From Trissonchulus latispiculum (Eukaryota > Nematoda > Enoplea > Enoplida > Ironidae), in NCBI GenBank assembly GCA_030248195.1, contig JASAND010006862.1, positions 30,001 to 94,000 on the forward strand: 64,000 nucleotides of DNA. The letters run 5' to 3'. How positions within the stretch are numbered: position 1 is the stretch's first letter; each line of letters starts with the position of its first letter. Positions 1-64,000 of this stretch are shown here, one piece after another. The position numbers and the translations under genes were made by a program. The notes under the pieces were generated by a model that ran no database searches, was not told where the DNA came from, and saw only the letters and a list, made by a program, of their open reading frames with translations.

Positions 1-77
1 TCGACGAGATAGTCTACTACAGGTTGTGCTTTCATTTCGTTGCAAAACAACACCAAATTGTCGATTACACACTCCAT
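1..77 (-). CDS. N-terminus of a CARD-like protein (cut by window edge)
   Basis: The first 25 codons of a minus-strand gene are visible. The peptide (…CVIDNLVLFCNEM…PVVDYLV) lines up residue by residue with the start of the CARD-like domain encoded at 45,435-45,940 (…KIIDNLVILCDEM…PVADYMV). A TATA box (111-118) lies about 35 nt upstream of the ATG. By analogy it would be a death-fold adaptor or modulator, but only helix 1 and the start of helix 2 are seen. The match ties block A to the same class of element as block C. The rest of the gene lies outside the window, so its full length and integrity are unknown. Confidence 0.55.
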   Translation of the reverse strand, partial: MECVIDNLVLFCNEMKAQPVVDYLV

Positions 78-110
78 GGTAGAATGAAAGAATGGTATAA
101 TGTTGTATCC

Positions 111-118
111 TTATATAA
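111..118 (-). promoter_or_regulatory. TATA box for the CARD-like gene
   Basis: TTATATAA on the minus strand, 34-41 nt upstream of the ATG at 77. The spacing fits a short 5' leader and resembles other genes in block A. Confidence 0.5.
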
Positions 119-140
119 TGCCTACTAATATCAAAGTGAT

Positions 141-590
141 CTAAATTTGTACTTGATCAAATGATTCATACATGTTTATGATATTCATTTCTTCCGCGAC
201 AAAGCTATGAAATTCTTCCATGATGAGATCACAATAATCACTACTAGTGTTTGGTTTCACACAGTATGAATTTTCTATTTCAAAGCTTGGCGGAATGACA
301 CATCCACAGTTATACTCAGTAAATTCAACCCTTTCTATAACTGCTGGAATAAGTGCTTCCAAAAGTGGACACCAATAATCCAAAAATAATTGAGTCTTCT
401 TTGAATTTCTAAACATAAGATTTCTAATTTTAAGAACTATAAAGTATTTTCCATTCCTCACTTCAGTGATAACGGTATGAAAGTACCGTGAAAATAAGGA
501 AAATGGTTCTAAGAGTAGAATAGTGTTGTACTCCAGGTTATTCAATCCCTTAACTACCCTACATGATGGATGAATAATAGCTAAAGGCAT
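141..590 (-). CDS. Unknown protein, block-A paralogous family member 1
   Basis: A 149-residue protein with no recognised domain. It belongs to a four-member family with the genes at 5,917, 7,548 and 8,236. Shared features are a short N-terminus starting MP, a segment with an E-P or E-G-A-G turn followed by S-x-x-F-x-T, a Y/FF-x-x-L-x-I strand, an F-x-x-W-x-P-x-L-x-x-x-x-P helix, and a C-D-x-[IL]-M-x-E-[EF] helix near the end. It pairs most closely with the 7,548 gene (both have N-x-I-x-L-x-E-P). The start ATG at 590 matches the family N-terminus. Predicted soluble, with no signal peptide or membrane segment. Role unknown. Confidence 0.6.
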   Translation of the reverse strand: MPLAIIHPSCRVVKGLNNLEYNTILLLEPFSLFSRYFHTVITEVRNGKYFIVLKIRNLMFRNSKKTQLFLDYWCPLLEALIPAVIERVEFTEYNCGCVIPPSFEIENSYCVKPNTSSDYCDLIMEEFHSFVAEEMNIINMYESFDQVQI

Positions 591-669
591 TTAGTTAGCA
601 ATACTTATAGTGTTTTATTATAAACTTAGACACCTTACCCAACACCACTTTATTCAACTAAAACAACAT

Positions 670-1191
670 TTAATTAAACCAGACTGTTTCTTTCATGAAA
701 GTGTCATCCATTAAAGAGTCAACAGATGTATTTTCAGCTTTATTGCTTGTAGATTCAAATCTTTTGCTGTCAGTTGACCCAAATCCTTTGTCTCCACGCT
801 GAGTAGCATCCAAAGTTACAACTTCAACTACATTAGGAGTGCAGTAACGCTCGCAAACTAGCTGAGCAATTCTATCACCAACATTTATAAGAAAATCTGT
901 GCTGCTGAAGTTCACCAACAGCACACCAACATTTCCTCGATAATCAGCATCAATAACTCCACCCATAACATGTATACCATGTTTCAAAGCAAGACCTGAT
1001 CTAGGAGCAATGCGACCATAATAATGATCTGGTAGCTTAATTGTAATGTCAGTTAGTACCAAAACGCGACCAAGATTTGCTGGCACTACACATGATCTTG
1101 CACTAAAAAGATCGAATCCTGCTGAATTTGATGTGCCTTGAATTGGCAGCTTGGCAAGTTCTGTCAACAACACAACCTCTAAATTTGCCAT
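670..1191 (-). CDS. dut: dUTPase (dUTP diphosphatase)
   Basis: A 173-residue homotrimeric-type dUTPase that hydrolyses dUTP to dUMP and pyrophosphate, keeping uracil out of newly made DNA. All five motifs are present in order: AGFDLFSA (about residue 25), PRSGLALKHG (about 83), GVIDADYRGNVGV with the catalytic Asp and Tyr (about 98), GDRIAQLV (about 125) and the P-loop-like RGDKGFGSTD near residue 152. The C-terminal ~35 residues are an unconserved tail. The gene is intact although the adjacent polymerase is broken. A TATA box (1,219-1,226) is about 30 nt upstream. dUTPase is common in DNA viruses that replicate in non-dividing cells. Confidence 0.95.
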   Translation of the reverse strand: MANLEVVLLTELAKLPIQGTSNSAGFDLFSARSCVVPANLGRVLVLTDITIKLPDHYYGRIAPRSGLALKHGIHVMGGVIDADYRGNVGVLLVNFSSTDFLINVGDRIAQLVCERYCTPNVVEVVTLDATQRGDKGFGSTDSKRFESTSNKAENTSVDSLMDDTFMKETVWFN

Positions 1192-1218
1192 GACTGAACT
1201 TGCCGGTTACAACTGTTA

Positions 1219-1226
1219 TTATATAT
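1219..1226 (-). promoter_or_regulatory. TATA box for dUTPase
   Basis: ATATATAA on the minus strand, about 30 nt upstream of the dUTPase ATG at 1,191, inside the 55-nt gap between the polymerase stop and dUTPase. Confidence 0.5.
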
Positions 1227-1246
1227 GAAAAAGATAGCCCACGCAT

Positions 1247-4200
1247 CTACATATCTTCAGAAAATCCATAATCACGGGTGTGAATGCCATCTTCTAGTAT
1301 AAACCGTTTGTCATCAAATGCTGATAATCCAACCTTGTTTTGTTCTACTGATGATATTACATGCAAGGAGCTTCTAATAAAGTTCATTTTATGTCGTGAA
1401 ATACTTCCCTCTTTTAAAGTTTTCAAATAATCAAAATGCCGGAGATGCTTCTGAACAGTATTCTTTGAAATTCTTTGAAATGCCTTTTGCTCGTTTCTTT
1501 TCCGTGTTGTTGTCTAGAAGTATGGAATACATCTTAGATCTTAAACCAACAAATTCTAAGATTGGTAAGCCTGCAGTTTCATCCTTCATCACACCCATCT
1601 TCTTCTTATTTACTGTGGAATGAAGGAAATGGTGTTCATCGTAATCACTAGTGTCGTAAAGGTCCTGGTTCACCAGCATATCCTTGTAAATATCATCTGT
1701 ATAAACTAGGTACATCAGACTGTCGGTATCCGTAAACAGCAACTGCTGATTATTTCCATAAGACTTAACCATAAAGTTGTAATGGAAATTATACATTAAG
1801 TGTTTAGATAGATCAAGCACAGTGAACCCAACATAAATCGGCTTATTCAGGAAAACTTCTTCTCTCTTCATTTTCACAGCAATCAGGTCTTTGTTAAATA
1901 CAACACTGCAGTCATAATAGGGACTAGCAATCAATTTTCTGTACCGAGATTGTTTGGTCACCAACTTGACATGAACATAATTACGCACTGATTCCATTGA
2001 TTTACCTAAAATATTGCACATTTGTACTAAACGTTTCGAAAGAACAATGGACATAGCTAAAGCATCTAATCAGTAATTTATATACGTGGTGCAAAAAAAG
2101 TAAATTCTTACCAAATACGGCATTATTTAGCAGTTTATAGAGATCCTTTTCGAAGTCATTCGTTGCAGCCTTTCTCATCTTCGTATTAAATTGTATGTAT
2201 GAACTCATCCAAGGTCCTTGACTAAATTTCAGGCATCGATGGATCTTTGAAACTTTCAACCCTAAACTTAGATACAACTGTAAATTCCGATAATGAACAA
2301 TATAATTTTCCTTGTCCTTCAAGTTTGGCACAAGCTTCTTAGCCTTGCTTGGAGATAGCTTAAGACTATCAGCGAGTGTTCGACAAAATGGAGAGCACAT
2401 CTCTTTCGATATAATCAAGTGTTCTGGGGCAAGTGGATAAGAATTGTGACTGGCATGCAAATGCTGTGGATAAGTCAGGTCTACTTCAAAAATATAACCA
2501 GTATCAGATGTTTCTGAGATTGACTTAATGTCAAGACATGCAATTGCCTCCATTGATAACCATTCAAAATTCCCTATGGGAAGAAAACAACTCATTGCAT
2601 AGCCATACAGGTTGTTGGCATCTAGGTAAATAATATAAGCAGTTATTTCGTCGGGATTATAGTTCGTTAAATAAGGATTGTTTGCTTTAGCGTATCTGTG
2701 AGATATAGTAGAGACACCACCTCTTATTCCAGTTTCAAAGAATATGTACATGTCAGGTTCAGTGATCAAATCTAATTGAACATTGGTGTACTTTAAGCAA
2801 GCATCCCAACTAAAAGATGGTAGAGTTTAGCGGGATCCAAGTTGTAAGCTGTTAACGCAAACTGTCTGAAATTCTCAAACACATCAGCAAGCAATAAAAC
2901 ATCGGTTGTAAGGTACAGATTGTGGTAGTCTTCAAGAGTTTTACAATCAAAATGCTTCCAGACTACACGTGCATGTTCATAGTCCATATCACTTATCCCA
3001 CTAGAATTAATTGAGCTGAAAAATTCATCCTTAGAGGGTAAGCTGTTTTCTTTGAATTTATCATAGTTGTCCATGTATTCATAGCAGTAAATTCCTTTGC
3101 GAAGTAATAGATTGCTGTCTTCATCATTAGGAAATTTCGATTTCAGATTGACAAAACTGTTGGATCCTTGAGTGCAAAGGTTAGTAACAAGTTTGGCTAG
3201 GGAAGCACTTAAGAACTGATAAGAATCAACAAACTTTATCCTCCAAGTACAGGGTGTATCCTTTGTTGTCCCACCTGGGAGCGAGACAGGGCATGCGTGC
3301 TGAAGTCGAATGGTAAATGATATGTAGTCTTCGAGTCCTTTAGGAATACATTCTATCTGAAGATTTCTCCGATTTGCTTCTTCACCAATTTTCTGCATTA
3401 TGAGATGTCCATCATAACGTCGAAGATTATGAAATACCACTACTACATTTCTTCCAAGACTGTACTGTAGGTTGCATATAGAGTGTGCTGCTCCTCTAAA
3501 TAACCCACAAATATGACAATGATCTCTAACTTTTTCGTTTTGACATTGCATGCATCGAGCCATCAAAAATTGCTGCTGGTTACACTGTTCACATAGCTTA
3601 AATGGACGCGTGCGAATATGACAATGGGTTTGTTCATGAAACAATTTCCAATCATCAGATGTCATTGAAATTGCCTTAAATCTTTCATCGAGCATTTTCT
3701 GGTACCATTCTCCTATATCAAGGAGCTTGTTCAGAAATTGAACTACTACATCCTTTCCACATTTTGTCGTTTGTTCGCCAGTTGTCTGCATCTTTCTGGA
3801 GCAGCAATGGAGTACTGGTAAGATACTATAACCACATGGTGTATGTCGTTGATATTCACAAGTATACGAAGTATTTGGAGATGGAGAACACGAATGAATA
3901 GGTTCTAGAATGCATTCGAAGTCAGCATATATAACCAATGGAAGCTTCAACGTTTTATTCTAATCTGTAAATTGCAGCACAGATCCTTCCTCAGGTAGAA
4001 TGATTCTCTGCAACCTGTTGGAGCATACTGCAGTATGCTTCGACAACTTTTCCTGCGATGAGAAGTGTCCCAGACATTTATGGCAAAAGTACTTTCTGTG
4101 CTGATTTTTAGTTTGTTGACTTAACAAACGATTCAAATCTTTAATTAAGCAGTAATGAACAGCTCCAGTGTCAGAGTTGGTAAGCATCAATAAATTGACA

Positions 4201-4946
4201 TGGTTATTATAAGATTTGTCAGAGATATACAGGGGGAAAATATGATCTTTGACTCCAAATACATTAATGCTGATGTTGTTGGAAGTTTCAAATGTTGGGA
4301 TTTGATCAATAATAATAGGAAAATTAATTTCCTTTAGATCGAGAGTGGGAAAGTACTTCAGATAATGACTAACACGCTCGGGATGATTTGTCACGGGATA
4401 CAAGTGTGCTAGTACACACTAAACAAAGCAATAGTCATCGTCATTTTTGGGATTAATAACTGCTTTTTTGGCAGCTATACTTGCTGGTAAAGGGAAATGA
4501 GACGATGCAACTAACGGTTCATATTTAGCAGCATGAATGTCACCATTCAGAACTAAATCTATGACCCAATCTGAACCGAGTCGCAAAAATTCTTCAACTT
4601 TGCGATCAATTTCTGCAGAAGAAATAGCCAAACTCTGACCAATTGCATCTGCATCAATTCTTAACAATCGCTGCTGTTTGCTATTGAAATATACTTCAAT
4701 GGATCCACTTTCATCCACTGCTTTGACAAATCTCACCTTGACACAAAATTGTAGTTTAAGTCTACTGGCAAAGGTTTGCACTAATTCCAGAAGCAAAGGA
4801 ATTATGAGACTTGAACCATCATCCAAAAATTGTCTTACATCAATGTAGATATCTGTTGGTAATATTAAGTAGCGACATAGGTATCCTAAAGCAGGACCTT
4901 CTAGTTCATAAAGAGTCAGTGTGTCGTTTCCACTTACTACAAGCAT
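1247..4946 (-). pseudogene. Family-B DNA polymerase with N-terminal zinc finger (broken)
   Basis: One long Polinton/protein-primed-type DNA polymerase B gene in pieces: 4,946-4,419, 4,403-3,960, 3,950-2,793, 2,769-2,112, 2,005-1,431 and a tail to the TAG at 1,247. Visible parts are an N-terminal conserved domain ending in INPKNDDDYCF, a C2H2-like finger (C-x2-C…H-x4-C near 4,060), Exo I (YADFE), CHICG…RGAAH and HNLRRYD (exonuclease region), YLDANNLYG (polymerase motif A region) and FTDTDS (motif C). Breaks are a TAG at 4,419-4,421 where a Trp is expected, a TAG at 3,960-3,962, a 1-nt shift near 2,815 and another near 1,432. A GT-AG intron (2,006-2,111) lies in the motif-B region. The start at 4,946 is chosen because a TATA box lies just upstream. 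Nonfunctional as it stands. Confidence 0.85.
2006..2111 (-). other. Short spliceosomal intron inside the polymerase gene
   Basis: 106 nt with GTAAGA at the 5' end and an A/T-rich stretch leading to ATTTTAG at the 3' end. The exons meet inside the conserved N-A-V-F-G-K block with the frame kept, and the intron contains in-frame stops. This is seen directly; splicing itself is inferred. Confidence 0.65.
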
Positions 4947-4973
4947 TTTCACACAAAACGACCAAGTAGGAGA

Positions 4974-4982
4974 TTTATATAC
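4974..4982 (-). promoter_or_regulatory. TATA box for the polymerase gene
   Basis: GTATATAAA on the minus strand, 28-36 nt upstream of the ATG at 4,946. It supports that start over an upstream in-frame ATG. Confidence 0.45.
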
Positions 4983-5068
4983 TAATATCTGGAATGCTAG
5001 GAATGTGAAGAATGTTTTCTGATTTAAGCAAATATTTGAGTAAAGCATGATTGGAATTTTTCGAATGG

Positions 5069-5076
5069 TATAAAAG
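5069..5076 (+). promoter_or_regulatory. TATA box for the NADAR gene
   Basis: TATAAAAG, 36-43 nt upstream of the ATG at 5,112. The polymerase and NADAR genes diverge from a 165-bp bidirectional promoter region. Confidence 0.55.
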
Positions 5077-5111
5077 GAAACGCTTTTGTAAATTAGATTC
5101 ATTTAAGGAGC

Positions 5112-5702
5112 ATGTCATCTCTACTCGTTTCTCCGCATGAGTTCTGTAAAGAAGATTCTTCAGGACAAAATTATGTTATATTTCACAACGGTTATAGTGT
5201 GCTGAGCAATTTCCGAATTTCCCCGTTCAGGATTGAAGGCTTTCGTTGGAAGAGTGTACAACAATTCATCGAAGCCAAGAAAGCAGAGAGAGCGGGAGAT
5301 AATGAATTAATGAAAAAGATTCAACATACTTATTCTCCGAGAGAATGCTGCAAATTAACAGAACATTTAGATATGGCTGAAGATGAAGAGTGGCAGGAAG
5401 CTGAGAAAAGTTTAGCGAAAGAAGCTATGCTTGCGAAATTCAGTCAGAATTCTATTTTGAAGAAGGTTCTTATTGAGACGGCTGATGCCATTATTGTATT
5501 TTGCACACCGTTTGATCTGTACTGGGGAAACGGGTTGGATGTTGATGATGACCACATCACAGATCGTGATCAATGGATGGGTGAGAATATGGCTGGGGAA
5601 ATCCTGATGCAAGTGCGGGGTGAACTTGACAAAAGTCAACCTAGTTCGATGAAGAGACAAGTGAAACCTCCCAACATGCCACAGAAGAAAGCAAAGAAAT
5701 AG
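5112..5702 (+). CDS. NADAR-family N-glycosidase (YbiA/riboflavin-intermediate type)
   Basis: A 196-residue protein covered by one NADAR domain (about residues 15-175). Landmarks are the LSNF motif with a following SPF, W-x-S-V-Q-Q-F with K-A, a W-x-x-x-x-K-S-L-A-x-E-A-M-x-A-K-F-x-Q-N helix, the D-x-x-W-G-x-G signature (DLYWGNG) and GENMAGEILMQVR at the end. Known NADAR enzymes cleave N-glycosidic bonds of riboflavin intermediates, and some act on ADP-ribose-type substrates. The C-terminal ~25 residues are lysine-rich and may bind nucleic acid or target the nucleus. The gene is intact. A second, divergent NADAR gene is at 28,166 in block B. Its role in a virus-like element is unproven. Confidence 0.88.
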   Translation: MSSLLVSPHEFCKEDSSGQNYVIFHNGYSVLSNFRISPFRIEGFRWKSVQQFIEAKKAERAGDNELMKKIQHTYSPRECCKLTEHLDMAEDEEWQEAEKSLAKEAMLAKFSQNSILKKVLIETADAIIVFCTPFDLYWGNGLDVDDDHITDRDQWMGENMAGEILMQVRGELDKSQPSSMKRQVKPPNMPQKKAKK

Positions 5703-5881
5703 AGAACGTTCCGCTGACAATGTACTTTTGCAGAAAATGATTTTTGCTGTTTTAGTGATTTAGTGTGCTAGTTATCTTTTCAATAAAGTCTTGCATGTTT
5801 TAATTGTGGTAAAACTTAAGCATTTAAGTCATCGATATAAATCATATCATCCACTCATAGTCCCAAATTTAAGTTCGCAAG
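5703..5881. promoter_or_regulatory. Intergenic region with poly(A)-signal-like site
   Basis: A short gap between two plus-strand genes. It contains AATAAA (about 5,781) after the NADAR stop, a probable polyadenylation signal. Confidence 0.35.
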
Positions 5882-5889
5882 TATAAAAG
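5882..5889 (+). promoter_or_regulatory. TATA box for family member 2
   Basis: TATAAAAG, 28-35 nt upstream of the ATG at 5,917. Confidence 0.55.
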
Positions 5890-5916
5890 CATACGCAGTA
5901 TAATTTTAGCATCAGA

Positions 5917-6483
5917 ATGCCAGTTGTTTGGATTGGAGCAGACACTCCTGCTCTCAATAATCCCGTATTGCCTTCTGAAAATCCACTAAAGTTGGTAGTA
6001 CTTGAAGGAGCTGGTATTTATTCTTCATTCTTTCGAACAACAATATTATGTCGACGTGGTTCATATTTCTTATATTCTTTAGAAATATTTCGCCGTGGAT
6101 TTCACTCAATTGATGAAGAAAAAATTATAACATTTTTTGATCTTTGGTTACCCAAGCTGCAAGTGTTTATGCCTAAAAATCACATCATAGTGAGAGTTGG
6201 ATTTCCGCAGTACAATGCTGTAGAAATGGGTCATCGTGATATATTCCATATTAGTTCACCTAAAGTATCTACACTGCTACCCCCAACAAATCTAACCTGT
6301 GACACCGTAATGGAAGAATATAATTCGATCCAAAAATCGCTGTTCTTTATGGTTTCCTCATCTCAAGAAAGCTGTTGGGTAGAAAATGGTTCCGACGTTG
6401 GTATTGGAAAGTTCCTAATAGATAAAGATGAATTTCGAAGATTGTATGAAACAATTACTTTTGTCAAAATGAACAATTCTTAG
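5917..6483 (+). CDS. Unknown protein, block-A paralogous family member 2
   Basis: A 188-residue protein with no recognised domain. Closest to the 8,236 gene: both share an EGAG motif, FRT, [RK]RGS[YF]FLYSLEIF, a W-[LI]-P-K-L-Q-V-F-M helix, NHII, and a late C-D/T-x-[IV] helix. The family fold looks alpha/beta with five or six strands, but this is inference. No signal peptide or membrane helix. It has its own TATA box, and is followed within 60 bp by the convergent Tribbles-like gene. Confidence 0.6.
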   Translation: MPVVWIGADTPALNNPVLPSENPLKLVVLEGAGIYSSFFRTTILCRRGSYFLYSLEIFRRGFHSIDEEKIITFFDLWLPKLQVFMPKNHIIVRVGFPQYNAVEMGHRDIFHISSPKVSTLLPPTNLTCDTVMEEYNSIQKSLFFMVSSSQESCWVENGSDVGIGKFLIDKDEFRRLYETITFVKMNNS

Positions 6484-6539
6484 AGTAGAAAGCGTGTTTA
6501 TTCTTAGTATAGCATCTACAAATTGTTTTTAGTAAAATG

Positions 6540-7388
6540 TTATTCCTCCCAAAATGTAAGTCGAAACCATGGGTGCTTCAGAAGTTGTGATCCCGTGGGC
6601 CTCCGGGAAGGATCCATTTGTAACAGGCTTCGAATAACTTGTTTCAACAAGCCTGAAGTATTAGGATTAGATGGGAAAGAGAAGACTCCTTGTCTGATTC
6701 TTATGAATAAGCCACAAGGAGTCGAATGATAAAATGGATACTTGCCATACGCCATAACATACAACAATACTCCAAAGCTCCACATATCAGCTGGTTTCCC
6801 AGCATAGTTCGAGACCAAAGTAAGTAATTCAGGACTCACGTAAGCGGGGCACCCATTACGATCAGTTAGTGCATCATTATCGACAGTAGATAGCACTTTG
6901 ACCAATTCCAAATTGCCGAGCTCAACACAGTTTTGTGATGGCTCCGCAAAGTACCAGTTAAGAGCTTTAATGTCACGTAAAAGGATTCCATTTTTATGAG
7001 CTGTCACCAGTGTTTCTAAAATTTGCTTACCAAGCACCTGAACTTTAGTTTCCGGTAAATATTTATGCTGTCGAATGAAACTATGGAGATTTCCATAGCC
7101 ATTCTGTTTCACAAGAGCAAACTTGCCACGTAGCTCACCGCAAGAGAAATGGTGAAGCTTTGTAGTTGGGCAACAAATTCTGTGAAAATATTTAGTATCT
7201 GTACTTAGGGGGTTCATCAAACGTTGTCCAATTGCAATAAAATTTTGGTACTGCTCTTGATTTAGTAAAAGAGCGATCTTATACTCGTTCCCATCTTTAA
7301 CATGATAAGATTTATCTTCATTGACACAACATACTTCTAAATTTCCATCGACGAACTTCACAAATGGCTTAGCATAACCATGCTCCAT
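6540..7388 (-). CDS. Tribbles-like pseudokinase
   Basis: A 282-residue kinase-fold protein. The C-lobe matches the Tribbles subfamily: LRD replaces HRD (LRDIKALNWYF), the DFG magnesium motif is missing (NLELVKVL in its place), and GCPAYVSPELL, GKPADMWSFGVLLY, GKYPF, LF-x-R-I-R-x-G, the RSLLQMDP-x-R-x-P block and HPWF follow in order. The N-lobe is short and lacks a clear glycine loop. Tribbles proteins are scaffolds that recruit substrates to ubiquitin ligases and bind MAPK kinases; a usual C-terminal ligase-binding tail is not seen, as the protein stops just after HPWFR. The start is placed at the first ATG (7,388), 45 nt below a TATA box. Probably captured from a host and likely to alter host signalling (inference). 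Intact. Confidence 0.82.
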   Translation of the reverse strand: MEHGYAKPFVKFVDGNLEVCCVNEDKSYHVKDGNEYKIALLLNQEQYQNFIAIGQRLMNPLSTDTKYFHRICCPTTKLHHFSCGELRGKFALVKQNGYGNLHSFIRQHKYLPETKVQVLGKQILETLVTAHKNGILLRDIKALNWYFAEPSQNCVELGNLELVKVLSTVDNDALTDRNGCPAYVSPELLTLVSNYAGKPADMWSFGVLLYVMAYGKYPFYHSTPCGLFIRIRQGVFSFPSNPNTSGLLKQVIRSLLQMDPSRRPTGSQLLKHPWFRLTFWEE

Positions 7389-7432
7389 CTCCACTGAAGT
7401 TCTTAAATGACAATTACTACCTAGATATAACA

Positions 7433-7441
7433 CTTTTATAC
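7433..7441 (-). promoter_or_regulatory. TATA box for the Tribbles-like gene
   Basis: GTATAAAAG on the minus strand, 45-53 nt upstream of the ATG at 7,388. Confidence 0.55.
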
Positions 7442-7547
7442 TTATTAGGACCCTAGTAAACCAGTTCTCGGAACAAAATTATAGGATCTTTGGTTAAAAA
7501 AACAAGCTTTATTCTAAATAACCAATCAAACACATTTACGAAACATT

Positions 7548-8027
7548 TTACATAATAAAACCAGGTGCAGACGAATCAAAGACTGGAATGTCCAGGATTA
7601 CTTTCATCAATCGTTCTTTGATCTCACAAAATTCTCCCATCAGAAGATCGCACAGCTCATTCTTCGTAGTTCCATCTTGATTCATGTTCTCAACCTTTTC
7701 AACCGAAAAAGCATTTGATGATACACCATCATCATAATCCACGAATTCCACCCCAACAATAGTATTTCCTGGTGGCAGCAGCAGTTGCAGCTTAGGCACC
7801 CACTTGTTGAAAAATTCCTGCAACTCGTTTCCACTGCTTTTAGAAAATTCCAAGTTGTGGATCTGTAGAAGGTGTAAACAAGTTGTACCACTTCTCCCGA
7901 TCACACTTGTATCAAAATGCTTGGAATAAATAGAGTTTGGTTCTTGGAGAATTATTTCATTAGAACCCAGCCTAGATAATCCTGTAACTACGCGATTTGC
8001 AGATTGTTGCAATGCTATGATAGGCAT
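7548..8027 (-). CDS. Unknown protein, block-A paralogous family member 3
   Basis: About 159 residues. Starts at the ATG giving MPII, matching the MP start of the other members. Shares N-x-I-x-L-x-E-P-x-S with member 1, an S-K-x-F-x-T turn, a FFNKWVPKLQ helix, P-x-N-T-I-V-G-V-E-F and a CDLLM-x-E-F helix. Unrecognised outside this window. It diverges from the 8,236 gene across a ~210-bp gap. Confidence 0.6.
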   Translation of the reverse strand: MPIIALQQSANRVVTGLSRLGSNEIILQEPNSIYSKHFDTSVIGRSGTTCLHLLQIHNLEFSKSSGNELQEFFNKWVPKLQLLLPPGNTIVGVEFVDYDDGVSSNAFSVEKVENMNQDGTTKNELCDLLMGEFCEIKERLMKVILDIPVFDSSAPGFIM

Positions 8028-8172
8028 TATGTCGTTTTGCAAAAACTTGAAGAAGGGATAATAGCCACCAAAAGAAGTTTATTTTATATTAAATTTTAAA
8101 TCTAGTTTTCAAAGAATGTGCTGATATTTTACATTCCAGTCATAATTTGCATATTTTACCGTACCAAAAACC

Positions 8173-8180
8173 TATATAAG
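8173..8180 (+). promoter_or_regulatory. TATA box for family member 4
   Basis: TATATAAG, 56-63 nt upstream of the ATG at 8,236. Confidence 0.5.
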
Positions 8181-8235
8181 GGTGAATTGTCTTTTTCGCT
8201 AAGACTGACTTCAGCAGAAAACTTAGGTCTGAAGC

Positions 8236-8841
8236 ATGCCTTTAATCACAATTCCTGCAAACGAGCCAGCACTAACATTTCCAACGGTAGAAAACCCTAA
8301 GAAACTTGTTGTAATAGAAGGAGCCGGTTTAGTAAGTCATCACTTTCGAACAAGGTTGTTAGCAAAGCGGGGTTCATTCTTCCTATATTCTTTGGAAATT
8401 TTCGGAAAGCGGTTTGATATGGATGATCTGGAGTTCATAGTCAGATTTTTCGACGAATGGATCCCAAAACTACAGGTGTTCATGTCTCCTAATCACATAA
8501 TTGCTGAAATAAACTTTGTTGGTCAAGGATTCGGTGAAAAGAAAAAGATTGCGTTTTCAAAATGTGAGCCCGCCAAAAGTGATGCTACAAGTGCTACCTG
8601 TACTAAAATATTATCTGAATATCTACAGTTTGCAGCAGCGTATTTCCACGATTCAGTAACAGCAGGACAATCGACCCTGGAGAAACACGGCTTTGAATGT
8701 GGAAAAGGTGCGGAAGAAATTGATGAACTCATTTCTTGTAGATATGGTAGGTGTTGCCGTGGATATGAAATGTATGTGTCACAAAACACTGACACAGATT
8801 ATGATAATTTTGACCCTTTGAATGGAATCAATGTTATTTGA
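8236..8841 (+). CDS. Unknown protein, block-A paralogous family member 4
   Basis: A 201-residue protein most similar to the 5,917 gene (MPL-x-x-I, EGAG, FRT, KRGSFFLYSLEIFGKRF, EWIPKLQVFMSPNHII). It has an extra C-terminal ~45 residues with clustered cysteines (C-R-Y-G-R-C-C) and an acidic end, absent in the other members. No recognised domain, signal peptide or membrane helix. Confidence 0.6.
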   Translation: MPLITIPANEPALTFPTVENPKKLVVIEGAGLVSHHFRTRLLAKRGSFFLYSLEIFGKRFDMDDLEFIVRFFDEWIPKLQVFMSPNHIIAEINFVGQGFGEKKKIAFSKCEPAKSDATSATCTKILSEYLQFAAAYFHDSVTAGQSTLEKHGFECGKGAEEIDELISCRYGRCCRGYEMYVSQNTDTDYDNFDPLNGINVI

Positions 8842-9671
8842 ATTTCGTGGTAATCTGCATTGAAATGTACCTATCATGCCATTGTTGCATATACTTATAG
8901 TTGAATTCCCCTAACTAGAAATCGATTCGGTTGAATCATATTTTGTATTTGACAGCTTCACAATTGATTATTTTTTCAAATAGACCTTAAAGGTCTCCTA
9001 AAATATTCTACCTTTCATAAACTAGGAACGACTTAAAGATTTGTAGTCTTGTTCTACATTTAATGGATATGCAGCTTTAACTACACAGCGAGTGTAGAGG
9101 GTTTCCGGAAACTTGGGATTTGTCTCAAACTATTTTCCAACTTCCGAGACTTTTTGTCTCGAAAGCTTTTCAACTTTCGAGAATTTTTGAAAATATTTTG
9201 CGACATTTTACGAATTGGTCTAGAACATTTTTGCACGCAAACATGCAAAATGAATACATGTTTCGAGACATTTTTCAAATATTTCTAGAGTTTTGAAATA
9301 TTTCAAGACATTTGGTTACAACTTTCGGGTCGTTTTTTGTCAACTTTCCGAAAACCCGCTGTAGAGTTAAAGTTGACATACCTATGTGACTAAATGTATT
9401 GGTAAACACACAATTGCTCACTTGTTTTGAATTATTTGTTGACAATAAATATTTGTATTGATTTAACCCCATGAATAATAAAGTTGATAAATCTTATTTT
9501 AAAATTAGATTAATTCTACTGAAGTTGAATGGGAAAAATAAATGTTAGCAAACGTATCGGACCATTTACTGATTTACTAAGTTGATATGCTAAACAATAA
9601 CATTTCTAAATTTCATATCATATGCTTTTAGCAGTTCATAAAGTTGTACAGATTTGTCACAATTGAATAGC
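8842..9671. other. Gene-free stretch of block A
   Basis: AT-rich. No credible coding frame is seen. The part from 9,090 to 9,330 is a low-complexity run of TTTCGAGA/TTTTGAAA-like words (imperfect TTTC-GAG repeats). Confidence 0.4.
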
Positions 9672-11681
9672 TTATTGTTTAGTTCCATAAGTAAAAAAGC
9701 TTAAACATACCATCAAGTTTAATTCGTAAGATGGTAATTGAAAACTCCCGGTAAAGTTATCGAGCTGTCGATTCGCATCCAGAAAACCAGAAATAACCAT
9801 ACAATTCTTCGTAAGCTTTTGATAAATAATATCAAACCAACTAGCGTTTTCCATATGAGCAATCATCGAATGTTTGAATGTATGACCATCAAAGCTAACA
9901 CCAACAGCTTCAGCTTTCTGACACAGAATTAATCCGATTTTATCAATTAAAGAATCCACCAGTTTCATCTCACATGTAAGATCATAGTAAAGATCGGCAA
10001 CCACTTTCATCTCATCAACTAAATATACTCTTTCCGTTGTGAAGCTTTCGTATCGGTTAACAGCAACACAAAAGGATTCCAAATCATCTACTTCGAAAGG
10101 TACAAATGTCTTATTGTCTTGAATACTTTTACAGATATTCATAAGATCAATGGCTGAGAATGAAAAATCATCAAATTGTGTGATAAGTGGCGGTACTTTC
10201 ATTTTCTTTAACATAGTGTTTATACTTATTGACTGTATAACTTTTATAGCTTTATTTCGCCTAGTCAATACAAATTTCTGAAAATATCGTCGTTTAAACC
10301 ATTTTTTTGATAACGATTTTGCAAAATCTTTTCTTTCCTGTTGAATTTGCTCCTGCCGAGACTTTACAGATTCGCTGTATTCCAGGTCTTGCTTTGAATT
10401 TACGCGAAAAGGAGTCAGAGTCAAATACGCTTGTGAATATGTCCATTCTGGATATTTCTTTGATTCAGCTTTTCTCCAAACCAGATCACCGATTAGTGAT
10501 GGAATTTCATTCTTTAGCTTACATTCTTGAGTTGGAAGAGCACTAATGTTCAAATGTCGATAAAGTTCTTGACGTACAGAAAATATGGTGATATTATCGA
10601 TGTTGAATCGAGGCAATAATAAGTTTCTTTGAATAATATTCATTGTATATGTCGCAGTCTAAAAGCATTTTTCGTCTAATTGCAATTAGACGGAGAATTT
10701 CAGTCTAATTGCAATTGGGCTAGTCTAATAGCATGAGACTGAGCGAAATGCTGTTAGACTGAAAATTTTCAGTCTAATTGCAATTAGACGTACTATTGTT
10801 CGTCTAATTGCAATTGGGCGAACAGATCCTCGTCTAATTGCATTTTGATGTAAAATGTTTTGGTATATGTATAAGAACAGCGCTTCACTGTAACTGTATA
10901 CGGAGAAGGGCACATAAAGTCGAAAAGATATTTTAAGTATAGCTTTAAAAACATATATAGTAGGAATACTTTTCGTTTAGATATTGAAAACTTAAAGAAG
11001 TTAGTGCACACATCTATATATAATTTACTTTTAATTTTAAGACATCCAAAAACTTTCAAACCTTGACCAATCGAACTTTAATTTGGATTGCAAGTATTAA
11101 GCACTGGGGAGGAAATAATTTTAACAAGAAAATTCATTTTATTGCATAAAAGGTTTTGGTTTTGTGGGGGTTCGCAGTTATTTGTGAATTACTGTTACCG
11201 TTTTGAAGGAATGTTATATACTGTTTACTGTTACTTTTTTATTTTAACCCATTTTTACTTTGAGGGTTTCAATGCAATAATAAAAATGTGTTTAAAATGT
11301 GTTAAAAATGCTCTGTTCGCCCAATTGCAATTAGACGAACAATAGTACGTCTAATTGCAATTAGACTGAAAATTTTCAGTCTAACAGCATTTTGCTCAGT
11401 CTCATGCTATTAGACTAGCCCAATTGCAATTAGACTGAAATTCTCCGTCTAATTGCAATTAGACGGAAAATGCTTTTAGACTGCGACATATACATCCATA
11501 CAAGTAAAAAACAATTCCTTCGTAGAACAGCTCCAAGCTTGCACACCATTTCTAAGGTTGGGGCTATGAATATATCTTGAAAGGCTATCTCTATGCATTT
11601 GGCTAACATGACTTTGTGATGGTAGCTGATTACGGTTTGCTCAAAAAATAAGTCGATTGTATGTAACATTCGTAAAAGCAT
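9672..11681 (-). pseudogene. Unknown block-A gene split by a palindromic transposon
   Basis: Two open segments in the same frame on the minus strand: 11,681-11,496 (62 codons from an ATG) and 10,643-9,672 (323 codons). The 852 bp between them (exactly 284 codons' worth) are a palindromic transposon (10,644-11,495), so the likely reading is one ancestral gene of about 385 codons interrupted by the insertion. The C-terminal part has a basic region (K-K-W-F-K-R-R-Y-F-Q-K-F-V-L-T-R-R) near residue 110 of that segment, then a mixed alpha/beta region. No family is recognised. Alternatively the downstream segment is a separate gene starting at the ATG at 10,643, right at the transposon edge. Frame consistency favours the split-gene reading. 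Confidence 0.5.
10644..11495. mobile_element. Palindromic (foldback) DNA transposon
   Basis: Near-perfect inverted arms of about 182 bp (10,644-10,825 and 11,313-11,494) enclose about 490 bp without a gene. The arms are built from repeated half-palindromes of the type GTCTAATTGCAATTAGAC and can themselves form hairpins. Outer ends are TGTATATGTCGCAG…CTGCGACATATACA. Flanks (TTCAT / TCCAT) resemble a mutated 5-bp target duplication. Non-autonomous; superfamily not assigned. Confidence 0.8.
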
Positions 11682-11685
11682 CCTT

Positions 11686-11820
11686 TCATTTAGACCATAA
11701 ACAAGGGTAATTATTTTTTATATATGATTTTGGATTTCCACTGGTAATGTCTCCTCTGAAACGTTTTCTGTTTCTACGAGTCCCTGTTGGACCCTTCCTT
11801 GTCTTCACCTTCGCTTTCAT
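11686..11820 (-). CDS. Small very basic protein (44 aa)
   Basis: An ATG-initiated 44-codon frame ending 4 nt before the next minus-strand ATG (11,681). About a third of the residues are Lys/Arg, concentrated in the N-terminal half (MKAKVKTRKG, then a TRRNRKRFRG run). This composition resembles small DNA-condensing core peptides or an RNA/DNA-binding peptide; no homolog is claimed. Its placement directly upstream of the split gene, on the same strand, suggests co-transcription. It could be a chance frame. Confidence 0.4.
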   Translation of the reverse strand: MKAKVKTRKGPTGTRRNRKRFRGDITSGNPKSYIKNNYPCLWSK

Positions 11821-12139
11821 TAGCACAGATTAAATGAAATCTATAACAAATTAAGCAGTCAATCCAATTGAGTTTTTATTTTCACAGCCACGAATTCTTC
11901 TGGAAAATTTGAAAGAAAATTTGAAGATCTGTTGAAATGTAAACTATTTGGCAACATTTTTTCAATCAGAACGAAAATGTTAGTTTGTTTAATGTAATGA
12001 GTCTGTTGAAAATATTGCAAAAGCTTTCTATTCGTTTCCACATGCAAAGTCGAAGTTTCTGCAACTGCGACTTTAATTACTTTATTTTTAATTTTTTGAT
12101 TAATGAGTGCGCAAAAAATACTTAAAATTTTTCCGAAAG
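11821..12139. other. Intergenic stretch
   Basis: No coding frame supported. This separates the minus-strand group from the divergent 12,222 gene. Confidence 0.3.
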
Positions 12140-12147
12140 TATATAAA
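12140..12147 (+). promoter_or_regulatory. TATA box for the 12,222 gene
   Basis: TATATAAA, 75-82 nt upstream of the ATG at 12,222. Confidence 0.45.
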
Positions 12148-12221
12148 CTGTTAAGAATCTCTTCCTTTATCAGTTCTGTATTGCTTACTTTTGTTAAAGA
12201 TAGACTTCATTTCTTAACAAA

Positions 12222-13010
12222 ATGGACCAACTAGGATTTTTCGGAGATTTGCTGGAAGGAATTCCTACTTCCACTAACTTAAATTTAAACTTGCGGAGTG
12301 TGCCTACACCCACCCAAGATGAGCGAACATTGGATTTTCCTCCCACATATGCCACTGTGCAAACTCCTAATACTTCCGATCAGCCATTGAAGAAAAAGAA
12401 AAAATCCAACACTGAGTCCCTGAAAGCCAATACCACTGACAACAGGTCCGCTCAAGAAGAAAAACCGTATCCAAACCTTTATTTTGTGGAAAAACTGGAA
12501 ACGCTCCCCAACTACGATTTGTTCCCAATGATCTTGATCTCAACTTTCAAAGCGAATGTGCACTCTAATGGAGTTAAATTAGATCATAAAGAAATACAGT
12601 TGGATAGTAACATTTTGCTTAACGAGGTACAAATTCCAGAACTCACTATCACGATGCCTAAGATATTTGTTGCAATGGAAACCAGTCAAAAACTGAATTT
12701 CTTTTCTGTTGAAACATGTGGGTTGACCCCAAAAGCAAAATATGATGGTCCCCTAGATGTGAAATTTGACAGGAAATTTCACTATTCCGATGTCCATGGA
12801 AAGGAGTCACCCTCGAAGGATTCCATGTTCATAAAATTCAGATTTTATCACGGTATAGTGTTTGGAGGTGAAAGGAATGAGACTTTCGTTTACCTTTCCA
12901 AATATACGGTTTCTGTAGATAACAGGTGGGAAAAGTACCGTGGAACCTTTGAGTTTCCATCCATGCAAGTTAAGTCTGGTGTGGACTGTGGTGTTGGTTG
13001 GATGAATTAG
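12222..13010 (+). CDS. Unknown protein with nuclear-localisation-like lysine tract
   Basis: 262 residues. The N-terminal ~85 residues look disordered (many Ser/Thr/Pro/Asn) and contain a KKKKKS tract at about 65 that resembles a nuclear localisation signal. Residues ~90-262 look like a beta-rich globular domain with two regions, one around LPNYDLFPMILISTFKANV and one around FIKFRFYHGIVFGG…YLSKYTVSV. The layout (disordered activating region, nuclear signal, beta-rich domain) would suit a transcription regulator, but no family is recognised. Preceded by a TATA box and followed by AATAAA near 13,079. This is the last gene of block A. Confidence 0.55.
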   Translation: MDQLGFFGDLLEGIPTSTNLNLNLRSVPTPTQDERTLDFPPTYATVQTPNTSDQPLKKKKKSNTESLKANTTDNRSAQEEKPYPNLYFVEKLETLPNYDLFPMILISTFKANVHSNGVKLDHKEIQLDSNILLNEVQIPELTITMPKIFVAMETSQKLNFFSVETCGLTPKAKYDGPLDVKFDRKFHYSDVHGKESPSKDSMFIKFRFYHGIVFGGERNETFVYLSKYTVSVDNRWEKYRGTFEFPSMQVKSGVDCGVGWMN

Positions 13011-13469
13011 TTTTGATATGAACTGAACTCTACCCATTTAAGACTGTTACCAATATTCGTTGTTTTGGTTTGTTTTGAAATAAAAATTTTGTGAGAAAAT
13101 CATTTTTCCTACCTACAGGTTGCAGTAATAACGAAGAAATGCAGTATTCGCGAAAATTAATTAAAACTTAGGATAATAGATTACATTTAATTCTTAGGGT
13201 AGGCTTGCATTCTATTTGAGAATGCATTGTGTTTAAATAAGCATTCCGAAGTAGGTTACCCCATTAATGAACACAGTAGGAATGCATGGTATTTATGGAA
13301 TGCAATCGATAACTACATTCCTCAAGTGGTCGTGGAGTTGAGAAATGTAGTTATCATTAAGGAATTTCAGGAATGTGTTGCGATGGTTCAGAGAATTTCG
13401 GAATGCAGTGGAACTGCATTCCATATGTTAGGAATGTAGTAGGGTTGTATTCCTCAGGGGCTGTATTCG
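13011..13469. other. Right flank of block A, no gene seen
   Basis: A poly(A)-signal-like AATAAA lies near 13,079. No terminal inverted repeat or AGTAGTATAG terminus is found here, so the right boundary of block A is not defined. From about 13,210 the sequence is rich in degenerate GGAATGCAT words. Confidence 0.35.
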
Positions 13470-13580
13470 AGGAATGTATGGCATTTTGAGAAATGTCTGG
13501 CATTTGAGGAATTTATGGCATTTTATGAAATGTATGGCATTTGAGGAATTTATGGCATTTGAGGAATGAAGTATAGCTGC
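13470..13580. repeat. Degenerate ~20-bp tandem repeat
   Basis: Five to six copies of a unit like TTTGAGGAATTTATGGCATT in tandem. Confidence 0.6.
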
Positions 13581-13974
13581 ATTCCTCAAGTGGCCTAGAC
13601 CCGGCTTATGTCTACTACTTACGTTAGAGAAAGCCTTATGATTAGAAAGCATAGCATCAGTGTCAATTACATACCGAAGACCAGGAAAGTTGCACATTTA
13701 TAGCTACAATCTTGAACTGTGTGACCTCCAAACTCGATATTTCAGTATCTTGCTTGATTTTAAAATTAGAATCACTAAATTTGATGATATAGTGCAATTT
13801 CAGCAGACCTCAGGTTCCAAGTTGGCATTAATCATTATAATCATTACAACCGTAACAACAAACTGTTGTTTCTCAGCTTTTCCAGGCTGTATTGTGAAAC
13901 TTGTTTATTGAAACCTTAAATGCAGTGACTGAACGAAGACTAAACATGTAGCAACAACAAAGCCGACATCTTAC

Positions 13975-16401
13975 CCTGAACTGGACCACAGGGATCGAAG
14001 AATGATATCTGGCAAATGAAGCGGGTATAGATCTCGTAGAGACAGTATGTATCGAATGCCACCCTGTTCTGGCCATGTATAGTAGCACAGTTCTCTATGC
14101 ACCACAGATTATTGGGTTCGCCCGGAGACCACTGGAGTCCTTTTGGACCACAGGTTGGATCATCAAACAAGGTCCATACTCCTAAACATGCCTGATGTTG
14201 AGGGCAGAGTACGTAGTAAATGTGGACAAAAAGTGTCGAGGAATACAGGCCGAAGCCGACATTGTTTCAACGTTTTAACCTTGTACTGTCTTCCGACTAT
14301 TGATGTTTGCGCTTGCCAGCAAATTGTTCTGAATAACACAAGTTACAACAAAGTTACCTTCCTCATTTCGGTCAGTCGCTTGAAGCCAGAAATAATCCCA
14401 TTCCGGCAGGTTGTATCTGAAATGTTATTTACCGAATAGTTTAAAGATAAGTGTACGCTGTTTTAATGGTACTCACACAGGTATCAGTCGTTTCGGGACT
14501 AATCAGATTTATCATAAGCGCCTAGTAACGGTTCTGTGAAATTATGTTCAGAATAGTTGCCTGTTTCACCGTTGCAAGTAAAAATTGTTTGCAGATATTC
14601 AGAGAACTTGAACAATTTGAATATTTGGTACATAATAAAACGATGTTGCAAATTCCAGGCTTTAACTACATGGTGGTGCACAAAAAAGATCGAAGATTAT
14701 CCCATCATGGTAACCGTTTCGCTCAGTGTACCCTTGAAATCAGGACCTGGGAGAGAGAGTGGACAGGTTGAGCTTTTCACTCAGGATTCGAAGGGAAAAA
14801 TTTAGACCACAGGTTTGGACCAGCATCCTTTCGATATTGAGGCAGACCTGCCAACCACTACACTATAGACCCATCAACTGAATTTCCATATCAGGCCATC
14901 AATCTTCTTCATGCCCGCTTCACTTACACTTAAGGGGAGGAGTCCATTTTTTGGTCATTTTTCGATCTCTGATCTCGCTGATTTTTATATTTTTTATTGT
15001 CCAAACGGCATATTTTGTCAATGTTTTAAAATTGAAGTCGTAATAATTTCCCCCCAAAGCTGAGATATCATGTGTTAAACATAGGAAATTGGAAATGCTG
15101 TCACTTTTTCGCGTGCGCCAGAGAAATCTCACTAATGGCAGATCTGTCCAAGCTTTATACCATACTATTTCAAGATCATTATAGTTTTTAATGAATTTTT
15201 GAATTATTAAAATTTGAGTTAGTACCAAATTTTAATACTTTAAAAATTCATTAAAAAATTTTAAAGACCTTGAAAAGACCTAATTTGAAATTCTGTTTAC
15301 TACAAATCACAGTCCGGAAACATGGAAATAGTATGATATAAAGCTTATACGGATCCCTTCTGGCATTCGTGAGATTTCTCTGGCTCACTCAAAAATAGTG
15401 GAAACTTTTCTAATTTCCTATATTTAACACATGAAATCTCAACTTTGAGCTAACGTTACTTAATAATCGTAAGATTTACGACTTCAATTTTAAAAACTCA
15501 TTAAAATATACCATTAGGACCATGAAATATGTACGAAATCAACGAGTCAGAGAAAGTCGAAAAAATGAACAAAAAGCAGACCCCCCCCCCTTTAAGCATC
15601 TAAATTCTGTTCAAAAAATTGCTATTTATATTTGGAATAATAATAAGTTTGAGACAGTCAGCTGCAGGTATAAAAGTGGCTGCTTTCTGATTATAGACGG
15701 TGGCTCGAATCATAGATTAGGGCGCTCAAACCAAGGTTGTGTTGTGCAAACCAAACGATCAATCCAAAAGTTTTCTTGAGATTCGTGCTCTGCATGCAAC
15801 CCAGACTTAGAAAACTTAAAATACATTTCCGTTTTTCTGGCTCCATAGCAACGAATAAAAACTACCAAATTTAGCGAAATTGAAAAATGTAATAAATCGA
15901 AAACTTGAAAAATTGGAACCAAGCGGACGAATAAATTGCCATAATAAATGTTTTAAATTATCTAAGTTCTAGTGTAATCTGGAAGCAACTCAATTTCAGA
16001 AAATCAACAAACCAATTACGATACGAAGAGGACCGCGCTCAAAATAATAGTAATTGTAATATCGGCAATTTTGCCGAAAGAACTATTGTCAAGTATGTCA
16101 ACTTTATAATGCACAAATTATGCGTGAAAAGGCAATGGTTCAATATCTTCTCATATCTTTATATTATATCCTAATGGGACACAGAAGCATTGTGTAGAAT
16201 AAAATATTGCTCACTGAAATCAATCTATCAATACCTACAAATAGTCTGTGAACGCAGTGAAATGGTTATCGTCTTCGAAGAGAACTAAGGTGGCATCAGG
16301 ATGCTCCTGTTTGCATGCCTCTATGCTGTTGAAGTAGGAGTCGGTATAGTTGAAGATTTTAACGCAACTGTTGCCAACAGGATCCCATCCAGACGGGCAT
16401 G
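13975..16401 (-). CDS. C-type lectin domain protein, three exons (partial gene)
   Basis: Three minus-strand exons with consistent splice phases encode one C-type lectin-like domain: 16,401-16,239 (acceptor TTTTCCAG, donor GTAGGT), 14,416-14,358 (acceptor CATTTCAG, donor GTAACT) and 14,181-13,975 (acceptor GTTTAG, donor GTAAGA). Exon 1 gives CPSGWDPVGNSC…EAC, exon 2 gives YFWLQATDRNEE, exon 3 gives the WSPGEPNN motif, WCIENC, TYC and FICQ. The E-P-N motif usually goes with Ca2+-dependent mannose-type sugar binding, but the downstream WND-type motif is not clear, so sugar specificity is open. The signal-peptide exon should lie above 16,401; a short last exon may begin near 13,909 (acceptor TTTAAG, AATAAA nearby). 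The first intron carries a TTAA-bounded transposon (14,930-15,595). This looks like an ordinary host gene, probably secreted. Confidence 0.82.
14930..15595. mobile_element. TTAA-bounded palindromic transposon in a lectin intron
   Basis: Flanked by TTAA at 14,930-14,933 and 15,592-15,595. Long imperfect inverted repeats (GGGGAGGAGTCC-like left; C-rich right end) run inward through TTTTTCGA-rich sequence to a central unpaired part. No transposase. Lies between the first two lectin exons. Confidence 0.7.
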
Positions 16402-16692
16402 CTGGAAAAAGAACGTCAAATCTGAGATAATTTAACTTTATCTTAAATTTTTATTTACGAAAATTTATGTTTAAGCATTACTAAATGGTTTCAGAATAGC
16501 TTATGCCATAACACAATGAACAACATCGAATATTATGTAACCACGGTTAGGGTTGTGCCGTTACCTGATTTGTCCGGGTACACGTCATCGACCGTGACCG
16601 TGGCAGGGGCTCGATGCCCCATACAAGGCCCGGCGCTCAGTTCAATTCTCAAGGTTTGACTAAGACGTGTCAATTTCTGTAACTTTCAGTCA

Positions 16693-17683
16693 TTAAGGTG
16701 GTGATTCCCTTTGGTCACATAAAGTTTGCACCATTATTACTCATTCATTACTTGGAGTTAGGAAGCCATTTTTACATCAAAATGTAGCTTGACATTTTCG
16801 CTTTTTAATGCGTGCCATGAAACTAATGTTGCTTTTCTAAAATATTTTTAACACATTTTAGAAGAAGTATAATTTTCCAGAATTTTTGCAGACTCAAGTA
16901 TATTTTTTCGCGAGACATCGGTTATATCATTCGATGCCTCTATAAAATAGCTGGGGACAATTTTTTATTTATTGTGAAATCGCTCTTCGTTATAGAGAAA
17001 TAAGCTGAAATGTGTGCGTAGCCTGTATTTTGCCTACTTTTTCCAAATTTGTCTAGCGATTACTTTAGCTAGAAAGCAATCGGGGCAACTAAAAATCGTC
17101 CCTGGGTATATTTGTGCAGAACACATTTATTCAGTAGCAGCCCTCCAACTTCCAACTTGGTGAATGTTCCACAATCTTTGGAAAAAAATTGGTCGTGTTT
17201 TTGCAAAAACTACATTTTTTACGATAGCAGCCTACAGGATAGCAGTTGGAAGACGATTATGAGTCGGATAATTTGTCCCTGTGAGACCTTCAGATCGACG
17301 CCCTTAGTTTGATTTTACGGCTTGCGTAGTTCAAGAAATGTTGGATTATTTGATTTGCCATTTGATTTCTGCAAAAATGACAAGTTTTCGACGCCAAAAC
17401 AAGAAAATCAGCTATATCTCACGGTAGAGAAAAGCTAAAAACTTGCTTTAAAAAGCAAAAATGCTGAATGGGATCTTTCGAATGAATATAGTCATAACTG
17501 TATAGCAACTGCCAAACGTTCAGAAATTGGGAAAAACCACTCTGACCGGAAATCTAGAATTTTTGAATCGGGATTGCGCGGAGGGTGTTACAACACTAAA
17601 AGAACTTATTTCGGAAAGATTCATCAAATTTCATCTTGATTTACGCCACTAAACAACAATGTGCCCAAAAGGAACCACCTTAA
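16693..17683. mobile_element. TTAA-bounded non-autonomous transposon, family 1 copy 1
   Basis: Bounded by TTAA (16,693-16,696 and 17,680-17,683) with terminal inverted repeats GGTGGTGATTCCCTTTGG and CCAAAAGGAACCACC. Nearly the same ~0.99-kb sequence occurs in reverse orientation at 59,980-60,968, and a left-truncated relative ends at 25,450. No transposase frame. The TTAA target resembles piggyBac-type insertion, but the termini lack the usual CCY start, so the superfamily is left open. Confidence 0.78.
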
Positions 17684-19850
17684 AACTGTTTTAGCTTAGT
17701 TAAAAACCCATCACTTAATGACAGAGTCCGCAAATATACTAATGCTTAATGATTATTATTCTCTTAATTTCTGCTTCAACCTGCATCGGCCGGCCAAGCC
17801 TTTGGGCGTTGGCCGAAAAAATTCAAGCCAATTGGCTTGACTGGTCATTGGCCGTTGGCCGGCAACGGCCAACGACTAGCCGCCATGGCCGGCCAATAAC
17901 CGTTAACTGTGCAAGCAACGTTTAATTAAATTTAGTGCTTATATTTGTCTAGTGGCCAACGCTTCATCCATCAATTGCAGTCTGCCAGCAAAATTAAATA
18001 AAAGATTATCTTAAATTTGAGCTAAACGTTTGGCAAAAACTGTTTGAAATGGAATTTAATAAAGTTAGCTCCTCATTAAGACCGGTAGGCTCACTGAAAT
18101 TAGTAAATGGCCGAATCAAGTTGGAGGCTATATTCTCCACAAACGTATTACCAATTCTAACGTTTTTAAGTCTTGGTTTGGGCTCTAAAGGAAGCCTTGT
18201 TTCGATCCAAATTTCAATGGTTCATGTCGGCAGATGGTCCTTTTTCTGGACCCATTCCACATCCAGCCTTTACTAGTAAATTCACACTATTCTCACGTTT
18301 GTTTTCGGATCCCACAGACCCATTGCCAATTACGTCATCACCACGTCTTTGACTGCTTCGAATGAGCTAACTGCAACAATATACCACAAAAATACCGAAT
18401 GCAAAACATAATTCATTCAAAGCCATAACAAGCAATTTCTGTACCTTGTCTTTTTCGTCTTCTCCGTTTTCTACTCTCACTACCGCTTTGGGTTGTTGTT
18501 GTTCCGTTAACACTGAAGGCTGATTCCAAGTTTGACTTCATGGACTCCTGTAGCTTTTCATAAGCTACATTCTAAAAATAGATTTTAAAATGATGTAGAT
18601 TCTTATCGGGAGTGCCCAATAAGAAAATGTTCCGTAACCTAGCAAATTATTCGAATGAATTCAATAGTGCAGCTTTACTGGTTACAAATTTTGAGGGTAG
18701 AAATTTGCGTCTTTGGCCCAGCAAGCGAGTCCAATAAATCTTAAATAATGCTTTGTAGTTTATCTCCGTCAGCAGATGCTATCGGGAACTTCTAAAATTG
18801 CTGCAGTTTAGGCATTTCGACAACGAACTGTTTAGACACAGTAAAGGAAGAAATCTAAAGAATGAAATTTTTCCTACCGACGACTTCACGAATTCGAATC
18901 TTTGTCGGTCTCAGGACAACGGTTCGCTTCCTAAGGACTCTTTTTAATATTACTAACATCAAGAGTTCATAGTAGGAAGAGTAGAGTACTCAGCGCTTCC
19001 TAATGTATTAAGCTTGCAAGATGTTCGAAACCTTTAGGCCGGTTTACGGGCTCAGACGTATATCACGTTTCGGCTGTCGCGACAGTGTTCACGGGTTTAA
19101 TGCTTGTAGTGACAAAACTGTCTTGCGACATATTTCCGCTTGTCATAAAGAGTTTCAAAGTTTTAAATTTTGTCGGGTGTCGCGTATCTACAGCCGATGA
19201 CATATGGATTACTCCTGATTGAAGGGCTTCGCTGAAATATCCATCCTATCGCTGCGATAAGCGACATGCGACACGTGACACACGACAAGCGACAGCCTAT
19301 GATTATGCTTTAAAGTCTAAATATCAGGGCTTCTCATCGTGCAAACATGCTATGTTGACATTGTGAAATTATTTTTTTCAAGAAATAAATACTATAAGGT
19401 GAGCTAGGAATGAAGTACTGCATTAATTTGTATATCACAATGTTGTTGCGGAGCACTGGATCAGTTTAACGATAGGAAAATTTAGCTAGATTCAGGAGAG
19501 GTCTAGGTAATAAAACTGCCCTTCCCGAAAATGCAACTGATTTCATCAATTCGTCAAAATACCTTACGTTGTTTGATTGTATGATATGTATAGATAGAGC
19601 TAGCTCTTAGCACATACTGATACTGATATACTGGTATAAAAATTATTGCTGCACGGCTTTTCTAGATAGTTATAATATTTATTTACAGAAAACACCTAGC
19701 TTCAATAACTGTCAGCGTAGCATGTTCACACTCTGAGAATATTCACCCCGAGCTTTTGACCTTAATGTCCCCATCATATTGTAAGCTCAATAGATTAGGA
19801 AGCGCTGAGTGTCACATTTTTCTATTTATAAACTCCTGCTAACACCAAGG
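17684..19850. other. Host intergenic/intronic DNA
   Basis: No gene recognised. 17,785-17,895 is a cluster of GGCC/TTGGCCG words forming nested palindromes. 19,040-19,300 holds many GCGAC/GTCGC words that form imperfect inverted repeats. Confidence 0.4.
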
Positions 19851-20199
19851 TTAAACCAAGAGTACATAATACAAGAGTATGACAAGCGTCATACGCTATG
19901 TATTATAGGCCTGCTACATCATCTGCACGCTATCGGCTGACCCCCCCCCCCATAAATCAGACCCCCCTTGACCCCGCCCCTATACATATACGGCGTCCAA
20001 ACGGGGGATCGGGGTCTATGTTAGTATATTTACATGTTAAGCTTGACAAGGGATCCCCCGTTTGGACTGTATAGGGGCGGGATGAGGGGGTCTGATTTAT
20101 GGGGGGGGTCACCCGATAGCGCGCATCGGATGTAGCGAGCTCATAATACATAGCGTATGAAGCGTGTCATACTCTTATGTATTATGTACTCTTGGTTAA
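19851..20199. mobile_element. TTAA-bounded hairpin transposon (349 bp)
   Basis: TTAA at both ends (19,851-19,854, 20,196-20,199). Arms ACCAAGAGTACATAATAC… and the complementary right arm extend, with mismatches, to a small loop near 20,020, including matching C-rich and G-rich runs (19,940-19,950 and 20,101-20,108). Its right edge lies 5 bp from the inferred 5' splice site of a DEG/ENaC exon. Confidence 0.75.
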
Positions 20200-20205
20200 A
20201 CGTAC

Positions 20206-21134
20206 ATAAGTCGCCAACGACTGAACACTCCCGAGTGCTGATTGGCGGAAAGGGCTCAGATTACAAATTGTTACCAGTGGAAAAGAGTTCTCCAGAGTCA
20301 ATTCCTTCTGCAATAAAGAAACCATAAATTTATCATAAATATGACAGCATGACCGCTTAAATGCAGTATCATATTCGTGCAGATTGGATTGTAAGGGAAG
20401 CAGGCATAGGAAAGATTGATAAGCCTGAAATGGGAGTTCAGCTGATGGCCCTGCGGTGTAGTCAGAAGGGCCGTGGTTTGAGACCCGTCTGGGCCAATTG
20501 TTTACTTCCAACGGTGAGTGAAAAGCTGAACCTCCCCCTCTCTTCTCTCTTCTAGGTCCTGGTTTCGTGGGTACGAGAGTTCGGGCTTGTCCTTGGTTTC
20601 TTCTTGGTCCACCAACCCTGGTAGAAGCGTTAGTGGCGAGAGTGTGAAAGGCGGAGAAGCCAGAGTGTGAAACTTCACACCGCCACACGCAAAGCTATGT
20701 AAAGTCGACTTACACAATTAATAATTAATTAATTAATCAATTCAGTGTTAATGTATCATGTTTCAATTTCAAGTGGTCAATTTTTCGGATGCTCAAGTGT
20801 TAGAACTAACTTATAACCTAACTAACTAATGTTAGGACCTAACTTAAGATACACTTACAGATCTCCGGAAATTACAGCGTATATTGTTGCTATATTGCAT
20901 TTTAACCATTACACTAAACTAAATAGTACATGCAATTCATGCATTTACCTTAACCACTGTGAGCACTGGGTAGTTCTGGTGTGCAGCAAAGATAGTAATT
21001 GCCAGCACAATGCAGAAGATGGCAACAACAATTGTGATAAAAAGCCACAACAGCCGCCAGCCCCACCTCTCTGCGTTTATGGTTGTACGAAGACCATGAG
21101 TTGAAATCCGTCGACAGTTTATTAAGCTCGTCAT
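20206..21134 (-). CDS. DEG/ENaC (ASIC-like) sodium channel, first two exons
   Basis: Exon 1 is 21,134-20,949 (62 codons, ATG start, donor GTAAAT). It encodes the cytoplasmic N-terminus with the conserved His-Gly gating motif (STHGL) and the first transmembrane helix (LLWLFITIVVAIFCIVLAI), followed by a Y-P motif. Exon 2 is 20,307-20,206 (34 codons, acceptor TTGCAG, donor GTACGT). It encodes the F-P-x-V-T-I-C-N signature (FPLVTICNLSPFRQS) that begins the extracellular domain. Both junctions are phase 0. The remaining exons (cysteine-rich ectodomain, second membrane helix) are not identified in the window, so completeness is unknown. The family forms trimeric cation channels gated by protons, peptides or force. 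A TTAA hairpin element sits just inside the next intron. Confidence 0.78.
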
Positions 21135-22417
21135 TATTTAAAGTAACTGTAGGCAAACCTAATCACTTTAATTTGGTCAATAGTTTTGGCTCTAATCTCA
21201 TGCCAGTAACCAGATAAACCATTTGAAGTAGCAGCCCTATGAAATGAACTAACCAGACATACGTAAATATAAGTAAGAGTCATCAAATAAGCTGCCCCTA
21301 TTTTTAGGTTAAGATTTACCCAGTTTACCCAACTTCCAAACGTCTTATCACAAAAAGCCTCCATTAAAACAATTGTTTGGTGTGTATAATAATCTACAAT
21401 ACCTGTGGAAAACACGATTAAATTAAATTTATTTAGGCGCGTTCAAAAAATTATGCCACAGATTTGAAACTTATGCCTTCAGCTTCACAGAATTGGATTA
21501 CTAAAGCAGCTACTATTAAAAGGCTTACAGTTTCTTAACACGTTAAATCAAGATTTGTTCATGTTTTTGAGAGTACGGGTAATCTATTTTATCTAACTAT
21601 CTTGTTGTGACGCAAGAAGCACGATTTTGCTCTGAGGTTATTATAGCGGTAATAATTAGTATGAAACATGGAAGCTCAATTCGTCGATTCAGAAAACTAC
21701 CTTCGAAAGCAACTACTCCCATGCAAAAATTAGCGTAGCATAATTAATTACCAACTCAACAGAGGAACTGTCAGCATCTCTGTAGATTTATGTTCCGAGT
21801 CTGATGTAGCCTTAATAACTTTAATTACTTTGAGTACCCGTTTACATAACAAGAATATCCAGACCCTGGACAGGAAAAACCTAGGACGCAAAATACAGTA
21901 CCTGCTCGGTTGAGTAGCAGCAAATGACGCGAGCAGTAACCCACAAATGGTGCTCAGGGGCCGTCTCCGAATTTTGAAACCGGTTCCGGTTCCGGTCTGC
22001 CACTTTCGGTTTCAACTGATTTCTGCTGTAAAGTTACACTTACCAATATTTTACATTTTTCCTGCTGCTCCTCAGCGCAGCAGGTCTCCTGTATTTGCTC
22101 AGTCCTGGCCCTCATACACATCTTGCTTGATAAAGATGAGTGAATGAGTAACAGTAAATGAGTGTAAAAGCAATGGTTGAAGATAGGTTTAGTATGATTT
22201 GTGTGTGAAATCTTATCTTCCATTCCAAAGAACTTCTATTTTCTATTCATGCAGATATTACGCAACGCATATATGCTTGCTCAATTAATAATAATGTTTA
22301 ATATTAATAATTAATGGCAATTCTAAATTCGGAAACGTCTATTCTCTGTTTTGCTTAATGACTCATAGTTAAACGTTAAACTTAAAGTTAAACATTAAAC
22401 ATATAATGCTGATTCGC
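21135..22417. other. Upstream region of the DEG/ENaC gene, includes one copy of a diverged repeat pair
   Basis: No intact gene. About 21,700-21,850 is similar (roughly two-thirds identity by eye) to 25,645-25,790; the second copy is open on the minus strand (…TVPLSSWYLTLLIFAG…) while this one has stops. This could be a duplicated exon of an unrecognised host gene or an old repeat. Confidence 0.35.
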
Positions 22418-24082
22418 TTAAGGTGCTGGTTTCCTTTCGGGTATTTTTGACTCCTACTGCGTTAATCCTTTACGCAAAGGGCTAAAACTTACGAAATAAC
22501 CTATTTCCGTGCTCTTTAACATTTTAGGACCAGTCCCGTATTTTTAGGCCAAAAGATAAAAAAGTTTTGGTTTTTGGCCTTAAGCTCCCAGTAGGTAGAC
22601 AAGACACGTGATTGGTTGGTATGGCTGGAAAGAGGACTCGAAAATGAACATTTTTGCTCTTACAACCTTTGAGCTATCTCCAGTGGTTAAGTCAGTATAA
22701 GCAAAACTCTGTTTTTAGGGTCAAAAAATGGCCATTTTCGAGAAAATCAGTTTTTTCAAAATTACTGCCACAGCTTAAGGACAAAATTGGCTTAGTTATG
22801 CTCAGTCGATACATCGTCCAAATGCACATTATGCCTATTAGCCGGACTTTATTGCTTTCAGCTAGAGATTTGGCCGAAAAACCATTTTGGCAAAACTGCG
22901 ATTATTTTGTTTCGAACATCGATTTCTCAAAAACGACTAGACGGATTCCGGAGATTTTCGGCAGAATCGAAGTTCGCACTTCTGCGGAGGGACGTTTTTC
23001 TTGGTTTGGGCTAAAACAAATTGAATAGCGAGAAAACTCCATGCGAAATTGCGAAATTTCGTGTTACTGCGCATTTGGCCGATTTTCTCGACCGTTAAGA
23101 CCTGCTGAGCCAAATCCAAAAAAACGTCCCTCGGCCCATATGTCCTTCATATCATGGCACAAAAAGAACTTTTGGCCGATTCTTCAGTTTTGAGAAATCG
23201 ATGTTCAAAAACTTATGGTCTATATTCATCCTGTTAGATGTCAGCTTGCCAGAAAATTTCTGCTATTTTTTCGCTAATTTTGCCAGTTCTGTACGCTCAT
23301 ATGAATGTCCAGATAATAAGCTTTACAACGATGTATAAAGCTCTTTGCAACTCCCAAAATTGCGAAAGTTATGGCGTTTCAAAAAATCATCACAAAAGCA
23401 CTGCACAAAAGAAAACCAGCACCTTAAACTTTATTTACGACATAAAAGTAAATTCTTCAAACTTAATGAGAAGTGTTCAGGCAATGTTTTGCATGTGTAT
23501 TTTTTGCTGCAAGCATGTAAAATAGTTAGCTGCGCAGCAGGATTACAATTACTGAAAATGTATATAAGTCCAGCGTAAACTTAGCCTTTTGCGCCAAATC
23601 TCGCCTGTTCTGAAATTATTGTGCAAATGTATATAATTCATTTGTCATTGTGAATATTTTGTGGCAAACACATGTTTCTTAGATTTGACATCTAAAGTAA
23701 AGAAATTAATTTTCATGATGTGAGTACACTTATGAATATGTATGTATTTCGGCTTTTCTTTGAGATCAAAGTAGAATATATGAATATTAAGAAAAATAAA
23801 TACATGTAATAACTTTCCCTAAAACAATTTACAGGTCGTGCTACTGTCAAAACGGAAACTCAGATGTGAAAGGTTGAAATCAGAACTGAAAGAATAGAAA
23901 AAATGTCGAGGTTGGGGACTGACCGAGGGTTGGCTGATTTACAGTGACTCCGCCTAAAAATACGGGACTGGTCCCAGAATATTAAAGAGCACGCAAATAG
24001 GATACTGCCTAAGTTTTAATTACATATTTAAGTAATTAAAGCCGTATGAGTCAAAAGTACCCGAAAGGAAACCAGCACTTTA
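22418..24082. mobile_element. TTAA-bounded non-autonomous transposon, family 2
   Basis: Ends TTAAGGTGCTGGTTTCC (22,418) and GGAAACCAGCACTTTA (24,082; TTAA mutated to TTTA). The inverted repeats extend over 150 bp and include matching blocks GGACCAGTCCCGTATTTTTA (about 22,529) and its complement (about 23,955). The ~1.4 kb interior has no transposase. Confidence 0.72.
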
Positions 24083-24645
24083 CGCCTTCCAGAGTAGGTA
24101 TTAGCACGTCTAAGCTGCAACTACGACGGTTAGGTCTTGCTTAACTGTCGGTAGTGGTTACATGCTAGCTGGTAACGCTCTGAATTGGTAACATCAGAAT
24201 GTGCAAACTTGAAAAGGCATGAAAACCTAAATTTAGAATCTTTTTATTTCATTTCAGCTTGCAGAATCTTAGTTCCCAGCAACCTAGACAAGGACAATTT
24301 CACCAGGGAAGAATGCAATTCCCAAATGCATAGTAATTATCATTATTGGTCTATAGAATGTTTAGACTATACGTTTTGGTAGTACCTGTTTGTTCCATTA
24401 CTAAATTTAGTGTAGTATAACTAACGTTTTACTTTTGTGTCCTAGTGATGTTGCATTTGAAATAATCCCTAATAATGACTAAGTAATGATGATAAAGGAA
24501 ATTGATTTGAAACATTTTGCTCAGTGCTACCAAAACTAGCTAAGCTTTTCTGGAATTATATACAACGGCTGTCTAATTATAACTTGAGCCCGTTTGTGTT
24601 TACTGTTCGACACGTGTTGTTGATTGATAGCCCATACCAAGATAA

Positions 24646-25450
24646 TCTAACACCCTCTGCGCAATCCCGTTTCAAAATTTCGACATTTCCTTCAGGACAT
24701 TATTTGTCAATTTCTGACAGTTCAGCAGCACCTGTATAATGGTGGCTGCATTCATTCGAAAGATCTCATTGAGCTCTAAATTTTTGCTTTGCAAAGCATT
24801 TGCTCTCTGTTTCCTATCGTGAGATATGCCAATTTTCTTATCTAGGCGGCGAAAAGTTGTCTTTTCTATAGAAATAAAATAAACCATCATTTGTTCACCT
24901 ACGCACGCTGTAAAATTAAACTTAGGTTGTGGATTAGAGTTGAGGGTCTTACAGGGACAAATTATCTGAGGCTGAAACATCTTTCAATTGCTATCCCGTT
25001 GGCTGCTATCAGAAAATGTAGTTTTTGCAAAAGCACGACCAATACGTTTCCAGCAATTCTGGAGCATCTACCATGGAGGCTGAACAGCCACTACCCAAGA
25101 GAAGTGTTCTGCACAAAAATAGCCGAAATCGTTTTTTAGTTGCTCCGAATATTGCCTTTTAGCTAAAGCAGTCGCTTGCCAAACTTAGGAAACTAGGCAG
25201 CATCCAGGTTCATTCATGTATCTATATGTTTTTATGTTATTATCCGGTTATTTCATGTAAACAAATTTACTTCTGTCCAGAAAATATCTGAAAATTATAC
25301 TTCTCTAAAATGTGTTGAGAAAATTTTAGAAAACCAAAATTAGTTTAACTGTATTTATTAAAAAAGGAAAATGTTTGCTACATTGCTACAAGAAATGACT
25401 GAGTAATAATGCTTGAACGTTGATGTTACCAAAAGGAATCACCACCTTAA
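24646..25450. mobile_element. Left-truncated copy of TTAA transposon family 1
   Basis: Homology to 59,980-60,968 starts abruptly near 24,646 (TAACACC…GCGCAATCCCG) and runs to GGAATCACCACCTTAA at 25,450. More diverged than the other two copies. Confidence 0.65.
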
Positions 25451-27363
25451 ATGCTAGCTGTAGATTCCCTAGAGTAAAACTTTCATGACCCAATAAGCCG
25501 GTTGAAATCAGTACATTTTGCATTCAAATTCCGAAACACGTTTCTTTCAATGAAATTCATATATAGCAGAGAGACTGGGTGAACTAGTACACCACATGTC
25601 AGTAAGCAGGCATTGCACTTATCCAGAAAGCTTCTATATTTGTAGGGAACAACAGACTTCCCTGCAAAAATTAGCAAAGTTAAATACCAGCTCGAGAGAG
25701 GCACTGTCATTGAGGTCTCAGTAGATTTATAGTCTGACTCTAGTACAACATTAATAAGTTCAAGTGCTTTGAGCGGTAGTACCTGTTATGGATTGATATT
25801 AGCCAAAGTCTTGACAACAAAAGCTTACTTTACCTGCAAAATACACTAACAGCAAAAGTACACAATGATAAGAGTATGCCACTAGCCATTGTCTCACGCC
25901 GACCCCCACTCCCCGAAAATGAGGCCTTAGCGTCCCCTCCCGCAAATCAGTACCTGGTCGAAGCGGGAGTAGGCTTATTTGTTGTGTTTACTTGCTTAAG
26001 CTTAAAAATACATACAGCTTGTGCGTATAATCTCTGTCAGCTCGCAACTACGGTGACTCGCAACACTTACTGTGTTGCCCGGGGTCTGACTCGAGGCGGG
26101 GGGAGTCGTTAGCGTGAAAGCAAAGACATTAATCATTTACTGTAATGCTAAGTAATAGTACTTTTTTCATGTGTTTACGTGTTCACGCCCTCGCCCTGAG
26201 TTTCTCCTAACAGGAATAACCTGTAGGTATAACAACTGTAGCCCAAACAATGTTGACGAATATTTTGGATTTATCACAAATTCTGTGAGGTCTTCAGTGG
26301 GACTGTGCTAAACTTCTACCATATGCATAGTTGAACTTTTCTTAATGTTCAGATCTGCGGGTGGCTTAGTGTTGTTTCAGTAGTCCATTTTAGTTTCAAT
26401 TTCAGTATGGGTGGACAGAATCGAAGCTCAATACTTCCAAAATTTTACATGTTAAAGAAAGACTGAAACTAGTTTCAGTCCTCGTTTCAGTATTTTTACC
26501 CAGATTAGTTTCAGTTTCAGTTTCAGTCGGCAGCCTAGAAAAGTTTCAGTTTCAGTTTCAGTTTCTCTTCCCAAAATGGTTTCAGTTAACGTTTTAGTTG
26601 CAGTAACTGAAACATCACAACTCTGAGTTACGAGCATTCTGGAAAAGAACGTTAAAAAATTACACTTAATAGCGATTAAAATGACTTATAGCAGGATTTC
26701 GCCAAATTTCAGTATTAGTATGGACTTGACTATTTTGTATTTTGTATTACATTGTAATGTGATGTAATGCATTGAAATACCTCCCTTTTATAAGTGAAAA
26801 TGGAACGACCATCACTCATTATTAAAACAAGATGCACAGGACACAGCTATCGCAAAGTTTTATTAGTATTTTAATAATTAGTCTCCATTAATCTTGATAG
26901 GAATTAGGGTTAAGATTCTGGAGGAAAAGACTAACTTAACCTAACCTGATTTCGCGCTATGGATTGACTGAGAATTAATACACCCGAGTTAACCTTGAGG
27001 TTAGCTTAACACTGAACTAAGTTTCATTTGCGTAGTAACTTAATGCTGACTAGAGTGACTAGTCCAAGCTTTTACCTCAACTCAATATAGTCAGAATTTA
27101 CAACGTGTGAAGACTGAAATTGCATCGAATGAACCTATAAATAGACACATGGGAATCATATGTTCTTGCGGAAAGTAAAACCATTTTAAAAGATAATCTT
27201 GAACTAGACCAGCACCTAAGAAATCTAAATTAACTTTAGCAAAATGAAAGATTAAATGTCAACTATACAATGACCGTTCTCACATGCTCACATAGATTGT
27301 TTTAAACTTAACTTTCAATTGTCTATTTTATACTTATACTAATCGATTCCTAATAAGTCAAAA
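25451..27363. other. Host DNA left of block B
   Basis: 25,483-25,766 is open on the minus strand and related to 21,700-21,850, but unrecognised. 26,508-26,566 is an interrupted TTTCAG tandem repeat. Otherwise no gene is seen. Confidence 0.35.
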
Positions 27364-27369
27364 GACACC
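27364..27369. repeat. Target-site duplication of block B (left)
   Basis: GACACC, repeated at 42,285-42,290. Six base pairs is the Polinton/Maverick duplication length. Confidence 0.9.
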
Positions 27370-27908
27370 AGTAGTATAGTGTCAGCATTTCGACCCTCAC
27401 TCCGGGAGGGAATGACCTTGAAAGTTTAATGTCCCTTGAGATTTGTGTTTGAAAGTTTTGTTAATACCATCTGTTCTCCCTTGGGTTTTTAGTTCGAAAC
27501 TTTTCCTCTCCTTTTTATAAAGACCGCCTGTCGTCTCCAGGGATGGCGCTCTAATTTTTTTTATTCAACAGCTCGGCTCAGAGTAAATATTTGCACGCTT
27601 ACAGTAGATGTGTTTTTCAAACGTGTGAAATGTTAGAGTAGTTTAATTTTCCTAATAGCCTTTCCGTCCCTCTGAGTTCTTCCCCCGGGGCTTGGGACCC
27701 GGCGTCGGCCCATTACCGGGCTAACTACCTACCTAAACTAATCTACCTACCTAAGCTACCTACGTATCTAAACTACTTACTTACTATGTACACTACTCGG
27801 TCCATCACCTAATGTTTTTGTGTTTTTATGTTTTATTCTTTTTAATTTTTTCTATATACAACACATGTATACAACTATTTATAGTAGCCCTTAGGAGGAC
27901 TGTTGGGA
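27370..27908. repeat. Left terminal inverted repeat of block B
   Basis: Inverted copy of 41,796-42,284, with indels. Contains the TTGGGACCCGGCGTCGGCC block, CTACCTAC-type runs, and copies of a CATCTGTYNTCCC…GGGA word that recurs in the central repeat at 36,975-37,290. Confidence 0.8.
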
Positions 27909-27917
27909 CAATGGAGG

Positions 27918-28163
27918 CTATTGTAGACTGTTACCCACGGCATACTCAGTCCCATCTACTAGAAAATATAATATTGTCATTGTCACTTCACTTCGAAATG
28001 GTAAAGCTTTTTCTAAAATTATTCCCACCGCCGGAATTTCAGGGTTGTTTCTAATGTAATTTTCAGCATCCATCCGAGCCTCAGCGAATGAATCGAAAAC
28101 CCCAGCCCCAAGTGAAGTTTTCCCGTTATCAAGAATAATGCTCCAATAATAACTGTAGTCCAT
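27918..28163 (-). CDS. Small unknown protein with W…DA domain
   Basis: 81 residues. The first ~50 (YYWSI…GVFDSFAEARMDAENYI) resemble the C-terminal domain of the block-C CARD protein (TWKI…DTFPTVQAARLDAAMAL) and the start of the 29,712 gene (F-L-T-L-E-A-A-L-E-D-A-E): a Trp-containing strand, then an F-x-[ST] turn and an A-R/L-x-D-A helix. No known family is assigned. The gene abuts the left terminal repeat, the outermost gene on that side. It overlaps nothing and ends 10 bp before the repeat. Confidence 0.5.
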   Translation of the reverse strand: MDYSYYWSIILDNGKTSLGAGVFDSFAEARMDAENYIRNNPEIPAVGIILEKALPFRSEVTMTILYFLVDGTEYAVGNSLQ

Positions 28164-28165
28164 CC

Positions 28166-28669
28166 TTATGTTTTGTGTGACTTTGAGTTTCTTCTACTTT
28201 TATTAATTTCGTCCCTTACTTTCTCCAATAAGTTTCCCAAACGATTTTCTCCTTGATAGTCTTTTATATAGGTTTCAGTTCCAGTGCCCCAAAACTTTTC
28301 AAACGAATTTACAAAAACTATTTTCTTCTCACCGGTACTCAGTAATATTTCGTACTTAGCTTGTTTGTTTTGTTCAAATTTTGCTCGAATTCCTTCTAGA
28401 ACGACTTTATCCTTTATTAGGTCCCAAACCTTTTCATCAAACCCTTTTATGTTCTTTGCGGCTTCCCTTTGACTTTTAGCGGTTTTTTCTTTAAGAATAA
28501 CTTTTCTGCTTTCCCAATCATTAAAATAAGCAGCTTTCTCACTTTCGTACCACTGCTGAACTGAGTAGTACATTTTTCCGTGAAGTCGAAAGGGACTGAA
28601 GTGAACGTTGCTTAGAGGGCAGTTGCCAGTAGAGAAAGTAGCGCAGTCATTAACTGTAGTTGGCTCCAT
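28166..28669 (-). CDS. NADAR-family N-glycosidase
   Basis: A 167-residue NADAR protein. Landmarks: LSNVHFSPF near residue 20, Y-x-S-V-Q-Q-W-Y-E-x-E-K-A, a V-L-E-G-I-R-A-K-F-E-Q-N helix, a F-E-K-F-W-G-T-G signature and GENRLGNLLEKVRDEI. Intact, 2 bp from the 27,918 gene. Divergent from the block-A NADAR gene (5,112), so the two were probably acquired or kept independently. The substrate in this setting is unknown; a role against NAD/ADP-ribose-based host defence is possible but speculative. Confidence 0.85.
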   Translation of the reverse strand: MEPTTVNDCATFSTGNCPLSNVHFSPFRLHGKMYYSVQQWYESEKAAYFNDWESRKVILKEKTAKSQREAAKNIKGFDEKVWDLIKDKVVLEGIRAKFEQNKQAKYEILLSTGEKKIVFVNSFEKFWGTGTETYIKDYQGENRLGNLLEKVRDEINKSRRNSKSHKT

Positions 28670-28695
28670 TGTAGTAGAATTTGTTGAGATGTTCT

Positions 28696-29421
28696 TTAAC
28701 GTCGTTTATGGTCTTTTCTGTTTTTATGTCTGCTTTTATGTCTGTTTTTATGTACTCCCCCGCTTACAAACTTTTTGTTGAAGCTTTCCAGTTTTTCGAT
28801 CATCCATTTCCAAGTACTTTCCTCAAAATCAACTCGAAATACCAATAGCTCATTTTTTCTGGGAGCGTGAACAACTAGATCGCATCTCGTTATTCCTGTA
28901 AGACCCATCATTCCCATAATTTGATAGAAATATTTATGCCTTCTTTTTAGGACAAGTTTGGTGCCCTGGGAAATTAGGTAGAATCCTTTCCTTTGGAGTA
29001 CGATTTCGAAAATAGAACGGGGTTTGGGATTCTGATCGTAAATTGTCTTTATTTCTAAAAGCCATGGGTCAGGGTTTCCATCCTCGTATACAATACCGTC
29101 AGGACTGCCACCCAGCCAATCTAAGTGAGGAGGAACGCAAAAGCCTGCCGGAAGAACTCGAACTGCATAGTTCATATGTCGAATGTATGCTTGTCTCCCG
29201 TCGTCCTCGTAGCGAAGTCCGTAGGCACAAGCCGGAATTACCTTTCTTTCTGGATTGTTTATGCGCTCAGCAAGATTTTTGGCTGCTTTCTCAGACTTCA
29301 CCATAAGCACGTCACCAAATTTTGAACTAGTTATTCTCCCCTTCCTGTGGTTGAACCAGTTTTCGTTGTCGCTCTGGCCCAGTGTGGACAAAAAGACCTC
29401 TGTATCTATCGCTGCCGACAT
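28696..29421 (-). CDS. YqaJ-like viral recombinase / PD-(D/E)XK exonuclease
   Basis: About 241 residues. Motifs of the YqaJ/lambda-exonuclease family appear in order: Q-S…W-F-x-H-R-K-G-R-I-T-S-S-K-F (about 20-35), YGLRYEDDGRQAYIRH (about 65-80), WLGGSPDGIV (the catalytic Asp, about 105), LLEIKTIY (E-x-K) and F-Y-Q-I-M-G-M-M-G-L. The enzyme digests one strand of duplex DNA, giving single-strand tails for annealing recombination. The start is the first ATG (29,421), overlapping the end of the upstream frame by 16 nt. The C-terminus is rich in H-K-N/S-R repeats. Intact. Confidence 0.85.
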   Translation of the reverse strand: MSAAIDTEVFLSTLGQSDNENWFNHRKGRITSSKFGDVLMVKSEKAAKNLAERINNPERKVIPACAYGLRYEDDGRQAYIRHMNYAVRVLPAGFCVPPHLDWLGGSPDGIVYEDGNPDPWLLEIKTIYDQNPKPRSIFEIVLQRKGFYLISQGTKLVLKRRHKYFYQIMGMMGLTGITRCDLVVHAPRKNELLVFRVDFEESTWKWMIEKLESFNKKFVSGGVHKNRHKSRHKNRKDHKRR

Positions 29422-29642
29422 TTGTGAAACCAAGCTTTTTTCTGTCCACAGTACCTACAGTGAACTTTTTCGTATTCCTTCAGTCTTTTATTTCTTTCCG
29501 TCCCTATTTCCTTCTGTTTAGGTGTTAAAACTATTACTCTTGTCTGGGTGATGTTTGGTTTCTTAGTTTGGGTAGTTACTTCTCTGCAATATTTAAGTAA
29601 GGCGTCGACACTGTTGAAATGTTTACCATGAAATGAAATCAT
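29406..29642 (-). CDS. Small protein with CCHC zinc-knuckle-like C-terminus
   Basis: 78 residues. ATG at 29,642. Basic throughout, ending C-R-Y-C-G-Q-K-K-A-W-F-H-K-C (C-x2-C-x7-H-x2-C, zinc-binding candidate). It overlaps the nuclease start by 16 nt and could be its translationally coupled partner, or an N-terminal part separated by a frameshift. No further identification. Confidence 0.45.
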   Translation of the reverse strand: MISFHGKHFNSVDALLKYCREVTTQTKKPNITQTRVIVLTPKQKEIGTERNKRLKEYEKVHCRYCGQKKAWFHKCRQR

Positions 29643-29711
29643 ACCGTGTTGCTTTCGTCGTTTTTATTGATTTATCGTTTTTATTAATTTTTTGTTGCTT
29701 TCTTTCTTTTA

Positions 29712-30077
29712 TTAATGACACAAGCTGTGCAACAATTTTCCAGCCTCGATTCTTGCTGAATTCCATTGCAGTAACCTTTGCCACCAAGGAGTCCTTTCTT
29801 TAATAATATCAGAAATCCATTCTAACTCCTGGTCTACTTCTTTGGGTGATAAACACTTCAATCCGATAATACGACCGTTATCATAATTTGTTTTCCAAAA
29901 ATCTATCAAAACGTCTGCTTCCAAAACGGCCAAACAGGGATCTCCAAAACAATCAGGATAAGAGAAATCTGTAGATTCAGCATCCTCAAGTGCAGCCTCT
30001 AAGGTTAAGAAATCTCTTTTACTCTTTGCAAATATCTCAATTTCCAGGTAAGTCCCAAACCAGCACCACGAATACAT
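29712..30077 (-). CDS. Unknown small protein, W…DA-domain relative
   Basis: About 121 residues from the first ATG (30,077). N-terminus MYSWCWF…LEIEIF…F-L-T-L-E-A-A-L-E-D-A-E resembles the 27,918 protein and the C-terminal domain of the CARD protein in block C. The second half is Trp-rich (ERTPWWQRLLQW). No membrane helix or signal peptide. Confidence 0.45.
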   Translation of the reverse strand: MYSWCWFGTYLEIEIFAKSKRDFLTLEAALEDAESTDFSYPDCFGDPCLAVLEADVLIDFWKTNYDNGRIIGLKCLSPKEVDQELEWISDIIKERTPWWQRLLQWNSARIEAGKLLHSLCH

Positions 30078-30431
30078 TGTGACGAGTTGTACAATCAATG
30101 AGAGCTTGAAAGAAGCGACCGTTCACTATGGCAGATCAAGTCAAACTGACGATGTACCAATGATTTGATCGTTTATATAGACTTCTGAGTTAGCTAATAG
30201 TTGCTTGGCTTTCCACTTACGTTGACCGTACACGGGATGTAGTGCTAACTTTATAACTTTTTGAGGTAGCTAATAGTTGGTTGTCCACCCCTCTGCGATT
30301 TTACCGGCTCACCGGAAGGGCTTGGGAACCTTCTGAGCTTTCGCCCAGGCCGCATTAATGGTTTTTGTTTTGTAATTTTTTTGTGGTTTTGTGGTTTTAT
30401 AATTTTTTTGGTCCCTAATATACTATTCACA
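30078..30431. promoter_or_regulatory. Intergenic promoter region in block B
   Basis: TATATAAA (minus strand, 30,173-30,180) lies ~100 nt upstream of the 29,712 gene. A 15-bp word, (A/G)GTTAGCTAATAGTTG-like, occurs twice (about 30,188 and 30,266). No coding frame. Confidence 0.4.
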
Positions 30432-30842
30432 CTATGTACAAGTGGTTTTTACCCCTTTTCCTTGGGGAGCCCTAAAGAGGACTGTTTGGATAGAGACGCT
30501 TAAAACGTCATAGTTGTGACTGAAGCATATCTCAGCCCAGTCGATATTGAGAGAGTACCAACAAGGCTCAGTTCCGAGGACGGTTAGGTTAACTTTTTGA
30601 TTGAAAGATTGTGTGAGTTGGTCTATCTTTGTTTTATCAAGGCATAGAAACCTTGGTGAAATAAGTGCACCCACCACGACAGTCAGTGTAACGGCAGTAA
30701 GGAAGAGAGAATAGACGGCAATTACTGTTTTACAACAACCGAACCCCATCGGTAGAGTCGTTCCCATTATCTCCCACCTAACTCTTGTTAGATCACCTGC
30801 TCTGCCCGGCCATTTATGAAGGGTCAATTTTACCTCAGACAT
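30432..30842 (-). CDS. Single-pass membrane protein next to the protease
   Basis: 136 residues. One strong hydrophobic helix (VIAVYSLFLTAVTLTVVVGAL, about 40-60) preceded by a Cys pair, then an ectodomain of ~75 residues with Cys, an N-x-T/S site and a C-W-Y…W-x-E/A-x-C pattern. It occupies the same place (immediately after the protease) as the 54,700 gene in block C, which has a similar C-x-Y…C-W-E-x-C pattern. Candidate virion or cell-surface glycoprotein; function not known. It overlaps the protease stop by 13 nt. Confidence 0.55.
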   Translation of the reverse strand: MSEVKLTLHKWPGRAGDLTRVRWEIMGTTLPMGFGCCKTVIAVYSLFLTAVTLTVVVGALISPRFLCLDKTKIDQLTQSFNQKVNLTVLGTEPCWYSLNIDWAEICFSHNYDVLSVSIQTVLFRAPQGKGVKTTCT

Positions 30843-31252
30843 TCTACAAAGCTTTTTACAATTTCGTCGTTTTTAGATGGCCGTTCTCTAAGATAAGAGA
30901 TTATGTCGTCGAAGGAATACCCTTTATCGCGGTGGTAAAGAAAGTAGATACAATACTCCCCACAGACGAAAGTGGTGTAATCTTGTAAGCGAACCGGGCT
31001 ATGTTTTTGTAATCGATCGTAAAAATACTTATCAAACTCTTTAAGTGGTGGTCGGCCGTAGCTATCGAAGTACTCAGCGTAATCGTCCAAGTACATAGCA
31101 ACCCAGTGCTGGCCAGGAAGTTGGCAGGGGTCGGTGTTGGCTACGAAGCAGCTTGGTTCATACAGAAAGTCAGGAAGGTGGTCAATGGGAAAGACTCCAA
31201 CAAAACTTTTAACGAGAGGAGCTAGTGCGCTTTCAATTTCTAATGTATTCAT
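30830..31252 (-). CDS. Adenain-like cysteine protease
   Basis: 140 residues. The adenovirus-type maturation protease: His in GQHWVAMY (about 51), Asp in EYFDSYG (about 62), and the nucleophile Cys in VCGEYC (about 97). It cleaves capsid precursor proteins during virion maturation. The protein is intact in this copy and very similar to the block-C enzyme (54,199). It starts 4 nt within the end of the capsid gene, a coupled arrangement seen in both elements. Confidence 0.92.
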   Translation of the reverse strand: MNTLEIESALAPLVKSFVGVFPIDHLPDFLYEPSCFVANTDPCQLPGQHWVAMYLDDYAEYFDSYGRPPLKEFDKYFYDRLQKHSPVRLQDYTTFVCGEYCIYFLYHRDKGYSFDDIISYLRERPSKNDEIVKSFVECLR

Positions 31253-32495
31253 ATGGCGTAATCAAAGAAAGGTGTGCGATTATAGTCGATTGAGACAAGG
31301 TTATCAAACTCCCCGTATATAATGATTTCAACCCCCTGAGGATAGCTTGTAGCACTCAACGCCTTACTCAGTTCCATCCGCAGAGAGACGTCTCCCTCTC
31401 GAATTAACTGCATTGCGCCGGTGTCTGTGTTATCCGGGGTCAGATCAAAGGCGAAGAAAGCGTTACCATCTTTGAAATCGGCGTAGCTAATGTAGCACCC
31501 TTTGTCATCCCCGGCCATATCGATAGCTTCAAAAAGAAATACAAAAGGGAAGGTGTATCCCCTAGGTTTAGAGAAGTCAATTTTCATGGGTTGTCTAGGA
31601 ATGTACTCGTCCCCGCATTTTAGACTAATTTCGGTAATGTTAATTGTCTCCAGAGTGAGTGGGTCAGCTGTCAGAGAACCGTTAAACGCCTCAGACTTGA
31701 CTACCCTCTAATCACCTTTCTAGGAAGTTGGCCAGTGAATACAGAGTTTTCGACAATAGTTTGTACGCCTGCGCTCAGATGTCTAGTCACCACCTTAGTT
31801 CGTCGGATGGGGTATTTAGCCGTGTTACCTTGGGAAAGAATATTTTCAATAGCTAGAGACATAGAGTCCTGGCACTTAACCTTTCTTACGTACCAGCGCA
31901 TGTCCTTAACCTTTACTTTGCTGCTTCCCTGAGAACTGAGACAGAACTCATCGGGATTTCGGTGCAGCTCAATAGTCAGTTGACAGTCGCTTAGGAGGTA
32001 CTTTTCCTGTTTAAACAGGTCGCAGTGGATAGGCGCCATGAACTCAGCGGACTTTGTTGCAACCCAGGTGCCCCGAGTACCAGAGTCGAACTCGTAGCCG
32101 GCAGCCTGTAAATGGCCTTCTTTTGCATTCCGAGAGTAATTTAGCATAGTTTCAATGTAAGCCTGGTACGCGTAGTGGGGCCCCGAATTGTAAATTTCCT
32201 TGTCTGAAAGATTGACTATGCAGCGCTGGAAAAAGGTTTTGCCGAAAAGGCTAATGGGTGTCCCTGCATCGCCCTCAATTTTAACCCTGAGGTAGAGGTA
32301 ATTTTTGTTTAGATCAAGCATGTACGAGTCTTTAGGAACGTTGAAACGGTAAGGGCCCGAGTCTGTAATTGGATTTTGTGGACCGATTTCCGCCCAGTAC
32401 CCATGCTCTACGGCAACTTGAGTAGGTGGGACAGAGAATAGGTCTAATTCCGACTTGAACCCAGGGAGAGATCGTGAATCAACTTGCTTAGTCAT
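31249..32495 (-). pseudogene. Major capsid protein (double jelly roll), frameshifted
   Basis: Two frames, 32,495-31,701 (~264 codons) and the continuation to 31,249, cover the full-length homolog of the block-C capsid protein (52,883). Matching blocks: SLPGFKSELDLFSVPPTQV near the N-terminus, PKDSYMLDLNKNYLYLR, LSDKEIYNSG, and at the end DNTDTGAMQLIREGDVSLRM and the EIIIYGEFDNL…IDYNRTPFFDYAI end. A frameshift near 31,705 separates the two halves. Double-jelly-roll capsid proteins form the trimeric hexons of adeno- and Polinton-type virions. Broken in this copy. Confidence 0.92.
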
Positions 32496-32497
32496 GC

Positions 32498-32915
32498 TTA
32501 TGTGAATATATCTACATTTTGTTTCGGTGCTCTACCTCGTCCACGTACTCCTTTTATGTTGTTAGATTTAGGTCTTTGACCAATACCTTCACCTTGTTGA
32601 ATATGTTCACCTGCAGCGGGCGGTTAATGTCTCACCAAGAAACTGTTTACCTCTCCGTTTCGCAGCTGCTTTTATGTCTTCACCTTGGGTTACGTCTGAT
32701 GCTAGTGCTAATGCGTTTTTTGCAAGACTTTTACCTGCAGATAGACCGACTCGTTTAAGAATTGGAAGTGCGGCTCTAAATAAACCCCGGAATATGTTGC
32801 CTATCCCTGCTCCTCGTTGGTACGGAAGCCCCGCGTATGCCGGAAGCGCCCCACCAGTTTGAAGTAGGGTTAGCTCCCAAGTATCTTGAGTCTCGGGTAT
32901 GTACTGGCAGCGCAT
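32498..32915 (-). pseudogene. Minor structural protein (pVI/pX-like), frameshifted
   Basis: Homolog of the 52,451 gene of block C. N-terminus MRCQYIPET…, then YQRGAGIGNIFRGL and a conserved P-x-x-K-R-V-G-L helix, an A-A-K-R-R-G-K stretch, and after a 1-nt shift near 32,607 a C-terminal QQGEGIG… basic tail. The glycine-rich YQRG motif followed by an amphipathic helix resembles cement or membrane-lytic minor proteins of adeno-like viruses; the exact equivalence is inference. Confidence 0.65.
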
Positions 32916-33689
32916 TATCGTCGCCTTCTGAAGTGAAGCTTAACGTAAACTTTTCCGAATGCAAATTGTACAGGCCTTCCCGCATCATCGTTTATATTGA
33001 TTTCTACAGTATCGAAGTCTTTGTGAAGGACAGGGACGTAATGTGGATTGTGGTATTCCTTATTTACTACCGCCCCATGAGTTCCCTCGGTTGTAACTAC
33101 CCGAATTAGAGGTACCAGGGCGTTTCCTATTACTTGAGGAGCCACCAGGTCGCAGTAAACGAAGAGAGAGTAGAAACCCAGTCTAAGATCAGGTTCAGAC
33201 TCAGCTACGAAAACTATTTTGTCATCTACTGGATCACCGTCCCTTTGCATTGGGTCGGGGTAGTAACCTAACATCATCCAGAGATTTTTGCTTAACTTAA
33301 CGGTATTGGGAAAGGTCTTTGGTATTGAAAACATTACCCTGTGCCTATACCCATCGAATCTAAATTTAATTGGTGCTCTCTCGCCTGTGACGGGATGTTC
33401 CATGTTGAGAATAGTGAAATTAATTGCGTCACATAGGTCGTCCACTGTTTCGTAGTGTCGTTTTGGTAGGAGTTTAACCATTGAGGTCTTGTCAGGAAAC
33501 TTAAAGGAGACGGCCGAGTTAGCAGCAGAAAGATTACCCCCACGTCACTGGATACATCATTTCCACGAGAGCAACTTCCCACTCACCTTGTAATTTTATT
33601 CTATGAGGGAGCTTAACTCGATAATCATTTAGAGAGTTAGTTTTGAAGTCCCCCGTGTTACTGGGGAGGAACATATAGAAATCCGTCAT
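32915..33689 (-). pseudogene. Penton-like single-jelly-roll minor capsid protein, frameshifted
   Basis: The N-terminal part (33,689 to about 33,535) encodes MTDFYMFLPSN…, LPHRI…GEWEVALVEM…YPVTW; after a frameshift near 33,535 the frame 33,481-32,915 continues with DAINFTI, LRLGFYSLFVYCDLVAPQVIG, and the HYVPVLHKDFDTVEI…KLHFRRRR end. Same family as both block-C penton-like genes (50,936, 51,697). The protein sits at capsid vertices. Its start lies inside the end of the integrase frame, as in block C. Confidence 0.85.
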
Positions 33690-34706
33690 TTTCTGATATC
33701 CAACTATTGAACTTATCTGGATAGCCTAACCACTCGACAAAATACTCTTTCCTTCTACCCCGCTTCCGAGTTTTTACCTTTTCAACCCAATAAGAGTCTG
33801 GTTTATCTACTTTTTGTGACTCCTCGGGATAGAATAGGCCCTGTATTATTTCATCGCCAAGGTCTTCAAGTTCGTACATTCCGCTTGGGTGAACCGACTT
33901 TATTTTGAAAAGTTCCTCTGACCAATTTGGTAGGTAGCCTTTCTCAAATCTCCGTTTAGTCTTGCTTATTCGAACGATGTCACCTATTTCAAACTGCTTG
34001 CTTAACGTGTCCCCCTTACTTAGGAATATTTCTCTTACATGAGCCTCATTCTCTGGTATCGAAGCCTCTGTTGGTGTCATTTTAATTGTACGGTGCTTTG
34101 AATTGTTATAAGCACTTACGAAACTCTGGAGAACGTCTAGGTACCTGTAGCTCCTTGTTCGCGTAAACTACTTCCATATTTTTGTTTTCAGGGTTCTGTT
34201 AAAACGTTCAACAATGCTATACTTTATGTCGGGGTTATTGCAGGTGTAGTAGCGAATGTCCTTTGATTTTAGTAAACTTTGAAATTTTTTATTCAGAAAT
34301 TTTTTCAGTCACTTAATACCTTTTGGGGTTTACGTCCTTGAGATAGGATATTCTCGAACGCTGCAGTGATGTCCGCCCCCGATTTGCTTTTTACAGGCTC
34401 TACCCAGGCGTACTTGCTGAAGCCGTCAATGCAGGTGAGTAAGAAGTGATAATCGTCATTTTGCTCAGCTAGGTTTGCCATGTCTGCTAAGTCAATTTGC
34501 CACTGCTCATCAATATCATGGAATACGTAACTAAGGTGGGCATACTTTCGCTTAATCGGTTTGTGGACAGAGTAGGTATATTGCTTTCCCAGCCACCCCT
34601 TGACTCGATTCTGAGAAATCCCTGCTGCTTTTGCCAAAGTGTTTATACCGGAAAACGCTCAGGGTTGGGTTGGATCGTAATATAATTTGGTTAGAAGGTC
34701 TTCCAT
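33658..34706 (-). pseudogene. Retroviral-type integrase with chromodomain, broken
   Basis: Pieces of the 49,813 homolog: start at 34,706, an in-frame TGA about 15 codons later, core frame 34,637-34,305 with the first catalytic Asp (EQWQIDLADM) and the second (LSD at the end), then disruption until 34,080-33,658, which carries the C-terminal DNA-binding part and a chromodomain (YWVEKV…KEYFVEWLGYPDKFNSWI). The integrase inserts the element and makes the 6-bp duplication. Dead here. Confidence 0.9.
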
Positions 34707-34766
34707 TTTAGTTTTGCTAGTGCTTTACTGAAGTTAAAATGTTTCGGCTTGCGTTTTGCACGTTTA

Positions 34767-35399
34767 TTACGTTTTTGTACGTTTATGTTTTGGTTTTCGT
34801 TTCGTTTTGTCTGTCTTAGGTTGATTTACGTAGCGTCCCGTTCCAAATTGAAGTCTCTGTTTTACTTTTCGTATCCGTTCAACCGTGTCCGTTATCGAAG
34901 GAGTGCCTTTTATTGCTTCCCAACGTTGACGATTGAAGATAAACTCTCTTGGAACATTACTTTCCCTTAGTACCTCTGCAAACAATTCCCAACCTCTTGC
35001 AGGAGAGACTGTTTTACGGTTGCGCACAAAGTCATGAATTAGGTCGAAGATTCTAGAACCCGGCTCTGATTTACCCTTGTATTCTATCTCCCCTTTCTCG
35101 TTTACTTTAAAGTCAGGAATAGATTGGACAAAGTTAATGAGATTTTCCCCTTTACTTTGGAGAGTTATAGGTAGAGTGGACACGATGTCGGGAAGAACCT
35201 GTTCGGTGGGTTCGGTAGTGGTTATGTCTAATTTATAGGGCTTTTCCTTCAAGAACCTTCTCCTGTAATTAGCCTGTTGGTACTTTTTTGACTTTGTGTC
35301 GGCAGATTCTTTACCTTTTAACTTTTCTACGACATCTTTCTCTAGAATTTCTTGGTGCTGATCGAACTCTTCAGGTTTTACTAAGATTGAGTACTCCAT
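34767..35399 (-). CDS. Conserved Polinton protein of unknown function (MEYSILVKP family)
   Basis: 210 residues. Shared with block C (49,301): MEYSILVKP-x-x-F-D-x-H, a basic Y-R-R-R-x-L-x-x-K/R-P helix, D-I-V-S-T-L-P-x-T-L-Q-x-K-G, and an SRI-[FY]-DLIHDF-[VI]-RNR block followed by SNVPRE. The C-terminal 40 residues are Lys/Arg-rich. Its position between a small hydrophobic-tail protein and integrase is the same in both elements. Probably a virion core or DNA-associated protein (inference). Intact. Confidence 0.7.
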   Translation of the reverse strand: MEYSILVKPEEFDQHQEILEKDVVEKLKGKESADTKSKKYQQANYRRRFLKEKPYKLDITTTEPTEQVLPDIVSTLPITLQSKGENLINFVQSIPDFKVNEKGEIEYKGKSEPGSRIFDLIHDFVRNRKTVSPARGWELFAEVLRESNVPREFIFNRQRWEAIKGTPSITDTVERIRKVKQRLQFGTGRYVNQPKTDKTKRKPKHKRTKT

Positions 35400-35734
35400 T
35401 ATTTTATAAAGCTACTTGCAATACCACTGACTATCCCAATTAGCTGACCGAGGAGAGCGGGAATAACGCCACCCTTCTGAACTATAATTTGCTTCTTGTC
35501 CTTAAGTTTTACTTTCTTATCTCTCAAAGTTCGTAATATATTTACGTGTTTGCGCAGAGCTCTTTTGTCTGCTTCAGTTAGTTCGACGTTTCCAGAAAGT
35601 ACGTTCCCAATGCAGTCTAGGATAGTTCTAATTAAACTAAGATCACTGCTTTCAATGACAGCTTCTCTGTCCTTTTTCTCACAGTTGCAGAGATGTATGA
35701 GACAGGGAAGATTGCTTTCAAATCTCTTTGCCAT
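35399..35734 (-). CDS. Conserved small protein with hydrophobic C-terminal tail
   Basis: 111 residues. Conserved with 48,935 in block C: an N-terminal CNCEKKDREAVIES-type helix, N-V-L-S-G-N-V, K-R-A-L-R-K-H, the basic L-K-D-K-K-Q-I-I-V-Q-K-G-G motif, then a glycine-rich hydrophobic tail (ALLGQLIGIVSGIASSFI). The tail could insert in a membrane or bind capsid. Intact; stop and next start overlap by 1 nt (ATAATG). Confidence 0.7.
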   Translation of the reverse strand: MAKRFESNLPCLIHLCNCEKKDREAVIESSDLSLIRTILDCIGNVLSGNVELTEADKRALRKHVNILRTLRDKKVKLKDKKQIIVQKGGVIPALLGQLIGIVSGIASSFIK

Positions 35735-35833
35735 TCTGCGCTTTTATTGACTTTGAATGCTATCATCAGATTATGGGCATTCAGCGTTTTTATTGATTTA
35801 ATGTTGTATGCTGATTTATGTGTATTGACTATA

Positions 35834-36486
35834 CTACTTGGTCCCATTACCCGTTTTTATTGATTTCGGTAAGTATACCCCTGTCCGGTCAAGTATATCT
35901 GTTCTAAGTCGGTATTGCTCTGGGCTTTTTTGGTCGAGGTCAATTAAGAGATAACCGTGAGGCATTGATGTTGCGTGATTGAAAGATTCCATAAAGTAAG
36001 TGGTGTTAGTTGAAAACATTTGTCGGGCTAGATTCATTGCCGTAAGCTTATCTGCTGGATTTTTCATTAAAACTATGTATTGGCAGTTTATTCGGTTTGT
36101 TCTTTGTTTATCATAAAATAAATCCTGGGTAATGTGAACAACGCTGCAAGACCAGTGGTGGCATCCCCGGGTGAACAGTCTGACCAGTTTCGAGTCCTTT
36201 TTTACTTCATCCATAAGATCGTCAAGAATTAGTAAAATCGGTTCTGTGTTCCTCTTAAGTTGCTCCAAATCAGGTAAACCCTCAACAAACTCAGCGTCTA
36301 TTTTTTCGTATGCCGCCTGCCACTCCGTAAAACACCAAATAACCCTTTTCGGGGAGGTCTGATCAGTCTATGTGCGTTTTTAACAAGTTTTGACACGAAC
36401 GTAGTCTTCCCTGCCTTAGTCGGGGCTGAGACCATGCAGGTGAAAGGATGCTTGAAGTAGAGAAAGTCACAAGGAATACAAGTCAT
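35834..36486 (-). pseudogene. FtsK/HerA-type DNA packaging ATPase, frameshifted
   Basis: N-terminal frame 36,486-~36,300 carries Walker A (APTKAGKTTF); the frame 36,268-35,834 carries Walker B (PILLILDDLM), the LFTRGCHHWSC block, ITQDLFYDKQRTNRIN and YIVLMKNPADKL. A frameshift lies in the 36,268-36,330 region. Homolog of the intact 48,282 gene. The motor pumps genome DNA into the capsid. Confidence 0.9.
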
Positions 36487-36868
36487 TTAGTTCGCTTTTC
36501 GTAAGGTAGATAGGTCCGAGGTAAGCGCTTTCTATCTTTTTATTGACGTCAAGACAAAGCTGAAAATTGTATACCTCTGAAATGAAGGGACAGTGCTTAG
36601 CTGTGGCGGTTCCACAACTTCCTACAGAGCATTCATAGTAGAGGTCAAGAATTGCGTTAAACAGGGTTGGTGAGTAATAAACGTATTGCCCTTGTTTGGA
36701 GATCCGTATTCTTCCGTGTGTTTGGTAGTCTGTGTGTAGCCGCTCCTCACAACTTCCGGTCCAAAGCCAAATATTTAAAGAAACACTAATTATAAAGGCT
36801 ACAGTGAGTATGACAGCAAAACCACAATGGAGAATGTCTTTCGTTGGGCTCATTTTGGTCTCAGTCAT
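36467..36868 (-). CDS. Type II-like membrane glycoprotein candidate upstream of the ATPase
   Basis: About 133 residues from the first ATG (36,868). A single helix (FAVILTVAFIISVSLNIWLW, about 18-37) followed by a cysteine-rich ectodomain: YYECSVGSC, HCPF, LCLD and a C-terminal G-P-I-Y-L-T-x-S-E-L-N-D-L-Y-S-L. The same order of features is in the 47,366 protein of block C (YNCLNFQC, CPY, LCLD, GPVSFT…YQLYSQ), also just upstream of the ATPase. Intact. Likely displayed on a membrane with a disulfide-stabilised fold; role unknown. Confidence 0.62.
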   Translation of the reverse strand: MTETKMSPTKDILHCGFAVILTVAFIISVSLNIWLWTGSCEERLHTDYQTHGRIRISKQGQYVYYSPTLFNAILDLYYECSVGSCGTATAKHCPFISEVYNFQLCLDVNKKIESAYLGPIYLTKSELNDLYSL

Positions 36869-36974
36869 TTCAATGTTGTTTGTCAATTGGTACGTATCAA
36901 TTTCTGGTTTCTATGAGGTCGTTTTATTCTTGTACTTTAATTAATTTTATACTAAACTTTCAGTATTCCATTGG

Positions 36975-37290
36975 GACCCTTTTCCAGAACATTTACCATG
37001 CTTGCCATCTGCCGCCCCCAGGGACCATCTCACAAAATTATTTGCACGCTTACCATCTGTCATCCCCAGGGACCGAAAACCAACACAATATAATTATCCC
37101 CCAGGGACCGTTTCATAAACTTTTTTGTACGCTTGCCATCTGTCGTCCCTTGGGACCCAAAACTGAAGCCCGATAATTGTTCCCTTGGGACCCTTTTGCG
37201 GAATTTTTTCTGCGCTTGCCAGATGTTCTCCCTTGGGACTTTTCATAATTTTAAACCCCGCTTACCATCTGTCGTCCCTTGGGACACCTG
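36975..37290. repeat. Interspersed direct repeats between the two transcription units of block B
   Basis: Five or more copies of a word close to GCTTGCCATCTGTCGTCCC followed by YTGGGACC. Related words are in both terminal repeats. Located between the leftward gene cassette and the PolB promoter; could be enhancer, origin or binding sites. Confidence 0.6.
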
Positions 37291-37421
37291 TCAGTTTTGA
37301 TTGATGACCCACCCTGTCGGCGCCTTTGATCTTTGCCGCACCTGTCAAATTTGATTGATGACCTGTCACTTTGTCGCTGTCGACACCTTTGATCTTTGTC
37401 CCTTGGGAATTAACGAAAACC

Positions 37422-37429
37422 TATATAAG
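37422..37429 (+). promoter_or_regulatory. TATA box of the block-B PolB transcription unit
   Basis: TATATAAG about 340 nt upstream of the PolB ATG, followed by a (TC)n tract (37,488-37,514) and a 5' leader rich in ACATATAAA words (37,545-37,750). Confidence 0.55.
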
Positions 37430-37769
37430 GGCGCAAAAATCGGGTACCCCGTCAGTTGGACTCTGTCAGTCGTCGTGAGCGGTCGGTTCTCTCTCTCTCT
37501 CTCTCTCTCTCTCTGCGATATTGCGATCTTGAAATAGATACATATAAAAGTTTCGAAATATATACATATAAACGATAAGGTTAATATAAACGGTGACGAT
37601 AAAGTACATATAAACAGCAAAGTTAATAAAAGCTCTAAATCAATAAAAGCGACAAGTTTCAATTACCACATAAACACAGAAGGACATATAAACGTTAAAT
37701 AAGAGTGACTAAGTACATATAAAGGGTAATTACATAAAACGACTTATAAATATTCTTTTAATTTTGATT

Positions 37770-40700
37770 ATGTCTTCGATTGCTCAGTTGAACGCTGCCA
37801 TTGAAACGGGAGTTTGGAAGGGAAATCCCGAAATTACTCAGGCCCTTCGGGCCCAAGCCATCTCCCTCACAAAAACGAAGTGGGACGGCAACACCGCAAT
37901 AGGGAACGATGAATTCTGGACCTACGCCCAATCTTTACCCCAAACCACCACTCCAACTGATAGCACATCCCATACCTGCCCCTCCTGCAATGAGTCTTTC
38001 CCCACATTGGCCGGGCTACATAAGCACAAGGCTATCCATTCCTCTATTCCCATTTACCATTGTCCACATTGTGAAAAGACGTTTACCCGAAAAAATAACA
38101 TGGGAAGACATATTACAAAGTTCCATCCGAATGGGTGCCCTTCCTATGAATGCAGAAAGTGTGGGTTCAAATATAAAACTTATAAAGGGTATCAAGGCCA
38201 TCTTAGAACACATCGAGAAGCCCCAAAAGTCCCAGACCCTAGAACTCTTAGACAGACCTACTTTTCAAATCTCCCTACTGAAGATGCCTCAAAACTGACC
38301 AGAAGCATTGTGAAGGATCTTCCCGAAGACCTTGCACAAATTTACAGGGAGAATTGGAGTCGGATTAGGACTCCATATTTTATTTCATCTGGTATTCAAA
38401 ATAGGTATAACTTTCGGCTGGAGGACCCGTCCAAATTGAAGGACCTGGTCAAAATTATCTTCAAACTTCAAAGGTGGCAATTTAAATTTAACCTTTCTTT
38501 CGGGTTCGTTCCTAGGAATATAGAAGATGGTGAACTTAGGTATTATTACCCCTCCGGAAATAGCTGCTATTTCGATGAGCCCATACACATTTCAAATGAA
38601 GGTGATCTGGGAAAACTTTTTTACGAGTTGGATAGAGGGGACATCCTGGAATGGGTTAGGCAGCAGCGACCCAATACAAAGTGGACAGTCCTCAGGATTA
38701 CTAATGTTTGCTTTTACATTAATAAACTTATCTCCTATGCCGTGGGTGAGGCTAGGTATCTACCCGATTACGTGAAAAATAACCGAGGCATCAATGCTCT
38801 TATAAAGAATGAAAATTCAGGGAGACCCTACCAAGACGAGAAGTGCTTGTTTAGGTGTTTAGGGCGTCGGGATCAAAGCTTCATGCGTTGGAGGAAAAGA
38901 CTAATGAGGTAATTGATCAATGGGTTCAACCTAGGAAAGAGTTTAATGGAGTGACTTTAGAAGATTTGGATGAGATTGAGGAAACATTTGATGTCGCTAT
39001 CACAGTTTATGAGTTAGGGCCTAGAGCTGAGGAAGCTGATGAGGAGCCTGAAGATCTCAATGAACTATTAATTAGAAACCACGAAAGAGATCAGGAAATT
39101 ACAGACATTGCAGCAAAGTTAGTTCGACTTCCTCTGGGTAAACATTCTAGGAAAATGGCCCTAAACATTTACGAAAACCACTTCTCCTTCATTAAAAATG
39201 TAAACAAATTCACCCAAAGTTGGAAATACTGAAACTGTGACAAACTATTCCACCATCATGGTAAATTTATGAAACATTCGAAAAGCTGTGAGAAAGGTAT
39301 AAAACAAATCTTCCCTGGTGGAGGAGTCGGGCCAACGAAAACAATCTTACAGAAAATTAGTGAGCTAGGAATTCCGGTGCCAGAATGGTACTACCCCTTT
39401 AGAATCTCCTACGATTTCGAATGTATGTTCAAGGAAACAGATAAAAAAGTGGGCCTAAACTTATTTACGAAAAGGAACTCATTCCCGCCTCTGTTTCCAT
39501 TGCATCCAATGTCCCTGGTTGCGAAACTCCAAAATGTATAATAACCACTGGGGATTCCTACGATTTAGTGGTCCGAATGAAGGACTATATGGAAGAGATA
39601 GCCGATAAGGCCTACGAACTTCTTAGGGAAATCTACGAGCCCACCCTTTCCGGTCTAGCAGAGCATGAAAAATTTCTAGCCGACTTCGAGGAATGGTTAA
39701 AGGAAGTACCAACTCTAGGATTTAACTCGGGAAAATTTTATATGAACCTTATTAAGTCTTGTTTAATCAAAAATTTACTCCTAAATGGGCAAGACATAAA
39801 TTATACAGTTAAAAAGAATAACAACTACATGGCCCTCTCTACCCCGAAATTGTACTTTCTTGATATTTACTAATTACCTTGCCGCAGGTACTTCCTTCAG
39901 GCTACCGAAAAGATGGTAGAATTTTGGAAAACTATGGGAATTGACATGTTTAAAAGTGGGGCAATTTCTCTACCTGGCCTGGCTTACAAACACATGATGA
40001 ATAAAATACCTAAACGTACGATCGTTCCCCTGGTTAATAAGTTTACTAAACATTGGCACAAATTAATTAAAGATAATATAGTTGGTGGGCCTAGCTTGGT
40101 ATTCCATAGATATCATGAAGCCGGGATCACTGAAATTACAAATGGGTTCAAAGTTGCTCAAATTATTGCAAAGTTGCCCTATATCTCTGGTGTACAATGC
40201 AGGAAATGCCCACTGGTCTGTACGCCGAATGGAAACCCACTGAAGATGGGAAATTCAAGAGATGGTTACAAAAGGGCAGAAAAGAAGCAATGTGGCTGGA
40301 ATATATGGCAAAGTCAATGGGGGTTCAAGTTGAGCATGCCTACAATGGGGGACAAAAAAGAATAGGAAAATCTAAAGTGGATGGGTGGGTCTCCGACAAG
40401 AATCTAGTCCTACAATTTCATGGGTGCTATTTCCACGGGCACGGCTGCCAATTGGATAGGAATAAGGACCTAGAAGATAGAACTAAAAGAAGGGAAAGAA
40501 CAGAAAGAGTCTCCTAGTCAATTAAGGATGGCGGTTTCGATTTACTTGAAAAGTGGGAATGCGAGTTTGATAAAGACCTAAGAGATTCCCCGTATATGGA
40601 AGAGTTTATGGAGGAACACTTCAATCTCCCTAAAAAAAGATCGGTCCTTACTTTTGCACAGTTAGTCACCCAAATTCAAGCCAATAGACTCTTCGGATTA

Positions 40701-41756
40701 GTTGAGGTAGATATTGAGGTTCCTGAAGATAAGAAGGAACATTTTGCTGAGATGACCCCTATATTTAAAAATGTAGAAATTACTAAGGAAGACATTGGGG
40801 ATCATATGAAATCTTTTTGCTAATTGAAATCTTATGAATCAACCGAGAAGGGGACTAATTGGGAGTTACTTTGGAAAGAAAATTCTTTTGGCTACTCCTC
40901 TAATTAGGTGGTATCTGAAACATGGGTTAAAAATTACTAAAATTTACCAGGCAATAGAATTCCAACCTAAAACCTGTTTCAAAGAATTGGGAGATGAGGT
41001 CTCAAAGGGGAAATGTTCAAACTTCTAGGAAATTCTTACTATGGTCGGACAATTACAAACTTAGAAAAGCACCAAGATGTAAAATATTGTCAAAGGTCAG
41101 GGGCTAGTAGAGAAGTAAATGGGTGGAGGTTTAGAAGACTAGATGATCTGGGAAATGGGGTATACGAAGTTCAATCAGCAAAGTCCAAAATTGTCTACCG
41201 ACTTCCAGAATTGGTGGGGTTCTTCGTTTACCAATACGCTAAGCTTAGGATGCTACAATTCTACTACGACTGCCTTAAACCAAATTTGTGGCCGGAAGCT
41301 TTCCAATTGTGTCAAATGGACACCGACTCCCTCTATTTCGCCTGCTCTTCCAAAAACTTAAGTGATTGAGTCCCTATTAGAAATGAAAAACAATGGCAAA
41401 AGGCCCTTAAAGATTTCTTTGTCCTAGACCCTTCCCAAAAACGAATACCCGCTTTGTTCAAAGAGGAATGGACCGGAGATGGTATAATAGCCCTTTGTAG
41501 TAAAACTTACCTAGCTTGGGGAAAGACGAACAAAGTCTCCCATAAAGGAGTGAGCAAGGCCCTAAATGAGTACACCCCCAAAGATTTTAAAGAGGTTTTA
41601 GAAACAGGAAATACAAAGTCAGGGGAAAATCGGGGATTCCTACATCCAGAAAACAAAACAGTCCAGTATCATCAAACTAAGGACGCCCTAGGCTATGTTT
41701 ACCCTAAAAGGAAAGTGCTAGCAGATGGGGTGAGTACTGCCCCCTTAGATATATAG
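37770..41756 (+). pseudogene. Family-B DNA polymerase with C2H2 fingers, heavily broken
   Basis: Starts at an ATG within TTATGTCTTCG. The N-terminal open part has three C2H2 fingers (C-P-S-C…H-x3-H, C-P-H-C…H-x4-H, C-R-K-C…H-x3-H) then W-x-x-I-R…YNFRL, NLSFGFV-x-R-N and RPNTKW blocks. Later fragments show Exo I (YDFECMF), an inserted endonuclease-like segment (VDGWVS…FHGCYFHGHGC), motif B (KLLGNSYYG) and motif C (MDTDSLYF). At least eight frameshifts or stops interrupt it between 38,880 and 41,450. The type is the protein-primed PolB of Polintons/adintoviruses, distinct from block A's. Nonfunctional. Confidence 0.88.
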
Positions 41757-41795
41757 CTTACATATGTCTAGTATTGGTTGTTGTGCTTGTTTATC

Positions 41796-42284
41796 CCAAC
41801 AGTCCTCCTTAGGAATAATGTATATAGTTGTATATAAATGTTGTGTGTAGAAAACAAAAAAAAGAATACAAAATAAAAATACAAAAACATTAGACTAGGA
41901 CCGGGCTTAGTTTGTACATATTATAGATACGTAGGCAGCTTAGATAGGTAAGTAGTGTATATATATAGGTAGGTAGATAGTCCTTAAATAGGCCGACGCC
42001 GGGTCCCAAGCCCCGGGGGAAGAACGCAGAGGGACGGAAAGGAAAGCAGTGATAAACCTATACGACTCGTTTTGAAATACTTACCTTCTAACCGATTGAT
42101 GGAAAAGAAAAAGATGGAATCCCTAGAGACAACAGACGGTATTGGAAAGAAAAATTTCAAACACAAACCCCAGGGGAGAAAAGATGGGATTAACAAAACT
42201 TTCAAACACAGATCTCAAGGGACTTTAAACTTTCAAGGTCATTGACTCCCGGAGTCAGGGTCGAAATGGCCCTCCTATACTACT
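41796..42284. repeat. Right terminal inverted repeat of block B
   Basis: Inverted relative to 27,370-27,908. Followed by the target duplication GACACC (42,285-42,290). Confidence 0.8.
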
Positions 42285-42290
42285 GACACC

Positions 42291-43186
42291 AAGTGGTTCC
42301 AGCCCGTCTGCATGATTAAATTTCTTTCAGCCAATGAAGGCTATTGGTCGACCCCACTGTGAGCCCAATTAAGTTTTTTATTTTGACCCCTATGTCACCG
42401 GTTTTCGCGTTTTTGAATTTGTCACAAACTCTGTGATCATATCTCACTATTCGTTCATTTTGACGCTTTGTCTCTATTATAATGTTTTATCTACGCAACA
42501 AGCGTTTTCGAATAATACCCATATTGGGGGGATCCCCGTTACTTTCAATTTTGGCCATTTGCAGCATCACCGTATTATGTAATTGCAAGTTACGTCACAT
42601 TTAGCTAGTCAGGAATTCAAATTTTCGCACACCCGGTCCTGACTTTTCTGGAAAGTGTCAGACACTCCAGCTCGAAAAAAGCGGAAACCTCTACAGCTGA
42701 CCGTTTTGGCTATTTTGGACCATTTTCGGCTCCAGAACTCAAAAGAAGAAACATTAGAACTATTATTACTATTACTATTACTATTGCTATCACTATTATT
42801 ACTCGTTATGGTAGACTATGGGTCTCTTGCGCAATTCCCCCCCAGCCCTAACTTTTAATTTTTTTTACCAATAACTTTGAAATTTTGTATGGGTGCATAC
42901 TAGAGGCTGATGAATTCAAAAATTCAAAAATTTTAAAATTTTAAAAAAATTTAAAAAAATTTTAAATTTTATTTTGGTAAGGGGGACCAAGGGGAACCGA
43001 AAAATGTTTTGAAAAAATTTTGCTGAAAACGTGCATACAGGGGTTTTCAGGGGCGCTGAGCACGAATCCGAAATCCGTTTTTCGATAAAGCTTTTTGTTA
43101 GCTCAGGAGAAGCTTACATCTTAAGCTTATAACTTTAGCTTATTTTAAGCTAGCGAAAAGCTGAATCGAAAAACAGTTTTCAGATT
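42291..43186. other. Host DNA between blocks B and C
   Basis: About 0.9 kb without a recognised gene. A degenerate ATT/ACT microsatellite lies at about 42,752-42,803; the leucine-rich frame over it is an artefact. A T/A-rich run is at 42,920-42,975. Confidence 0.45.
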
Positions 43187-43782
43187 AGTAGTATAGGAGA
43201 GATGAAATGGACATGGTTTGTACAGGTGTATCTTTGGATTCACTTTGGGTCATTAATCATACAGGTAAGGTCATTAATCATGGAGGCAGATGTTCTCAAG
43301 GTCATTGTTGGCCAATTTTCCCTTTAGCTTAGCTTAGTTTTCTAACATTGTATTAAAATTTGTAACAGTGTTATTGGACTGTATTGTCTAGGTATGTAAC
43401 TTTACCTATGTATATGTCTACATATTTAACTTTAAGTTTGCTAGACTATAGTTAGTTTACCTGCCTAATTAGTGTTTATTAATTAACTGCCTAAATAAGT
43501 AATATGAAGTAACATTTTCAAACTTTTTTCAAACTTTTTTATTTACCTGTAACCTGACTGTTTGCCAATAGATTCTTAATTATCTATCTCAGCATCGTAT
43601 AGACCAAAAATATTATTGCAAAATTTTCTTCCCTTATCAACTAAAATTTTCCACTTCTTGTCTCCTATTGAATTTCTTCATCTGGACCTTTGTATTAACC
43701 TTGAAACGGAAGACATGTAACAAACACTTAAAGAAGACAAGATTGTTACGTACTTCAGAATATACTGATGTTAAATTTTATT

Positions 43783-44360
43783 TAGCTGCCTTCTAGTGTT
43801 AGCACATCTTTAGCATACAGAGGTATCAAACCTGTCAAAAGTCTTTCTCCCTGCTTGCTTAAAATTTCCTCCCCCTGCTAGTTGTCTTCTAGTGTTAGCA
43901 TATCTTTAGCATACTGAGGACTCAAACCTGTCAAAAGTCTTTCTCTCCCTGCTTGCTTAAAATTTTTTACCTATTAGCTGCCTTCTAGTGTTATCATATC
44001 TTTAGCATACTGAGGACTCAAACCTGTCAAATTTTTCTCCTGCTTGCTTTAAAATTTTCTCCCTGCTAGCTGCCTTCTAGTGTTAGCATATCTTTAGCAT
44101 ACTGAGGACTCAAACCTGTCGAAAGTCTTTCTCTCCCTGCTTGCTAGCAGCCTTCTAGTGTTATCATATCTTTAGCATACTGAGGACTCAAAGCTGTCAA
44201 ATGTCTTACTCCCTGCTAGCTGCCTGCTAGTGCTATCATATCTTTAGCATACTGAGGACTCAAAGCTGTCAAGTCTTTCTCCCTATTAGCTGCCTTCTAG
44301 TGTTATCATATCTTTAGCATACTGAGGACTCAAACCTGTGTCTCCCCTGCTTGCTTAAAA
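43783..44360. repeat. Minisatellite in the left terminal repeat
   Basis: Seven to eight tandem units of 70-95 bp around the core CTTTAGCATACTGAGGACTC, preceded by a GCCTTCTAGTGTTATCATAT-like box and followed by CCTGCTTGCTTAAAATTTT. Mirrored at 57,270-57,930. Confidence 0.85.
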
Positions 44361-44439
44361 TTTTCTTCGCCTTAAGCTAGTCTTGATTGCACCTGTCTCA
44401 ATGAAATTAAAGACGTAAACAAGGAAAGGGGTAGAAACA

Positions 44440-45010
44440 TTGGTTGAAAATGAAAATTTTATGTCTCTAATTACGTAATATTGGCAACACTTATCACACT
44501 AATTTTGGTGTCAACGTAAAGAGCATGTGTTGAACTAACTTCGGTCACCTGTTGGTAATTATTGGTTGACTAATTAGTTAGTAATAATTGGTTAAAGTTG
44601 ACTATGAAAATTGGCTGAAAATGGGTGATTTTAATTTTATGTCTCCAATTACGTAAGATTGGGGAAACTTTATGTGATAAGTTTTATGTCAACGTAAAGA
44701 GCAAACTGTGAACTAACTTCGGTCAACTAATTTTGTTTAGTAGTTAGCTAATTAGTTAGTAATAATTTATTAAAGTTAACTATGGCTGAAAATGGGTGAT
44801 TATAATTTTATGTCTCCAATTACGTAAGATTGTTGACACATATTGGGTTAATTATGGTGCCTGTGTAATAAAGTAATAATGAACTAACTTCGGTCACCTG
44901 TTGATAATTATAGGTTAACTAATTAGTTAATAATAATTAAAGGTGACTATGAAAATTTGTGTGTAATGAATATGACAACAATTACGTGATAATTGGGAAT
45001 AGGCTAAAGG
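44440..45010. repeat. ~190-bp tandem repeat in the left terminal repeat
   Basis: Three copies of a unit containing GAACTAACTTCGGTCA, TAATTAGTTAGTAATAATT and TTATGTCTCCAATTACGTAA. Mirrored at about 56,640-57,200. May hold promoter or replication elements. Confidence 0.75.
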
Positions 45011-45230
45011 TTAAAAGAAAAAGAGTATACAACTTTTGTTCAATAATTAACTCCTAACTATGAACTGAACAAGGCAATACAAAATTGATATATGTGTACA
45101 GCCTATTTTATGAAACCTAGCACAAGAATGCTGCAAAGTTTAGACATATGTTGCAAGTTTGGTAGGATTATTAACCTTACTGACATTTGAATCACCAGAT
45201 TTGTTCACTTACTATACATCATCAGCAACA

Positions 45231-45940
45231 ATGAATTCCGGTAAGATATTTAATTGTAGCATTTTTATCCGTTGTATTTTTAATGATTGCATTTTAGTAG
45301 TTGTATTTTTTAGTCATTCAAATTTTTGAATTCTTGTATATTACAATTTTAAACATTACATTTTACAGTTTGAACATTTCATAGTTTTTAGATTAGCATT
45401 ATTTGTTGTGTGAAAATTATTACTTATGTTTCAGGTTCACCATCTGTGGAGAAGATCATTGATAATTTGGTTATTCTTTGTGATGAAATGGATCCCGCTC
45501 CAGTGGCAGACTACATGGTTGAACATCGGCGCATAACCCCGGATTATCGAGATATCATCAAGTCCGAAACAAGATACGATGGAGTGTTTGATCTCCTACT
45601 GCGACTGAAGCGGAGCAAAGATATCGTGCCCCTGCTCCACGAGGCCTTGGTGAAGTCGAAGCAGTACAACTTGGCCAAACTATTCGAAGGAGGAACGAAG
45701 GAGAAAGGAGTCACGTGGAAGATTTACACAAAGAGCAAATATTTGCTTAGAGAAAGCCAGGACACCTTCCCTACGGTACAAGCAGCGAGACTGGACGCAG
45801 CGATGGCCCTTGGACCCTTGGGATGCGACAACCGTGCCGTCGTATTCATCGAGTGGATTGGAAATTCTATGGTGAAACAATGGAATGTGCCGGAATGGTT
45901 CGTATCCCCATGGAATCACCAGGACTGTAAAGAACACTAA
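45231..45940 (+). CDS. CARD-domain protein with a spliced leader exon
   Basis: Exon 1 is 45,231-45,240 (ATGAATTCCG) inside the terminal repeat; intron 45,241-45,434 (GTAAGA…TTTCAG); exon 2 to the TAA at 45,940. The N-terminal ~85 residues fit a CARD/death fold: helices around KIIDNLVILCDEM, PVADYMVEH, ITPDYRDIIKS, GVFDLLLRLKR, IVPLLHEALV and YNLAKLFEG. A second domain (about 95-150) has the Trp strand and DTFPTVQAARLDAAMAL pattern also seen in block-B small proteins. CARDs join by homotypic contacts in inflammatory and antiviral signalling, so this could block or rewire a host pathway (inference). Intact, outermost gene on the left; expression would use the repeat-borne promoter. Confidence 0.75.
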
Positions 45941-46103
45941 CAATTATTGACAATTACATAGCATTACTAATGTACAGTAAACCATTGACTATTACTATTA
46001 TTATTATATTATGTACAGTAAACCATTGACTATTATTATTGCATAACACTGTAAGCCATTATTATTGAATAACAGTGTAGTATTGCATAATCACTGTAAA
46101 CCA

Positions 46104-46108
46104 TTGAC

Positions 46109-46177
<69 letters not shown>
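46104..46177. repeat. (ATT)n microsatellite
   Basis: About 24 perfect ATT units, between the convergent CARD and dsRBD-like genes. Confidence 0.95.
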
Positions 46178-46179
<2 letters not shown>

Positions 46180-46302
46180 GGTATTACTACTGTCCAGTAA
46201 ACCATTGAATAACAGTATTGCATTGCATAACACTGTAAAATGTTGCATACAGTAAACGAAATGTTACGGATAACATTAGTTGCACTTTTGGTAGGTAGGC
46301 AG

Positions 46303-46689
46303 TTAGCCATGAAAACACGGATTTTTGAGCATTTCTGCTTCTAGCCTGTCTAGCATATTGTAGATAGGTTGAATACTTCTGCGATATCTTTTGTATTCAC
46401 GTAGGTCCCTCATCTTATCCCTGACTGCATCAATTTCGTAGATATGAGGTCTTGGTGGTAGTCCGCATTCACGTCTGATGAGATGTTCGTCGCCGTGACA
46501 TAACGTACCATAGGCTTTACGAGACACCTCCTCAATGGCAGTACGTGGGTCAGGACATTGTGAGCTTGTCCAAGACTTACTGCCTATAGTCATGACTGCA
46601 ACATAATGACCGGTAATCTCAATGCGAATAGGTGGACTTTGGCGCAGGGCCTTTTGTAACAGTTCGTTCAACAGGCTTCGGGCAGACAT
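46303..46689 (-). CDS. dsRNA-binding-domain-like small protein
   Basis: 128 residues. Residues ~5-62 follow dsRBD order: a first helix LLNELLQKAL, three short strands (PIRIEITG, YVAVMTIG, SWTSSQ) and a second helix with R-x-A-I-E-E-V-S-R-K-A-Y-G-T-L. The basic K-K-x-A-K usually seen at the start of helix 2 is weak, so RNA binding is uncertain. The C-terminal half is a charged helical segment (MRDLREYKRYRRSI). Viral dsRBD proteins often hide dsRNA from host sensors; here only a possibility. Lies 6 nt downstream of the TBP-like gene on the same strand, likely co-transcribed. Confidence 0.42.
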   Translation of the reverse strand: MSARSLLNELLQKALRQSPPIRIEITGHYVAVMTIGSKSWTSSQCPDPRTAIEEVSRKAYGTLCHGDEHLIRRECGLPPRPHIYEIDAVRDKMRDLREYKRYRRSIQPIYNMLDRLEAEMLKNPCFHG

Positions 46690-46695
46690 GATGCA

Positions 46696-47190
46696 CTAAT
46701 GAACTTTAAACCTTATCACCTTCTTATTAACTAAAGACCTTGCATCTGATAGGGCAGACTCACTCCGAGCACCAGTTAATATGACCTTGCCAGTGTGGAA
46801 GATGAGTGCAGTAACCCCGGCAATCTTACACGTGAGACCATTAAATAGCTCCGGTTCATAGCAAACTTGATGGGTATGCCTGATACTTTCATATAAATCC
46901 CTTAGGTCTATATACCTGCCAACTGAGAAGGATCCCACCAGGTTCACCACTTCGCCTTCGCGAAGAATACCGACATTAAGAGCGCCTGCTAGTTGACGAA
47001 TACACTGATTAGCTCGTTCGATTGATTTACATCCGAGGCAAACAAAACTACCACTAGTGAATAATTGGAAAGTCGCCTCTTCGTGTTTCAGACTACCGCC
47101 AATAAATCCACGATAGAGTCTAATGTTAGGAATGTTCGTTAGGTGAAGTTCCCTGTCAAAGCGTCCACTGAGAACAACATTAACAATCAT
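46696..47190 (-). CDS. TATA-binding-protein-like factor
   Basis: About 164 residues from the first ATG (47,190). Two imperfect repeats, as in the TBP saddle. Repeat 1: MIVNVVLSGRFD…LHLTNIPNIRLY…ATFQLFTSGSFVCLGCKS. Repeat 2: VVNLVGSFSVGRYIDLRDLYES…VCYEPELFNGLTCKI…TALIFHTGKVILTGARS. The Y-E-P-E-L-F, hydrophobic strand, T/S-G-K-V-x-L-T-G-A-[RK] signature is characteristic of TBP. Repeat 1 is more diverged and lacks the canonical phenylalanine pair position by eye. A TBP fold binds and bends promoter DNA; here it may direct transcription of the element's TATA-type promoters. Intact. Start differs from an upstream non-ATG extension. Confidence 0.78.
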   Translation of the reverse strand: MIVNVVLSGRFDRELHLTNIPNIRLYRGFIGGSLKHEEATFQLFTSGSFVCLGCKSIERANQCIRQLAGALNVGILREGEVVNLVGSFSVGRYIDLRDLYESIRHTHQVCYEPELFNGLTCKIAGVTALIFHTGKVILTGARSESALSDARSLVNKKVIRFKVH

Positions 47191-47259
47191 TGTTACTCCC
47201 TTGGTATCCTCTATCTCCCACACTTATTAATGTGGAACACTAAGGTATCACCCCACGTC

Positions 47260-47267
47260 TATAAAAA
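47260..47267 (+). promoter_or_regulatory. TATA box for the 47,366 gene
   Basis: TATAAAAA about 100 nt upstream of the ATG at 47,366, in the gap between the divergent TBP-like and membrane-protein genes. Confidence 0.45.
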
Positions 47268-47365
47268 GCATGGTAGTAGGGCTAATACAAAGACGGCATC
47301 TAAGTTCTATGGTAATAAGAAGCGAATAGAGGTACTGTTAAAGTGCGCCGTACAAGATCCTGACT

Positions 47366-47815
47366 ATGGCTACTGGTGCAAATTCCCAAGAAGGGCATTC
47401 CTTTTTAAACTATACGAAACTCCAATTGGTCAAAGGAGTTCCCTGTATAATCACAAGCCTTCTCATAAAATTTTTATTGTCTACGATTGTATTAGCGATT
47501 TTGTTGTCACAGCATACCCAGTGTAAGCTACCACCACTGAAGGATTCCGTCACGGTAGACAATGCCATCTTTATTCATAATGGTTGGACTGAGCACCTTG
47601 TATCACTTGATAGTTTTCACGAGATCCGCCAATTCATCTATAACTGTCTAAACTTCCAGTGCCCAGTCTATATCAACGGGTCGATACCATGTCCCTACAC
47701 GTCCACATATAACGAGACAACTCTTTGCCTGGATCAAGATAAGCGTGTCCTTTGTGGCTTTGTTGGTCCTGTCAGTTTTACAGCAGACCAGATATACCAG
47801 CTCTATAGTCAATAA
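47366..47815 (+). CDS. Single-pass membrane glycoprotein candidate (upstream of ATPase)
   Basis: 149 residues. One hydrophobic segment (IITSLLIKFLLSTIVLAILL, about 28-47) followed by an ectodomain with Cys pairs (YNCLNFQC, IPCPY, LCLD), N-glycosylation-type sites (NGS, NET) and GPVSFT…YQLYSQ at the end. Same place and layout as 36,467 in block B. Type II topology likely. Candidate surface protein of the virion or infected cell; no fold assigned. Confidence 0.62.
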   Translation: MATGANSQEGHSFLNYTKLQLVKGVPCIITSLLIKFLLSTIVLAILLSQHTQCKLPPLKDSVTVDNAIFIHNGWTEHLVSLDSFHEIRQFIYNCLNFQCPVYINGSIPCPYTSTYNETTLCLDQDKRVLCGFVGPVSFTADQIYQLYSQ

Positions 47816-47866
47816 GTAGGCCTACGATACTGGTGTAAATACCACATTTATTCCATATATTGCACC

Positions 47867-48082
47867 ATGGGTATCTATAAGGCACTCCAGAGCCTGATCC
47901 GCCTCAGCCGCTATCACAAGAATAAATGCAGACGATATCCGAGGCAAAAGATAATCATTTCTATTCCTGGCATTGGATGGCGACGAATTCTACATGTCGA
48001 TATGAAGCAACTGATCAATGAAGACGAAGTAGTGGAAGAACTTATTCTCGATGATGAAGATATGATGGATACTACGAAATGA
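47867..48082 (+). CDS. Small hypothetical protein (71 aa)
   Basis: Basic N-terminal half (S-R-Y-H-K-N-K-C-R-R-Y-P-R-Q-K) and acidic C-terminus (E-E-L-I-L-D-D-E-D-M-M-D). ATG start, 50 bp after the membrane-protein gene. No counterpart seen in block B at this position. Coding is likely from composition and placement, but unproven. Confidence 0.4.
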   Translation: MGIYKALQSLIRLSRYHKNKCRRYPRQKIIISIPGIGWRRILHVDMKQLINEDEVVEELILDDEDMMDTTK

Positions 48083-48281
48083 TGATGATACAAATATCAC
48101 GAAGAATGATACGAAGACAGATAACGAAGAACAAATTTGACACTATGATGACTATTGTGTATGTATATATGTATTGTGTTTTGCACTGTATGAAGAAATA
48201 TGACCCTATAGTGACTAATCGTTATTGTGTTTTGCACTACAATAAAGTCATATAAACAGCGTTGGTGTTTTCATAGTAAGT

Positions 48282-48932
48282 ATGGAGAGAGTTAGGACAC
48301 CAAAGTTTCAGCATCCGTTCACGTGTATCGTGGCGGCTCCAACAAAGGCAGGAAAGACCACCTTTGTGTCACGACTGGTAGAACATGCAGATGAAATGAT
48401 ATCAGAACCTCCAGAGAAGATTATTTGGTGTTATACTGAGTGGCAAGATGCATATGATAGACTTCCCCAGGTAGAATTTATCAAAGGTCTACCGGATCTA
48501 GAGAAATTGAAAACCCCTGACGCAAAGTTGGTAGTACTTGATGATCTGATGAGCGAAATTAAGCAGCAACCTAACCTTGTTCAACTATTCACCCGAGGTT
48601 GCCACCATTGGTCCTGTAGTGTCATCAATATCACTCAAGACATCTTCTACGATAGGCAGCGGACTAATAGGATAAATAGTCAGTATATTGTCCTCATGAA
48701 GAATCCAGCCGATAAGCTAACCCCGATGAACTTGGCAAGACAAATGTATCCAGGTAGAGTGAAAGGATTTATGGAAGCTTTTGAGCATGCCACTAGTCGA
48801 CCGCATGGATATCTACTGATAGACCTAGACCAGAACACACCAGAAAAACTCCGCCTCAGAGGGCATATTTTCCCAGATGATCCTTACACTGACGTATATT
48901 CCATAAAAACTGACAATATCAAGAAAGAATAA
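48282..48932 (+). CDS. FtsK/HerA-type DNA packaging ATPase
   Basis: 216 residues. Walker A APTKAGKTTF (about 20), the aromatic WCYTEW segment, Walker B KLVVLDDLM (about 87), LFTRGCHHWSC, ITQDIFYDRQRTNRIN, an arginine-containing sensor region, and YIVLMKNPADKL. Polinton/adintovirus-type packaging motor of the A32/HerA clade. Intact, 2 nt before the next gene. Confidence 0.95.
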   Translation: MERVRTPKFQHPFTCIVAAPTKAGKTTFVSRLVEHADEMISEPPEKIIWCYTEWQDAYDRLPQVEFIKGLPDLEKLKTPDAKLVVLDDLMSEIKQQPNLVQLFTRGCHHWSCSVINITQDIFYDRQRTNRINSQYIVLMKNPADKLTPMNLARQMYPGRVKGFMEAFEHATSRPHGYLLIDLDQNTPEKLRLRGHIFPDDPYTDVYSIKTDNIKKE

Positions 48933-48934
48933 TC

Positions 48935-49270
48935 ATGGATCGTTTTGAAAGAAATATCGATACACTGCGACTATTGTGTCGTTGCAAAAGTCGTAAGCAA
49001 AGAGAGGCAATTGTTCTTCATGGAAGTTCCGACCTCATTAAAGCTATTTGTGACTGTGCAGAAAATATCCTCTCTGGCAACGTAAAGATATCCCAGAAAG
49101 ACAAGAAGAGATTAGCAAGATATAAACACGCCCTAAGAGCACTACGAAAGAAACGAGTCAGTCTTAAGAAGAAGAAGAAACTAATCATTCAGCACGGAGG
49201 ATTTTTACCAGCTCTCCTGGGACCTATTGTAGGTATTGTCAGTGGACTGCTCGGAAATCTCATAAGATAA
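48935..49270 (+). CDS. Conserved small protein with hydrophobic C-terminal tail
   Basis: 111 residues, same length and motifs as 35,399: CRCKSRKQREAIV, N-I-L-S-G-N-V, a basic central region (K-R-L-A-R-Y-K-H-A-L-R-A-L-R-K-K-R), L-K-K-K-K-K-L-I-I-Q-H-G-G, and tail ALLGPIVGIVSGLLGNLI. Possible membrane-active or core protein. Confidence 0.7.
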   Translation: MDRFERNIDTLRLLCRCKSRKQREAIVLHGSSDLIKAICDCAENILSGNVKISQKDKKRLARYKHALRALRKKRVSLKKKKKLIIQHGGFLPALLGPIVGIVSGLLGNLIR

Positions 49271-49300
49271 TAAAAACTGACACTGGTGAGCAAAGCAACG

Positions 49301-49828
49301 ATGGAATACTCAATACTAGTTAAGCCAGACTACTTTGATGAGCACACAAGGGTGTTGGAGAAGGAAGCTAGCAATGTTCTCAAGTCTAAACTACCAGCAG
49401 ATATCAAGAGTAAATTGTTTAAACAGGCAGACTACAGGCGTCGAATACTACGAGATAGACCAACGGAGATGACCGTGAAGTCCCATGCTATGCCAGACAT
49501 TGTATCTACCTTACCCCCAACACTACAGCAGAAGGGTAGGCATCTGATTGAACATATCATGAGTATACCAGGTCTCAAGGTTAACAGTCGAGGTGAAATA
49601 GAGTATCAGGGTCAGCCAGCAGTTGGATCTAGAATATATGATCTGATTCACGACTTCATTCGCAACAGACCCAGTCAACCACCGGCAACAGGGTGGCAAA
49701 CATTGGCAAAGGCACTAAGAGACAGCAACGTACCTCGAGAACTTATCGGAAATCCACGGTACATAAATATACAGACAGGTCAAGGAATTAGGTCAGCCCT
49801 AAGAAAACTCAAATGGAAGCGGCACTAG
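49301..49828 (+). CDS. Conserved Polinton protein of unknown function (MEYSILVKP family)
   Basis: 175 residues from the ATG at 49,301, chosen because it matches the block-B start. Shared blocks: MEYSILVKP-x-x-F-D-x-H, Y-R-R-R-I-L-R-D-R-P, DIVSTLP-P-T-L-Q-Q-K-G, SRIYDLIHDFIRNR, DSNVPREL. Basic C-terminus. It ends inside the integrase start (16-nt overlap). Confidence 0.7.
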   Translation: MEYSILVKPDYFDEHTRVLEKEASNVLKSKLPADIKSKLFKQADYRRRILRDRPTEMTVKSHAMPDIVSTLPPTLQQKGRHLIEHIMSIPGLKVNSRGEIEYQGQPAVGSRIYDLIHDFIRNRPSQPPATGWQTLAKALRDSNVPRELIGNPRYINIQTGQGIRSALRKLKWKRH

Positions 49829-50964
49829 AGAATACTGATAATAATACTAACAATAATAATACTGCTAATGGTAATACTAATAACACCACCTTAGAGAAGA
49901 TTTACTATGATCCGCAAAGTCCTGCAGCATTTGGCGGTATTAATCGGGTGTATCAGGAGGCAAAAAGACATGGAATCTCGAGGTCCAAAGTCACTGATTG
50001 GTTGGAGAAACAGTACACTTACAGCATCCATAAACCAGTTAGACACAGATTCCAAACGAGGAGGTATCAGGTGGCCGGTATCGACGACCTATGGCAAATA
50101 GACCTGGCAGATATGGTATCTATAGCAGACAAGAATGATGGCTACAAGTACCTATTCAACTGCATTGACGTCTTCTCCAAGTACGCATGGGTGATCCCAG
50201 TTAAAAGCAAGGGTGGTCAAGAGATGACTAGAGCTTTTCGTAAAATATTGGCAGATGGCAGACGACCACAACACCTACAGTCAGACAGAGGCAAAGAATT
50301 TTTGAACAAAGATTTCCAGTCACTCCTCAAGGCGAACCACATCAACTTTTATACATGCAATAATCCAGTGATCAAGTGTAGCCTCGTTGAGCGTTTCAAT
50401 CGAACCATCAAGACAAAGATATGGAAATACTTTACAAAGACCAGATCGTATAGGTACATTGACGACCTTCCTCAACTCGTGGAAGGCTACAACAATGCTC
50501 GCCACAGGAGTATTCGTATGACGCCAGTGGAGGCATCGAAACCTGAAAATATGGAAGAGGTGGCGCTATATGCATCCCGTGGAGAAAAAAGAACCCAGAG
50601 TCAGCCAAGTGAAAATAAATTAAAGAAGGGAGATATGGTCCGTATTAGCAAAACAAAGGGTCTCTTTGACAAAGGATACCTCCCTAATTGGTCAGAAGAG
50701 TTGTTCCGTATCAGAAGTGTCAGGACAGGTGACCCACCCATGTACCTCCTAGAAGACTATGGTGGCGAAGAGGTGGTCGGTGGATTCTACCAGCCTGAAG
50801 TACAAAAGGTTGACGAACCAGACACCTATTGGGTAGAAAAAGTTATAAAAACCAGGCGTCGAAAGGGTCGTAAAGAGTATTTTGTCAAGTGGCTTGGATA
50901 CCCTGACAAGTTCAACAGTTGGATAACTGAAGACAATGGATTTTTACCTATACCTACCCAGTAA
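49813..50964 (+). CDS. Retroviral-type integrase with C-terminal chromodomain
   Basis: 383 residues. An Asn/Thr-rich N-terminal stretch (about 5-30), an HTH-like region around SRSKVTDWLEKQYTY, then the rve core with Asp (LWQIDLADM, about 97), Asp (LQSDRGKEF, about 157) and Glu (KCSLVERFNRT, about 194) in D,D-35-E spacing. The C-terminal part has a chromodomain (YWVEKV…KEYFVKWLGYPDKFNSWI) that may bias target choice toward certain chromatin. Intact, so this copy could encode an active integrase. Confidence 0.95.
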   Translation: MEAALENTDNNTNNNNTANGNTNNTTLEKIYYDPQSPAAFGGINRVYQEAKRHGISRSKVTDWLEKQYTYSIHKPVRHRFQTRRYQVAGIDDLWQIDLADMVSIADKNDGYKYLFNCIDVFSKYAWVIPVKSKGGQEMTRAFRKILADGRRPQHLQSDRGKEFLNKDFQSLLKANHINFYTCNNPVIKCSLVERFNRTIKTKIWKYFTKTRSYRYIDDLPQLVEGYNNARHRSIRMTPVEASKPENMEEVALYASRGEKRTQSQPSENKLKKGDMVRISKTKGLFDKGYLPNWSEELFRIRSVRTGDPPMYLLEDYGGEEVVGGFYQPEVQKVDEPDTYWVEKVIKTRRRKGRKEYFVKWLGYPDKFNSWITEDNGFLPIPTQ

Positions 50965-51700
50965 TACAGCAGACTATCCAACAAACAAACTGCACAATTT
51001 CCGAGTCAAACTTCCTCATCGTGTTGACCTCGAAGGCGAATGGGAGGTGGCACTTGTAGAGCTCGGATATCCTGTCACCTGGTTCAATGTAGGAAACAAG
51101 GATGATGCAAAACTTGGAGTGACAGTTGGTAAGAAGACCTTCCACGGGCATATCCCACTAAACAACTATGAGTCAATATTTCAACTCTGTGATGCCATCA
51201 ACTATACCCTTGAGCTAACAAAGAAGATCAATTGTGAATTGGCCTACGATGAACTTCATAGACGTGTCGGACTTAAACCTACTACCCTAGATGAAGAACC
51301 AGACTTTAAGGCGTTACACTTTAGTAAACAACTAAAGTATATGCTAGGATACTCTGACACAAAGGTCGTACCAAAGGAAAAGACAGTCTCACCACCTAGA
51401 TACGCAGTGGCCGCTAATGCACCAGACCTGAGAGGCGGACTATATTCCCTCTTCATATACTGCGACGTGGTGGCACCGCAAATGATAGGAAACACCATTG
51501 CTCCCATCATTCGTGTTGTCAGTATCGAGGGTAAGCATAATGATACTGTTGATCGAATATACAATAATCCACACTATATACCAGTGCTAAGAAAGGAGTT
51601 TGATAGTATTGAAATACATATAAAGGATGATCACGGTATGGCGGTAGACTTTGAGTACGGAAAGGTCTTTGCTAAGTTACACTTCCGAAAGCGAAGATGA
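50936..51700 (+). CDS. Penton-like minor capsid protein 1
   Basis: 254 residues. MDFYLYLPSNT…NFRVKLPHRV…GEWEVALVEL…YPVTW at the N-terminus, DAINYTLEL, a GGLYSLFIYCDVVAPQMIGN block and HYIPVLRKEFDSIEI…KLHFRKRR at the end. Single-jelly-roll vertex protein of Polintons, the ortholog of the block-B gene at 32,915. The ATG lies 29 nt inside the integrase frame. Confidence 0.88.
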   Translation: MDFYLYLPSNTADYPTNKLHNFRVKLPHRVDLEGEWEVALVELGYPVTWFNVGNKDDAKLGVTVGKKTFHGHIPLNNYESIFQLCDAINYTLELTKKINCELAYDELHRRVGLKPTTLDEEPDFKALHFSKQLKYMLGYSDTKVVPKEKTVSPPRYAVAANAPDLRGGLYSLFIYCDVVAPQMIGNTIAPIIRVVSIEGKHNDTVDRIYNNPHYIPVLRKEFDSIEIHIKDDHGMAVDFEYGKVFAKLHFRKRR

Positions 51701-52482
51701 GTTTCTACCTGTATGTGACCGGAAAGGACGGAACCTTTGAGAACCAGCTAGCTCACCCTCTGCATCTACATGGCAGGTGGTCCGTTGCAATGGTTGACTT
51801 TATCTATCCTCACACTTGGAAAGCCATTAATTCTAATGCAGACACATTCATCATAGTCCTATTTGAGGCAGACGAGAGAGCAGTTAGTAATATACCCAGG
51901 CGGAGATACTATAACCTTCACGATCTGATAAATACCATCAACCTTACCATTCAGTCAATTCTTAATGAACGTCAGGAATCACCTCCTATACGTTTCGTCT
52001 ATGATCAGGAAAAGGATCGAGTCTACCTAGACTTATACGAAAATCCAGAACACCTTGAAAGACCCAACTTCGGGTTTATTCAATTTGCTCCTACCATTGT
52101 ACGCATGCTTGGCTTTGACTCTCAGAAATTCACAGTAGAGGATGGCAGAGATGCCCTGAGGACAAAGAAATTCTACGCACAACGTCCACCCAGCCTTAAC
52201 TTTCATTATCTTCAAGTCCATTGTGATATCGTGAAAGAACAACTGGTGGGCACAACTACCGGCAACCTGCTGGCAGTAGTAAAGGCGGGTGAAGAGTATG
52301 GGAATACCATCCAGTACTCTCCAGAACCTCACTACGTCCCTGTGAATAAGCATGTGATCAATAGCATTAAAGTCCATATAAACAATCACATTGGCAGGAG
52401 TGTACATTTTGAGTATGGTAGTATAGTTATCAAGTTACACTTCAAGAAAGATGAGGACCAGATATCATCCAGAAACCGTTGA
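51697..52482 (+). CDS. Penton-like minor capsid protein 2 (tandem paralog)
   Basis: 261 residues, overlapping the first penton gene by 4 nt (ATGA). Same scaffold: MSFYLYVTG…HPLHLHGRWSVAMVDFIYPHTW, DLINTINLTIQ, FHYLQVHCDIVKEQLVG and HYVPVNKHVINSIKVHINNHIG…IKLHF. Divergent (perhaps a quarter identical by eye) and without a counterpart in block B. A duplicated vertex protein could specialise for attachment or for the unique portal-like vertex (speculative). Confidence 0.75.
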   Translation: MSFYLYVTGKDGTFENQLAHPLHLHGRWSVAMVDFIYPHTWKAINSNADTFIIVLFEADERAVSNIPRRRYYNLHDLINTINLTIQSILNERQESPPIRFVYDQEKDRVYLDLYENPEHLERPNFGFIQFAPTIVRMLGFDSQKFTVEDGRDALRTKKFYAQRPPSLNFHYLQVHCDIVKEQLVGTTTGNLLAVVKAGEEYGNTIQYSPEPHYVPVNKHVINSIKVHINNHIGRSVHFEYGSIVIKLHFKKDEDQISSRNR

Positions 52483-52837
52483 AGACTGGCAACTGCACCT
52501 GATACAGAGAGGGTCTGGTTTCTACGCCGGCCAAAGGTATCAGCGAGGAGATGGCCTAGGCAGCCTCTTGAGAGGTATTGGACGCTTTATTTGGCCAGTA
52601 GTACGTCGTGTAGGTCTAGAGGCAGGCAGGCAGGCCTTTCAGACAGCCGGAGATGTGGCTCGTGATTACTTGAATAGAGGTGAAGATCCAAAGGAAGCAC
52701 TCAAACGACATGGGAAGGCAGCCATTGGACGCCTGCTGGAGAACAGTGGAAAGGCAATACAGCAAGGAGAAGGCATTGGAAGCAGACCACATAGACGCAA
52801 AGTTAAGAGATTGAAGCGCGATATTTACAGCCCATAA
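52451..52837 (+). CDS. Minor structural protein (pVI/pX-like)
   Basis: 128 residues. YQRGDGLGSLLRGIGR, a hydrophobic-amphipathic segment ending VRRVGLEAGRQAF, DYLNRGEDPKEALKRHGK, a QQGEGIG motif, and a basic tail (H-R-R-K-V-K-R-L-K-R). Overlaps the preceding gene by 32 nt in another frame. Homolog of 32,498. Probably a protease substrate and internal capsid component (inference). Confidence 0.65.
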   Translation: MRTRYHPETVEDWQLHLIQRGSGFYAGQRYQRGDGLGSLLRGIGRFIWPVVRRVGLEAGRQAFQTAGDVARDYLNRGEDPKEALKRHGKAAIGRLLENSGKAIQQGEGIGSRPHRRKVKRLKRDIYSP

Positions 52838-52882
52838 AAACCCGCCCTATGTAATACCAATTATATACTAACAATTATTTCA

Positions 52883-54202
52883 ATGGCTAAGCAAGTAGAT
52901 GAACGGTCTATGCCGGGCTTCAAGTCCGAAATGGATCTCTTCTCGCTACCTCCAACTCAGGTCAGTGTGGAGAGTGGCTATATGGCAGAAATTTATCCCC
53001 TAAATCCTGTAACCAGTAATGGTCCATACCTATTCCTTGTACCAAAGGATTCTTATATGCTTGACCTGAACCGGAACTACCTTTACCTAAAGCTACGGAT
53101 AACTGATAGTGATGGAAAGGCAGTAGCAAAGGCAGCCGACGGTAGTATCTCAGTGGCACCCATCAATATGCTAGCAAAGTCATTCATTAGACGATTAGTG
53201 GTCAAACTATCCGACAAGGAAATTTACAACAGTGGAGACCTTTATCACTATGGAGCGTACCTGGAGACTATCGCCAACTTTGGGAAAGAAGCAAAGACGT
53301 CTCACCTACAGAGTAACCTATTTGCAAAGGATAGTGATTTCAACGATATCTCCACTACGGCAGCTAAGCATCGGGGTATACCATTTACAGATGGCCGGTA
53401 TGTAGTAGTGGCAGGACCCCTTCATTGCGACCTCTTCAAGCAAGACCGATACCTTCTGAGTGAGTGCCAGTTGAGTCTGGAATTACACCGTAACAGTGAC
53501 GACATCCTCCTCCAGTCAGCAACCAGTGGATACAAACTTTTAGTCGACGATATACGTTGGTATGTGTGGAAAGTCAGACCACAAGACTCTCTCACCATGG
53601 CAATTGAGGGTGTACTGAGAGACCATGAGACGGCCAAGTATCCAATCAGGAGGACTAAACTGGTGACAAGGCATATCGCTCCTGGTGTGCAGACTGTTGT
53701 TGAGAATTCCATATTCACCGGTCAACTCCCACGTAGAGTCCTAGTGGCAATGGTCAAGTCAGAGGCATTCAATGGAAGTCAGAAGCATAATCCCCTCGAG
53801 TTCCAACACTGTAATGTCAGTGAGATTGCCCTAAAGTATGGTGATGAGTTTGTCCCAAAGCAGCCAATGAAGATGGCATGGGATAAGTTCCAGTATACGA
53901 TGCCCTTCATATACCTCTACGAAGGCAACGATATGGCCGGATCCACCAAGGGAGCAGACATTTCCTACGAAGACTTTGCCAAGGGATACACTATTTTTGC
54001 CTTTGACCTGACACCAGACAATATTGATACAGGGGCAATGCAACTGATCAAGGAAGGTGATGTGTCACTGAGGATGCAACTGGAGAAGGCCCTACCAGCC
54101 GCCACTTATCCCCAGGGTGTAGAAATCATTATATACGGAGAATTTGATAATCTCATATCAATAGACTATAATCGGACACCATTCTTTGACTACGCACTAT
54201 GA
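52883..54202 (+). CDS. Major capsid protein (double jelly roll)
   Basis: 439 residues. MPGFKSEMDLFSLPPTQV, PKDSYMLDLNRNYLYLK, VKLSDKEIYNSGDLY, TKLVTRHIAPGVQTVVENS and ending DYNRTPFFDYAL. Ortholog of the broken block-B gene and typical of Polinton/adintovirus hexon proteins; length is near the usual for the family. Intact, and its last codons overlap the protease start (ATGA). Confidence 0.94.
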   Translation: MAKQVDERSMPGFKSEMDLFSLPPTQVSVESGYMAEIYPLNPVTSNGPYLFLVPKDSYMLDLNRNYLYLKLRITDSDGKAVAKAADGSISVAPINMLAKSFIRRLVVKLSDKEIYNSGDLYHYGAYLETIANFGKEAKTSHLQSNLFAKDSDFNDISTTAAKHRGIPFTDGRYVVVAGPLHCDLFKQDRYLLSECQLSLELHRNSDDILLQSATSGYKLLVDDIRWYVWKVRPQDSLTMAIEGVLRDHETAKYPIRRTKLVTRHIAPGVQTVVENSIFTGQLPRRVLVAMVKSEAFNGSQKHNPLEFQHCNVSEIALKYGDEFVPKQPMKMAWDKFQYTMPFIYLYEGNDMAGSTKGADISYEDFAKGYTIFAFDLTPDNIDTGAMQLIKEGDVSLRMQLEKALPAATYPQGVEIIIYGEFDNLISIDYNRTPFFDYAL

Positions 54203-54663
54203 ACACCCGTGAGATCCTTGAGACTTTAAGGAAAGATTGCAAAGTTCCTCTCCTAGGAGTATTTCCCAGTGATAAGCTACCACGGTACCGTCCAGGATGT
54301 CTTGTTGCTAACACTGAGGCATCCGGTCAGGCTGGTGAACACTGGGTTGCAATGTGGCTAGAGGATAACAGGGTAGAATATTTTGACAGCTACGGACTAC
54401 CACCTCTCCTCTTCATGTCATACATTGGCAGGAGGGAACTACAGTATAATCGCATTCAGTTGCAAGATTTCACTACTGATGTATGTGGGGAGTACTGTAT
54501 ATACTTCCTTCACCACAGGTCCCGAGGAAGATCAATGGACTCAATTGTCAACTATCTGAGGCGAAGAAGCGACACTAATGATAACATTGTCAAGACCTTT
54601 GTTGATCGGGTGACACTAGAACCCACACCTTACTGCCAGAAATCCCATAAAAAGTCAAGGTGA
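54199..54663 (+). CDS. Adenain-like cysteine protease
   Basis: 154 residues. His in GEHWVAMW (about 53), Asp in EYFDSYG, Cys in VCGEYCIYF (about 97). Overlaps the capsid stop by 4 nt. About 12 residues longer at the C-terminus than the block-B enzyme, with a basic tail (SHKKSR). Intact catalytic triad. Confidence 0.93.
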   Translation: MNTREILETLRKDCKVPLLGVFPSDKLPRYRPGCLVANTEASGQAGEHWVAMWLEDNRVEYFDSYGLPPLLFMSYIGRRELQYNRIQLQDFTTDVCGEYCIYFLHHRSRGRSMDSIVNYLRRRSDTNDNIVKTFVDRVTLEPTPYCQKSHKKSR

Positions 54664-54699
54664 AGTTTTCAAGGGGATATTATATAATTTTGAGCTATA

Positions 54700-55038
54700 A
54701 TGTTGCTACTACTGAGCCTAATCGCTATAGTGTCATCTGTAGACATTACAGAGACCGACAATGGTATTCAACTATCTCATGGCAATGTTACCACCGTAGT
54801 AGAAAGTGATCACCTGTACCGCCGACTAGAGGACTGTAGTCTACACCTGTGTCGCGAGGGTGGTCTAAGCCATAGATCTAATGCCTGTCACTACATTGAA
54901 TGGGATCAATGTTGGGAGTACTGTTACGATACTGACAGACGCCTTCAGTCTATCCACGATAAAATGACTGGCTTTAAGATTGCCAACACCACAGAACTTG
55001 AATACCTACGTGGTGCCCTAAGTGAATACTACTACTAA
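54700..55038 (+). CDS. Secreted or membrane-anchored cysteine-rich protein
   Basis: 112 residues. N-terminal hydrophobic signal (LLLLSLIAIVSS), then a Cys-rich ectodomain: DCSLHLC, NACHY, a DQCWEYCYD block and an R-L-Q-S…GFKI…ELEYLRGAL end; two N-x-T sites. Same position after the protease as 30,432 in block B, with similar Cys spacing. Layout loosely resembles the 47,366 ectodomain, suggesting a small surface-protein family. Function unknown. Confidence 0.58.
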   Translation: MLLLLSLIAIVSSVDITETDNGIQLSHGNVTTVVESDHLYRRLEDCSLHLCREGGLSHRSNACHYIEWDQCWEYCYDTDRRLQSIHDKMTGFKIANTTELEYLRGALSEYYY

Positions 55039-55149
55039 GTATTTTCCCTGCTGTAATGTCTTGTACATTTCGTTAATAGTTTACTAGTAAAAATATGCAA
55101 TAATAACAAATGGTAATATAATAAACATAGTGATTATACAGTAGTAACC

Positions 55150-55185
<36 letters not shown>

Positions 55186-55205
55186 GTAATAATAATACTG
55201 ATAAC

Positions 55206-55264
<59 letters not shown>

Positions 55265-55345
55265 TAGGAATAGTAATAGTAATACTGATAACAATAGTAA
55301 TAATACTGATAACAGTGATTAAGTAGTAACCATAATAATAATATT
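55150..55345. repeat. (AAT)n microsatellite
   Basis: Interrupted AAT repeats at the break where PolB is truncated. The poly-leucine frame over it is an artefact. Confidence 0.9.
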
Positions 55346-55364
55346 GATTATAGCATTTACATTG

Positions 55365-56406
55365 TTAATGCATATTTACTGCACAATGGCCAGTCAAACA
55401 GTACAGTGTAACCATCATATTAGTAATTTCATGTACAACAAACTTAGTGTTAGGACGCTGTTGAAACGCCCATTCAATATGATCTTTGCTTTCAATATCG
55501 TCAATAAACCGATCCAGTTCTGCTCTGCTGGAAATGAGGCGAGGTAAGGTAAACAGGGAAGTGTTGTTGCTGGCGTAGTAATATATCAATTCATCGTTCA
55601 GTATATTTCTGAGGATGAAACCAAACGAAACATTCCATTTAGACCTGTACTTGTGGTCTAGGAATACTGACAGGAGGGCTTTCTCTATTTCCTTCATGGA
55701 CGTGGTCTTCAGGCGAAAGTTGTATTGGCGCATAAACTTCTTGATGATGTGGTGGGTTCTGATTTGATACCAGTTGGCTTGGTAAATCTCACTGGCATCT
55801 GGTGGAGGGTCAGTAGGGTCTTCCTCCAATGGATCTCCGCTGGTAGGTGGATGTTCCTTTTCAATATGTTCCTTGAGCCGGTCTTCTCTCAGGAATTTAT
55901 CTCCACATTGTTCGCAAGGAAATGTTTCAGGATGGTTTCGTTTGATGTGGTTCTGTAGGTTCTGTGGTCGCTCAAATGATTTACTGCATTCTGGGCATAT
56001 GATTGGTTGAGAATGAGCAGTCTTCTTGTGGAGCCGTAGCTGTCGTTCATTAGGGAAAGTGATTCCACAAGTGTCGCAGGAAGTCGGTTGGTGTTGACGT
56101 CGAATGTGCTTCAGGAGGGCGTGATTTCGCTGGAAGGTTGATGAGCAAGTAGGGCATTCAAACTTTCCACGTGAACCTGAAACAGTTCAGCAACAAATAA
56201 TATTTAACAATACCTAAAATCTAAAAAACTATGAAATGTTCAAACTGTAATATGTAATGTTTAAAATTGTAATATGTACAACTGCTAAAAATGTGACGAT
56301 CAAAATTTGAATGACTAAAAAATACAACTCCTAAAATGCAATCATTAAAAATACAACGGATAAAAATGCTACAATTAAATATCTTACCATTTTCCACAAA
56401 ATTCAT
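55365..56406 (-). pseudogene. PolB N-terminal remnant with four C2H2 fingers and a leader exon
   Basis: Exon 1 is 56,406-56,388 (ATG plus six codons) inside the right terminal repeat; intron 56,387-56,177 (GTAAGA…TTTCAG); exon 2 to the TAA at about 55,365. Exon 2 has four C2H2 fingers (C-P-T-C, C-D-T-C, C-P-E-C, C-E-Q-C, each with paired His), then W-x-x-I-R-T-H, YNFRL, NVSFGFILRN, ELIYYYAS-N-N and RPNTKF blocks that match the N-terminus of block-B PolB. It stops just after ITNMM, so exonuclease and polymerase regions are gone; an (AAT)n tract lies beyond. The remaining frame is open, so it might still be made as a truncated zinc-finger protein. Confidence 0.82.
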
Positions 56407-58514
56407 TGTCACGGTGATGTAAAGTAAGTGAACAAATCTGGTGAAAGTCAATGTCAGTAGGGTTAATAAACCTACCAAACTTGCAATATATGTCTAAACT
56501 TTGCAGCATTCTTGTGCTAGGTTTCATAAAATAGGCTGTACACATATATCAATTTTGTATTGCCTTGTTCAGTTCATAGTTAGGAGTTAATTATTGAACA
56601 AATGTTGTATACTCTTTTTCTTTTAACTTTCAGCCTATTCCCAGTTTCACGTAATTGTTGTCATATTCATTACACACAAATTTTCATAGTCACCTTTAAT
56701 TATTATTAACTAATTAGTTAACCTATAATTATCAACAGGTGACCGAAGTTAGTTCATTATTACTTTATTACATAGGCACCATAATTAACCCAATATGTGT
56801 CAACAATCTTGCGTAATTGGAGACATAAAATTACCATTTTCAGCCATAGTTAACTTTAATAAATTATTACTAACTAATTAGCTAACTACTAAACAAAATT
56901 AGTTGACCGAAGTTAGTTCAACACATGCTCTTTACGTTGACATAAAACTTATCACATAAAGTTTTCCCAATCTTGCGTAATTGGAGACATAAAATTAAAA
57001 TCACCCATTTTCAGCCAATTTTCATAGTCAACTTTAACCAATTATTACTAACTAATTAGTCAACCAATAATTACCAACAGGTGACCGAAGTTAGTTCACG
57101 GTTTGCTCTTTACGTTGACACCAAAATTAGTATGATAAGTTTTCCCAATATTACGTAATTGCTGTCACAAAATTTTAATTTTCAACCAATGTTTATTGTT
57201 TACGTCTTTAATTTCAATGAGACAGGTGCAATCAAACTAGGTAAGGCGAATTGGTAAGAAACTTTAAAAAGGGAGAAAGATGACAGGTTTGAGTCCTCAG
57301 TATGCTAAAGATATGATAACACTAGAAGGCTGCTAGCAGGGAGAAAAAATTTTAAACAAGCAGGAGTAGAGGGAGAAAGACTTTTGACAGGTTTGAGTTC
57401 TCAGTATGCTAAAGATATGATCACGCTAGAAGGCTGCTAATAAGGAGAAAATTTTAAACAAGCAGGGAGAGAAAGGCTTTTGACAGGTTTGAGTCCTCAG
57501 TATGCTAAAGATATGATAACGCTAGAAGGCAGCTAATAGGGAGAAAGACTTTTGACAGCTTTGAGTCCTCAGTGTGCTAAAGATATGATAACACTATCAG
57601 GCTGCTAGCTGGGAGAAAATTTTTAAACAAGCAGGCAGCTAGCAGGGAGAAAGACTTTTGACAGGTTGGAGTCCTCAGTATGCTAAAGATATGATAGGAC
57701 TAGAAGGCTGCTAATGGATTTTAAACAAGCAGGGAGAGAAAAACTTTTGACAGGTTTGAGTCCTCAGTATGCTAAAGATATGATAACACTAGAAGGCAGC
57801 TAGAGGAAAAAACTAGCAGGCAGCTAATAGAGAAAAAATTTTAAACAAGCAGGCAGCTAGCAGGGAGAAAGACTTTTGACAGGTTGGAGTCCTCAGTATG
57901 CTAAAGATATGCTAACACTCGAAGGCTGCTAACATCAATATATTCTGAAGTACGTAACTAACAATCTTGTCTTCTTTAAGTGTTTGTTTCCTGTCTTCCG
58001 TTTCAAGGTTAATACAAAGGTCCAGATGAAGAAATTCAATAAGGAGATGCAAGAAATGGAAAATTTTAGTTGTTAAGGGAAAGAAAATAATTTGCAATAA
58101 TATTTTTGGTCTATACGATGCTGAGATAGATAGGTAAGAATCTATTGGCAAACAGTCAGGTAAATAAAAAGTTTGAAAAAAGTTTGAAAATGTTACTTGA
58201 TTAATTTATGTACTTAATTAGGCATATAATTAATAAACACTAATTAGGCAGGTAAACTAACTATAGTTAGAATACTTAAAGTTAAATACAACTAGGTACA
58301 AATACGTAGACAATATAGTCCAATAACACTGTGTTAAAAATTTAATACAATGTTACAAAGCTTAAATCCAAGCTAAGAAAATTGGCCAATAATGACCTTG
58401 AGAGACATCTGCCTCCATGATTAATGACCTTACCTGTATGATTAATGACCCCCAAAGTGAATCCAAAGATACACCTGTACAAACGCGGTCCCATTTCATC
58501 TCTCCTATACTACT
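56195..58514. repeat. Right terminal inverted repeat of block C (about 2.3 kb)
   Basis: Inverted copy of the left repeat, ending CTATACTACT. Contains the mirrored minisatellite (57,270-57,930) and ~190-bp repeat (56,640-57,200), and the first exon and most of the intron of the PolB remnant. Confidence 0.85.
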
Positions 58515-58744
58515 AAGAGGAAATAATCCAATTGCATGTCTGCTTTAGTGCTTTGTTAAAATAATTTTCGTTATCAAAATTTTGTACTTTTCGACATTCC
58601 TGCAACTTGCACAATGTTTGTTTTTCTTTTTGCTTCCTCCAGTCAATGGCGATGGTCTTTGGCGGCGCGTTTCCGGTGCAGCTAGTTTAGTTTCGATTAA
58701 ATGCATAAAACTTTGTTTTCAAAAATACGCTTACTTTGAGTGTG
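58515..58744. other. Right flank of block C
   Basis: Host DNA. No gene seen; no copy of the left flank's 6-mer. Confidence 0.4.
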
Positions 58745-59394
58745 CTAAAATCGACCGGTCCACCCTTGCTGTTGTGTTTTGCCTTTTGTGTTGATGACTG
58801 GCTGGCTGTGGCCTATGCTGTCCTGCTGGGTTGCACCCGACCCGGGTCCCGTGGAAATCGCCCTGGCATCGGAGACAGCGTGTTCCACCTGGCGGACAAA
58901 CAAAATGGCCTGCTCCAAGGTTAGCTCAGGTTCATGAGCAACCTCTCCCTGGTCAGGGGACTCCCTGTTTTCTCCACGAGTTGGTCCCACAACAAGTCCT
59001 CCTCCAGGTCCCGGTACTCGCATGGGACGATGAGCCGCCGAAGCTCGGAAACCCAATCGTCCATTCGTAGGGACCCTCGGCCGCACTCCCTGAACTTCAC
59101 CTGGCCGCTACCACATTTTTCCGGGGCACTAAATGGGATTGGAGCCGTTCCAGGACCGCCTTCAGTGACATTTGGGCTTAGAGTAGTACACCCGTTGCCC
59201 TTCACCACACAGCCAATGCAAAAGGAGGACCACCTGGCGGATTCCAGGAAAGCTTCCACAGAGACCCCAGAGGAGACCGGATACGTTTGGAACGTATTGG
59301 CCCACTTTTTCCATGGCACCGGGGTCCCCTGGCTGAGCCAGGAAAGTTGCTGACAGAGGCAGCCGATCCATTTGTCTTCTTCTCTTCCGTCCAC
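58745..59394 (-). pseudogene. Degenerate retrotransposon gag-like fragment
   Basis: Minus-strand frame 59,394-58,921 ends W-V-S-E-L-R-R-L-I…L-W-D-Q-L-V-E-K-T-G…R-E-R-L-L, and the match continues after a frameshift near 58,925 in another frame as LTLEQAILFVRQVEHA. The layout (D-Q-L-V, R-L-L, L-T-L-E-x-A-I) is that of Ty3/gypsy-type capsid C-termini. GC-rich relative to the surroundings. No reverse transcriptase is seen nearby. Old and nonfunctional. Confidence 0.55.
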
Positions 59395-59404
59395 GTCTTC
59401 TTCG

Positions 59405-59450
59405 CCTTCGGTTTCTTCGCCTTCGGTTTCTTCGCCTTCGGTTTCTTCGC
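59405..59450. repeat. 15-bp tandem repeat
   Basis: Three exact units of TTCGCCTTCGGTTTC. Confidence 0.85.
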
Positions 59451-59499
59451 ATTCCGGATCGTCAGACTACGGCGCTCTTTTCTCCACCCAGAACACCAG

Positions 59500-59779
59500 G
59501 GCCGCGTTGCAAAAGATTCTCCTAAGCCTAGGAGCGCTCCTAAGATCGACTTAGGTGGTCACTTAGAAGAATTGGGTTTCAAAAAATTCTCCTAAGCTAG
59601 GAGTGCTATCCACCACTCCTAACTTTTCTCCTAAGTCGGCAGCTGCGCCAGCTATACTTAGGAGAAATCTTTTGAAACGGGTTTAGGAGGTCTCCTAACT
59701 TCCTCCCAGACAGCTCCCAGACATCCTCCTAAGTAGCCTCCTAGGAGGGTACTTAGGAGAATCCTTTGCAACGCGGCCC
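59500..59779. mobile_element. TCCTAAG-rich palindromic element
   Basis: Ends GGCCGCGTTGCAAAAGATTC and the inverted copy near 59,753-59,779. The interior carries about ten CTCCTAAG/CTTAGGAG words in both orientations. No gene. Possibly a short foldback transposon inserted in the gag remnant region. Confidence 0.6.
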
Positions 59780-59979
59780 AGATATAGTGCTTCTTAAATG
59801 GCAAGAAAAGTCGGTAAAATTAACTTTACTGGAAGACAAGCACTCTGACTGACAATGAAAAGTTTGGGCTTTATATAGGCTCCAGTTACATAATATGCAA
59901 ATTACTTATGCAAATTAGTTTATTCACATGAAAGTCAAACTGTCATCATTTTTGTTCTAGAGCTACACAAATCCTATGC

Positions 59980-60968
59980 TTAAGGTGGTGATTCCTTTTG
60001 GGCACATATTGTTATTTGGTGGCGTAAATCATGATGAAATTTGATGAAACTTTCCGAAATAAGTTCTTTTAGCGTTCTAACACCATCCGCGCAATCCCGA
60101 TTCAAAAATTCGAGATTTCCGGTCAGAGTGGTTTTTCCCAATTTCTGAACGTTTAGTACCAGCTATACAGTTGTGACTATATGCATTCGAAAGACCTCAT
60201 TGAGCTTCATATTCTTGCTTTTTAAAGCAAGTTTCTAACTTTTCTCTACCGTGAGATATAGCCGATTTTCTTGTTTTGGCGTCGAAAACTTGTCATTTTT
60301 GCAGAAATCAAATAATCCAACATTTCTTGAACTATGCAAGTCGTAAAATCAAACTAAGGGCGTCGATCTGAAGGTCTCACAGGGACAAATTATCCGACGC
60401 ATGATCGTCTTCCAACTGCTATCCTGTAGGCTGCTATCATAAAAAATGTAGTTTTTGCAAAAACACGACCAATTTTTTTCCAAAGATTGTGGAGCATTCG
60501 CCATGCAATCTGGAGGGCTGCTACTGAACAAATGTGTTCTGCACAAATATACCCAGGGACGATTTTTAGTTGCCCCGATTGCTGCTTTCTAGCTAAAGTA
60601 ATCGCTTGACAAATTTGGAAAAAGTAGGCAAAATCCAGGTTACGCACACATTTCAGCTTATTTCTGTGTAACGAAGAGCGATTTCACAAAAAATAAAAAA
60701 TCGTCCCCAGCTATTTGATGGAGGTATCGAATGATATAACTGATGTCTTGCGAAAAAATTTACTTGAGTCTGCAAAAATTCTGGAAAATTATACTTCTTC
60801 TAAAATGTGCTAAAAATATTTTAGAAAAGCAACATTAGTTTCGTGGCATGCATTAAAAAGAGAAAATGTCAAGCTACATTTTGATATAAAAATGGCTTTT
60901 TAACTCCAAGTAATGAATGAGTAATAATGGTGCAAACTTAATGTGACCAAAGGGAATCACCACCTTAA
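59980..60968. mobile_element. TTAA-bounded non-autonomous transposon, family 1 copy 2
   Basis: TTAA at both ends (59,980-59,983; 60,965-60,968) and GGTGGTGATTCC termini. Reverse-complement relationship with 16,693-17,683 along its whole length, with high identity, so both are probably recent. Confidence 0.8.
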
Positions 60969-62341
60969 CTTCATACCAGTAAAAATAGCAGTTGTCTGCA
61001 GTTGCCAGAAAACAAGTTTGGATGTCATAGAAAATTTTCATGCAAAACTTTGTCTTAGTGTGTCGTCTACATTTTAACGTAAACGAAGGGAAAGTTTGTG
61101 TTTAGTGAGTATTGGTGGTTTTTGCAACCATTATTCTGCAGAGTGCTGATCTTGCGACATTAACTAGAATTGTCAAGGATGATCATATTTTGACCTTAGT
61201 AGTGGTACCTTCACATTGGTTTCTATGACGTCCTTCTAAGGGTACTGGAGTGATACTAAGCAATTTTTAAGTAACAAAGTTACAAGATAATTAAAGCAAG
61301 GTTTACATAGACACTTAGTAGTATCCCCGCCACAGGTTTATCCTATCTTACAATACTGACTGCTAAGTAGCACTTGAGAGTTTTAGTATACAGCATTGTC
61401 TACATGAAAGTCCAAAAGGTGTTTGCTGAAACGATTTTTATTAGTGCCTACAATACATACTAAATATAACGCAAATATTTAAACTATACTAAATCAGATT
61501 TTACTAGTCTGTCCCTGGCAAAGGTGGGCATTTCACTCACGTTCACCGCCTCCCTGTCTTCAGGCTAGCGCCATCTCCCGCCTCCCCCTCTCGTAACCGA
61601 GCCCGACCCCGGCGGACCGGAAGGGTTGTTAAAAAGGGCGGCCACATCTATGGGCGCCATTCCAACACACAATAGACGGAAGCATCGGCTGTGCACTCCA
61701 CAGCCGCATGTGTTGATAGCACAGATCCGTGGAGTCACGCTCAAAATAGACTCCAACTAAAACGGCCAAATTCTCGTGCCAGAGTTAGATAGCTGGTGAT
61801 CTTCCTGCACCATTTCGACCTAAAACAAATTTAAAGCAAATTTTTTTGAGTTATTGTAAGAAGAATAAGCAACCTTTAATACTATACTAGTTCTTTTCTA
61901 ATACCATTATAATATCTTCTAATTCCAATATCGTCAGTCTTACATGTCGAAACTGGTTGGAGTTTCAATCCGTGAGTATCAGCTCAAATGTCATTCTTTT
62001 ACTTGCAAGCTATCTATATCGACAAAGCAATCATAACGCGGGGCCTATTGTCACAGGCGAGGTAAGTGTTAAAAAGCTGAAATCCTCCACCACCCTCAAC
62101 TTGAGACTTGAGAAGACTAACGTTAAGCCATCATTTTGACACCGTTAGAGATAGGGTTCAAACAAGTATTCGGAAACAGCTCTATGGTTACAAATGGATT
62201 GATTAAGTATAAAAATTACACAAACACTATATAGTAGCTCAATTTTCTTTTACGTTTTGCTTTGTTATAATGCATAACTAAGACGCGGTAAAATGCGGGT
62301 GAGTTTGGTAAGGTTAATTATTAATAACTTTTCAAAATTAC
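60969..62341. other. Host DNA without recognised gene
   Basis: A GC-richer island lies at 61,555-61,760 (open on the minus strand, unrecognised). Nothing else stands out. Confidence 0.35.
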
Positions 62342-62491
62342 CTGTGCCTGATCGTCGAAGGCTGCGCAATACATGAGGCAGCTTTGATTTTCTGGAATCC
62401 TTTGTACGATGCAGACATCGTGAAAACGACGTCCACAGGGACCTGTCATCGTACTGCAATTATCAGATTCATCCAGACAAAAATTACAAGT
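62342..62491 (-). CDS. Host exon with cysteine-rich (RING-like) zinc-finger pattern
   Basis: A 150-nt phase-0 exon between a TAACAG acceptor and a CAG/GTAATT donor. It encodes T-C-N-F-C…D-N-C…GPCGRRFHDVC…Q-S-C-L-M-Y-C, a C-x2-C…C-x4-H-x2-C…C-x2/3-C pattern like a treble-clef or atypical RING finger. The adjacent upstream frame (62,540-62,958) may belong to the same gene. Spacing is not canonical for RING, so the class is open. Confidence 0.45.
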
Positions 62492-62539
62492 CTGTTAGTG
62501 TTGGAGGCGGCTGTCATGTTGTTTGCTGCGGCACTGTTG

Positions 62540-62958
62540 TTATCGATGACATATCGAACATTCGGCTCTTGAGTGGCTAGCTTCTGTATTATTCGAGTTG
62601 CTAGAGTTAGTGACTATGCTGTTGGTACTACCAGCAGCAAAGTTGATGACTCTTCCAATGGGGTGGTTGGACTGAGAGGTTGACAGACGTAACTGGTAAA
62701 TGGCATTTGTGTGCCCGATCACATTCATTGACGGTATCTCCACGGAAACAACATCATCATCGTCTTCATCATCAGAAATGATAGCAGTACTTCCAGTGGT
62801 ATCGTCTCCCACCTAATTTTATTATCAACGGACGTAGCGTAGTCAACGGACGCTGCAGACTGGTGGTCTTCTTTGCCTGGATGTGTTGCTGCTGAGCCCC
62901 TTTCGTGAACAACGCTTAACGTGGCCCCAACGGGTAGTATTAGTTTGAAGAAGACCAT
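62540..62958 (-). CDS. Possible upstream exons of the zinc-finger gene
   Basis: Two overlapping minus-strand frames: ATG at 62,958 (MVFFKLILPVGATLSVVHERG, a possible signal or start exon) and 62,812-62,540, containing an acidic run (S-D-D-E-D-D-D-D) and ending E-C-S-I-C-H-R. Exon limits could not be fixed: the nearest donor sites do not match the phase of the 62,342 exon. Treat as tentative. Confidence 0.25.
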
Positions 62959-64000
62959 GGCTAATGTAGACGTTGTAAGTACGTAAATGACGTACTGAAG
63001 CCTGCTGCCAAATGAATGCTCTAGCCTGCTTACGCTCCCTTAAATAGTATCTGTTGCCGGTGATGTCAATATTTTTAGCGCTAAGATGATTCTATTATGG
63101 CTGCCTTTAATGTCTTTTAGTTACGTTTTTGCCTTCTTCATATGACAGTCTACTCTCTCGTAATAATAGTAATTAATAATAAATAATAAGTAATAAGTAA
63201 AGTAATCACTAATAGTGCCGTAATTTCTACTGCTTTTCATTATGTTAGCTAAACCTTTGCTTCTAAGCAACAAATGTGACAAACTTTTTAGCCAATTACG
63301 TAGGTACAGTCAGAATTTAGAGGGCAAATTCGGGGAATTGAGCAATTGCAAGGAAGTGACAAGACAAGTTTTGGGGCGGGCAAGAAAGTTACGGCAGCTG
63401 TTGTAAGTTGAAAAGTGGTGAGGGTACTAGGTAGAGTCTTACAGGTAAGCAAATTCCTGGAATTAGTGAGAAACTCAAAAGTACTGCAACAGGCAAAAAG
63501 GCTGTTGGAGCTGTCATGATCACAGCTTAAAGGACTCTGACATCCTCTGTTGGGCAATGAGTAGAAATTTTTGAGAGGAATAGAGTTGCTCGGTTCTATA
63601 AAAACCAGCTACATTACGTCCAACTTCATCTATTTTAGAAAACAATGTTAGTGCAAACCTTAGATAGAAAATACTGCTAACGCTTATCTTAATAATGCCT
63701 TAATGAAAGTTGTTTTATTAATGATAGCCACAATAATGATACACGCACACACAATCAAGAATGTTAGTGTACACTTCAAAAACCCAGCAATAGGGGACTG
63801 AGCAGTGGTAAGACACTCGGACAACGCTGGCAGAGGAACAATAGGTTTTCTCAAATAAATAACCCACAATCACTAAAAAGTTTATACTTTAAATTGCACA
63901 GTACTAAAAGGGAAAATAATTACAAACCAAGCAGCACAAAAAAAGCACAAACAAACTAAAAAAGAATTTTATGTAGTTGAAAGGCACCACGCAAACTACA
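62959..64000. other. Host DNA without recognised gene
   Basis: An AATAAT/AGTAAT-rich tract lies at about 63,160-63,215. No supported coding exon. Confidence 0.35.

Follow-up and report, generated by a model that had tools for sequence, protein, structure and literature searches.

A TATA-binding protein homologue carried by Polinton-type elements of the nematode Trissonchulus latispiculum

The window analysed here is a 64,000-nucleotide stretch of Trissonchulus latispiculum DNA (assembly GCA_030248195.1, contig JASAND010006862.1, positions 30,001 to 94,000 of the forward strand), and all coordinates are positions within it. It holds a 15.3-kb Polinton-type element (element C, 43187-58514) that carries a TATA-binding protein (TBP)-like gene. 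The features of element C are given below, with identities to a second element of the window (element B) and to a contig of another source (L001).

43187..45440, unstranded: left TIR, beginning AGTAGTATAGG
45410..45940, + strand: weakly CARD-like ORF, starting inside the left TIR (PF00619 E 0.1, below cut-off, N-terminal part)
46303..46689, - strand: ORF128, 128 aa, directly 3' of the TBP gene and co-oriented with it
46696..47190, - strand: TBP-like gene, 164 aa, two TBP repeats
47366..47815, + strand: ORF149; element B holds a weak homologue (29% identity across 52 aa, E 7e-4)
48282..48932, + strand: putative A32/FtsK-type packaging ATPase, Walker A-like APTKAGKT
48935..49270, + strand: ORF111, order conserved with L001 (42% to L001, 47% to element B)
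49286..49828, + strand: ORF180, GTG start with an ATG at 49301, order conserved with L001 (32% to L001, 55% to element B)
49813..50964, + strand: retroviral-type integrase with chromodomain (PF00665 5.8e-15, PF00385 7.1e-10)
50936..51700, + strand: putative minor capsid protein 1, by position (36-40% to L001)
51697..52482, + strand: putative minor capsid protein 2, by position (30% over 80 aa to L001)
52451..52837, + strand: small basic ORF, order conserved with L001 (41%)
52883..54202, + strand: major capsid protein (MCP), putatively of DJR type (PF21738 E 0.016, below cut-off)
54199..54663, + strand: putative adenovirus-type protease (PF00770 E 0.096 here and 7.4e-4 in L001, both below the curated cut-off)
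54700..55038, + strand: ORF112, ORF only
55365..55829, - strand: PolB N-terminal remnant (41% to element B 38316-38708)
56171..58514, unstranded: right TIR

The core genes of element C run in the order putative ATPase, ORF111, ORF180, integrase, two minor capsid proteins, small ORF, MCP and protease, with the TBP gene and ORF128 at the left and divergent to them. The assignments of the putative ATPase (Pox_A32 E 0.058) and of the protease combine Pfam scores below cut-off with conserved gene order and homologues; the ATPase homologues of element B and L001 are 64% and 48% identical. An MCP profile built with element B yielded 842 homologues, and some of the 120 listed carry PF21738. The two putative minor capsid proteins are 30% identical to each other. 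The MCP had no match in phage records, PHROGs gave no match below E 0.09, and Rfam and tRNA scans of the window found nothing.

The TIRs, of about 2.3 kb, share 84% identity (43185-45440 against 56171-58516, over 2426 columns). The flanks of the window copy (CAGATT and AAGAGG) differ, so a target-site duplication is absent there; the 6-bp duplication is also absent at the C1355 copy, whereas the C9334 copy (14,687 bp end to end) has AACACA on both sides. The left end of the C2059 copy was not found within the 1.5 kb of sequence examined. A full PolB is absent from element C. Four of the four other copies examined on that side (L036-L039) likewise have a short PolB remnant, with frames of at most 280 aa, and a fifth copy (L040) has its remnant on the opposite side. 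Because PolB is reduced to a remnant, we term the window's family a PolB-less Polinton-type element.

For ORF128, which occurs in 15 further stretches across loci of this family, there was no Pfam match, the PDB search was of no help, and a single-sequence AF2 model was uninformative (pLDDT 41). The best PDB row for the CARD-like ORF was 'DpHF7 filament' (5e-4); this ORF is duplicated or variable in copies L005, L015 and L041, and it may modulate host cell death or immunity.

Element B (27370-42284), a related Polinton-type element, lies in the opposite orientation to element C and has GACACC at both flanks. It is decayed, with decayed homologues of the core genes and pieces of PolB, and no TBP gene was found in it. 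Genes for NADAR (28166-28669) and YqaJ/alkaline exonuclease (28696-29433) are also present. A third viral element (1-10643), cut by the window start, carries PolB, dUTPase, NADAR and protein-kinase genes, with no TBP within the window.

By sequence and by its high-confidence predicted fold, the product of 46696..47190 is a TBP homologue. The initial annotation had read a TBP signature and two saddle repeats in this protein and had proposed structure prediction as the check. PF00352 matched it in two tandem stretches (Pfam, 99.9 bits against a curated cut-off of 22.9), and structure prediction returned the pseudo-two-fold TBP saddle with high confidence and no unrelated fold; these two results rule out an unrelated alpha/beta fold or a chance resemblance. 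The predicted model was nearer to cellular TBPs (TMq 0.74-0.91) than to the 50 viral models listed from BFVD (0.39-0.82). No Polinton appeared among the named rows of those best 50, of which 18 are nameless, so that the absence of Polintons there is not demonstrated.

We then compared individual residues with yeast TBP. F29, F44, F116 and F131 of the element TBP align with yeast F99, F116, F190 and F207; N4, N83, E112, E114 and L115 have the yeast state; and the Y-E-P-E-L stirrup is kept at residues 111-115. We take the four Phe to serve in DNA kinking and intercalation, the YEPEL stirrup to contact TFIIB, and yeast K138, Y139 and K145 to contact TFIIA. The last three residues are not kept in the alignment, being Q, L and V in the element TBP; archaeal TBP differs at two of these three positions too, so TFIIA contacts do not define all TBPs. 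The DNA-facing side of the element TBP is altered at T124 (L), L114 (Q), R98 (G) and K120 (S), its first repeat is shortened, and it has FHTGK where cellular TBP has FVSGK. The four Phe and the TFIIB glutamates of TBP are also treated in PMC12529657. Loss of TFIIA contacts with retention of the TFIIB stirrup would suit a partial competitor, that is, an interference factor that competes with or sequesters host TBP or TFIIB and damps host transcription or defence while the element's genes use host TBP. However, the element TBP retains all four intercalating Phe and the two central Asn, which mere TFIIB titration would not need.

Next, we looked for copies across the 733.8-Mb assembly. The genome searches list the best 150 places (two TBP searches) and the best 96 places (MCP); these lists give minimum counts, and fragments are among the rows. 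The element TBP was found at 150 places at least, 58-100% identical, and among the 150 listed, 121 were stop-free and 106 were both stop-free and at least 150 aa long. Among the 96 MCP places listed, 23 scored as high as the MCP of the window itself, and 89 were at least 95% identical over the matched part. A TBP gene lay divergent and upstream within 10 kb at 70 of these 96 MCP copies (63 of the 70 TBPs being stop-free), at a median distance of 5671 bp, against 0.4 such pairs expected from random placing; for the other 26, there was no TBP among the TBP places listed. Two further pairs, each with MCP and TBP on the same contig, were arranged differently. The search for orthologues beside Polinton capsid genes that the initial annotation had proposed thus succeeded at these 70 loci, all in the same genome, and also in L001. 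The element family is large and recently multiplied, with TBP at a fixed place, and the large number of intact, nearly identical copies within this genome points to recent activity.

With at least 96 capsid-gene places and 23 identical proteins, yet PolB remnants only in four of four other copies examined on that side, elements of this family may be replicated in trans. In one stretch (L016, on C4513), two TBP-ORF128-CARD blocks lie as inverted repeats on either side of ORF149, an arrangement suggesting that copies have recombined head-to-head.

To describe the surroundings of the gene more widely, we selected 20 stretches from the 150 places listed by the other of the two TBP searches, so as to cover a range of scores and lengths. 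In 19 of the 20, TBP adjoined a core Polinton-type gene, whether ATPase, integrase or MCP; L016 was the exception, where the genes beside TBP were only ORF149, ORF128 and the CARD-like genes known from the window's family. Core Polinton-type genes were adjacent at six of six automatically chosen non-host TBP loci of that search as well. Three arrangements were found: TBP divergent and beside ORF149 and the ATPase (the window's family); integrase-TBP-minor capsid-MCP (the integrase-adjacent lineage); and integrase-ATPase-NADAR-TBP-minor capsid-MCP (the NADAR lineage). PolB-like ORFs were present in the copies examined of both other lineages (tblastn), and that of L043 (1408 aa) had no Pfam match at 0.01. 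Two loci have run-on frames, joining TBP with a minor capsid protein in one case (L024:3913-5124(+)) and NADAR with TBP in the other (L025:3964-4917(-)).

The position of TBP directly downstream of the integrase gene in one lineage would fit a role in integration or in DNA packaging or replication, for example a chromodomain integrase steered to promoters via TBP-TFIIB/TFIIIB contacts, and some retrotransposons are steered by TFIIIB. Gene order elsewhere makes this role distinctly improbable: in the window's family other genes separate TBP from the integrase and the two are divergent, and in the NADAR lineage it adjoins the NADAR and minor capsid genes.

Relatives outside this genome were few. 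L001 is an 11.6-kb contig in the Planctomycetota bin Dive96_bin10.66, where it is probably misbinned, and it was the sole MCP relative from the genome-contig scan. Its gene order is that of the window's element minus one of the two minor capsid genes, and its TBP (PF00352 1.9e-45) is divergent to the ATPase. The window TBP alone, searched against 5.8 billion proteins, had no match among 66 candidates; a search with both TBPs (window and L001) gave 27 proteins including L001's own, the other 26 being known as proteins alone, and one of the 27 came from a 13.6-kb contig of the mite Dinothrombium tinctorium. A viral contig collection scanned with TBP and MCP queries gave no confirmed relative. 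Many of the metagenome TBP-like proteins (P0121-P0147) have FH[ST]GK for FVSGK and a shorter preceding loop, a combination that may mark element-borne TBPs.

We then asked how the element TBPs relate to the host's own TBP, which is encoded in exons at C14517 and lies near animal TBP (best PDB match of its second repeat 1nvp_A, 2e-53). In a tree of 44 sequences, with some copies only per lineage and L024 cut to its first 190 residues, host TBP grouped with yeast and three metagenome TBPs (support 95/84). A clade of host TBP with an element lineage was rejected for each of the three lineages (P = 0.0003, 0.00004 and 0.025), these tests having been named after the tree was inspected. A single clade of all three element lineages (C+N+T) was not rejected (P = 0.09), and C+N grouped together without support (26/75). 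The gain of TBP is thus compatible, as judged from these sequences, with one or several events. L001 and the window TBP were also considered as nearest relatives, but one clade of the two was rejected (P = 0.0014) despite their like position beside the ATPase.

The median dN/dS of intact copies was 0.139 in one lineage (13 sequences, 74 of 78 pairs) and 0.151 in a second (5 sequences, 10 of 10 pairs). In the third, it was 0.127 (5 sequences, 4 of 10 pairs usable), and the pooled pN/pS was 0.33 with saturated pairs. L007, L009, L024 and L025, whose frames are truncated, split or run-on, were left out, as was L029, where no ORF passed the filter; since only intact frames entered, the result describes active lineages and not dead copies. 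Together, the tree tests and dN/dS indicate an old association of the TBP gene with these elements and purifying selection on it.

These results bear on whether the gene is a recent host TBP copy (a retrogene) hitch-hiking in one element. In favour of this reading is the ordinary, exon-built TBP gene of the host at C14517. However, the element TBP is 26-30% identical to cellular TBPs whereas host TBP is near animal TBP, the gene occurs in three lineages and on the foreign contig L001, and the rejection of a host-TBP clade for all three lineages counts against recent capture. We reject a recent capture and regard such a retrogene as extremely improbable; an ancient capture may still have occurred.

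Finally, we examined the regions upstream of the element genes. In element C, the motif [TCA]ATAAAAA[CG] occurs before six genes, and its conservation was followed in other copies.

47260..47268, + strand: TATA-like motif TATAAAAAG before ORF149, 106 bp upstream
48902..48910, + strand: TATA-like motif CATAAAAAC before ORF111, retained by 11 of the 12 other copies compared
49269..49277, + strand: TATA-like motif before ORF180, placed relative to the ATG at 49301
50844..50852, + strand: TATA-like motif before minor capsid 1, kept in two of two other copies of this family
52833..52841, + strand: TATA-like motif before MCP, kept in four of four other copies
54646..54654, + strand: TATA-like motif before ORF112, 54 bp upstream; present at 42-54 bp in seven of seven stretches, which are five copies (C2059 and C18808 each enter twice)

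At the ORF149 site, TATAAAAAG is retained at -106 in 10 of the 15 other stretches; three, whose upstream regions are only 63-64% alike, carry CATAAAAAG at -41, and two have none. ORF180 was measured from its GTG start in the copy comparison, so its motif fell outside the region tested.

Between 47191 and 55040 of element C, the nine-letter motif occurs six times in sense (0.45 expected) and never in antisense; element B has seven in sense (1.19 expected) and L001 three (0.61 expected, P = 0.03). The motif was devised after element C and L001 had been viewed, so its counts in these two are not unbiased. We also scanned for 7-mers, free of this bias, in the 15-130 bp before each gene, with 200 shuffles. 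ATAAAAA was the top 7-mer in element C, where it precedes 6 of 15 genes against 0.31 expected and outscores all 200 shuffles. It was also the top 7-mer over elements C and B and L001 together, preceding 13 of 41 genes against 2.21 expected, with a score of 6.2 where the highest shuffle reached 6.0; it was not the top 7-mer in element B alone or L001 alone. Canonical TATAWAW was enriched in L001 (9 in sense against 2.6 expected, none in antisense) and not in element C (4 against 4.0 expected) or element B (6 against 4.1).

The other two lineages differed from each other. Among copies of the NADAR lineage, which are related and not independent, TATAAAA was the top 7-mer in two, at 7 of 11 genes (above all shuffles) and at 5 of 10 (just below the 95% line); in a third copy it was not the top, and TATAWAW preceded 3 of 7 genes. 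The integrase-adjacent lineage showed no TATA-like enrichment (0/9 and 1/9 genes in one copy, 0/15 and 3/15, with 1.2 expected, in a second).

The TBP fold, DNA face, TFIIB stirrup and TATA-like boxes, taken together, make promoter recognition with host TFIIB and RNA polymerase II likely. We consider it fairly probable that this Polinton-borne TBP, long resident in the elements, binds the element's TATA-like boxes and recruits host TFIIB and polymerase. After activation of the element, its TBP would bind the boxes upstream of element genes ([TCA]ATAAAAA[CG] in the window's family, TATAAAA in the NADAR-bearing family); the bound TBP would recruit host TFIIB and RNA polymerase II, and the structural genes would be transcribed independently of, or in competition with, host TBP/TFIID. 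The presence of intact TBP in many Polinton-type copies likewise suggests that the elements help choose their own promoters. The earlier proposal that the element supplies its own promoter-recognition factor has become likelier through purifying selection, the contact residues for DNA and TFIIB and the TATA-like motif, and is weakened by the one TBP-bearing lineage that lacks the motif.

The motif data also bear on the interference factor described above. Element B has the nine-letter motif without a TBP gene, so the motif may serve host TBP, and the TBP-bearing lineage without a TATA-like motif would also fit interference. Enrichment of the motif in the TBP-carrying family speaks against it, as do the retained Phe and Asn, and we judge interference unlikely.

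Promoter recognition by the element TBP could also take a narrower form of temporal control, in which an early TBP switches on late structural genes only, like the vTBP of beta- and gammaherpesviruses; KSHV ORF24 is so described in PMC12529657. In element C, the motif precedes MCP, minor capsid 1, ORF111, ORF180, ORF149 and ORF112 and does not precede TBP, integrase, protease or ATPase, as such control would predict. However, it precedes the ATPase in element B and L001, and a TATA box precedes 7 of the 11 genes in the NADAR-lineage copy above, which leaves the narrower form improbable. In its broadest form, which we put forward tentatively and hold somewhat less likely to be right than wrong, promoter recognition by element TBPs would be an old, element-specific system of small animal Polinton-type elements: a viral TBP that reads a TATA-like code of its own (CATAAAAA in one family, TATAAAA in another), maintained by selection in at least three lineages of differing gene order and bypassing host TBP/TFIID for the structural genes.

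If this is true, elements as small as 15 kb have an initiation factor specific to a virus. The viral TBPs that we found described are from large viruses, and the elements here presumably use host Pol II. Promoter choice, beyond capsids and integration, could then be element-encoded, and the element TBP would give a small and tractable system in which to study TBP specificity and the frequency of TBP uptake by viruses.

Compared with Polintons/Mavericks and adintoviruses, the window's family has TIRs, a chromodomain rve integrase and, putatively, a DJR-type MCP and protease-type and ATPase-type genes in common, and differs in being without a full PolB. The initial annotation knew of no TBP in a Polinton or adintovirus, and in the available text of the open-access Polinton, PLV and adintovirus literature searched for TATA/TBP, we found no report of a TBP in a Polinton. 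With cellular TBP (PF00352; human, yeast and archaeal), the element protein shares the two repeats, saddle fold, four Phe, central Asn pair and YEPEL stirrup; it differs in sequence, as noted above, in having 164 aa and in being encoded by a mobile element.

The statement of the initial annotation that some giant viruses have TBP homologues agrees with the BFVD matches and with PMC11410667, which places TBPs in three plus four families of large double-stranded DNA viruses. Giant viruses, asfarviruses, iridoviruses and ascoviruses have a virus-encoded TBP fold in common with the element, theirs in large double-stranded DNA viruses and this one in a 15-kb element. Viral TBPs are also described from a megavirus (PMC11464507) and from Yellowstone Lake algal viruses (PMC4602308), TBP is given for 59% of mirusvirus genomes (PMC10132985), and TBP genes are reported in green-alga elements of putative mirusvirus origin (PMC10675990). 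Mirusviruses have genomes of up to >400 kb and HK97-fold capsids (PMC10132985), whereas the elements here probably have DJR-type capsids.

By analogy, two systems may serve as working models for the element TBP. Chrysochromulina parva virus BQ1, a larger algal virus, encodes both TBP and TFIIB, and its authors think that host RNA polymerase is redirected (PMC12085832); no TFIIB gene was found among the scanned ORFs of element C. The herpesvirus vTBP (ORF24/UL87) has the viral TBP fold in common with the element protein, and, according to PMC12529657, KSHV ORF24 selects TATT late promoters, a variant TATA motif. ORF24 is there described as lacking the TFIIB glutamates and having N- and C-terminal domains, whereas the element TBP keeps the glutamates and has no extra domain.
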